DNA of 36,475 bases, from positions 1-36,475 of the forward strand of contig NZ_CALEMI010000110.1 in assembly GCF_937910895.1 (NCBI RefSeq). Reading direction: 5' to 3'. Source of the DNA: an uncultured Dokdonia sp. Lineage in GTDB: Bacteria > Bacteroidota > Bacteroidia > Flavobacteriales > Flavobacteriaceae. How positions within the stretch are numbered: position 1 is the first letter of the stretch; each line of letters starts with the position of its first letter. The position numbers and the translations under genes were made by a program. Below the pieces are notes generated by a model. That model was not told where the DNA came from. It made no database searches and saw only the letters and a program-made list of their open reading frames with translations. Positions 1 to 36,475 of the stretch are shown here, piece by piece.

Positions 1-40
1 GAGTTAAAAACTGAAAGAACCAAAATCTTCAAAATATAAA

Positions 41-77
41 AGACCGCCTAAATTGTTTTTAGACGGCCTCTTTTTTT
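41..77 (+). terminator. Rho-independent terminator of an upstream gene
   Basis: An imperfect hairpin (left arm starting agaccgcc, right arm agacggcct) is followed by seven T. It closes a transcription unit that lies left of the window and separates it from pgmB. Confidence 0.75.
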
Positions 78-210
78 GTTTGCTAAATAAAAAAACTTGC
101 TAAGATCATAGGAGATATGATCATTTATGAATCTGTTATGTATAATGTGGGTTAAACGTTCAAGTGATAACTGTTTTGATAAAATGTGTAATTGGTTTTA
201 TTATGATGAA

Positions 211-245
211 TTTAAAAGAGAAAATAGAAATAATAAGTAGCTTTG
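211..245 (+). promoter_or_regulatory. Possible Bacteroidota-type promoter for pgmB
   Basis: TAGCTTTG at 238-245 fits the Bacteroidota -7 consensus TAnnTTTG. The only -33 candidate is a weak TTTA at 211-214 with a 23-nt spacer. This would start transcription shortly before the pgmB ATG at 265. The -7 box is convincing, the -33 element is not. Confidence 0.35.
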
Positions 246-264
246 TGCCCAGATACAAACCAAT

Positions 265-915
265 ATGAAGAAAGCATTTATATTTGATTTAGACGGGGTA
301 ATTGTAGACACCGCAAAGTTCCATTACCTCGCTTGGCGAAATCTTGCTAAAGGAATCAACTTTGATTTTACCGAGGAGCAGAACGAACAATTTAAAGGCG
401 TGAGCAGGGTGCGATCTCTGGAGATTTTGTTGGAGATGGCAAACTACAAAGCGACACAAGAAGAAAAAGATGCTTGGCTTGTTCAAAAAAATGTAGAATA
501 CTTAAGCTACATCCAGAAAATGGATCAAAGCGAAATTTTACCTGATGTGCCTCGTGTCTTAGATTATTTAATTCAAAAAAATCAAGGCATCGCTCTTGGA
601 AGTGCCAGTAAAAATGCACGTCCTATTTTGGAACGTGTGGCGCTTATCAATAAATTTCAAACCATTGTAGATGGTAATGATGTGACGGCTGCTAAGCCTG
701 ATCCTGAAGTATTTGTTAAAGGAGCGCAAGCGTTACAAACAGATGCGCAACACTGCATCGTATTCGAAGATTCGATTGCGGGAATTCAAGCAGCAAATAG
801 TGCCGGAATGACAAGTATTGGGATTGGAGATGCAAACGTATTACACGAAGCAGATCATGTCTTTGCAGATTTTACAGGGATGTCTAATGACTTTTTAGAC
901 ACCCTTATAAAATAA
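265..915 (+). CDS. pgmB: Beta-phosphoglucomutase (HAD superfamily)
   Basis: This 216-residue protein interconverts beta-glucose 1-phosphate and glucose 6-phosphate in the cytoplasm. The N-terminal FDLDGVIVDT motif carries the HAD nucleophile Asp8 and the acid/base Asp10. GSASKNA near residue 115 is HAD motif II, KPDPEVF near 144 supplies the conserved Lys, and FEDSIAGIQAA near 169 is motif IV with the Mg-binding acidic pair. The helical cap lies between residues 15 and about 90. Length is normal for the family. The next gene encodes a GH65 phosphorylase whose product is beta-glucose 1-phosphate, which strongly favours beta-PGM over other HAD phosphatases. The pair forms the usual maltose route of Bacteroidota. 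Confidence 0.93.
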   Translation: MKKAFIFDLDGVIVDTAKFHYLAWRNLAKGINFDFTEEQNEQFKGVSRVRSLEILLEMANYKATQEEKDAWLVQKNVEYLSYIQKMDQSEILPDVPRVLDYLIQKNQGIALGSASKNARPILERVALINKFQTIVDGNDVTAAKPDPEVFVKGAQALQTDAQHCIVFEDSIAGIQAANSAGMTSIGIGDANVLHEADHVFADFTGMSNDFLDTLIK

Positions 916-1045
916 AAAATTCATCAATATCAATTTTTAAAACAGCCTTTCAAGAACCAAAATGAGAGATAAGAATTTAAAAAGTCTTGTCTCAAGAAGT
1001 GAGTAAAACAAACGATCCTGATTCTTGATTCTAAAAATATAAAAC

Positions 1046-3391
1046 ATGCATTTAGAATATATTATCCCTGACGCTTGGTCAATTATAGAGCAAAAATGGA
1101 ATCCTGAGGTTGTAAAGTCATCAGAGAGTTTGATGAGTCTTGGGAACGGTACCATGGGGCAACGTGCTAATTTTGAAGAAAATTATAGCGGTGCGACTTT
1201 TCAAGGAAGTTATATAGGAGGTGTGTATTATCCAGACAAAACCCGTGTGGGTTGGTGGAAAAACGGCTATCCAGAATACTTTGCCAAAGTACTAAACGCC
1301 CCAAGTTGGATCGGTATAAAAGTGACGGTAAACGGTGAATCTCTAGATTTACATGCGTGTACGGCTGTTCAGAATTTTAATAGAACCCTTAATATGAAAG
1401 AAGGGGTGCTCTATCGTAGTTTTGACGCGACGTTGAAAAACGGAAGTAAAGTAGCTGTCAAAGCCACCCGCTTTTTAAGTTTAAACATCAATGAGATAGG
1501 TGCGATTAAATATGAAGTAACCCCTCTTGATGAAGATGCGACCATCAGCTATGAACCGTATCTGGACAGTGGCATTAGCAATGAAGATTCTAATTGGGAT
1601 GATCAGTTTTGGAATACCCTTTCTGTTTCAGATCAGGAGCATCGCGCGTTTATTTTAGCGCATACCATGAAGACTCAGTTTCAGGTATGCACCATGATGA
1701 GCAACCAATTGTATGTGGGTGGGAGACGTATTCAGCTTTCGCGAAAGCGTACAGAAAAATCATCCTATCAAGGGAAAATAGGCAATAAACAAGAAACGAT
1801 TACTTATATAGGTCATCAGTACGAGACTGATGTGAAGGAAGGCGAAACCTTGGAGATTCATAAATTTGGCGGCTACGTCAGTGATTTAAATCACGAGAAA
1901 GATGCCTTGTTGTCCGCTGCAAATGCCGTGCTTGAGAAAGCCGAAACACTAGGTTTTGAAGCATTATTGACGCAGCAAAAAGAAGATTGGGCAGCAGTGT
2001 GGGCGATGGCAGATATCACGATAGAAGGCGATGTCAAGGCACAGCAAGGGATTCGCTTTAATATTTTTCAGTTAAATCAGACGTATTCTGGAAAAGATGC
2101 GCGACTTAATATTGGTCCTAAAGGATTTACGGGAGAGAAATATGGCGGGTCTACCTATTGGGATACCGAGGCATATTGTATTCCGTTTTATATGGCGACC
2201 AAAGATCAGAGTGTGGCGCGTAACTTATTGACATACCGTTATAAACACTTAGAGAAGGCGATAGAAAATGCGGCAAAATTAGGGTTTACCAATGGCGCTG
2301 CTTTGTATCCTATGGTGACGATGAATGGTGAAGAATGTCATAACGAGTGGGAAATTACCTTTGAAGAAATACACCGCAATGGCTCTATGGTTTTTGCGAT
2401 TTATAACTACGAGCGTTTTACGGGAGATACGTCCTATATTCCTGAAATGGGACTGGAAGTGATTATTGGGGTGGCGCGTTTTTGGAAGCAGCGTTTTACG
2501 TGGTCTTCAGATAAAGAAAAGTATGTAATGCTAGGCGTGACGGGGCCTAACGAGTATGAGAATAACGTGAATAACAATTGGTTTACCAATTATCTAGCAA
2601 CGTGGTGTTTGGAGTACGCTTTCGCGAAAGCGTACCAAGTCCGCGAAGAACACGCGACCGACTTTGCTCGAATCCTAGAAAAAACAGCACTCTCCGAAGC
2701 TGAAATCACCGAATGGCAGAACGTAGCGAGTAAAGTGTATTTTCCTTATTCTGAAAAGCACGATGTGTTTTTGCAACAGGATGGATTCTTGGATAAAGAA
2801 CTCATCTCTGTCGCCGATTTACCGATGTCTGAACGTCCTATTAATCAGAAATGGTCATGGGATCGTATTTTACGTTCCCCGTACATCAAGCAGGCAGACA
2901 CCTTGCAAGGTTTTTACTTTTTTGAAGATCATTTTACTGACGAACAGTTGGAGAAGCACTTTGATTTTTATGAGCCATTTACGGTGCATGAGAGTTCGCT
3001 CTCCCCTTGTGTCCACGCCATACAAGCGGCAAAATTAGGTCGTATGAAACAGGCATATACGTTCTATTTACGTACGTCACGTTTAGATCTAGACGATTAT
3101 AACAAAGAGGTAGAGGAAGGCTTACATATCACGAGTATGGCAGGCACGTGGATGAGTGTGGTGGAAGGTTTTGGCGGGATGCGGATGCGTGAAGATATGC
3201 TTTCGTTTGAACCTCAAATTCCCGATGCCTGGGAAAGCTATTCGTTTAAAATTAACTACCGAGGACAAATCCTTACCATTGAGGTTACGCAAGTCGGTAC
3301 TCATTTTAGCATAGACCAAGGCAATGATTTAGAGATTTTGGTCAATGGGAAAGCGATTGTGCTGCGTGAGGGTAGGATGATGGTGGTGTGA
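1046..3391 (+). CDS. malP: GH65 glycoside phosphorylase, probably maltose phosphorylase
   Basis: This 781-residue cytoplasmic enzyme has full family length. The N-terminal beta-sandwich is followed by the (alpha/alpha)6 barrel. YWDTEAYCIPFY near residue 370 is a GH65 barrel signature. TGPNEYENN contains the expected general acid, Glu503, and HESSLSP near residue 650 matches the phosphate-binding region. The predicted reaction is maltose + Pi to glucose + beta-glucose 1-phosphate, which feeds pgmB 130 bp upstream. Kojibiose, nigerose or trehalose phosphorylase cannot be excluded from sequence alone; the neighbour and family frequency favour maltose. Two TTTCGCGAAA palindromes lie inside the gene, at 1735-1748 and 2614-2635, where they encode LSRKR- and AFAKA-type stretches. 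There is no clear Shine-Dalgarno. The ATG at 1046 gives the expected N-terminus. Confidence 0.9.
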   Translation: MHLEYIIPDAWSIIEQKWNPEVVKSSESLMSLGNGTMGQRANFEENYSGATFQGSYIGGVYYPDKTRVGWWKNGYPEYFAKVLNAPSWIGIKVTVNGESLDLHACTAVQNFNRTLNMKEGVLYRSFDATLKNGSKVAVKATRFLSLNINEIGAIKYEVTPLDEDATISYEPYLDSGISNEDSNWDDQFWNTLSVSDQEHRAFILAHTMKTQFQVCTMMSNQLYVGGRRIQLSRKRTEKSSYQGKIGNKQETITYIGHQYETDVKEGETLEIHKFGGYVSDLNHEKDALLSAANAVLEKAETLGFEALLTQQKEDWAAVWAMADITIEGDVKAQQGIRFNIFQLNQTYSGKDARLNIGPKGFTGEKYGGSTYWDTEAYCIPFYMATKDQSVARNLLTYRYKHLEKAIENAAKLGFTNGAALYPMVTMNGEECHNEWEITFEEIHRNGSMVFAIYNYERFTGDTSYIPEMGLEVIIGVARFWKQRFTWSSDKEKYVMLGVTGPNEYENNVNNNWFTNYLATWCLEYAFAKAYQVREEHATDFARILEKTALSEAEITEWQNVASKVYFPYSEKHDVFLQQDGFLDKELISVADLPMSERPINQKWSWDRILRSPYIKQADTLQGFYFFEDHFTDEQLEKHFDFYEPFTVHESSLSPCVHAIQAAKLGRMKQAYTFYLRTSRLDLDDYNKEVEEGLHITSMAGTWMSVVEGFGGMRMREDMLSFEPQIPDAWESYSFKINYRGQILTIEVTQVGTHFSIDQGNDLEILVNGKAIVLREGRMMVV
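1735..1748. repeat. TTTCGCGAAA palindrome, copy 1
   Basis: This is the 14-bp perfect palindrome GCTTTCGCGAAAGC inside the GH65 gene. Three more copies of the 10-bp core occur in the window (see the entries at 2614, 19385 and 36090). Confidence 0.85.
2614..2635. repeat. TTTCGCGAAA palindrome, copy 2 (22-bp perfect)
   Basis: This is a 22-bp perfect palindrome whose left half is GTACGCTTTCG. It lies inside the GH65 gene and is the longest of the four copies. Confidence 0.9.
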
Positions 3392-3470
3392 TACGTAGAA
3401 TGATTCCTAAACATTAAAATAAAGAGTTCATTCTAAAATCACATCGTACAAATTTATAAAAGAGATTTAT

Positions 3471-3660
3471 ATGATTTTTGAGATCATAGGATCAATTATT
3501 TTACTAATTATAGATCCAAACAGACGAGGTAATAAAAAATATCTTAAACCAGAATTTTCAAAGATTAAAAGAATTAATAGGACTGATCTATTTTTTTGTT
3601 AATTGGGCTTTGTGCATATTTTATAAACTCTTGGTAGGTGAAAGAAGAGGTAATCTATAG
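3471..3660 (+). pseudogene. Two-segment membrane microprotein gene, frameshifted at a T7 run
   Basis: The intact reading frame 3471-3602 encodes 43 residues: a hydrophobic segment (IIGSIILLII) followed by a basic stretch, ending at TAA right after a run of seven T (3591-3597). Removing one T continues the frame through VNWALCIFYKLLVGE, a second hydrophobic segment, to TAG at 3658-3660. The restored protein has 62 residues and its stop lies 9 nt before the ATG of the next gene, as expected in an operon. It could be a real frameshift, a phase-variable tract or a sequencing error. No function is recognised. Confidence 0.4.
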
Positions 3661-3669
3661 AATTATAGG

Positions 3670-4203
3670 ATGAGATATAGGATATTTTTACTGTTTATTC
3701 TTTTGATGAGATGTCAATCTCATACTCCTTGTCCAGAAGAGTTAAATATTAATGATCACTTTGTAATTCAAAAATGTATAAATAAAATATTGAAGACGCA
3801 AGATGCAAAATCAGTAAACTCTTATTTAGTAAGCCCTTATCTTGATAAACTATCCTTTGGACCTTATTCAAAAGAAGAAATTGATTCAGCTTTTCAATCA
3901 TTTGAAATAGATTTTGATGAAGTGATATTAATGGATGATGCATCTGTGGGCTGTCAAAAACGATATTATGAAAGTCTATCTTCTCTTTCTAATACTAGTG
4001 GTAATGCAGTAGTTTTTAGCAGCACAAGATTGTACGGTGATTTAATCCAAGTTAAATTAACAGATTATTACGGAGATATATCTATGAGTAAAATAAAAAA
4101 TAATGCTGGATTACATACAAGTCAGATGTATGAATATATTCTTAAAATAAAAGAAGACGGGAATGTTGATATCATTCTAAATAGCAGCACTTTTTATGAT
4201 TAG
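3670..4203 (+). CDS. Small exported protein of unknown function
   Basis: This 177-residue protein begins with a signal-like hydrophobic stretch (RIFLLFILLM) followed by Cys15, so it may be a lipoprotein, although the LMRC context is a poor lipobox. Further cysteines lie in the mature part (residues 21, 36 and about 95). The rest is a soluble alpha/beta-looking domain with no motif I recognise. The gene is AT-rich compared with the upstream sugar genes, follows the frameshifted microprotein gene by 9 nt, and is closed by a strong terminator at 4265-4296. It looks like an accessory gene. Confidence 0.65.
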   Translation: MRYRIFLLFILLMRCQSHTPCPEELNINDHFVIQKCINKILKTQDAKSVNSYLVSPYLDKLSFGPYSKEEIDSAFQSFEIDFDEVILMDDASVGCQKRYYESLSSLSNTSGNAVVFSSTRLYGDLIQVKLTDYYGDISMSKIKNNAGLHTSQMYEYILKIKEDGNVDIILNSSTFYD

Positions 4204-4264
4204 GGTTTTGCTAGCGCTTGTTTATGATGAGAACTGTATGCAGTGAGTATTAAATAAGAATTAA

Positions 4265-4296
4265 TAAAAAAAGCCCTTAGAAAAGGGCTTTTTTTT
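4265..4296 (+). terminator. Strong Rho-independent terminator
   Basis: A perfect stem aaaagccctt/aagggctttt (4269-4278 and 4283-4292) with loop agaa runs into a long T tract. It ends the 3471-4203 unit. Confidence 0.93.
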
Positions 4297-4561
4297 ATGC
4301 CCAAAACATCCTCTTTTTATTGCTTATATGATAAGGATCAGTAGCTTCAGTCGTCTTTAGGCTATTTATGAGGTATCTCCATCCTATTGCCATATTTTTG
4401 CCCTGTACATCTGATCAAGTGTACGTGTTGGAAGAAATTAGCTAGCAAAAATCCCACATTTATTTATAAAAAAAAAGGTACATCTGTTCTTGTACTTGGT
4501 GTATCCAATCTATGGATATGTCTGAGTATACGATGAGGTATCCTACAATCACTAATTTATT
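4297..4561. other. Intergenic leader of the RHS locus with short imperfect repeats
   Basis: No gene is visible here. Two pairs of short repeats occur: atgaggtatc at 4368-4377 and 4533-4542, and a gtacatctg(a/t)tc...gtac motif at 4404-4424 and 4477-4495. They may be control sites for the RHS genes or chance similarity. No clear TAnnTTTG promoter box was found. Confidence 0.3.
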
Positions 4562-7500
4562 ATGAAAAGAAAAACAATGTTTTTAAAACACATATGTATA
4601 GTGTGTATTCAGATGTTACTTTTAACTTCTATAGCATCCTATGCTCAAGTATCGAGTGGGCAATCACCATTTGATTATGAAGCAGAGCTTAATAGATCTA
4701 TTGCCATTCCTAATTCTCCAGAAGCAGAAGCCTTTACACAATATGGAAATACGTCTGTAAATATGTATGCGGGTACTCCTGAGATTGGGATTCCTATCTA
4801 TACATATCAAGGAAGAGAACTTAATCTTCCTGTAAGTCTTAGTTATGATGCTTCTGGTATCAAAGTAGAACAATTAGCAACAAGTGCCGGTTTGGGATGG
4901 AATTTAGCTGTCGGAGGACGAATCTCTCGTATTACTAATGGAAATCCTGATGATTATATTCAATCAGGAATTACACCTTATGTTAGTTTCTGGAATGATA
5001 GTGTACAAAGTAAGATGATTGCTTATTACGATGAAAGTACTAAGTTTGGTACTCGTGATTCTGTAGTTATGTATTTTGATTTTCTGAATCGCATCAGTAT
5101 CAACGAAAACGAGACACAACCAGACTATTTTAGTTTAAACGCTATAGGGATTAACGATTATATCGCTTTTGATGTTGCTACACGTCAAGCCTATGCGCTT
5201 AATAATCCTAATATTATTGTAGAGTTTACCACAAGTCCTGCTGCTGCAAATGGGATGCGTAGTATTACTAAATGGACTGTAACGGGGTCAGACGGTACAA
5301 AATACTACTTTGAAGAAGCTGAGGTTACTAATTATCAAGGAGATGATTCCAATCAAAACTTTGCAGTGACTAAGATTTATAATTCTTCTTGGGTACTTAC
5401 CAAAATAGAGTCTGCAAACAGAAGAGATACTTATATCTTTAACTATACTCTTTTAGATCCTTGGTCGCAAAATTTCAGTGTCTCGGGATATTCTTCTTAT
5501 AGTTACATTATAGATGAGAATACCCCTAATTATGTTGGTGCTCCTCCGTATGTAACGGGTTCTGTTCCCGCTATTAGAATACAACAGCAACGATTAGATA
5601 ATATTACCCATAGTGGAAAAGAAATTATTTCTATAACGTACGAAGACCGTTATGATATAGGAGCTTCTGAAGCTATTGATAAAATCATTATTAAAGATGG
5701 ATCGACTCAAGAACATAGAACATTCGATTTTTTAACCTCCTACTTTGGGATGGCTAATAATGAAGATCCTTCTACAGAATTAGCATCTCATATTCGACTA
5801 AAATTAGATGGTATTGATATCACTTCTAATACAAATGATATTTATCAAAAATACCGTTTTGATTATTTTTCTCCAGAACAAGTTCCTCCTGTAGTAAGCA
5901 GAGGGCAAGATTATATGGGGTACAATAATGGTCAAATATCAAACACAGTATTGTTTCCAGAAGTAACGGTAGGTCAGCATACCTTTGGAGGAGCAGATAG
6001 ATCTTCAAGTTTTAATCATGCGATAATAGGAACACTTTCAAGAATTTACTATCCTACGGGAGGTTATACTGATTTTGAATTTCAATCACACTCAACACCT
6101 GCTGAAAGTGCAGATATTAACGAAAACACCCAGAATCAAATATACGGAATTCAATCCCTTGTAGGAGATATTGATACTAATGTTTCTTGCAATGATCCTG
6201 GAGCTTTCTGTGATTGTAGCGGAGGTAATGACATTGGTTGGTGTGCGGATACTTATGGAGCTACTGGAAGTCCCAATTACAGCAATACAAGTTTTGATAT
6301 TCAAGAGGCTGGAAATTATACCTTGAAATATGTAGAGACTAATAACAATGGAGGTAATGTGCCTACAGGCTTTGCTTTATTAGCTTATGTTTTTAAAGTT
6401 TCCAATACTACTAATTGTGGATCACAACCAGTACGTAGTATTGACCAGATTATTGATTTGAGTAATGGCGAATTATTGATTGATAATGCAAATCTCATTT
6501 TTAATAAAAATTTTCATCAAAATCAGCTCAATGTTAACGGAGAGATGACTACATATCTAACCCCTGGTTGTTATCAAATATTTTTAGTAAACCCTAATGA
6601 TAACATTACGCAGCTTATGCGAATAAGTCGTATTGAAACTATCCTAGATACAGAAGAAGAACTCGCAGAAGTTCAACGTGCAGGTATTCGTATTAAAACC
6701 ATAAAAAACTATACAGATACTTCAGTGCTAGCTACAGAAAAAGAATACCTCTATAAAGTAGAAAAAACAGATTCAAGCACTTCTTCTGGAAATATCATTT
6801 TTCGCCCTCAATTTTATACGATTAATAATGGGTTGAGTATTGGCGAAGATTGTCAACTTGTAGATGCCACTTCTATTTTTATTACAGGAAGTTCTAGCGG
6901 TGGAAGTCAACCCCACATAGCCTATTCTCGTGTGTACGAAGTGTTTAAAAAAGGAACAACTTTAGAGGACAATGGAGGGTACATACAGCATGATTTTTAT
7001 ATTGATCAACATACAGGTCTGTACTCATCAGGAGTACCACCTAATGTAAGTTCTTATCGCCCATCATTGGCTGTTGGTCAAGAAGTAAATACCAGAATAC
7101 ATAGTGCTTCTGGAAATGCTTTACAGCAAACCTCAAGTGAATTGGCTGATCATGCTTCTGCCTATAAATATTTTGGAAGCTTTGGGATATATGTTGTCAA
7201 TAAACCAGAAAAAATCTCCAATTTTTTAGTGAGTAAACCATATTTGGATGGTTTTACCTATGATTTTCAGGAAAAGTATTATGCGCAATTTAGTACAGCA
7301 AGTGAAGGTGTTGAAATACACTTACCTGATGAAGGTTCCTACAGTTGTGGTTATACATATCCAGATCAACCAGAAGGGTGGAATCGCCATATCACATCAT
7401 ACATACCCTCTTTTGAAATGAGAACATCTAGCGTTCAAGGAGCCGTTGGTGGTGCTATACAACAAGTATCGACACAATTCTTTGGGAACCCTGATGATAA

Positions 7501-8311
7501 TCAACAGTTGCAAACAACTACAGATTATGAATATGATAATAGTATAGGGCATCTTCTCAGAAAGAGAACAACAATTCTTGAAACTGATGAGCAAATAGAA
7601 CAAGAATATGTGTATTCCTCAGAACTTACAGAGAGCGTGTATTTGCAAATGCAAACTCGTAATCAAGTTCAAGTACCTATTGTCACAACGACAACAGCAG
7701 ATAATGCAGTAAATACAAGAAAAATTAATTATATCACTGCAGGAAATGGATTTTACCCAGGCTCCATTGAGATTACTAATAATCTTATAGATCCAGCAAC
7801 AGGTTTATCTTCTAGTCATCCCAATGAAGAACGTATTTTCTTTGAGTATTACTCAAATGGAAACATACAAACATCCTATCAGTTGGATGTCTCTACAAGT
7901 GGAGGGCTACCCTCTACTTTGGATAGAGTTAATGTAGTCACTTATATATGGGGATATAGTAATAAATATCCTATTGCAAAAATTGCAAACGGTACATATT
8001 CAGACATATCATCTTATATATCTTCCTTAGTCAGTTTTGCTCAGGCAGATAATGATAGAACAATAGGATATGTAGGTAATGAAGGAGCGCTTAGGCAAGC
8101 ATTAGATGCTATGCGAGATGATCCAACACTTAGCCATACCCAAATAAGTTCCTATACCTATGATCCATTGATAGGAGTTACCTCTATGACAGACCCTCGT
8201 GGCTATACAATGTACTATGAGTATGACTCCTTGTATAGACTTAAGTATGTTAAAGATGCCACTGGAAATATCTTAAGTAAAAATGAATATAATTTTAAAA
8301 TCAATAACTAA
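4562..8311 (+). CDS. Secreted RHS/SpvB-like shell protein (first half of RHS toxin locus)
   Basis: This 1249-residue protein starts with a cleavable signal peptide (hydrophobic core CIVCIQMLLLTSIASYAQ). Residues about 50-120 match the N-terminal beta domain common to large Bacteroidota YD-repeat proteins (GIPIYTYQGRELNLPVSLSY, then GLGWNLAVGGRISR). A cysteine-rich insert (CNDPGAFCDCSGG...WC) lies near residues 545-560. The C-terminus ends in tyrosine-rich YD repeats (SYTYDPLIGVTSMTDPRGY). The gene has no RHS core or toxin tail. Its stop lies 13 nt before the next gene, which has its own signal peptide, so the two are translated together but exported separately. By analogy with TcB/TcC they may form two halves of one hollow shell; this is inference. 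Confidence 0.8.
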   Translation: MKRKTMFLKHICIVCIQMLLLTSIASYAQVSSGQSPFDYEAELNRSIAIPNSPEAEAFTQYGNTSVNMYAGTPEIGIPIYTYQGRELNLPVSLSYDASGIKVEQLATSAGLGWNLAVGGRISRITNGNPDDYIQSGITPYVSFWNDSVQSKMIAYYDESTKFGTRDSVVMYFDFLNRISINENETQPDYFSLNAIGINDYIAFDVATRQAYALNNPNIIVEFTTSPAAANGMRSITKWTVTGSDGTKYYFEEAEVTNYQGDDSNQNFAVTKIYNSSWVLTKIESANRRDTYIFNYTLLDPWSQNFSVSGYSSYSYIIDENTPNYVGAPPYVTGSVPAIRIQQQRLDNITHSGKEIISITYEDRYDIGASEAIDKIIIKDGSTQEHRTFDFLTSYFGMANNEDPSTELASHIRLKLDGIDITSNTNDIYQKYRFDYFSPEQVPPVVSRGQDYMGYNNGQISNTVLFPEVTVGQHTFGGADRSSSFNHAIIGTLSRIYYPTGGYTDFEFQSHSTPAESADINENTQNQIYGIQSLVGDIDTNVSCNDPGAFCDCSGGNDIGWCADTYGATGSPNYSNTSFDIQEAGNYTLKYVETNNNGGNVPTGFALLAYVFKVSNTTNCGSQPVRSIDQIIDLSNGELLIDNANLIFNKNFHQNQLNVNGEMTTYLTPGCYQIFLVNPNDNITQLMRISRIETILDTEEELAEVQRAGIRIKTIKNYTDTSVLATEKEYLYKVEKTDSSTSSGNIIFRPQFYTINNGLSIGEDCQLVDATSIFITGSSSGGSQPHIAYSRVYEVFKKGTTLEDNGGYIQHDFYIDQHTGLYSSGVPPNVSSYRPSLAVGQEVNTRIHSASGNALQQTSSELADHASAYKYFGSFGIYVVNKPEKISNFLVSKPYLDGFTYDFQEKYYAQFSTASEGVEIHLPDEGSYSCGYTYPDQPEGWNRHITSYIPSFEMRTSSVQGAVGGAIQQVSTQFFGNPDDNQQLQTTTDYEYDNSIGHLLRKRTTILETDEQIEQEYVYSSELTESVYLQMQTRNQVQVPIVTTTTADNAVNTRKINYITAGNGFYPGSIEITNNLIDPATGLSSSHPNEERIFFEYYSNGNIQTSYQLDVSTSGGLPSTLDRVNVVTYIWGYSNKYPIAKIANGTYSDISSYISSLVSFAQADNDRTIGYVGNEGALRQALDAMRDDPTLSHTQISSYTYDPLIGVTSMTDPRGYTMYYEYDSLYRLKYVKDATGNILSKNEYNFKINN

Positions 8312-8324
8312 TACGCTCATTAAG

Positions 8325-11300
8325 ATGAAAAAAATAATAGCATTCGTAATGTTGATGTTTACAATATTAGCTATTGGACAGACAACAACAGAAAATTACG
8401 TAAAGACAACAACATATCAAATACCCACTCAAACAGATGTGGTAGATGATGAACAAAAAATAGAGAATATCACCTATTACGATGGTTTAGGAAGAGTAAT
8501 GCAATCTGTTTCAGCAAAGGCAGGAGGCAATAAACAAAATGTGGTTCAAATGGTCACATATGATTCTTTAGGGCGTACTAGCAAACAATACTTGCCTTAT
8601 GCAACACCTACAGAAATGGGAACTCCACTTAATTTTACCAATCAGGGTGTTTTAAAAGATAGTATAGAGACTTTTTATAACACCTTTAAGTATGAGAATA
8701 CTCAAAATCCATATAGTGAAACCCTTTTTGAAGAATCTCCCCTTAGCAGGCCTTTGCGACAAGGAGCGCCTGGTAATAGTTGGGTAATACAAAAAGACAC
8801 CATTTTTGATCATACGATCCATTACATTTACACTGCTAACACGACAAGTAATCAAGACGATGAAGGAGATGATGTACTAGATTTCAATGTTGTTTTTAAC
8901 GGAACAGATATCACTCAACCATCACTACAACTTATCGGCATTCATTCAGAAAACAGATTATCAAAGACAATTGTACAAGATGAGAATTTCGAACAAAGAT
9001 ATGAAGCAGTAGGACCACCTCCAGGACCCTTTGATCCTCCACAGGAGTATACTATTGTAGAAAGTGGAGATCATGCTATAGAGGAGTTTACCAATAAAAA
9101 GGGACAAGTAGTACTAAAAAGAACCTATGACCAAGAGGTTCCACATGACACCTATTATGTCTATGATGATTTTGGCAATCTTACGTTTGTGCTTTCTCCA
9201 GAAGGAAGTAGTCAAATCGTAAACGGGTCAAATCTAGTGAGTAATTATCAAGACATTTTAGATAGGCTTTGTTATCAATATCGTTATGATTATCGTAACC
9301 GATTGATAGAAAAGAAAATTCCTGCAAAAGGATGGGAATATATTTATTATGATCTGCTGGATCGTCCTGTATTAACACAAGATGCCCGCTTACGCGAAAA
9401 CAATCAATACCTGTTTACAAAATATGATGCACTCAATCGTGTCGTATACACAGGAATCTATCAAGCAACGGGAGGGGGTTCTAATACTCTTATACAAACG
9501 GCAATTAATGCACAAACCAGTTTTAATGAAACTCGTACAGCAGCCACAAGTATAGGAAATGATACTATATATTACTCAAACGGGGTATTTCCTAGTAGTA
9601 ATATTACAATACATACTGTAAATTATTATGATAGCTATATAGACCATGCAGGAATTACCTTACCTCCTACAGTATATGCAGATTCTTTAACAAATAGTAC
9701 CCGAGGGCTACCTACAGTTTCTAAAGTACGAGTATTAGAAAACAGTGATTGGATTACTTCAGTTACGGGCTATGATGAGAAGGCAAGACCTGTGTATGGA
9801 GTAAGTGTTAATGCCTACCTCGATACAGAAGATATTACAGAGTCACGATTGGATTTTATCGGAAAAGTACTAGAGAGTAAAACCACACATCAAAAAACAA
9901 GACATCAGGCTATAGTCACTAAAGATTATTTCACCTATGATCATCAAAATAGATTGGTGACACATACGCAGCAAATAGACAATGAACCAGTACAATTGAT
10001 TGCTAGTAATAGCTATGATGAAATAGGACAATTAGAATCTAAACGTGTAGGAGGGCAGCTTTTTGAAATTGGATACACTGACTTGGTTAATGTAGTTGTA
10101 TCTAATGATGGTTATTTTATTACAAAAACGGATGATGCAAATTCTTACAATGCGGGGCTTGCTACAATTGGTAAATTAGAAGATAATGGTGGATTTTCCT
10201 TTACTATAGAGACCATAGGTTCAGAACTACGTGTGGGGTTAAATAATATCAATACGGATCCTGGCGCAGGAGGAATGAATTACTACTATCTCTTCACAAC
10301 TAATTATAATTCTAATGGCTATTTATACTATGTGTTTACTCGTCCTTTAGCAGGAGGAGGTTCTACATTGCAATATTCAGGACGTTACCTATCTGATAAT
10401 AAAAATTTTAGTATAGAAATAGAAGAAGGTGTTGCACACTTTAAACAGAATGGAAATATTAAAGTATCTGTACCACTAGAAGATTCTGAAATTCCTCTTA
10501 TCGGTGATATTAGTTTAAAAACACCAAATTCACAAATCAGTAATCTTAATTTCTATGCGACTACAATTGATAAAAGTCTTCAAAAAGTAGACTATGCCTA
10601 TAATGTGCGAGGATGGCTTACAGATATTAATCCAGAGACAAATCAAAACGAAGCTGATTTATTTACCTTTAAATTGTATTATGATGATACAGAGGGTTTT
10701 GATACATCACAAGATATCACACCAACGCCTCTATATAATGGAAATATAGTACAAACCATTTGGAGTACAGCCAATACCGATAAACAAGAGAGAAGTTATG
10801 CGTATACTTATGATGCTTTAAACAGAATTTCCATAGCATCTAGTGGTAAAGGAGTTGCTTTCAATACCAAAGATGTCTACTCATTATATGATGTAAGTTA
10901 TGATAAAAACGGAAATATAGGGACTCTTAAAAGAGATAGTCAAGCAAGTAAAAGTAGTACAGCACTTATGGACGACTTGACCTATACCTATATAGGCAAC
11001 CAGTTACAAAAAGTAGACGATGCTTCTGGTAATACCAATGGATTTAAAGATGGGGGGCAATTTGCAAATGACTATACCTATGATGTAAACGGAAACCTAA
11101 CGACAGATCAAAATAAAAAGATTACTAATATTACCTATAACCATTTGAATTTACCTACAAGTATCATTATAAACGACGCAGGAGGTGAAAACGGAACTAT
11201 TACGTATATTTATGACGCCACAGGAATCAAACTCGCAAAAGTGCTCGTAGACAACTCACAAGGAATTACTAAAACGACCTCGTATGCAGGAGGTTATATC

Positions 11301-12413
11301 TATGAGCGAGTAGGAAGTGTAGAAACATTACAATTATTCTCACATCCAGAAGGGTACATAGAACCTATAATCACTTCGGGGAGTACAGCGTATCAATATG
11401 CCTTTAATTATACGGATCATTTAGGAAATATTCGTTTAACTTATGCCGATAGTAATCTGGATGGAAGTATAGAAAGTAAATCAGAAATCATCTCAGAAAA
11501 GCATTACTATCCCTTTGGATTGCAACAAAAAGGATATAATGACGCGGTTACTTCCAACGTGAACAGCGTTGCGGAACGATTTATGTTCGGAGGAAAAGAA
11601 TACGGACAAGAACTTGGATTAGATTGGTATGATATTTCTGCTCGTAATTACGACCCTGCATTAGGACGTTGGATGAATATTGATCCTCTATCGGAAAAAT
11701 TTCATAGTTGGTCTCTATACAATTATGTATATAACAACCCTAATATGTTTATTGATCCAACAGGAATGGGGCCATGGCCACCAAGTTGGTTAGCAAAAGC
11801 GAAAAGTATAGCCATAGGTGTTGCTCATGGATTTATAGGTCATGATCCTAAAAAACCTCCAGCGGATCAAGGTTATATGTTAGATACGTTTAGACAACAT
11901 TCAAACACTGAACGTGTTAAGTCTGATGATGATTATTATGAAGGTGGTCGAATTGGAGGTGCTGTACTTTATGAAGTTGTCGAAACTTATGTTACAGGTG
12001 GTTTGAATAATTTAAAGAAAGTAAAGGGTGCTGGTGAAATTGTAGAACAAATTATTAAAGAAGGCGGTGAAGAACTCTCCCAAAAAGGAGTTAAAGAAGG
12101 AGCAGAACAGTTAGGTAAAAAAGCTGTCTCCCCTAATAGACTTAATCATGTTTTTGGCAAAGCTGAACATAATTTAGATGACTTTGTGAAATCTTTTGGA
12201 GGAGACCAAAATAAAGCATTTGATGCGGTTCAAGAAGCAGCTAATAAAGCTTTAAAAGACGGTGCCTTAACGCCTAATTCAAAAGGAATATTGCCAAGTG
12301 GAGATGCAGGAAATATAATAGAAGTTGCAGGACAACAAATACGCTTAATAGGAGGTAGAATAAAAGATGGGGTAGTTGACCTGTCTTCGTTTAGTCAAAA
12401 AGGATTAAAATAA
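8325..12413 (+). CDS. RHS repeat-associated core protein with C-terminal toxin candidate
   Basis: The protein has 1362 residues from the ATG at 8325, which opens directly on a signal peptide (MKKIIAFVMLMFTILAIGQ); a start 14 codons earlier would overlap the upstream gene and mask it. Domains in order: a Bacteroidota N-terminal domain (YYDGLGRVMQSV, DUF6443-like), YD repeats, a laminin-G-like insert at about 600-750, then the RHS core (DHLGNIRLTYAD, YYPFGLQQKGY, ARNYDPALGRWMNIDPLSE) ending at IDPTG with Asp1144. The last ~218 residues are the variable tail: a Gly/Lys-rich linker, then about 90 residues starting RLNHVFGKAEHNLDDFV. Its small alpha/beta pattern recalls RNase-type polymorphic toxins, but I cannot assign a family. 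A probable immunity gene follows 7 nt downstream. Confidence 0.85.
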   Translation: MKKIIAFVMLMFTILAIGQTTTENYVKTTTYQIPTQTDVVDDEQKIENITYYDGLGRVMQSVSAKAGGNKQNVVQMVTYDSLGRTSKQYLPYATPTEMGTPLNFTNQGVLKDSIETFYNTFKYENTQNPYSETLFEESPLSRPLRQGAPGNSWVIQKDTIFDHTIHYIYTANTTSNQDDEGDDVLDFNVVFNGTDITQPSLQLIGIHSENRLSKTIVQDENFEQRYEAVGPPPGPFDPPQEYTIVESGDHAIEEFTNKKGQVVLKRTYDQEVPHDTYYVYDDFGNLTFVLSPEGSSQIVNGSNLVSNYQDILDRLCYQYRYDYRNRLIEKKIPAKGWEYIYYDLLDRPVLTQDARLRENNQYLFTKYDALNRVVYTGIYQATGGGSNTLIQTAINAQTSFNETRTAATSIGNDTIYYSNGVFPSSNITIHTVNYYDSYIDHAGITLPPTVYADSLTNSTRGLPTVSKVRVLENSDWITSVTGYDEKARPVYGVSVNAYLDTEDITESRLDFIGKVLESKTTHQKTRHQAIVTKDYFTYDHQNRLVTHTQQIDNEPVQLIASNSYDEIGQLESKRVGGQLFEIGYTDLVNVVVSNDGYFITKTDDANSYNAGLATIGKLEDNGGFSFTIETIGSELRVGLNNINTDPGAGGMNYYYLFTTNYNSNGYLYYVFTRPLAGGGSTLQYSGRYLSDNKNFSIEIEEGVAHFKQNGNIKVSVPLEDSEIPLIGDISLKTPNSQISNLNFYATTIDKSLQKVDYAYNVRGWLTDINPETNQNEADLFTFKLYYDDTEGFDTSQDITPTPLYNGNIVQTIWSTANTDKQERSYAYTYDALNRISIASSGKGVAFNTKDVYSLYDVSYDKNGNIGTLKRDSQASKSSTALMDDLTYTYIGNQLQKVDDASGNTNGFKDGGQFANDYTYDVNGNLTTDQNKKITNITYNHLNLPTSIIINDAGGENGTITYIYDATGIKLAKVLVDNSQGITKTTSYAGGYIYERVGSVETLQLFSHPEGYIEPIITSGSTAYQYAFNYTDHLGNIRLTYADSNLDGSIESKSEIISEKHYYPFGLQQKGYNDAVTSNVNSVAERFMFGGKEYGQELGLDWYDISARNYDPALGRWMNIDPLSEKFHSWSLYNYVYNNPNMFIDPTGMGPWPPSWLAKAKSIAIGVAHGFIGHDPKKPPADQGYMLDTFRQHSNTERVKSDDDYYEGGRIGGAVLYEVVETYVTGGLNNLKKVKGAGEIVEQIIKEGGEELSQKGVKEGAEQLGKKAVSPNRLNHVFGKAEHNLDDFVKSFGGDQNKAFDAVQEAANKALKDGALTPNSKGILPSGDAGNIIEVAGQQIRLIGGRIKDGVVDLSSFSQKGLK

Positions 12414-12420
12414 ATTATTT

Positions 12421-12780
12421 ATGGTTGATTATTTAAACAAACTCGAATTTGCTATTATACAGGAGGTATTTAAAAGCAAAACGACTTCAAAGGAGAATCT
12501 TTTCTTACTGGAGTATTTACCCTTTTTGAAAGTGGTAGAGAGAGATTTTACAGGTGTTGGGTTATACGTTAAATTTGATTATGACAATATAAAACAAATA
12601 GAATTTAATGAGAATCTGAATGCCAATTTATCATCAAACAAATCATTAAAGTTCGATTCTTTTGAAGAATATTTTTCTTTTGAATTATCAATAGATAAAG
12701 GTAAGTTTAACTATATAGAAATTGTAACATATGATGATGGTTGGGACGGGAAATATGACTCTTTTTCTTTTGAAGATTAA
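12421..12780 (+). CDS. Probable immunity protein for the RHS toxin tail
   Basis: This 119-residue acidic protein has no signal peptide and starts 7 nt after the RHS toxin gene on the same strand. That position, its size, charge and cytoplasmic location are typical of polymorphic-toxin immunity proteins. The sequence alternates aromatic and acidic residues and ends DDGWDGKYDSFSFED. I recognise no named immunity family, so the role rests on context. The toxin tail is moderately basic, consistent with charge complementarity. Transcription ends at the hairpin at 12862. Confidence 0.65.
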   Translation: MVDYLNKLEFAIIQEVFKSKTTSKENLFLLEYLPFLKVVERDFTGVGLYVKFDYDNIKQIEFNENLNANLSSNKSLKFDSFEEYFSFELSIDKGKFNYIEIVTYDDGWDGKYDSFSFED

Positions 12781-12861
12781 GTTAAAAGAAGGTTTTTGAA
12801 AACAAAATAAAGCACTAGAGAGTCGCGTATTTGAGAATAAGTTTCGATTTGTGCAAATAAA

Positions 12862-12895
12862 AAAGGGGCTGTCTTTTAGATAGCCTCTTTCTTTT
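12862..12895. terminator. Terminator between convergent genes
   Basis: The stem aaaggggctgtc / gatagcctcttt contains two G-U-type pairs and a five-base loop, and is followed by a T-rich tract on the plus strand. It ends the RHS-immunity unit. The stop codon of the minus-strand gene lies in the loop. Confidence 0.75.
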
Positions 12896-13547
12896 TCTTG
12901 ATGAAGAAAAAATAGATTATAAAAGCAACAAAACTAATTCCTAAAATATAAGATAGTATTTTGCCTATATAGTTTCCGAGTTGATAAGAATCATTTTGAG
13001 TAAGTGTTATTTTAGTTCCCTCGTTTTTTTTAACAATCTCTGGTGTTATAAAAGTAAAAGAGTTAAAAAAAACATCTTTATCATTAATAATTTTTTGATT
13101 AGCATTTGAATCATACTGAAAAGTTGCAAAGTAATTTAAACCATTTTTGTATAAGATATGTATTTCTAAAAGGTTATATGTTCCATCTTGATAACTAACT
13201 TTTAAAACATTTTTTTCTGCCAGAGTATTTTCAAAATTATAAGTCTCACTAGATAAAATTTCACTACCAGATTTACCTACATAACCATCTATAATACCTT
13301 TATAATAACGTTTAAGTTCATTTTCATTACTTTCCTTTAGATTCTTTATTGCTTCATTTTTAAAGATAGATAAAGTCATTATTTTATTATCATCTTCATA
13401 GCTGTAGACTTTTGCATTAGGAGTATTTTTAGAACTATAATCAATAGGTAATTTGAATTTTAAATCATGGTTATTGATCAGCTCCCACTTATCTTGTGAA
13501 TAAGTGATTGAGCAAGTTAAAATTATTAGATATAGAATTTTTCTCAT
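12876..13547 (-). CDS. Exported single-pass membrane protein, unknown
   Basis: This 223-residue protein has a signal peptide (KILYLIILTCSITYSQ), an extracytoplasmic domain of about 165 residues, and a C-terminal transmembrane helix (ILSYILGISFVAFIIYFFF) followed by KKKKEAI, so the basic tail faces the cytoplasm. The domain is rich in Lys, Asn and Tyr and resembles the many uncharacterised periplasmic domains of Bacteroidota. The gene is strongly AT-rich and is convergent with the RHS locus. No function is assigned. Confidence 0.65.
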   Translation of the reverse strand: MRKILYLIILTCSITYSQDKWELINNHDLKFKLPIDYSSKNTPNAKVYSYEDDNKIMTLSIFKNEAIKNLKESNENELKRYYKGIIDGYVGKSGSEILSSETYNFENTLAEKNVLKVSYQDGTYNLLEIHILYKNGLNYFATFQYDSNANQKIINDKDVFFNSFTFITPEIVKKNEGTKITLTQNDSYQLGNYIGKILSYILGISFVAFIIYFFFIKKKKEAI

Positions 13548-13729
13548 TTAGATAGTAAAAGTATATTTTAAAAAGTATAATATACATTAATATCTAAAAC
13601 TTAAAATAAAAATAAGCGTTAAAATCATCAGAAGAGTATTCTAAAGTAAGTATGGTAATTTAGAGTTAAGTTAGTTTTTTCTCAAATCTGTCTTCTTCTT
13701 TTTAATTCGATTACTACTCAGATGAGTTA
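13548..13729. other. AT-rich spacer with no gene seen
   Basis: No reading frame, RNA gene or convincing promoter was found. A short dyad (GTATATT / AATATAC, starting near 13560) lies in the probable promoter region of the minus-strand gene that starts at 13547. Confidence 0.4.
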
Positions 13730-13761
13730 GAAAAAACACCAATCTCGAAAGAAAGGTGTTT
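13730..13761 (-). terminator. Terminator hairpin downstream of the truncated copy
   Basis: Arms aaacacc (13734-13740) and ggtgttt (13755-13761) form a stem that is followed by a T run when read on the minus strand. A nearly identical hairpin lies at 16979-17008 after the full-length relative. Confidence 0.7.
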
Positions 13762-14040
13762 AAAAGTATTTAATTATTCCAACCAAACTTCTTTGGCTTT
13801 GTTAAATCCAACCCATTTCATTTCTTTATCATACCCACGAGCAGACAGATTATAACGATTCAGTTTTTCAAGTGGGATATCATAGGCAAGAATAAAGCGT
13901 AAGAGTTCTCCGCTTGCCGTTGCAAACATTCCTCTAAGCTCTTCCCAAAACCATAATGGATTACGATCTGCAAAGATTTCTGCTATCCGATCATAGGAAA
14001 GAGAAGTGTAATTTTCGGGTAATGTTTCAAATATTTGCCC
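13732..14040. repeat. Diverged ~310-bp duplication, copy 1
   Basis: This segment aligns along its whole length, in the same orientation, with 16979-17287. It includes the terminator hairpin and the 3' part of a reading frame. By eye the copies differ at roughly one position in five, so the duplication is old. Similarity stops near 14040, well short of the 5' end of the gene. Confidence 0.85.
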
Positions 14041-14058
14041 TTCAACTAGGAATAACAT
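13774..14058 (-). pseudogene. 5'-truncated relative of the 17021-17434 gene
   Basis: The frame encodes 94 residues. About 83 of them match the C-terminal part of the 137-residue protein at 17021-17434 (shared DRIAEIFADRN, FWEELxGMF, GELLRFILAYDIPLEKL). The first ~43 residues of the full-length protein are missing and are replaced by MLFLVEGQ from unrelated DNA. The frame is still open and conserved, so a short functional protein is possible, but a remnant of an element gene is more likely. A terminator lies directly downstream. Confidence 0.6.
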
Positions 14059-14247
14059 TTATGTATGACTAAAAAATCATGCTCTATGTCTTATAATAAC
14101 ACTACATTTTTTGAATATTATACCTCAAATTCCTTGTTTAAATTATAATTATCTCATAATCAGATATAAAGTTATTATTTTTTTATATATTTATTTGAAA
14201 ATCAGATAATTAATAAAAAGGTGTTAATTATCATAAAATTTATTAAA

Positions 14248-16956
14248 ATGAGAAAGATTTATATCCTTATTTTTCTAATTATTCCAATAATTAGTTTCTC
14301 TCAAATTTCACAATTAGGAAATGATATTGATGGAGAAGTTTTTTGGGATCGATTTGGTTCTTCTATAAGTTTAAGTGAGGATGGTAATCGTGTAGCTATT
14401 GGAGCCAGACTTAATAATAATGAGAATGTCGTAGATTCTGGTTCAGTCAAAGTTTTTGATTTTTTTGGTGATACGTGGAATCAAGTAGGGCAAGAAATTT
14501 TTGGTGAATCAGAAGATGATCAATTTGGATATTCTGTAAGTATGAGTTCTAACGGAAATATTGTTGCTATTGGAGGCCTTATGAATGACGGTAATGGAAA
14601 CAATTCAGGGCACGTAAGAATATATCAGTTAATAGGCAATATATGGGTTCAGTTGGGAACTGATATCGATGGAGAAGGTATAAATGATCAGTCAGGTTTT
14701 ACCGTAAGCTTAAGTGGTATTGGTAATCGGGTTGCTATCGGGGCTAGAACTAATAAAACGAATGATATTAATTTCTCTAAAGGTCATACTCGAATATTTG
14801 AATTTAACGGTTTAAATTGGGTACAACTAGGTCAGGATATTGATGGAGAGGCAGCAAATGATCAGTCGGGCTATTCTGTAAGTATTAACAAAGATGGTAC
14901 ACGAGTAGCTATTGGTGCAACTCTAAATGACGGTTTCGCTTCTAAAGCAGGTCATACACGAGTTTACTCATATAATGGAAATAATTGGATTCAACTAGGT
15001 CAGGATATTGATGGAGAGGCAGCAAATGATCAGTCGGGCTATTCTGTGAGTATTAATGATGTTGGTAATCGCCTTGTCATTGGTGCTGTTTTTAATGATG
15101 AAAATGGTATTGATTCTGGTCATGTGAGAGTTTACCAATTGATAAATGATACTTGGATACAGTTAGGTCAAGATATTGATGGAGAAGCTTCTGGAGATAA
15201 TTTTGGAGAAGCGGTTACTATAAGTGGCGATGGTGAAACTATAGCTATCGGCGCTCGACGTAATGACGGTCAAACAAATATTAATAATATTGGTCATGTC
15301 CGCGTCTTCAAACTAGAATCAAATAATTGGTTACAAGTAAATCAAGATATTGAAGGTGATTTGCAAGGAGATCAATTTGGTGGGGCAGTTAGTTTAAGTG
15401 AAGATGGAAGTGTTTTAGCTATTGGCGCCGTTGGCTCTCTTAACGATATAAATAATGCAGGGTATGCAAGAATTTTTAGCATATCCGATGAAGCTAATTC
15501 AAATGAAGCATTCATTACAACTTGGAAAACAGATAATCCAGGTACTTCAAATGATAACCAAATCACTCTACCAACTTTATTTAGTGCACCATTTGTTTTT
15601 AACTATAATGTTGATTGGGGAGATGGAACTTCAGATACTGGATTGCAAAAAGGTATTACACATACCTATGCTTCTCCAGGAATATACACCATCAAAATTA
15701 CTGGAGATTATCCATACTTCTTCGTTGGATCTTCTGCTAATAAATTTAAATTGATATCTATTGATCAATGGGGTGATATAGCTTGGGAAACTTTTCAAGG
15801 ATCTTTCAAAGATTTCAAAAATTTAGATGTTTTAGCACAAGATGTTCCAGATTTAAGTCAAGTAACAACTTTACATGAAATGTTTATGGGATGCTCTTCT
15901 TTAGTAGGTAATGCAAGTTTTAATAATTGGGACACTTCGAATATTATATTTATGAATGGAGTATTTCAGGATGCTGTATTATTTAATCAACCAATTGGAA
16001 ATTGGGATTTATCAAATGTTCTCAGTTTAACAGATATATTTAGTGGAACTATATTTAATCAAGATCTCAGTGAATGGAACGTTAGTAATGTTACACAGAT
16101 GTCTAGAATGTTTAGAAATAATCCCATTTTTAATTATCCTCTAGAGAATTGGGATGTTGGTTCTGTAATTGGTATGAATGCTATGTTTGAGGGAGCTAGC
16201 TCTTTCAATCAAGATATTGGTACATGGGACGTGAGTTCTGTAATAGGTATGTCTCTTATGTTTGATTCTAGTGCATTTAATCAAGATATTAGTTCATGGA
16301 ATGTTAGCAATGTAACTAATATGAATGCAATGTTTAGAAATACTAATTTTAATCACGATATAGGGAATTGGAATGTAAGTAACGTAACTAAAATGAGATT
16401 GATGTTTGATAATGCACTTACCTTTGATCAAGATCTAGGAAATTGGAATATAAGTAATGTTACCGATGTAAAGGACATGTTTAGAGATGCTAATTTATCT
16501 ACTACAAGTTATGATAATCTTTTAATAGGCTGGAGTAATTTAGATTTACAACCCAACCTTGAATTTGGTGTTGGAAATAGTAAATTTTGTCTTGGAGAAG
16601 TGGCAAGGCAAAGCATTATTGATACATACAATTGGACTATAATTGATGGAGGAAAAGATTTAAATTCTTGTGTTGAAACAATAAATTTTGAAGATAGTAA
16701 TGATAATTCTTTGTCGATAATGTTATTTCCCAATCCAACTAATTCAAGTTTTAATGTTGAGGTTTTAGATAAAGATTTAAATATAACTTCTATCAAAATA
16801 TTTAATTTGAAAGGTAATTTACTAGGAACATACATTAGCAAAAGCAATTATAGTAATCAGAAATATAATTTTGATCTCTCTAATGGATTATATATAGTAA
16901 GGATTTTTAATGGCGATGTTTTACTTGGTCAAAAACAATTAATAGTGAAAAAATAA
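14248..16956 (+). CDS. T9SS-secreted propeller / BspA-like repeat surface protein
   Basis: The ATG at 14248 gives 902 residues beginning on the signal peptide [19 protein letters not shown]; an in-frame GTG at 14221 adds nine residues and is less likely. Residues about 20-410 hold seven repeats of the FG-GAP-like pattern DIDGE..DQFG..VS.S..G..VAIGA..N....GHVR.Y, suggesting a seven-bladed propeller. A PKD-like domain follows ([27 protein letters not shown]), then BspA/DUF285-type repeats with FNQDI..WNVSNVT.M..MF. The end ([14 protein letters not shown]...KQLIVKK) is a type A T9SS sorting domain, so the protein is exported and cell-surface attached. Function is probably adhesion or binding. 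It sits between two copies of an element gene fragment. Confidence 0.85.
14824..14879 (+). repeat. 56-bp exact repeat inside propeller gene, copy 1
   Basis: It is identical to 14992-15047 with a period of 168 bp (56 codons). It covers the junction of propeller repeats 3/4, starting before [12 protein letters not shown]. Confidence 0.9.
14992..15047 (+). repeat. 56-bp exact repeat inside propeller gene, copy 2
   Basis: It is identical to 14824-14879. Recombination between the two would remove or add exactly one propeller blade in frame. Confidence 0.9.
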
Positions 16957-16978
16957 CACTCATATTTTAGTTTATTAT

Positions 16979-17008
16979 AAAAACACCAATCTCAAAAGAA
17001 AGGTGTTT
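16979..17008 (-). terminator. Terminator of the element's left arm
   Basis: The stem is aaacacc (16981-16987) / ggtgttt (17002-17008) with a 14-nt loop, followed by a short T run on the minus strand. It is almost identical to the hairpin at 13730. Confidence 0.7.
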
Positions 17009-17287
17009 AAAAGTATTAAATTATTCCAGCCAAATTTCTTTGGCTTTATCAAATCCAACCCAGTTCTGATCTTTATCATATCCACGAGCAGACAAGCTGT
17101 AGCGAATGAGCTTTTCAAGCGGGATGTCATACGCAAGAATAAAGCGTAATAACTCTCCATTTGCCGTAGAGAACATTCCCTGAAGTTCTTCCCAAAACCA
17201 TAATGTATTACGATCTGCAAAGATTTCTGCAATTCGATCATAGTCTAGAGAAGTATAACTATCAGGTAGTATCTCAAAGGTTTCTCC
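16979..17287. repeat. Diverged ~310-bp duplication, copy 2
   Basis: This is the same-orientation counterpart of 13732-14040. This copy is continuous with a full-length gene (17021-17434), so it is the parental arrangement. Confidence 0.85.
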
Positions 17288-17434
17288 AAAAACGGTCGGA
17301 TGATCTTTAGGTATTATTAAATAGTCCTGTTCTATACTCTGTACAACACCGTAAACTTTATCAGTAGTGCGATGTTCAAAGTTTAACCATAATGCATTAT
17401 CTATTGCCTTACTTTTTCTTTGCTGTCGTATCAT
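17021..17434 (-). CDS. Conserved element protein, unknown (137 aa)
   Basis: The 137-residue soluble protein has no recognised domain. An N-terminal beta-rich half (VYGVVQSIEQDYLIIP) is followed by a helical, aromatic-rich half (FADRNTLWFWEELQGMF). The ATG at 17434 overlaps the 3' end of the upstream gene by 26 nt, which indicates translational coupling. It is the last gene of the left-arm operon and is followed by a terminator. A truncated second copy at 13774-14058 keeps the C-terminal half, so that half is either under selection or recently duplicated. Confidence 0.7.
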   Translation of the reverse strand: MIRQQRKSKAIDNALWLNFEHRTTDKVYGVVQSIEQDYLIIPKDHPTVFGETFEILPDSYTSLDYDRIAEIFADRNTLWFWEELQGMFSTANGELLRFILAYDIPLEKLIRYSLSARGYDKDQNWVGFDKAKEIWLE

Positions 17435-18047
17435 CTTTACTGTCTTTATTAAGTGTTCCTTTTTTTAGAGCAATGGTTTTAACAGGCTCTTTCTTTTCAG
17501 CTTGCTTTGAATCATCTTTTATATCAGATGTTTCTTTTACCTTGGCTACTCCATCTTTCGGTTCTTCCTTTTTGATAGGCGTACTATTTAACGAAATGAT
17601 ATCCTCACGAGAAGACAAACCTTCTGCTGCTTTTGTACGAATCAATCGCTGACTATTAAACAGCGGTCTACATTTAATATTAAAGGCGGTATAGTTAAGA
17701 GCATCTTTTGGATTCTCCATATTGCCTGCATATATGGTGTAGAGTTCATCATTGGTAAGCGAATGATCTTTAGCATACATGATGATATTGAATGCTCTTG
17801 TGGCCACATTATTTAATGAGCCTTGAGTTTCAGAGGTATTAAAGCCAAGTGCTTCAATCTTTTCTTTCTGCTCATCATTGGCATATTTCAAAAAGATTTC
17901 TGCTTCTTTTCGATAACCCTTAAGACGATCCGTAATTTCACCTTTAGCTGTTTTAGCTTCGGTAATTTGTTTGTCAGCATCTTTTAAGAGTGCCTGATCT
18001 TGAGTGATGTTCTGTATTAAGACATCAACAATACTTGGTGTTTCCAT
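17409..18047 (-). CDS. Conserved element protein with Lys-rich tail, unknown
   Basis: The ATG at 18047 gives 212 residues; an in-frame GTG at 18065 adds six but falls inside a hairpin (18062-18076), so 18047 is preferred. The N-terminal ~60 residues are helical and probably coiled-coil (ITQDQALLKDADKQITEAKT). The centre is a compact helical domain (ATRAFNIIMYAKDHSLTNDE). The last ~60 residues are low-complexity Lys/Asp/Glu (KKEEPKDG...TTAKKK), typical of disordered nucleic-acid- or partner-binding tails. No family is recognised. It lies in the left-arm operon between two other unknown genes. Confidence 0.7.
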   Translation of the reverse strand: METPSIVDVLIQNITQDQALLKDADKQITEAKTAKGEITDRLKGYRKEAEIFLKYANDEQKEKIEALGFNTSETQGSLNNVATRAFNIIMYAKDHSLTNDELYTIYAGNMENPKDALNYTAFNIKCRPLFNSQRLIRTKAAEGLSSREDIISLNSTPIKKEEPKDGVAKVKETSDIKDDSKQAEKKEPVKTIALKKGTLNKDSKDDTTAKKK

Positions 18048-18061
18048 ACTATTTAGTTTTA

Positions 18062-18076
18062 GCACCGAATCGGTGC
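18062..18076. promoter_or_regulatory. Perfect short hairpin before the Lys-rich protein gene
   Basis: Arms gcaccga / tcggtgc surround one central base. It is GC-rich against an AT-rich background, 15 nt upstream of the ATG at 18047 and 15 nt after the upstream stop. There is no T run, so it is more likely an RNA processing or translation-control hairpin, or a protein-binding dyad, than a terminator. Confidence 0.5.
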
Positions 18077-18090
18077 AGATTAATAATTCA

Positions 18091-18690
18091 TTATTTGATT
18101 TTATAAAGGCGATAGATTACGAAGGATTCTTCATCAGAATTTTCTTCTGTAATACAGCGTTGTATTTCAGCTTTCGCTTCTTCTTTGGTGTCGTAAAACA
18201 CCTTCGGTGGGGAATCCACTATATATTTATCATCTTCTTTTACCGAAGAAGAATAAATGCCATAGACTTGAATGGTAAACCCTGCTTTAAACAGTAATGA
18301 GATGTAGTTATACCTGTCATAGTTATCCCACTGTGATGTCGGCTTACTATACAAGTAATGCATCTGATTATTTGTTCTGGTAAAAAGCGCATCCACCTCT
18401 TCATCTGAAAAAGTAATAGGCTTTGATAAGTGTAACTCCCATTTATGAATGATGTATAAAAGAACATTGTAATCAGTAACTAATGCTTCGTATAGTTTTT
18501 CATCATTAAAGTTTTCTAATTCTTTTTTATGATATCGCTCTGGTGCAATCCAAAGGGCAATATCAATACATTCATCTCGGGTTAAAAACCCTTTAACTTC
18601 TTTAGAAATGGGGAAAATATCCGCACTACGCATATTTACTTCCAATACTTCAAAAAAGTAGAGTAACAAACGTTGTTGTTTGAGTGTCAT
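18091..18690 (-). CDS. Unknown element protein (199 aa)
   Basis: This 199-residue soluble protein is rich in Tyr, Glu and Asp, with a helical N-terminal half (LLLYFFEVLEVNMRSADIFPIS) and a beta-rich C-terminal part (VFYDTKEEAKAEIQRCITEEN...FVIYRLYKIK). The YDTKEEAKAE stretch resembles short domains that modify single residues or bind nucleic acid, but no family can be named. It lies in the left-arm operon, 31 nt after the methyltransferase gene. Confidence 0.65.
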   Translation of the reverse strand: MTLKQQRLLLYFFEVLEVNMRSADIFPISKEVKGFLTRDECIDIALWIAPERYHKKELENFNDEKLYEALVTDYNVLLYIIHKWELHLSKPITFSDEEVDALFTRTNNQMHYLYSKPTSQWDNYDRYNYISLLFKAGFTIQVYGIYSSSVKEDDKYIVDSPPKVFYDTKEEAKAEIQRCITEENSDEESFVIYRLYKIK

Positions 18691-18721
18691 ATTTAATTGT
18701 GTTAAAAATTAGTATGTGATT

Positions 18722-19513
18722 TTAGAAAGCGTAATTAGCAGTCAGTACCTCTATTTTCTTTGAGGTATTTGCTACTCCTTCTTTACCAAGACTGGCATTC
18801 AGAGGTTTTTCAAATCGTTTAGTGTACCATCCATTTTTCTGGATGTATTCATCCAAAATGTCAGAAGGGTATGAAGACAAGAGAAACTTTCCTTTGATAT
18901 TAGAAAGCGTATCTAATAAGTTTCGATAATCACTTTCCGTATAACCTTCATAGAGTCCTTGATCAGAGTTGATATAGGGAGGATCGATATAATGAAAGGT
19001 ATCTACAGCATCACGACTTGTAATTACTTTTAGAGCATCGTTATTTTCAATCTGTACATTCTCTAACCGTTTGTAAATCGACTCATCAAAAGCAATCTTC
19101 TTATTCCTAAAAGCTTTAACCCGCTTTCCATATTTATCATATCCCCACGATCCCACATTACAGGCAAAGCCCATATTAGTAGCGATATAAAATGCCCAGG
19201 CTTGTTGTAACGTATTAAACAAGTGTGGCATTCGATAGATCGCTAGAGCAACAGAATACGTCGCCCGTGAGAATAGTGTTGCTTCTATTTTTGCTTTAAG
19301 CGAAACAAAATCAGTTTTGATGACTTCATAGAAATTAACCACAAGGTTATTCGTATCATTGATCGTTTCTGATTCTGAAGGCGCTTTCGCGAAAAAGACC
19401 GCACCACCACCAAAAAAGGCTTCGGTGTAAATGGTATGTTCGGGAATAAGTGGAAGGATATGAGATAGCATATTGAGTTTGCCACCGTAATAAGTAATGG
19501 GAGTTTTTGGCAT
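18722..19513 (-). CDS. dam: Orphan D12-class N6-adenine DNA methyltransferase
   Basis: The 263-residue protein has the Dam/D12 layout: N-terminal YYGGK that contacts SAM (residues 8-12), motif I TEAFFGGGAVFF (about 30-41), INDTNNLVVNFY, and catalytic motif IV DPPY near residue 177. Length is typical. The likely product is N6-methyladenine; the target site cannot be read from sequence, though GATC is common in this class. No restriction endonuclease is adjacent, so the role is probably protection from host restriction or replication control. It starts 14 nt after the RadC-like gene. One TTTCGCGAAA palindrome (19385-19394) lies within it. Confidence 0.9.
   Translation of the reverse strand: MPKTPITYYGGKLNMLSHILPLIPEHTIYTEAFFGGGAVFFAKAPSESETINDTNNLVVNFYEVIKTDFVSLKAKIEATLFSRATYSVALAIYRMPHLFNTLQQAWAFYIATNMGFACNVGSWGYDKYGKRVKAFRNKKIAFDESIYKRLENVQIENNDALKVITSRDAVDTFHYIDPPYINSDQGLYEGYTESDYRNLLDTLSNIKGKFLLSSYPSDILDEYIQKNGWYTKRFEKPLNASLGKEGVANTSKKIEVLTANYAF
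19385..19394. repeat. TTTCGCGAAA palindrome, copy 3
   Basis: Core palindrome inside the methyltransferase gene, on the mobile element. It shows that element DNA carries the same over-represented word as the chromosomal GH65 gene. Confidence 0.85.
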
Positions 19514-19527
19514 AAAGACTTAGAAAA

Positions 19528-19998
19528 CTATAACCAACCTTCATCTGCGAAGGAGACATAGCTTTCTGTAGTTAGGATAATGTGATCGAGTAATTTGATA
19601 TGTAAAGTATCAAGGCTTTTCTTTAAGTTCTTGGTTGTCGAATGGTCAGAATGAGATGCTTTTAAAACCCCCGAAGGATGATTATGAGCAATGATCACTC
19701 CTGTTGCATTAGTAAGTAAGGCGAGCTGTGCAATCTCTTTATAATTTACATACGTACCGTTCGTATTTCCGATACTAATCTCACTAACGCCTAATACTTG
19801 ATTAGCATTAGATAGTAAGATGACCCAAAAGAACTCTTTGTAATCCAATCGATTTGTATCGACAAAATCACGCAAAAGATTTTCAGTAGCCATCGAAGAT
19901 GCAATTCTCTGCTCTTTATCATATAAAGGTCGTTTGTAATGTATTTGGACTTCATTGCATAAAGCAATATCCAAGGGATGTTGTTTTTTGGGTTTCAT
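19528..19998 (-). CDS. radC: RadC-like JAB/MPN (JAMM) domain protein
   Basis: The 156-residue protein consists of the RadC MPN domain without the usual N-terminal helix-hairpin-helix region of chromosomal RadC. The JAMM ligands are complete: Glu73 in GVSEISIG, His105 and His107 in AHNHPSG, and Asp118 in SHSD. RadC-like proteins of this short type are common in mobile elements of Bacteroidota; their biochemical role is unsettled despite the DNA-repair name. It serves here as the reference for the degenerate relative at 26063-26518, which aligns over nearly its full length. Confidence 0.88.
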   Translation of the reverse strand: MKPKKQHPLDIALCNEVQIHYKRPLYDKEQRIASSMATENLLRDFVDTNRLDYKEFFWVILLSNANQVLGVSEISIGNTNGTYVNYKEIAQLALLTNATGVIIAHNHPSGVLKASHSDHSTTKNLKKSLDTLHIKLLDHIILTTESYVSFADEGWL

Positions 19999-20047
19999 AG
20001 TCTATTTAATTAAGGTTCGTTTGAAACCAGTATGAACTCAAAAAAAA

Positions 20048-21301
20048 TCAAACGGTAGAGTCAGAAATATGTATTGGATCGTAAAGTTTTTTGATTTGAT
20101 GATGGGTAATGGTATTAGCTGAAAATGCCTTGGAAGGAGAGCCGTGGATCATCAACTTGAGATAAATTTCATAATTAGCGAGGTTCACAAAATCCGCTAC
20201 AACAAATATGGGATAGAACTCTTTTTCCATAAATCGCGCATCTGATTGAGAAAGTCTAAAGCATACGATTGATCCAACATTTCCAAGTACCGCTTCTCTA
20301 ATTTTAGGATCAAGCTGTGAGATGTATTGGTGCGCCATAATAAGACCTAATTTGAACTTACGCAGTTCTGAGAGCATATCTATAATAGAAGCGGTTGTGT
20401 AATGTTGAAACTCATCTAAATAACAAAAGAAAACTTTTCGTTTTTCTGGAGGTGTATCAATACGAGAGAATGCAGAAGAGGCAATGGAAGTGAGCAGTAA
20501 AGAACCTAATATATATGAAGCATCAGAACCCAAATTTCCTTTAGAAATATTTACCAACAGTATCTTTTGAGAATCCATAACCTTGCGTAATGAAATCTGC
20601 TCGGTATTACTTACTAACACCCTTTTTACCGAAGGATATGACAAGATACCGCCCAACTTATTGTAAATAGGAATAAGGTCTGTCTTGGGAGAATAGTTTT
20701 TAAATTCCTTCTCCCAAAATGCACGTACGTCTGGATTAATGATATGAGGTAAACATTGATCTCGAAAATCACGATCATGAAGAAGTTTTAGAATATCAGA
20801 AAAAGTTGCTTGCTTTTGATCTAAGAGGGTAAGAATGACATTACGTAAGATATGAGAGAGTTTGATACCCCAACTTTGATTTCCCCATAGGTGTTGAAAG
20901 ATTTCAAGGATATTAGAAGTAACTAACGGACGTTTTTCATAGGAAACATTACGCAGTGGATTATATCCTAGATTAAGCAAAGGATCAGTCGTATTAAGAT
21001 AGATAACATCTTTCTTACGATGTTCTGGAATAGTATCATACACTTTTGAAACTAAATCTCCGTGAACGTCGATCAAACAGACCCCCCTCCCATCATAGAT
21101 ATCCTGCGCGATTTTTGTATGTAAAAGTGAGGTTTTCCCTGTTCCGGTACGACCTAGTATATAAAAGTGATAGAGCCTGTCACGTAAAAGAATACCAAAG
21201 TCATCACCTTGATTTCTGAAATTCGTTTGTGCGAAGTAGCAGATTGGATTGTCATCAGGAGTATTCACTCTGCTATTTTCTCTTACAAATGAATGATACA
21301 A
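20048..21301 (-). CDS. HerA/VirD4-like DNA-pumping ATPase
   Basis: The 417-residue RecA-fold ATPase has Walker A GRTGTGKTS near residues 53-61, GVCLIDVHGDL just after it, and Walker B FFCYLDEFQ near 283. It has the arrangement of type IV coupling proteins and HerA-like helicases (IAHQYISQL-type sensor region near 315). No transmembrane segment is present. The frame has no ATG at its start; TTG at 21301 is the best candidate because the only upstream in-frame codons before a stop are non-start codons. A single AAATATGTAT word lies in its 3' end (20065-20074). It probably moves DNA during transfer. It is one of two such ATPases in the element. Confidence 0.82.
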   Translation of the reverse strand: MYHSFVRENSRVNTPDDNPICYFAQTNFRNQGDDFGILLRDRLYHFYILGRTGTGKTSLLHTKIAQDIYDGRGVCLIDVHGDLVSKVYDTIPEHRKKDVIYLNTTDPLLNLGYNPLRNVSYEKRPLVTSNILEIFQHLWGNQSWGIKLSHILRNVILTLLDQKQATFSDILKLLHDRDFRDQCLPHIINPDVRAFWEKEFKNYSPKTDLIPIYNKLGGILSYPSVKRVLVSNTEQISLRKVMDSQKILLVNISKGNLGSDASYILGSLLLTSIASSAFSRIDTPPEKRKVFFCYLDEFQHYTTASIIDMLSELRKFKLGLIMAHQYISQLDPKIREAVLGNVGSIVCFRLSQSDARFMEKEFYPIFVVADFVNLANYEIYLKLMIHGSPSKAFSANTITHHQIKKLYDPIHISDSTV

Positions 21302-21398
21302 AAGGGGTAGTAAAATGTATGAGAAAACACCAATTTAAAGTTGATGTCTCTTTCTAATAATTTTTGATTTTCTCTATGCTTGTAGTAGTAGATAGCCT

Positions 21399-23114
21399 TT
21401 AAGAATCTATAATGCTGGTTCGAACGTTGTGCAGTCCTGTGCACAAGGACACATTAGGGGTGTCAAAACCATGAGAATCGCCTTTGTTTATAAGGTGATT
21501 TTTTGGTTCTAACCCTTGCTTTTCTGCTCTATACACAAGATCACATTCTTTAAGAGCCAATAGTGGTTTCGCCTTTATAAAATAGAGTTTTCTGTCCAAT
21601 AACGTCTGGTTCGAACCTATTTTACTCAGTAGTGCTTTTTTAGTAAAATAGTCACTTTCTTCGAGAGTTTTGGATGCATTGAGAGAGAAGTTTAAATAAT
21701 CAATAGCCACTTCCATCCAATTAGTAATTCCTCTTTCTTCTTGTTTAATTTCGCTTTCGAGAGTTTTAGCTTCCTTTACAGACTGTTCTTTCAATTGATG
21801 ATACATTTCTTTACTAATATCTCCTTCAGCTCTCATTAAAGTCAAACCATTAATTCGACTTTCAATTTCACTTTTACGTTTTTTTATTTGTGATATATAT
21901 TGAAGCTGTACGGCATTATTAGTTTCATCATAGTCTTTAAGTTCTTTCGTTATAAAATCGTAGAATGGCTTTTCAATCTCTATACTTTGTAATGCCTTTA
22001 AATATTGCTTCTCCAGTTCTGATTCTTGTATGGTTTTTTGACTGCAACTTCCTTTCTTTTTTGTGCATCTATAATAAGTTATATCAATAACTGTGGGTTT
22101 CTTCATCTCTGAAATTACAAAATTGCATTTAGGACAGTCATCCCTGTTAATACAAGAGAACTTATATCTACATTTTGTACATCGAACCTGCAATTTACGT
22201 TCAGCGGTTATAGAACATCCACATTCTCCACAAGTGAGTAGACCTCGAAAAGAGAAATCATATTTTTTCTTTCGAGTCGGTCTTTTATGATTGCCTATAT
22301 GAATCTGCACTTTCTCATACTCTTGTTGTGACACCATTGGCGTATGGAGACCTCTATATCTTTTTTTATTTCCATTAACATCGTTCCAATAGAAGTATCC
22401 AAAGAAAAATTCTGTGCTAAACAGTTTATGATAGGTATGAATACAATATGATCTTTTATTGAAATTTACTAGCCCTCTTTTGTCGCCTTCTCGCTTAATT
22501 TCGGCAATAGAATATGCACCTGTTAACATTAAGTTCCATAATTTTTTAACAATGGGATGTCGCTCTGGATCTTCTATAATTTCTTGGTTTTGGACAACTC
22601 CTTTACGATTTTTATGATGAATATAACCTATAGGCAACGTTGGAAAAGGACACCATCCTCTCTCTGCTTTTTGTCGCATTCCACGTTTTACATCGACACT
22701 CAAATCTTTTACAAATTGATTAGCCATTCCAAGTTCTACCTGCATCATTAATACGTTATCAGAAGGCTTGTAATCCCTCCCAAAGCATTGAATATGCTTG
22801 ATGATGTTATTCTGTAGCATCCAACTTATTTTCCCTCCATCTACAGGGTTTCTGGCTAGTCTGTTCAGCTTCCAGCAAAGTATGGCATCAGCTTCTCCTT
22901 TTTCAATCCGTAAAAGCATTTCATTAAATACCGTTCTACCTGGAGCTTTAGCTGATTTTGACTCACTAAAAACTTCAACAACATTTAATCCGAGTTCATC
23001 AGATATCTTAGATACTTCTGCCTTTTGATCTTCGATAGAAGCCATTTGGCGATCTTCTGATTCACTAGATTTTCTGGCATAGAGAAAATAACGAAGTCCA
23101 CTGTTATTTTTCAT
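21399..23114 (-). CDS. Large serine recombinase
   Basis: The ATG at 23114 gives 571 residues; an upstream TTG at 23126 would add four. The catalytic domain is clear: YARKSSESEDRQMASIEDQ with the nucleophile Ser near residue 15, then KLNRLARNPVDGG. The recombinase domain follows (GWCPFPTLPIGY), then a zinc ribbon (CGECGCSI...YYRC) and a long coiled-coil region (about 400-480). The zinc ribbon holds an additional four-cysteine insert (CTKCRYKFSC...CPKC). The final ~40 residues (GLEPKNHLINKGD onward) lie over a cluster of short dyads. Its likely role is integration/excision. It sits inside the element, not at an end. Confidence 0.88.
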   Translation of the reverse strand: MKNNSGLRYFLYARKSSESEDRQMASIEDQKAEVSKISDELGLNVVEVFSESKSAKAPGRTVFNEMLLRIEKGEADAILCWKLNRLARNPVDGGKISWMLQNNIIKHIQCFGRDYKPSDNVLMMQVELGMANQFVKDLSVDVKRGMRQKAERGWCPFPTLPIGYIHHKNRKGVVQNQEIIEDPERHPIVKKLWNLMLTGAYSIAEIKREGDKRGLVNFNKRSYCIHTYHKLFSTEFFFGYFYWNDVNGNKKRYRGLHTPMVSQQEYEKVQIHIGNHKRPTRKKKYDFSFRGLLTCGECGCSITAERKLQVRCTKCRYKFSCINRDDCPKCNFVISEMKKPTVIDITYYRCTKKKGSCSQKTIQESELEKQYLKALQSIEIEKPFYDFITKELKDYDETNNAVQLQYISQIKKRKSEIESRINGLTLMRAEGDISKEMYHQLKEQSVKEAKTLESEIKQEERGITNWMEVAIDYLNFSLNASKTLEESDYFTKKALLSKIGSNQTLLDRKLYFIKAKPLLALKECDLVYRAEKQGLEPKNHLINKGDSHGFDTPNVSLCTGLHNVRTSIIDS

Positions 23115-23124
23115 AATACCAACC

Positions 23125-23217
23125 AAAAAGGGACAAAGAGTAATAATTCAGAATGCTGTTCAAAATCATTTCTTTGCCCCTTTTTAGTCTGAATTTATTT
23201 TGATTTTGAACAGCATT
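23125..23217. repeat. Three-block interleaved inverted repeat upstream of the recombinase
   Basis: Three blocks are each followed by their reverse complement in the same order, A-C-B-A'-C'-B'. A is 23125-23139 with A' 23171-23185 (14 of 15 pairs). C is 23142-23152 with C' 23188-23199 (one inserted base). B is 23152-23168 with B' 23201-23217 (17 of 17 pairs). The dyad centres are offset by about 15 bp each (23155, 23170, 23184). The array ends 10 nt before the recombinase ATG, in its 5' untranslated region. It may be a recombination site, a pseudoknot leader, or both. Confidence 0.85.
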
Positions 23218-23245
23218 AGTACTATACCACACAATACAAAAAATC

Positions 23246-23419
23246 CTACTCATAATATTTAGGAGTGTTTTCGATAACGAGCGCAAAGAAGCTCAATAAT
23301 CGATAGGCTTCATCATTTGTTTCTTCAATAGTCAATTCTACTCCGTATTGATCTTTATAGAGTCTTCGGAATTCCATATTACTTTCTAAAGAGAGTGTTG
23401 TTGGTACTTGAATTTTCAT
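23246..23419 (-). CDS. Small conserved recombinase-associated protein
   Basis: The ATG at 23419 gives 57 residues; an upstream ATG at 23437 adds six. The pattern FRRLYKDQYGVELTIEETNDEAYRLLSFFALV resembles the short YG(V/I)ELxxEEAxxxAxxLL proteins often found beside recombinases and transfer ATPases in many phyla; their function is unknown. It is the first gene of the left arm, divergent from the winged-helix gene at 23547. Confidence 0.65.
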   Translation of the reverse strand: MKIQVPTTLSLESNMEFRRLYKDQYGVELTIEETNDEAYRLLSFFALVIENTPKYYE

Positions 23420-23462
23420 ATTATGACTATAAATCAATAAGGTGCTTAATAGGTAGGGGGAG

Positions 23463-23503
23463 AAATATGTATGATGCTTTTAATTCATCTTCAATACATA
23501 TTT
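23463..23503. promoter_or_regulatory. AAATATGTAT inverted repeat in the divergent control region
   Basis: Perfect 10-bp arms AAATATGTAT (23463-23472) and ATACATATTT (23494-23503) are 21 bp apart, so their centres are about three helical turns apart. They lie between the divergent left and right arms, and the same half-site forms the palindrome before the XRE gene (24120-24141). Probably an operator of the XRE regulator. Confidence 0.6.
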
Positions 23504-23546
23504 ATACCACTACCACCTTACTATCATTGATCTGTAGACTAGAGGT

Positions 23547-24065
23547 ATGAGTTATTATATCCATACAACCCAAACTCCTAATATCCTCTTTGATCACTTA
23601 TTAAAACGGTTAACGAGTAGTGAATTAAAAGTACTGCTTACCGTTATTCGCAAAACGATAGGGCAGACACATCCTACGATTCCTGGTACTCGATTAGAAA
23701 GAGCATGGATATCACAAAAGCTGTTTATGCTGTGCTGTAACCTATCTGGACGAGCTGTTTCAAATGCCATTGATTCTTTAGTACAACAAAAATTGTTGCT
23801 GGTAACAGACAAAAAAGGCACTGTTTTGGGAACTAAAGCAAAGCGCAGGGGTGCTTCTCAGCTGTATTTTTCAAGCCTTTTAAGGCTTGAACAGCAAAAA
23901 GAAAAAACTCGTAAAGGGTCTTGTTATAAACCAGTGACAAAAGGTCACACTATTAAACTAAATAATAAAACTAAATCTTGTTACAATACTTCACAAGGTG
24001 CCAGAAAGCTTTCTGACACTGAACGATACCAACAAATAAAAAATACTTTACCCATAAATCAATAA
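23547..24065 (+). CDS. Winged-helix replication-initiator-like protein
   Basis: The 172-residue basic protein has an N-terminal winged-helix domain of about 95 residues (SSELKVLLTVIRKTIGQTH, then LSGRAVSNAIDSLVQQKLLLVTDKKG), as in phage and plasmid replisome organisers and RepA/RepO N-domains. The tail is basic and low-complexity (KLNNKTKSCYN). It is a paralogue of the protein at 25424-25939: both start with TPN-x-x-F-D, share the R-LLGW/R-TIGQ helix position and the RxVxNxIxxLxxxxLxxVxD recognition helix and wing. Its role is probably DNA binding at an element origin or control region. Confidence 0.65.
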   Translation: MSYYIHTTQTPNILFDHLLKRLTSSELKVLLTVIRKTIGQTHPTIPGTRLERAWISQKLFMLCCNLSGRAVSNAIDSLVQQKLLLVTDKKGTVLGTKAKRRGASQLYFSSLLRLEQQKEKTRKGSCYKPVTKGHTIKLNNKTKSCYNTSQGARKLSDTERYQQIKNTLPINQ

Positions 24066-24119
24066 TAAAGACACCAGAGATACACAGCTTATTCACTCAA
24101 TATTCAAGCCACCACGAAA

Positions 24120-24141
24120 AAATATGTATATATACATATTT
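24120..24141. promoter_or_regulatory. 22-bp perfect palindrome, operator candidate
   Basis: Perfect palindrome with AAATATGTAT as left arm and its complement as right arm. It uses the same half-sites as the dyad at 23463-23503 and lies 91 bp upstream of the XRE regulator gene. Confidence 0.65.
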
Positions 24142-24164
24142 CTTACCCTACATACTCTCTCTAC

Positions 24165-24176
24165 CTGTATATACAG
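24165..24176. promoter_or_regulatory. CTGTATATACAG palindrome
   Basis: A 12-bp perfect palindrome between the AAATATGTAT palindrome and the XRE gene. It is a second operator candidate of different sequence. Confidence 0.45.
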
Positions 24177-24195
24177 AAGATAAATTACTATGTGA

Positions 24196-24222
24196 AAAGG
24201 CAATGTGTAATCCATTGCCTTT
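24196..24222 (+). promoter_or_regulatory. Leader hairpin before the XRE gene
   Basis: Arms AAAGGCAATG and CATTGCCTTT (10 of 10 pairs) have a 7-nt loop and end 9 nt before the ATG at 24232. The hairpin occupies the ribosome-binding region and its 3' arm ends in three T, so it could act as an attenuator or translational brake. Confidence 0.6.
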
Positions 24223-24231
24223 AGCACAATT

Positions 24232-24582
24232 ATGAATAAACAACCCAATATATCTCCATCTCAGGCACGTAAGATGCATCACTTGAAAATCAATGATCTT
24301 GCTTACCTTTTAGAAATGGATCAAGGAAATTTATCCCGCTTTGAGGCAGGGAAAATCCAAAACCCCAAAGCCATTATAGGCTATCATATCCTTCTTAATT
24401 TATCAATAGAAAACTCAATAGCGCAAGTTTTTGAAGGTGGCTTCAACAATTTATCTGATAGGTGTTTTCAGTTAATAGAAAAAGTTTCTGAAGGACCAAA
24501 AACACCTAAAAACAGATTACGTCTTGAAGGACTTAATACTGTTGTTACACGACTCATGCAGTTTGATAATGCTCATGAATAA
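24232..24582 (+). CDS. XRE-family HTH transcriptional regulator
   Basis: The 116-residue protein has a lambda-repressor-like HTH at about residues 9-50 (ISPSQARKMHHLKINDLAYLLEMDQGNLSRFEAGK), with DQGNLSRFEAG as the recognition helix and the characteristic following turn. The C-terminal half is helical and may dimerise. Two palindromes and a leader hairpin precede it, so autoregulation is likely. Its last codons overlap the ATG of the RuvC-like gene, so the two are co-translated. It is probably the master switch of the element. Confidence 0.82.
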   Translation: MNKQPNISPSQARKMHHLKINDLAYLLEMDQGNLSRFEAGKIQNPKAIIGYHILLNLSIENSIAQVFEGGFNNLSDRCFQLIEKVSEGPKTPKNRLRLEGLNTVVTRLMQFDNAHE

Positions 24583-25063
24583 GAAAAATCAAACCATATT
24601 AGCGCTCTACCCAAATCGCTACGGTATAGGGTATGCTGTTTTTGATACGCCAGATAATCTTGTAGAGTATGGTATTGGTTATGTACAACCAATAAGTAAC
24701 AAAAAAACTATGAAGCGGGTAAAACAGTATATCGCTTATTATAAACCTAATGTTATTATCACACGAAATATCAACGACCAAAACAAGAAAAGTAAACGTA
24801 TTGAAAAACTCATAGATTGTATTTGCAAAGAAGCACAATTACAAAATTTTGAAGTACACAGTTACACCAGAACGCAAATCAAAGATGTCTTTCTTCAGTT
24901 TGGAGCGAACTCTAAATATCAGATATCACAAAAGATTATCGGATGGTATAAACGATTAGAAAGTTATACGTTTCCAGAGCGTAAACGGTGGATGGCTGAA
25001 AACCATAATACAGGTGTATTTGATGCCGTGAGTTTGGCGATGACGCATTATTATTTGGAGTAA
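24575..25063 (+). CDS. RuvC/RNase H-fold protein lacking the first catalytic Asp
   Basis: The ATG at 24575 gives 162 residues and overlaps the XRE stop by 8 nt; ATG 24569 is an alternative. The protein follows the RuvC pattern: strand 1 TILALYPNRYGIGYAVFD, VIITRNI in the middle, basic helix region, and the last helix NTGVFDAVSLAMTHYY, like the DAADALA end of RuvC. In RuvC strand 1 reads D-P-G; here the Asp position is Tyr12 (LYPN), so the active site is incomplete or rearranged. It may be a structure-specific DNA binder rather than a resolvase. The family call rests on pattern, not on a search. Confidence 0.55.
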   Translation: MNKKNQTILALYPNRYGIGYAVFDTPDNLVEYGIGYVQPISNKKTMKRVKQYIAYYKPNVIITRNINDQNKKSKRIEKLIDCICKEAQLQNFEVHSYTRTQIKDVFLQFGANSKYQISQKIIGWYKRLESYTFPERKRWMAENHNTGVFDAVSLAMTHYYLE

Positions 25064-25093
25064 GTAAAAAAGCACCTAAATGGTATTTTTTGT

Positions 25094-25140
25094 TGTCGCA
25101 CAACACCTCTTGTACGACAGAAGTCAAGGGTTTTACGACA
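25094..25140. promoter_or_regulatory. Three degenerate copies of TGTCGTACAA
   Basis: TGTCGCACAA at 25094-25103 (plus), TTGTACGACA at 25110-25119 (minus) and TTTTACGACA at 25131-25140 (minus). Copies 1 and 2 form an inverted pair, copies 2 and 3 a direct pair 21 bp apart. They lie just upstream of the gene at 25168 and may be operators or iteron-like sites. Confidence 0.45.
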
Positions 25141-25167
25141 TTAATTATCAGATATCAATTGTTATAA

Positions 25168-25434
25168 ATGCTTAGGTATTGGGTTACAACCCTAAGGTTG
25201 GAAGTACGTAAAGTACAATTTAAAATAACAAAATTTTATAATGTCGTTACTCGCAAAATAATCTCAAATGAGGATAGTGATAAAAAAATCTACCATAAAG
25301 TAGGAGTTATTAAAGTCACCAAAAATGGTGGTTGGTTTTTAAGTCTTTACCAACAGCCTAATACGGAGTTTATGGTATTCCCAAATCACAATGAAGCACT
25401 ACCAGTAATCGAATTTGGAAACAATGAAGCTTAA
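25168..25434 (+). CDS. Small beta-rich protein, unknown
   Basis: The protein has up to 88 residues from ATG 25168. The basic N-terminus (LRLEVRKVQFKITKFYNVVTRK) is followed by beta strands (YHKVGVIKVTKNGGWFLSLYQQPNTEFMVFP). The pattern of small paired strands with basic and aromatic residues would suit a nucleic-acid-binding fold, but no family is recognised. Its end overlaps the next ATG (25424) by 11 nt, indicating coupled translation with the winged-helix paralogue. Confidence 0.6.
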   Translation: MLRYWVTTLRLEVRKVQFKITKFYNVVTRKIISNEDSDKKIYHKVGVIKVTKNGGWFLSLYQQPNTEFMVFPNHNEALPVIEFGNNEA

Positions 25435-25939
25435 TAACACGACAGCGGTCCCAAATGTATTTTTTGATAAGCAGATTGGAACGTTAAGAGGATCGGCTAT
25501 ACGGGTGTATTTAAAAATCGTTCGTAATCTTTTAGGATGGCGAGATGAAAATGGACAAGTAAAGAAGCGAGACTGGATAGCTCATTCGCAATTTGAAAAA
25601 ACTGGACTTTCAAATAGAAGTGTTACCAATGGTATTGAAGAACTGCTAGAGAAACAATTAATCCAAGTAGCTGACTACATAGGAAACAATTTAAGCGATC
25701 CTAAACAACGTAAGTTAGCCAAACGAGTCTACTACTCATTACTACTGGATAACTCAGAAAAAACTACGTTCCAGACCGAAAAAAACGACCAAAACAAAAC
25801 GCAAGAGTTGCTTACTACAAAAGAAATTAATTACAAAAAGTACAGTGCAAACGAAAGAATTCCTGACCATATACGAATTCAAAGAATTAAAGATGAACAA
25901 GAGCGTAAGCAGATTCAAAGAGATAGCTGGAATACCTAG
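25424..25939 (+). CDS. Second winged-helix replication-initiator-like protein
   Basis: The ATG at 25424 gives 171 residues and overlaps the preceding gene by 11 nt; ATG 25415 adds three. The N-terminal winged helix (VPNVFFDKQIGTLRGSAIRV...LSNRSVTNGIEELLEKQLIQV) is a clear paralogue of the 23547-24065 protein. It contains the LLGW motif typical of RepO-like domains. The tail is highly charged (RIQRIKDEQERKQIQRD) and probably helical. It likely binds element DNA, possibly at an origin. The NACHT cargo region interrupts the right arm after this gene. Confidence 0.65.
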   Translation: MKLNNTTAVPNVFFDKQIGTLRGSAIRVYLKIVRNLLGWRDENGQVKKRDWIAHSQFEKTGLSNRSVTNGIEELLEKQLIQVADYIGNNLSDPKQRKLAKRVYYSLLLDNSEKTTFQTEKNDQNKTQELLTTKEINYKKYSANERIPDHIRIQRIKDEQERKQIQRDSWNT

Positions 25940-26062
25940 TTGTCTTTTTTGATTAGGAAAGAGAATAGTAAAAGCTAACGCTTTTAAATAATTGATTTAA
26001 GTATTGACAATTATTATTTGTAATGATATGGTAATTAATAAGTTGAACCTTAAAAAAATATT

Positions 26063-26518
26063 ATGTCTTCAAAAATAATACTTAATGAATATGAACAACA
26101 TTTCGAAAATGATGTTTTTCAGTTACAGCTTGTCACTACTAATAATCAAAAATTATATACTGTTGGAAATACAATTATTTGGAATTTCCTTACTAACAAT
26201 TATGTGATTAAAGATTTACCAATGGAATGCATTTGGATATTTTTCATAAATGGTAATGATAAGATAAAAGGCTTTGTAAAAGTTTCATTATTGGATTGGA
26301 AAACGAACCATCCAACTGAAACACTTCGTGTAATTTTATCTGCTGATGTAAAAAAAGTAATTTTTGCATTACATCTAGGTCAAATTCAAAAATCTTTAGA
26401 ATTTTCTAATACTTTTACAATAATGCATAACAATTTATTAGAAAAATTTGATATTGAAGTAGTTGATACGTTATTAGTGAATGATGATAACTATTATTCA
26501 TTAATAGAAAATTGTTAA
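26063..26518 (+). CDS. RadC-like MPN protein with all JAMM ligands lost
   Basis: The 151-residue protein aligns almost end to end with the element's intact RadC (19528-19998). Matching blocks are WIFFINGNDKIKGFVKVSL against WVILLSNANQVLGVSEISI, KKVIFALHLG against TGVIIAHNHP, and LLEKFDIEVVDTLLVNDDNYYSL against SLDTLHIKLLDHIILTTESYVSF. The catalytic Glu73 is Lys73, His105 and His107 are Leu103 and Leu105, and Asp118 is Asn116. The fold is probably kept and the metal site abolished, so this is a pseudoenzyme. The frame is intact and AT-rich. It converges on the NACHT gene, sharing a bidirectional terminator. Confidence 0.75.
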   Translation: MSSKIILNEYEQHFENDVFQLQLVTTNNQKLYTVGNTIIWNFLTNNYVIKDLPMECIWIFFINGNDKIKGFVKVSLLDWKTNHPTETLRVILSADVKKVIFALHLGQIQKSLEFSNTFTIMHNNLLEKFDIEVVDTLLVNDDNYYSLIENC

Positions 26519-26528
26519 TTTAAATAGG

Positions 26529-26564
26529 ACAATCCTCTGATATAATATTAGAGGTTGTTTTTTT
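26529..26564. terminator. Bidirectional terminator between the dead RadC and NACHT genes
   Basis: Arms acaatcctct and agaggttgt with one bulged base, followed by nine T on the plus strand. The last NACHT codons lie in the right arm. Confidence 0.75.
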
Positions 26565-29500
26565 GTCTAAATATTTCCCAATATCGATCTGTGCGTTTTA
26601 ATCTACTAATTTTAGATTCTAAATAGTGTAACGTTCTTTTTAATAAAACACGTTGATTGGGAGGTAAATGAAGTTCACTTAAAAGTAATTTTGTGTTTGT
26701 TTGCTGAAGCAATGTAAAAACATCATAACCTCCTAATTTTTGACATACTTCAAAAAATTCAAAATCAAAAAATGAAAAATTATTTATTTTACCTTCATTA
26801 AGGTTTTCAAGAGAGTTTATAATTATTTTTCTGCGATTTTTTAAATACTCATTATTAAGTTTGTAAAAGTTTTCAGGATCCATGTCACAAAGAGCATTAT
26901 AAGCCCAAATGGATAATATATTTTTTCCATTTAATAAGTCTAGTAAATATGGAACGGTAATTTCAATATTGCAGGCGCTATAAAACTCAATAACTTTTTG
27001 AGTACTAAAAAATTCATCATTAATAATTTTTAAAATATCATCTACAAAATATTTTGGAAGTCTAATCTTGTATAAGGTAAAAGATTTCAAAATCATTTCC
27101 CTTGTTTCTAAATCTTCTTTTAGAAAAATACTATGTAAAGTCTGAAAGCTTTTTACTGTCTCGTTCTTATGAGAGTAGTAAGATTGAGAAACATAAATAG
27201 ATAAACCGTAAATGCCATTATACTGTAATTTTTTATTATTTGAGGTTGATAATTTGATAAAAAGTGGAATATCTTTATCACGAATGAGTCTATAAAAAAC
27301 ATAGCTAACATTTATCACAATTCGGCTTGAGGTGTTCTTATTATTTAATGTGTCACTCCATTTATCTAATAATTCTTCTTTTATTTGATAATCTAAAATA
27401 TGATTAAAGCTATTAAGTATTATCATAGCCATACCATATCTGCCTTTACTATTATATGCTATATAAGTAAGGTAGCTGAGAATTCTTTTTTTATTCTCTA
27501 GAGTAATTGTATTGGAATGTAACTTTATTTCGTTTTTATAAAAAAATTCATAAAGTGTTTTGAGGTTATATGATGTTGGAGAATGTGTCTTAAAATAAAA
27601 AGAAAGATATTCATTTGGATATAAAAAAATACAATCAAATAAAAATGTTTTTAAAAAATCTAAGGGTTGTTTGTAGTCAAAGTTTTTCCTTAGTATAGGT
27701 TTTTTTCGGCTTTCAAAAATTGGACTAAAAACCATTGAATTAATAATTGAGAATAACAAATTTGGAGTATTGTCGATATGATCTACAAATGTGCTGTTTT
27801 CATATAGGGAATAATTATAATTTTTGTATTCATATTTATCCATTTTTATTCCTTCAAAATGATTTCTACATAAATCTTCACTCAAAATAATACTCATCTC
27901 ATAAGTACTTGTTAAAAAAAGTTCATATTTTGGTTGGATAAAAGGATAAAAGTGAAGAAAATGGTTATTAATCCTAGGAATTAAAGAAGCACAATAATTA
28001 CCAATATAATTAAACCTCCTAATTGAAAAGAAAAATAGTTCACTTGTAATATTGGTAGGCTTACTTTTATCATTTATTCTATATCTTAAATCATTAAAAA
28101 GAATAAGGCTAAAAGTATTTAAGAGATAAAGTTTGTCTAATAATTTAAACTTTTTACTATTGTTTCCGCTTTCTATAAATTTTAGTGCATACTCCAATTG
28201 TCTTATAAATTTATTGTTATAAACAAATTGTTTTTTGATAATAAAAGTGTCTAAAGGTTCCATTATTTTACTAGGAGAAATCAGTCCAAATAAATATGTT
28301 TCTATGGAATAGAAACTATCAGTATCTCCCTTGAATTTTTTGCGATATTGTTTATGATTTCTAATACTATTGATCTTCCCAGTTAAATAATTTGCTGCAA
28401 AAAATAACCGTATTTCTTTTATTTCAAACCCTAGGCTCTCACCCTTAAAAGATAAAATAGAATGTTTATGAAAATCATCGATTAATTGTTGAGGACTTAT
28501 ACTATCATCACTTATATTTTCCAGATATTCGATTGCTTTTTCATATATAACATTTTCAATATCTTCTTGTTCAAAAGTTAAATAATAAGCAAGTTTAGAA
28601 ATCAAATCAATTTGTTGAGATTTTACTTTTTTCCATTTATGTTCTGGTAATTTAGCTTTTTGAGTATTTTCATAATCCTTTAAAAAATCATCAATTAATA
28701 CCTTCTTAAATAACTTTCCTTTATTCTTTAATAATATAGTAATCTGCCTGAGTTCAAACTGACCTTGCCTCCCTAGGTGGGAAATTAAAAATATTAGATG
28801 TAGAGGAATACTTATAAACTCTAATAGCCTTGCTCTTTCTAGATTTTCAAAATATTCTTGCCCTTTTTCTGGGAAAACTTTATTTAATATTCTATGAATA
28901 TTGTTAGGATTAAAATTAGACAGTTTATAGGTTTGAAATTCGCTACCTTCTAATCCGATAGGCTTATAACGTCCACTTAAAATAATCTGGCAATTATATA
29001 TTTTCTTAAAGTCCTTGATTTCTTGTATTAATTTATGCTCTTCTTTACCAGAATATTCGTCAAAACCATCTAATAGAAGAATCAAAGACTTAGTTGAAAT
29101 ATTATTAAAACTTGAATTAAATCGTTTAAGTCTGCTGTTTATAAGATCAATAAAATTAGAGTTATAAAATTGGAGTTCTATAAAAATAGGAACTACATTT
29201 TCTTGCATAGATAATTTATAGGTAAACCATTTGAGTGTTGTTGTTTTTCCAGTTCCTGCTGGAGAAGAAATAAAAATATCATTGTAACTATTCAATACTT
29301 CTAATGGTTTATTTTTTTTGTTTAAAAACTCATTAATTTTATTAATTTCATCTTGTAATTGTTGTGATATATTTGGGTTTGTAGCTTGAATATCTATATC
29401 ATTATTTTCTTTTAATGACTCAAGTTCTCTAATTAATAAATCACGTCTTTCCACCTCAATTTTATCTATTATAAAAAAAGGAAGTTCTACAACATCTTCT

Positions 29501-30174
29501 ATCGATACAGGAAGACTATCATATCCAAATCTGATTTCTTTAAATTCATTTTTTAATAATGATCTGTAGTCTCTAATGCTTTGAGATATTGCAACATCAT
29601 TTTTTTTGGAAGCTGTACTTTCGATATTTTTGAATAACTCTTCTTTTTCGTTGTTATCATCAAATTCAAAAAAAGATAATTTAAAATTAGGTTGTAATTC
29701 AGCTAGAACCTTTGGCAAACCAATTTTTATTAATAAATAATTTAATAATGAATTTGTAAAAAAGACATGCTCAGCATTAATAGCAGTAGCATCAAGCGTA
29801 TCAAAAAAAGTAATGAGGTTTACGAGTGATTTTTGTCTCTCATCATAATCATTATAACTTCTCGTTAATGAAAAATAATAATAGAATAAAATAGCATTGA
29901 ATGCATTTATAGATAGTTTTCCACTTTTTATATGTTTAGCAAGGGTTTCTTTTTCAATATTATATTTTATAAATCCTTTAATTTTTGTAGAATTTTTTAT
30001 TGGATCACTTATTATTAGTCCATCATCTATATTCCATGCTGATAAAGCAGACATTAAAGAACTTAATATGTGTCCAGTAATAGTAAAATGTGCTTTTCCT
30101 TTTTCTGGAATAGGTAAATCTTCTATACCATAAAGAAACTTCCAGAAAGAATTCATCTTATTTTCTTTAACCAT
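26548..30174 (-). CDS. NACHT-domain STAND ATPase, probable anti-phage protein
   Basis: This is a 1208-residue protein; ATG 30156 is an alternative start six codons in. Residues 1 to about 290 form a helical N-terminal region of no recognised effector family. The NACHT module follows: Walker A SSPAGTGKTTTLKWF near 305-320, Walker B with the extra acidic residue LILLLDGFDEYSG near 365-375, and QIILSGRYKP as sensor I. The remaining ~800 residues are helical and Tyr/Asn/Lys-rich, perhaps HEAT-like in the last third, and would be the ligand-sensing part. Bacterial NACHT proteins are known phage-defence proteins. It is the only minus-strand gene in the right arm and is very AT-rich, indicating separate acquisition. 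Confidence 0.85.
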   Translation of the reverse strand: MVKENKMNSFWKFLYGIEDLPIPEKGKAHFTITGHILSSLMSALSAWNIDDGLIISDPIKNSTKIKGFIKYNIEKETLAKHIKSGKLSINAFNAILFYYYFSLTRSYNDYDERQKSLVNLITFFDTLDATAINAEHVFFTNSLLNYLLIKIGLPKVLAELQPNFKLSFFEFDDNNEKEELFKNIESTASKKNDVAISQSIRDYRSLLKNEFKEIRFGYDSLPVSIEDVVELPFFIIDKIEVERRDLLIRELESLKENNDIDIQATNPNISQQLQDEINKINEFLNKKNKPLEVLNSYNDIFISSPAGTGKTTTLKWFTYKLSMQENVVPIFIELQFYNSNFIDLINSRLKRFNSSFNNISTKSLILLLDGFDEYSGKEEHKLIQEIKDFKKIYNCQIILSGRYKPIGLEGSEFQTYKLSNFNPNNIHRILNKVFPEKGQEYFENLERARLLEFISIPLHLIFLISHLGRQGQFELRQITILLKNKGKLFKKVLIDDFLKDYENTQKAKLPEHKWKKVKSQQIDLISKLAYYLTFEQEDIENVIYEKAIEYLENISDDSISPQQLIDDFHKHSILSFKGESLGFEIKEIRLFFAANYLTGKINSIRNHKQYRKKFKGDTDSFYSIETYLFGLISPSKIMEPLDTFIIKKQFVYNNKFIRQLEYALKFIESGNNSKKFKLLDKLYLLNTFSLILFNDLRYRINDKSKPTNITSELFFFSIRRFNYIGNYCASLIPRINNHFLHFYPFIQPKYELFLTSTYEMSIILSEDLCRNHFEGIKMDKYEYKNYNYSLYENSTFVDHIDNTPNLLFSIINSMVFSPIFESRKKPILRKNFDYKQPLDFLKTFLFDCIFLYPNEYLSFYFKTHSPTSYNLKTLYEFFYKNEIKLHSNTITLENKKRILSYLTYIAYNSKGRYGMAMIILNSFNHILDYQIKEELLDKWSDTLNNKNTSSRIVINVSYVFYRLIRDKDIPLFIKLSTSNNKKLQYNGIYGLSIYVSQSYYSHKNETVKSFQTLHSIFLKEDLETREMILKSFTLYKIRLPKYFVDDILKIINDEFFSTQKVIEFYSACNIEITVPYLLDLLNGKNILSIWAYNALCDMDPENFYKLNNEYLKNRRKIIINSLENLNEGKINNFSFFDFEFFEVCQKLGGYDVFTLLQQTNTKLLLSELHLPPNQRVLLKRTLHYLESKISRLKRTDRYWEIFRQKNNL

Positions 30175-30211
30175 TTATCTTAATTTTCTAATTAAAAAAT
30201 ACAATTTTAAA

Positions 30212-30262
30212 AATCGAATACATTTTAGAATGATTATTCTCAAATCGAATATGTTTTCGAAT
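30212..30262. promoter_or_regulatory. Tandem 20-bp repeats between NACHT gene and transfer operon
   Basis: ATCGAATACATTTTAGAATG (30212-30231) and ATCGAATATGTTTTCGAATG (30243-30262) match at 17 of 20 positions and are 31 bp apart, about three helical turns, so they would face the same side of the DNA. The second copy contains a TCGAA/TTCGA dyad. They lie 38 bp upstream of the NACHT ATG on one side and 64 bp upstream of the 30326 gene on the other, as expected for a shared operator. Confidence 0.6.
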
Positions 30263-30325
30263 GTAAATTAGAATCACAAATTACTGATTACTATTTACTT
30301 GCTACCGTAATATAAACAAATAATT

Positions 30326-30787
30326 ATGGCGGTGAAAAACGATAGAATTACCTTTAGTTATCTCAAGAGACTAAATGAAGAGATCAAGTCTAACAATCCT
30401 ATTAGACAAAATAAAGCCTATCAAGCTTTATCAGAAATAAATCATAATGGACTAAATCCGGGTCTTCTTATGTATATCTATTATCTCCAAGGAAAGTATC
30501 ACTATTTAGACTTTAAACGTGATGATAACTTAAAGTCGATAGCTGCGGCTGTAGAATGCTACAGATTAGTATTTCAAACAGCACGTCAACATAGAGTATT
30601 TGCTAAGAATCCTAAGTATTATTTTAAATATGCTGAGAGTTTACATAAGCTTTCACAGTATACATTTTGTTTATTTGAACAAAACAAGCTTCATAACAAA
30701 GCCTATTTAATTGCAATACATTCAAGTAATAAGTTTCCTGAAAGTACATCATTACAATGGCTAAAGCATCACATTTTAGCTAATTGA
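30326..30787 (+). CDS. Helical element protein, unknown (153 aa)
   Basis: This 153-residue basic, mostly helical protein has paired helices rich in Tyr and Leu (LMYIYYLQGKYHYLDFKRDD, YYFKYAESLHKLSQYTFCLFEQNKLHNKAYLIAIHSSNKFP) that suggest TPR-like packing. No signal peptide or membrane segment. It opens the transfer operon of the right arm but is followed by a terminator-like hairpin (30801-30829), so downstream genes may be partly insulated. No function is recognised. Confidence 0.65.
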   Translation: MAVKNDRITFSYLKRLNEEIKSNNPIRQNKAYQALSEINHNGLNPGLLMYIYYLQGKYHYLDFKRDDNLKSIAAAVECYRLVFQTARQHRVFAKNPKYYFKYAESLHKLSQYTFCLFEQNKLHNKAYLIAIHSSNKFPESTSLQWLKHHILAN

Positions 30788-30800
30788 TATCACACAATAC

Positions 30801-30829
30801 AGCACATTCCAGATCGGGATGTGCTTTTC
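30801..30829 (+). terminator. Terminator-like hairpin
   Basis: Stem agcacattcc / gggatgtgct (ten pairs including one G-U) with a five-base loop, followed by TTTCTTTT. It lies between the 153-residue gene and the transfer operon, so it may attenuate read-through. Confidence 0.7.
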
Positions 30830-30858
30830 TTTTACTAACCCTTTTAATTTTTAATCAC

Positions 30859-31935
30859 ATGAAAAAGACAAATCCGAGTACCGTGTATTCAAACCGCGAC
30901 GTTGAATTACTACTTTCAAAAGAAGTAAAAACGATTGAGCAAGAAGTGAGGACTTTTGCGATTGATCTATCCGAAAAATCACTACCTCGCGAAACAGACA
31001 AGCTGAGTCTATACATTTCTAAAATACGATCTCCGTTTCAGAATCTTTTGGAGAAAGTCCATAAGAAGATTGGAGCCATTGGAATCAGTTCTGAAATGAA
31101 ATCAATTAAGGAGAACTATGAGCAGGAAGAACAAACCTTGAAAGATGATTTAGAGAAGACCAATCAGGAACTGCGGCTTCAGAAAAAGGAAGTTAAAGAG
31201 CTTAAAGGAAATCTAGGCCACGAAATCAAGCATTGGAACATTGCTTTGTGGTGCTTGTTTGCCTTAACTTTTTCTGAAATTCTGATAAATTTCAAAATCT
31301 TCTTACCGATTTCAAGTAACAATCTCACAGCTTTTATTGGAGCTTTGGGAATAGGCATCTCCCTATTTATAATCTGCCATGTTTTTAAGGATATTTTGAA
31401 TCTATTTTCAACACGATCTGCAAAGATTGTAGCGGGAATATCTATTGTGGCTTTGGTTACTGCACTGCTGTACTCCTTTGCTAAGATGCGACTGTCTATG
31501 ATCTCAGATATTGGAGAAACATCTACCGAGTATATTTCAGAATACAATTTTGTATTGCTGAACCTGATACTGTTCTTAAGCGGAATTGCACTAACAGTTA
31601 TCTATAAGCCCAGTAAACAGGTAGTTTCGGATTATAGAAATCATAAGAAAATTGCTAGTCAGATTAAGAAACTGCAACAGGAATGTACTACTGCTGAAAA
31701 ACGTCTTGCGAGTTTAACCAAAGAGAAGAACGAAAAATTTGATCAGCTTAAAGGTATTGTACTCATGGCTCATCATTACGAGCGCATCGTATCGAGCGAA
31801 TATATGCGCGTGTTTGCTCTATGGTGTTCAGAGGCGATCATTGCCCGAAAGAATGATGAAACGCCTAAGTGCTTTTCAGAAACGCCAGAGCCACTTACTA
31901 TCTATTTTGAAAATATTGATATCCAAAACCTTTAA
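30859..31935 (+). CDS. Coiled-coil polytopic membrane protein of the transfer module
   Basis: The ATG at 30859 gives 358 residues; an open frame 25 codons longer runs through the terminator hairpin and is not credible. Residues about 10-115 are helical with a coiled coil (EEQTLKDDLEKTNQELRLQKKEVKELKG). Four membrane helices follow (ALWCLFALTFSEILI, LTAFIGALGIGISLFIICHV, GISIVALVTALLYSFA, VLLNLILFLSGIALTVIY). A second cytoplasmic coiled coil (about 270-310) and a soluble C-terminus follow. No family is recognised. Position directly before a lipoprotein, a membrane microprotein and a coupling ATPase suggests a structural part of the transfer apparatus. Confidence 0.7.
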   Translation: MKKTNPSTVYSNRDVELLLSKEVKTIEQEVRTFAIDLSEKSLPRETDKLSLYISKIRSPFQNLLEKVHKKIGAIGISSEMKSIKENYEQEEQTLKDDLEKTNQELRLQKKEVKELKGNLGHEIKHWNIALWCLFALTFSEILINFKIFLPISSNNLTAFIGALGIGISLFIICHVFKDILNLFSTRSAKIVAGISIVALVTALLYSFAKMRLSMISDIGETSTEYISEYNFVLLNLILFLSGIALTVIYKPSKQVVSDYRNHKKIASQIKKLQQECTTAEKRLASLTKEKNEKFDQLKGIVLMAHHYERIVSSEYMRVFALWCSEAIIARKNDETPKCFSETPEPLTIYFENIDIQNL

Positions 31936-31945
31936 ACAACACATT

Positions 31946-32653
31946 ATGAAAACGATTATTTTATTATTTGCGGTAACATTCTTTATAGGATGTAGCGATA
32001 GCGAACAATTACAGACCAGAACCTTTAGCTTCCTTATTGATAGGACAGAAGATGCTGTTACCCCACCAACTGCAGATTATCTCTTAAAACGATTGCCTAA
32101 ACATTCTCCTAATGATGCGTTGGAACTCTGCTATAGCATTATTGGAGATACGCCGTATGCTACTTCGCAGTGCTTTGTTCTAGGTAAAGGAGAAACAGGA
32201 ATCCTCGCAAATGAAGATACCAGACGAAAAGAGAACCGATTACTCTATAAACAGTTCTCTGATAGTCTTGCGATGCAGAACAAAAGGGAATATTCTTTTG
32301 AACGCTCTGATATTTTTAGAACGGTTGTTACCGAGCTTGAAAAACTTTCTAAAAAAGAAGGAAACAGAGAATTGTGGTTATTCTCAGATTTAAAAGAACA
32401 TAGCTTCTTTTCTGTCTATGACCCTCAATCACAAGCTCAGCTTTTTAAAAATCTTGAAAAAGCAGCAAAGCTTTTTGAACGGGAAATAGATACTGATACA
32501 GATTTTTCAGGTATCAACATCCGTATTGTTCATCGTCCGTCTGTCAGAGATGCAAAACTATTTTCACAAATGGTACTGCTCTACAGGAAGGTCCTAGAAC
32601 CAGAAGGAATAAATATTCACGTAGGAATCGATAATCAAATAAACATTAACTAA
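31946..32653 (+). CDS. vWA-like lipoprotein of the transfer module
   Basis: The ATG at 31946, 10 nt after the preceding stop, gives 235 residues beginning with a lipoprotein signal (MKTIILLFAVTFFIGC, Cys16 lipidated). An upstream in-frame extension of 69 codons overlaps the previous gene and would bury the signal. The mature part alternates strands and helices in von Willebrand A order: TFSFLIDRTED (MIDAS-like DRTED), RELWLFSDLKEHS, GINIRIVHRPSVRD. Its likely place is membrane-anchored in the periplasm or at the surface, where vWA domains mediate protein contacts. Its stop overlaps the next ATG in TAATG. Confidence 0.7.
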   Translation: MKTIILLFAVTFFIGCSDSEQLQTRTFSFLIDRTEDAVTPPTADYLLKRLPKHSPNDALELCYSIIGDTPYATSQCFVLGKGETGILANEDTRRKENRLLYKQFSDSLAMQNKREYSFERSDIFRTVVTELEKLSKKEGNRELWLFSDLKEHSFFSVYDPQSQAQLFKNLEKAAKLFEREIDTDTDFSGINIRIVHRPSVRDAKLFSQMVLLYRKVLEPEGINIHVGIDNQININ

Positions 32654-32805
32654 TGGCACATAAAGGACGCATATTTTTTAAATATCTAAAGCAAATTGTA
32701 TCTGCTCTATGGAAACTGATTTTACTGGCAATATATACTACCGCCAAGCTATTACAGATGTTAGCAGAAACTCTCGTAAAAATCACTGAAAAATTCATCT
32801 CATAA
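32653..32805 (+). CDS. 50-residue single-pass membrane protein
   Basis: ATG at 32653 overlaps the preceding stop (TAATG); stop TAA at 32803-32805, 13 nt before the coupling-ATPase ATG. The protein begins MAHKGRIFFKYLKQIV, has one hydrophobic helix (SALWKLILLAIYTTAKLLQM) and ends in an amphipathic helix with Lys. Tight coupling on both sides supports a real gene. The following ATPase lacks a membrane anchor, so this microprotein could supply one; that is inference. Confidence 0.65.
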   Translation: MAHKGRIFFKYLKQIVSALWKLILLAIYTTAKLLQMLAETLVKITEKFIS

Positions 32806-32818
32806 AAAAATAAAAATC

Positions 32819-34255
32819 ATGAAAATATTAATCGAAGGTCTAATAGAACTTCTCTCCAGTCTCTTTACGGGGCTGGAAGGACTTTTCGATAAAGATCACA
32901 GCACAGATACTGAGTTTGGAGATGCTTCCAAGCTTATCAGCAAAAGAAATAACGGATTTATTATTGACGGCAAAAACTCGCTTGATATGACTACGAGTTC
33001 TAAAAATTGTGCAGTAATAGCAGGATCAGGGAAAGGCAAATCACAGGTACATGTCTTGCCATTACTTCTCAGACAAAAAATTGAATATTCAGCAATAGTG
33101 AATGATAACAGCGGAGAATTATCACAATCAATTCCACATTTATTATCAATTGGAGTTACAGCACTAGAAATGAATCTTACCCGTAAAAGGGATGTCTATA
33201 TTAACCTTCTCGATGGCTGTAAAGGTAATATTGCCGAAGTGAGAAAAGTAACTAAATCCTTAATGGGCTTTGCTTCTAAGGAGCAAGACTTCTTTTCGTT
33301 AAGTGCAGAAGATTGCCTTTCACTTTTTATTGAACACGTCGTTGAATCGGAAAGCATCGTACATGCAAATCTTGGCAATGTCTATCGTTTGATACTAGCC
33401 TATCAAGGAGAACCTAAAGTTATAGAGCGATATATGGCAGAAAAAGCAAGTGAGAGAACATGGCAAAAGTTTTTAGCGTTATCAGGTAATTCAGAAAAAA
33501 CACTTAAATCAATTACTGCAACAGCTCTCAGTGTGTTGAGTTGGCTCGGAGATAATCCTGTACTTGCTGATCTTACCTCGGTCACAAATATATCATTTAT
33601 AGATTTTAGAAAAGCGCCACATGTGCTTTTCATCCAATCGCCAGTAAGTGATGCAGATTTCTACTCGCCAATGATATCGCTCATCCTACAATCCTTCTAC
33701 CGTTTTGCTTTTTCAAGCTTGCCAGACCCTAAGACTGATTTACCAATAATGAATGTATTGGATGAGTTTTCTAGCCTTATTCCTGGACTTTCAAATTACA
33801 GTCAAATTATTAGTAATAGTCGTAAGTTCCTTATTCCGCAACTTATCGCATTACAAGATGAATCTCAACTTTCGTCATACAAAGAGTTGAAGGATAATAT
33901 CCTTCAGAATTGCTATGTCAAATGCTATCACGGAGCCAGTGAGAAAAAGGCTTTTGAACTAGAAAAACTCTTAGGAAACTACACCTATACAGATAAGGAG
34001 ACAAAACAGAAAGTGAAACGATCGCTGATGACTGCCTCTGAAATTCGAGAAATGGACGGGGAGATACTGGTTATTGCGAATGGTAAAAAGCCCTTAAAGG
34101 TAAAAGCTATTCCTGCGTATAAGCAAAGAAGATTGATAAAGAATCTTAATAAAGAATTGCGAGAGAATAATGAGGAACAGATAGCTGATTATAGTATTCA
34201 GTATATCGATTTAGAGCCGTATAGAAAGATAAGTAAAGAAAATAGTAACAGCTAA
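32819..34255 (+). CDS. VirD4/TraG-like type IV coupling ATPase
   Basis: The 478-residue RecA-fold ATPase has Walker A AGSGKGKSQ near residues 67-75, VNDNSGEL just after it as in coupling proteins (usual DxKGE/NDxSGE), and Walker B IMNVLDEFSSL near 312-320. It lacks the two N-terminal membrane helices of typical VirD4/TraG. The C-terminus matches the TraG region that ends with removal of GKKPLKVKAIPAYK. It is expected to recognise the relaxase-DNA complex and energise its transfer. It is the second such ATPase of the element, distinct from the 20048-21301 protein, and its neighbours are the mobilisation genes. Confidence 0.85.
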   Translation: MKILIEGLIELLSSLFTGLEGLFDKDHSTDTEFGDASKLISKRNNGFIIDGKNSLDMTTSSKNCAVIAGSGKGKSQVHVLPLLLRQKIEYSAIVNDNSGELSQSIPHLLSIGVTALEMNLTRKRDVYINLLDGCKGNIAEVRKVTKSLMGFASKEQDFFSLSAEDCLSLFIEHVVESESIVHANLGNVYRLILAYQGEPKVIERYMAEKASERTWQKFLALSGNSEKTLKSITATALSVLSWLGDNPVLADLTSVTNISFIDFRKAPHVLFIQSPVSDADFYSPMISLILQSFYRFAFSSLPDPKTDLPIMNVLDEFSSLIPGLSNYSQIISNSRKFLIPQLIALQDESQLSSYKELKDNILQNCYVKCYHGASEKKAFELEKLLGNYTYTDKETKQKVKRSLMTASEIREMDGEILVIANGKKPLKVKAIPAYKQRRLIKNLNKELRENNEEQIADYSIQYIDLEPYRKISKENSNS

Positions 34256-34266
34256 AATATACCATT

Positions 34267-34725
34267 ATGAGACCTAAAATTTCAAACAAAAATGTCGCCT
34301 ATGTTATTCGTGGCGAGTATGGATTTAATTCTATTAATCAATTTTTTGAACATACCGAACATCATGTTATGTTCCGCGAAAAAGTCATTCGTAAGGTGGT
34401 ACAAGAGTTTACCCATTATCATTTTCATAATGATGGAAAACTTACCACTTTTAATCCCTATACAAACGCTTTTGAAAGTTTAAAGATTGAAAACTTTAAT
34501 CACGTTACGAGCAAGGAAGAATTACTCAAAGAACTCTCCACCTTGCACAAAGCGAGAATGGCAATGCTTGATAAGTCGCGTAAAAAACTTGTCCAGCTTT
34601 CAAAAAATAAGGATAGAGATAAGGATTTGGAACCCCAGGTGGAACGACGACTAGGCAGAGAGGCAGAGTTACAGGGAATACATACCGAAAAGGGAAAGGA
34701 TCAGGATCACGATAGAGAACAATAA
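34267..34725 (+). CDS. Element protein with charged tail, unknown
   Basis: This 152-residue protein starts 11 nt after the coupling ATPase. Residues 1-80 form an alpha/beta domain with many His and Phe (FFEHTEHHVMFREKV, FTHYHFHNDGKL). The second half is helical and ends in a highly charged, probably disordered tail (KNKDRDKDLEPQVERR to DHDREQ). No family is recognised. Similar charged ends occur on the next two genes. Its position between the ATPase and relaxase suggests an accessory transfer role. Confidence 0.65.
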   Translation: MRPKISNKNVAYVIRGEYGFNSINQFFEHTEHHVMFREKVIRKVVQEFTHYHFHNDGKLTTFNPYTNAFESLKIENFNHVTSKEELLKELSTLHKARMAMLDKSRKKLVQLSKNKDRDKDLEPQVERRLGREAELQGIHTEKGKDQDHDREQ

Positions 34726-34727
34726 TC

Positions 34728-35087
34728 ATGAAACTTATCACACCCGAATTAATTGCTCGCTTCAAGGAAGTCGGCGATCAATCAGAAATAGAGGACCCTA
34801 TCGTTATTGCTAAGTTTTTTGACCCTGTTGGATCAGCAAGTTGGTATGCTACTGAATATGATGAGGAAACGAATATTTGTTATGGGTATGTAACAGGACT
34901 TGCTTACGATGAGTGGGGTACATTCTCTCTTACTATCTTAGAATCTATCAAAAGACCTCTTGATCTCTCTATTGAACGTGATCTCTATTTCAAAGAAATA
35001 GGTATTGATGAACCGATACAACAATCACGATTAGCAGAATTGCCAAAAGATACAGAACACGATAAAGAAACCGATATTGAGCGATAA
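34728..35087 (+). CDS. DUF2958 domain protein
   Basis: The 119-residue protein matches DUF2958: MKLITPELIARF at the start, then DPIVIAKFFDPVGSASWYATEYDEE and CYGYVTGLAYDEWGTFSL, and EIGIDEPI near the end. DUF2958 proteins are common in conjugative and mobilisable elements; their biochemical role is unknown. It starts 2 nt after the preceding stop and its end overlaps the mobC-like gene by 11 nt. Confidence 0.85.
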   Translation: MKLITPELIARFKEVGDQSEIEDPIVIAKFFDPVGSASWYATEYDEETNICYGYVTGLAYDEWGTFSLTILESIKRPLDLSIERDLYFKEIGIDEPIQQSRLAELPKDTEHDKETDIER

Positions 35088-35505
35088 TAATACAACATAT
35101 CATACGCTCCAAGACTATCTTGAATCTCGTTTTGATAATGTTGATGTTGTTACTGATACGATGCTCAAACAAGCAAAGCAAGAATGGCGAGCGATCTATC
35201 TTTCCCGATACTACAAGCAGTATCGGGAAAGATATATTCAGGTTAGTTTTCGTATTCTAAAGAAGCAGTATCAAGAATATGAAAGAGAAGCCAAGAAGCA
35301 AAATATCATCACAACGACCTATATCAAGCGCTTGGTACTTAACAAGCAAAATAATGATCAATCAGTTACTCTAACAGCACTTAGGATTATTCTTTTACAA
35401 ATCATAGATAGTCTTGAGGAATCACTACACGAAGAAACAACAGTAGATACCCAATACCTCTTATCACTCATAGAAAAATGCCATACGCTTCTGAATGATC
35501 GTTAA
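35077..35505 (+). CDS. mobC: MobC-like mobilisation accessory protein
   Basis: The 142-residue protein starts at TTG 35077, overlapping the DUF2958 gene by 11 nt; no ATG fits until codon 29, so TTG is the best start. A ribbon-helix-helix-like segment lies in the middle (YIQVSFRILKKQYQEYEREAKKQNIITTTYIKRLVLN), followed by a helical C-terminus. It would bind oriT and assist the relaxase. Its end overlaps the relaxase ATG by 11 nt. A perfect 16-bp inverted repeat (35197-35234) lies inside the gene. Confidence 0.72.
   Translation: MSDNNTTYHTLQDYLESRFDNVDVVTDTMLKQAKQEWRAIYLSRYYKQYRERYIQVSFRILKKQYQEYEREAKKQNIITTTYIKRLVLNKQNNDQSVTLTALRIILLQIIDSLEESLHEETTVDTQYLLSLIEKCHTLLNDR
35197..35234. repeat. 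Perfect 16-bp inverted repeat with 6-nt loop inside mobC-like gene
   Basis: Left arm TATCTTTCCCGATACT (35197-35212), loop acaagc, right arm exact reverse complement (35219-35234). It encodes the YLSRYYKQYRERY stretch. Such arm length without a mismatch is not expected by chance and suggests an oriT-like hairpin, a protein-binding site or an RNA control stem. Confidence 0.92.
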
Positions 35506-36349
35506 AGCCTTATCTCATAAAAGTAGTAACGTATCGGCTATCCGCAGACTCGTTGAATATGTTTGCGATCAAGAGAAAATGCAAGATCGCTACTACGGCA
35601 GAAAACCGCTTATAGTAAAACAATTTCTACAAAGCTATGAACAAGGAAATTGGGTACAAGCTTTAAAATCCAATGATGATAAGCGAACGTTTAATCACGC
35701 AAAACGAACGGTACTTCGTCATGAGATTATCAGCTTCGCAAAAGAGAGTAATCCGCTCATTTCACGAAATACGCTACAGACCTTTGCGAAATATTATCTC
35801 AAACACAGGATGACAAAACCAACAATGGGCGTCGCCGTAGTTCACTATGATGAAGCACCCCATATTCATTTTGTCATCGCTGGTATTGCTCTAGATGGAT
35901 CAGCAACGCGGATCAGCAGAAAAGAGTTTAAAACCTTTAAAATCCAATTGCAACAATTCCAACAAGAAAAGTTTCCTGAATTATCACATTCTCTTGTCGA
36001 TCATAACAAAGCTAAAACTCTAAAGCTTAAATTGACTCATCAAGAACAGCGTATGAAGGAAAAAGGGAAGATATCTGAGAAAGAAAAGCTTTCGCGAAAA
36101 GTGATACAGATAGCACAAGAATGTGTGAGTTTGGAGGAACTAGAATCAAAACTTAATAGGCATAAACTCAAGCCATATCACAGGAAAGGAATACTTACAG
36201 GTGTATGGTTAGACAAGAGAAAATTTAGACTAACAACGCTCGGCGTAGGTAGAGAGCACCTGAAAGAAATGACAAGGGAACAGAAGCGATTAGACGCTTT
36301 GTTTCAATCTCAAAAAGGTAAAGATCAAGAACGAAGGTTAGAGCGATAA
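35495..36349 (+). CDS. mobB: Relaxase / mobilisation nuclease
   Basis: The 284-residue protein carries the metal-binding relaxase motif HYDEAPHIHFVIAG (HxH near residues 125-127) and a preceding LRHEIISFAKES helix. A basic C-terminus follows (HKLKPYHRKGILTGVWLDKRKFRL). It should nick oriT and pilot the strand through the coupling ATPase. I place it in the MobP/MobV-like Bacteroidota relaxases without certainty; the catalytic Tyr is not obvious, with Tyr near residues 22, 33 and 34 as candidates. The length is short for the class. ATG 35495 overlaps the mobC-like gene. A TTTCGCGAAA word lies at 36090-36099. A terminator follows. Confidence 0.82.
   Translation: MIVKALSHKSSNVSAIRRLVEYVCDQEKMQDRYYGRKPLIVKQFLQSYEQGNWVQALKSNDDKRTFNHAKRTVLRHEIISFAKESNPLISRNTLQTFAKYYLKHRMTKPTMGVAVVHYDEAPHIHFVIAGIALDGSATRISRKEFKTFKIQLQQFQQEKFPELSHSLVDHNKAKTLKLKLTHQEQRMKEKGKISEKEKLSRKVIQIAQECVSLEELESKLNRHKLKPYHRKGILTGVWLDKRKFRLTTLGVGREHLKEMTREQKRLDALFQSQKGKDQERRLER
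36090..36099. repeat. TTTCGCGAAA palindrome, copy 4
   Basis: Core palindrome inside the relaxase gene, the second copy on the mobile element. Confidence 0.85.
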
Positions 36350-36370
36350 GAATGTATTATTTAGATATGC

Positions 36371-36406
36371 AAAAGAGGCTGTCTAAAAAGGTGGCCTCTT
36401 TTTTTT
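36371..36406 (+). terminator. Terminator of the transfer operon
   Basis: Stem aaaagaggc / gcctctttt is extended by three G-U pairs and one more pair, with loop taaaaa and an eight-T tract. It marks the right end of the gene module. Confidence 0.9.
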
Positions 36407-36475
36407 GCATTATTTTTTTGATTTCGTATCTTAATAACATGAAATCTAGTCCTGTATGGAAGACTAATAATCAGT
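36404..36475 (+). promoter_or_regulatory. Bacteroidota-type promoter for a gene beyond the window
   Basis: TTTG at 36404-36407 and TATCTTAA at 36427-36434 are separated by 19 nt, fitting the TTTG / TAnnTTTG promoter layout with one weak position pair. An ATG at 36439 opens a frame (MKSSPVWKTNNQ) that runs off the window. It lies too close to the -7 box for a normal leader, so either the gene is nearly leaderless or its true start is further right. Confidence 0.4.

Follow-up and report, generated by a model that had tools for sequence, protein, structure and literature searches.

The function of RadC is unsettled: its participation in DNA repair is contested, and involvement in nucleic acid processing is hypothesized only (PMC5512222, PMC11981726). 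For the RadC domains of mobile elements specifically, an action on nucleic acids or nucleotides has been hypothesized (PMC5512222). The JAMM motif is given as EXnHS/THX7SXXD (PMC300881). The HNHPSG-x4-S-x2-D pattern, which is present in the 25 RadCs used for comparison in this study, fits that motif.

MPN- subunits of the Csn6 type keep a JAMM-type fold without the metal motif, as we propose below for a RadC-domain protein. Csn6 itself belongs to another branch of JAMM proteins and to a multisubunit complex, the COP9 signalosome (PMC3431379). On the NACHT side, bNACHT25, a bacterial antiphage protein related to NLRs, has a NACHT-type ATPase at its center and extensive regions on both its N- and C-terminal sides (PMC12169576).

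Here, we analyze a 151-amino-acid RadC-like protein that is encoded beside a predicted NACHT ATPase on a mobile element. Positions are those of the window, meaning the whole 36,475-nucleotide stretch of DNA that was analyzed. Neither a metal-less RadC nor a RadC-NACHT pair was found in the open-licence PMC literature among the matches listed.

Homology of the RadC-like protein

The gene at 26063 to 26518 on the + strand starts with ATG and runs for 151 codons with no internal stop, so the intact reading frame of the original prediction was confirmed. By profile comparison, its product is a strongly diverged RadC-domain protein. The Pfam RadC family (PF04002) matched residues 49 to 149 with an E value of 2.1e-4 and 21.6 bits, relative to a curated cutoff of 22.1. 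A PF04002 search of its own genome gave the product 21.5 bits over positions 15 to 118 of the profile and scored the frame as over the cutoff (22.1 bits) together with neighboring matches in that frame. A family of short phage RadCs, phrog_10276, matched residues 12 to 149 of the 151 (E = 0.0028), and HHalign assigned the match to RadC a probability of 95.8. Against a profile of the 25 fetched RadCs, built without the protein itself, the product scored 28.8 bits, whereas 2,000 shuffled sequences scored at most 10.3 and the reversed sequence scored -0.2. These 25 RadCs were chosen by the pattern H.HP[SA]G, so that the motif His and Pro are invariant as a result of the choice; the pattern does not account for the constancy of the Ser and Asp. 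A comparison with an alignment that already contained the query was dropped as circular.

The same element carries a motif-bearing short RadC at 19528 to 19998 on the - strand (156 residues; Pfam RadC E = 3.6e-35; HNHPSG...S..D present). Pairwise BLAST of the RadC-like protein against this comparator was not significant (E = 0.18 and 0.45), and neither was phmmer in a set of 1,203 ORFs (E = 0.24). The homology claim therefore rests on profiles. The near end-to-end alignment with RadC that had been proposed holds as profile homology over nearly the whole protein (residues 12 to 149 in the phrog_10276 match) but not as a significant pairwise match to the element's own RadC.

Loss of the metal site

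HNHPSG...S..D is absent from the RadC-like protein, which reads F-A-L-H-L-G-Q-I-Q-K-S-L-E-F-S-N at the place of the motif. The first His, the Asn, the Pro, and the Asp of the motif are missing in every alignment register, whether from HMMER, HHalign, MAFFT, or a gap-free alignment. The original prediction had read both catalytic His residues as Leu and the Asp as Asn. These replacements appear in the gap-free register only; in HMMER, HHalign, and MAFFT alignments, the second catalytic His is instead matched by His104 and the Asp by Ser115. The register of the His residues is ambiguous.

HMMER and HHalign also place Ser111 on the motif Ser, although with low posterior confidence. These placements would be expected if His104 and Ser111, together with a nearby Ser, Asn, or Glu, formed an altered metal or catalytic site, in which case the protein would not be a pseudoenzyme. 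We consider this reading very improbable, since the motif has lost its first His, its Asn, its Pro, and its Asp, the His of an "LDH" motif is gone as well, and a single remaining His would hardly suffice to restore the known site. All 25 RadCs have the LDH His, whereas the RadC-like protein has Thr136 there, and one invariant Gly is also lost. Of the 13 columns that are invariant in the 25 RadCs, the HMM alignment retains E55, G106, S111, T119, and S146, with H104 joining them if the register is right.

The Lys reported in the Glu73 column was correct in register but is weak evidence. The change is not diagnostic because 14 of the 25 motif-bearing RadCs have Glu neither in that column nor one residue earlier; Glu occupies the column in 3 and the preceding residue in 8 more. 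This variation in the position of the JAMM Glu among motif-bearing RadCs bears on the chemistry of RadC.

Probable maintenance of the open frame

We simulated neutral drift of the window's intact RadC, using substitutions only, this one starting gene, and the base composition of the AT-rich block described below. The frame remained open in 0 of 1,000 runs at 25% identity (mean of 10.2 stops), in 0 of 1,000 at 40%, and in 1 of 1,000 at 60%. Because neutral drift left 0 of 1,000 simulated frames open at 25% identity, the open frame of the RadC-like gene was probably kept by selection.

No close relative of the RadC-like protein was found in relatives, family, phylum, plasmids, phages, viral contigs, or genome_contigs, and none of these searches returned a homologue with the same lesion. 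The only match among 99 relatives (E ≤ 0.001) was the window's own. At E ≤ 0.01, matches were found in 18 of 397 family genomes and in 10 of 395 phylum genomes, each count including the host genome; the best other matches had E values of 1.5e-4 and 5.6e-4, respectively, the latter in a stop-ridden frame. For the other matches, an ORF encoding a RadC with the metal motif was present at 12 of 18 family loci and 6 of 9 phylum loci, and the rest were without such an ORF; the genomes counted in the different searches may overlap. Plasmids and viral contigs gave no match, and the single weak phage match (E = 0.3) proved on reading to be an HNHPS-bearing RadC. No match was obtained in genome_contigs with exact 8-residue patterns, which are sensitive to close relatives only.

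Within 36 family genomes, 100 of 123 PF04002 matches scored at least 93.5 bits and covered at least 101 of the 121 profile positions. The remaining 23 covered at most 84 positions; these were fragments, interrupted frames, or matches of low score. None of the 123 was a near-full-length, low-scoring RadC resembling the product of 26063 to 26518, in a sample of genomes selected mainly for having several RadC matches and with matches judged by scores and ranges. The apparent RadC remnants in the match table for related genomes were either short or, as exemplified by genome G155, divided between two frames.

These results bear on whether the gene is simply decaying, in which case a RadC that came in with the NACHT block would be on its way to losing its function, with its frame still open only by chance. 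The failure to find relatives with the same lesion would fit such a history, but both the drift simulation and the different form of the apparent remnants argue against it, and we judge decay to be improbable. The gene looks instead like an isolated lineage, neither a member of a common class of dead RadCs nor a product of ordinary decay, and we consider it quite likely to encode a functional, noncatalytic protein. The idea that the fold has been kept without catalysis is supported indirectly by the profile homology, the broken metal motif, and the survival of the open frame relative to neutral drift, with the fold itself being predicted from sequence.

The NACHT neighbor and the gene junction

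The convergent arrangement with a NACHT gene was also borne out: the gene at 26548 to 30174 lies on the - strand, 29 bases from the end of the RadC-like gene, and encodes a predicted P-loop ATPase of 1,208 amino acids. SPAGTGKTT and LLLDGFDE were read in its product, and we take these to be a Walker A motif and a DGxDE-type Walker B motif. tblastn matched the protein to annotated plasmid NACHT NTPases with a best E value of 1e-7 and 22 to 29% identity, and blastp alignments agreed. Pfam AAA scored 21.7 bits, over its cutoff of 21.2, and Pfam NACHT scored 16.2 bits, under its cutoff of 26.7. The Walker A motif, DGxDE-type Walker B motif, and homology to annotated NACHT proteins together place the predicted product among NACHT/STAND NTPases. 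Its N-terminal residues 1 to 280 matched no Pfam family.

Close relatives of the NACHT protein were likewise not found in family genomes, phylum genomes, plasmids, viral contigs, genome_contigs, phages, or the host genome. At E ≤ 1e-10, the only match among 397 family genomes was the host genome, where the protein matched only itself; at E ≤ 1e-4, 2 of 395 phylum genomes matched, the other through a 1,209-codon frame aligned over residues 300 to 464 only. Phages gave no match. More distant matches came from 13 plasmid records, from viral contigs (0 with the single protein as the query and 14 with an alignment query), and from genome_contigs (at least 3). They lay mainly around the NTPase core, at 22 to 29% identity in plasmids, 23 to 37% in short segments of viral contigs, and 24 to 30% in genome_contigs. 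At the DNA level, 25900 to 30400 had no match in plasmids. Of the searches made for the two proteins, several were sensitive to close relatives only.

A terminator-like hairpin followed by a T-run lies after the RadC-like gene on the + strand (26534 to 26554) and overlaps the last codons of the NACHT gene; 4 such sites occur in 6 kb, compared with 1.1 expected. The predicted RNA fold of 26515 to 26575 had a z score of -3.4 on the + strand and -2.1 on the - strand. We rejected a shared two-way terminator, as the T-run hairpin was reported for the + strand alone. A sigma-70-like promoter match precedes the RadC-like gene (26004 to 26032, + strand), but it is weak evidence, with 42 such sites in the region relative to 38.4 expected. 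Since the hairpin lies between convergent genes, separate transcripts that end against each other are predicted, not an operon.

A shared AT-rich block

Both genes lie in an AT-rich block (25940 to 30325) with a GC content of about 24 to 26%, compared with 34 to 37% in its flanks, and we regard it as a putative acquired cargo module. GC3 was 0.159 for the RadC-like gene and 0.173 for the NACHT gene, relative to 0.248 to 0.368 for 20 other genes between 17021 and 36349. Low GC3 is not confined to this pair within the window, as values of 0.175 to 0.187 were found in three window genes outside the element as bounded (3670 to 4203, 12876 to 13547, and 14221 to 16956). No repeats of 10 bases or more were found at the edges of the block; the longest match was a single 9-base inverted match, which we took as chance. 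Since no other gene of the element has a GC3 as low as the RadC-like and NACHT genes, which together fill one AT-rich block, they look like a single cargo block, which suggests that they were acquired jointly.

The same composition speaks against the RadC-like gene being independent cargo, such as the gene of a rapidly evolved protein of genetic conflict, perhaps acting in anti-restriction or as a transfer helper, whose place next to the NACHT gene in an AT-rich cargo site would be coincidental. Several other observations are nevertheless consistent with independence. The orientation is convergent, with the hairpin in between, and additional RadCs are common in this genome, which has seven high-scoring, motif-bearing RadCs besides the RadC-like gene (the window's own being one of the seven, and six lying in frames shorter than the 264-codon one). 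Furthermore, no RadC-like ORF was found beside any of 22 distant NACHT loci within 3.5 to 14.6 kb of sequence.

These 22 loci comprised 18 from phylum genomes, viral contigs, and genome_contigs and 4 of the 13 plasmid matches. With filters off, the scan returned two chance-level ORFs (E = 0.71 and 0.42), and as a positive control it recovered both RadC-type genes of the window (E = 5.8e-8 and 3.5e-51). Because of their distance, these loci weigh little against a link between the RadC-like protein and the NACHT protein, and they do not support one either. We treat independent cargo as a serious alternative, somewhat short of an even chance and about as likely as any link to the NACHT protein.

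The mobile element and a Gabija-bearing sibling

The element encodes a serine recombinase, two replication-O-like proteins, and a conjugative coupling protein; the gene at 35495 to 36349, which has no Pfam match, was taken for a relaxase by reading. The host was taken for a member of the Bacteroidota because of a type IX secretion sorting domain (PF18962), type IX secretion being a marker of this phylum. The two genes of the phage replication-O type, at 23547 to 24065 and 25415 to 25939, are diverged copies with 31% identity. The product of 24524 to 25063 has a weak RuvC match (E = 0.08) and a counterpart of 42% identity on a sibling element, where it lies beside an HTH gene; it was assigned to no family.

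The sibling, which lies elsewhere in this genome on contig C160, has ten proteins in common with the window's element at 23 to 88% identity, including RadC (68%), a DNA adenine methylase (88%), and a TrwB/HerA-type ATPase (59%). It carries a complete Gabija system (10303 to 14321 of the C160 locus; GajA, E = 1.9e-261; GajB, E = 4.9e-218) between the recombinase and TrwB/HerA-like genes, a site at which the window's element has only 97 bases. The presence of Gabija on the sibling raises the likelihood that the NACHT block serves in defense, although this is a single case and does not show that the RadC-like gene belongs to the block. The defense role that had been suggested for the pair is favored by one sibling element and by the AT-rich block shared with a predicted NACHT gene.

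Other features of the window were noted. Direct repeats of about 357 bases that are 81% identical (13732 to 14087 and 16979 to 17335) flank a DUF285/FG-GAP gene (14221 to 16956) whose product has a type IX sorting domain, and possibly record a past insertion or duplication. The left repeat overlies a 94-amino-acid frame resembling part of the 17021 to 17434 product. Two long genes occupy 4562 to 12780; the second has RHS-type matches, and the first is RHS-like by reading only. A small gene after this pair could be an immunity gene.

Proposed function

Taken as a whole, the best explanation of the locus is a noncatalytic, binding-type RadC-fold protein that travels with a predicted NACHT defense gene, a reading that we hold with about even confidence. 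The protein would be a RadC fold minus the JAMM metal site, presumably folded and expressed, whose probable mode of action is binding and not catalysis. The RadC-like gene and the NACHT gene would form a single cargo block, both having been taken up jointly by a mobile element in a host of the Bacteroidota.

That the RadC-like protein works with this particular NACHT protein is plausible but less likely than not. If it does, the mechanism that we favor is that it may serve the module as a ligand-binding accessory, either a bait or an adaptor, for the protein or nucleic acid partner that is engaged by the intact RadCs of competing phages and plasmids; the metal-less copy could still bind whatever ligand or protein those RadCs bind. 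The NACHT protein might thereby sense the invader, with both the partnership and its direction being conjectural. Bait and adaptor are guesses, and the layout of the locus would suit an inhibitor just as well. The complete scheme, a two-gene, RadC-guarding, NLR-like immune module in which the RadC-like protein is the bait or adaptor of a NACHT ATPase, appears unlikely. If true, the resident element would detect incoming phages or plasmids through their RadC or through the target of their RadC.

Comparison with known systems

With the RadC family (PF04002, phrog_10276, and the short RadCs of mobile elements), the RadC-like protein shares profile homology over nearly its whole length and, relative to the RadC of the same element, a similar size (151 and 156 residues). 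It differs in its destroyed metal motif, in the lost invariant Gly and LDH His, and in its PF04002 score, 21.6 bits relative to at least 93.5 for the 100 full-length RadCs. Gabija is the defense cargo of the sibling element, as the NACHT block would be on the window's element, but it is a different system at a different element site. The window's NACHT protein resembles bNACHT25 in its layout, with sizable regions on either side of the central ATPase. No metal-less RadC accessory is described in the available portion of the bNACHT25 report (PMC12169576), and the N-terminal 280 residues of the window's NACHT protein match no Pfam family.

A natural RadC in which the domain persists while the metal site is lost, and whose gene accompanies that of a predicted immune ATPase, offers a handle on what RadC binds. 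Integrated decoys exist in plant NLR immunity, and if the RadC-like protein and the NACHT protein do work together, the pair would resemble them.
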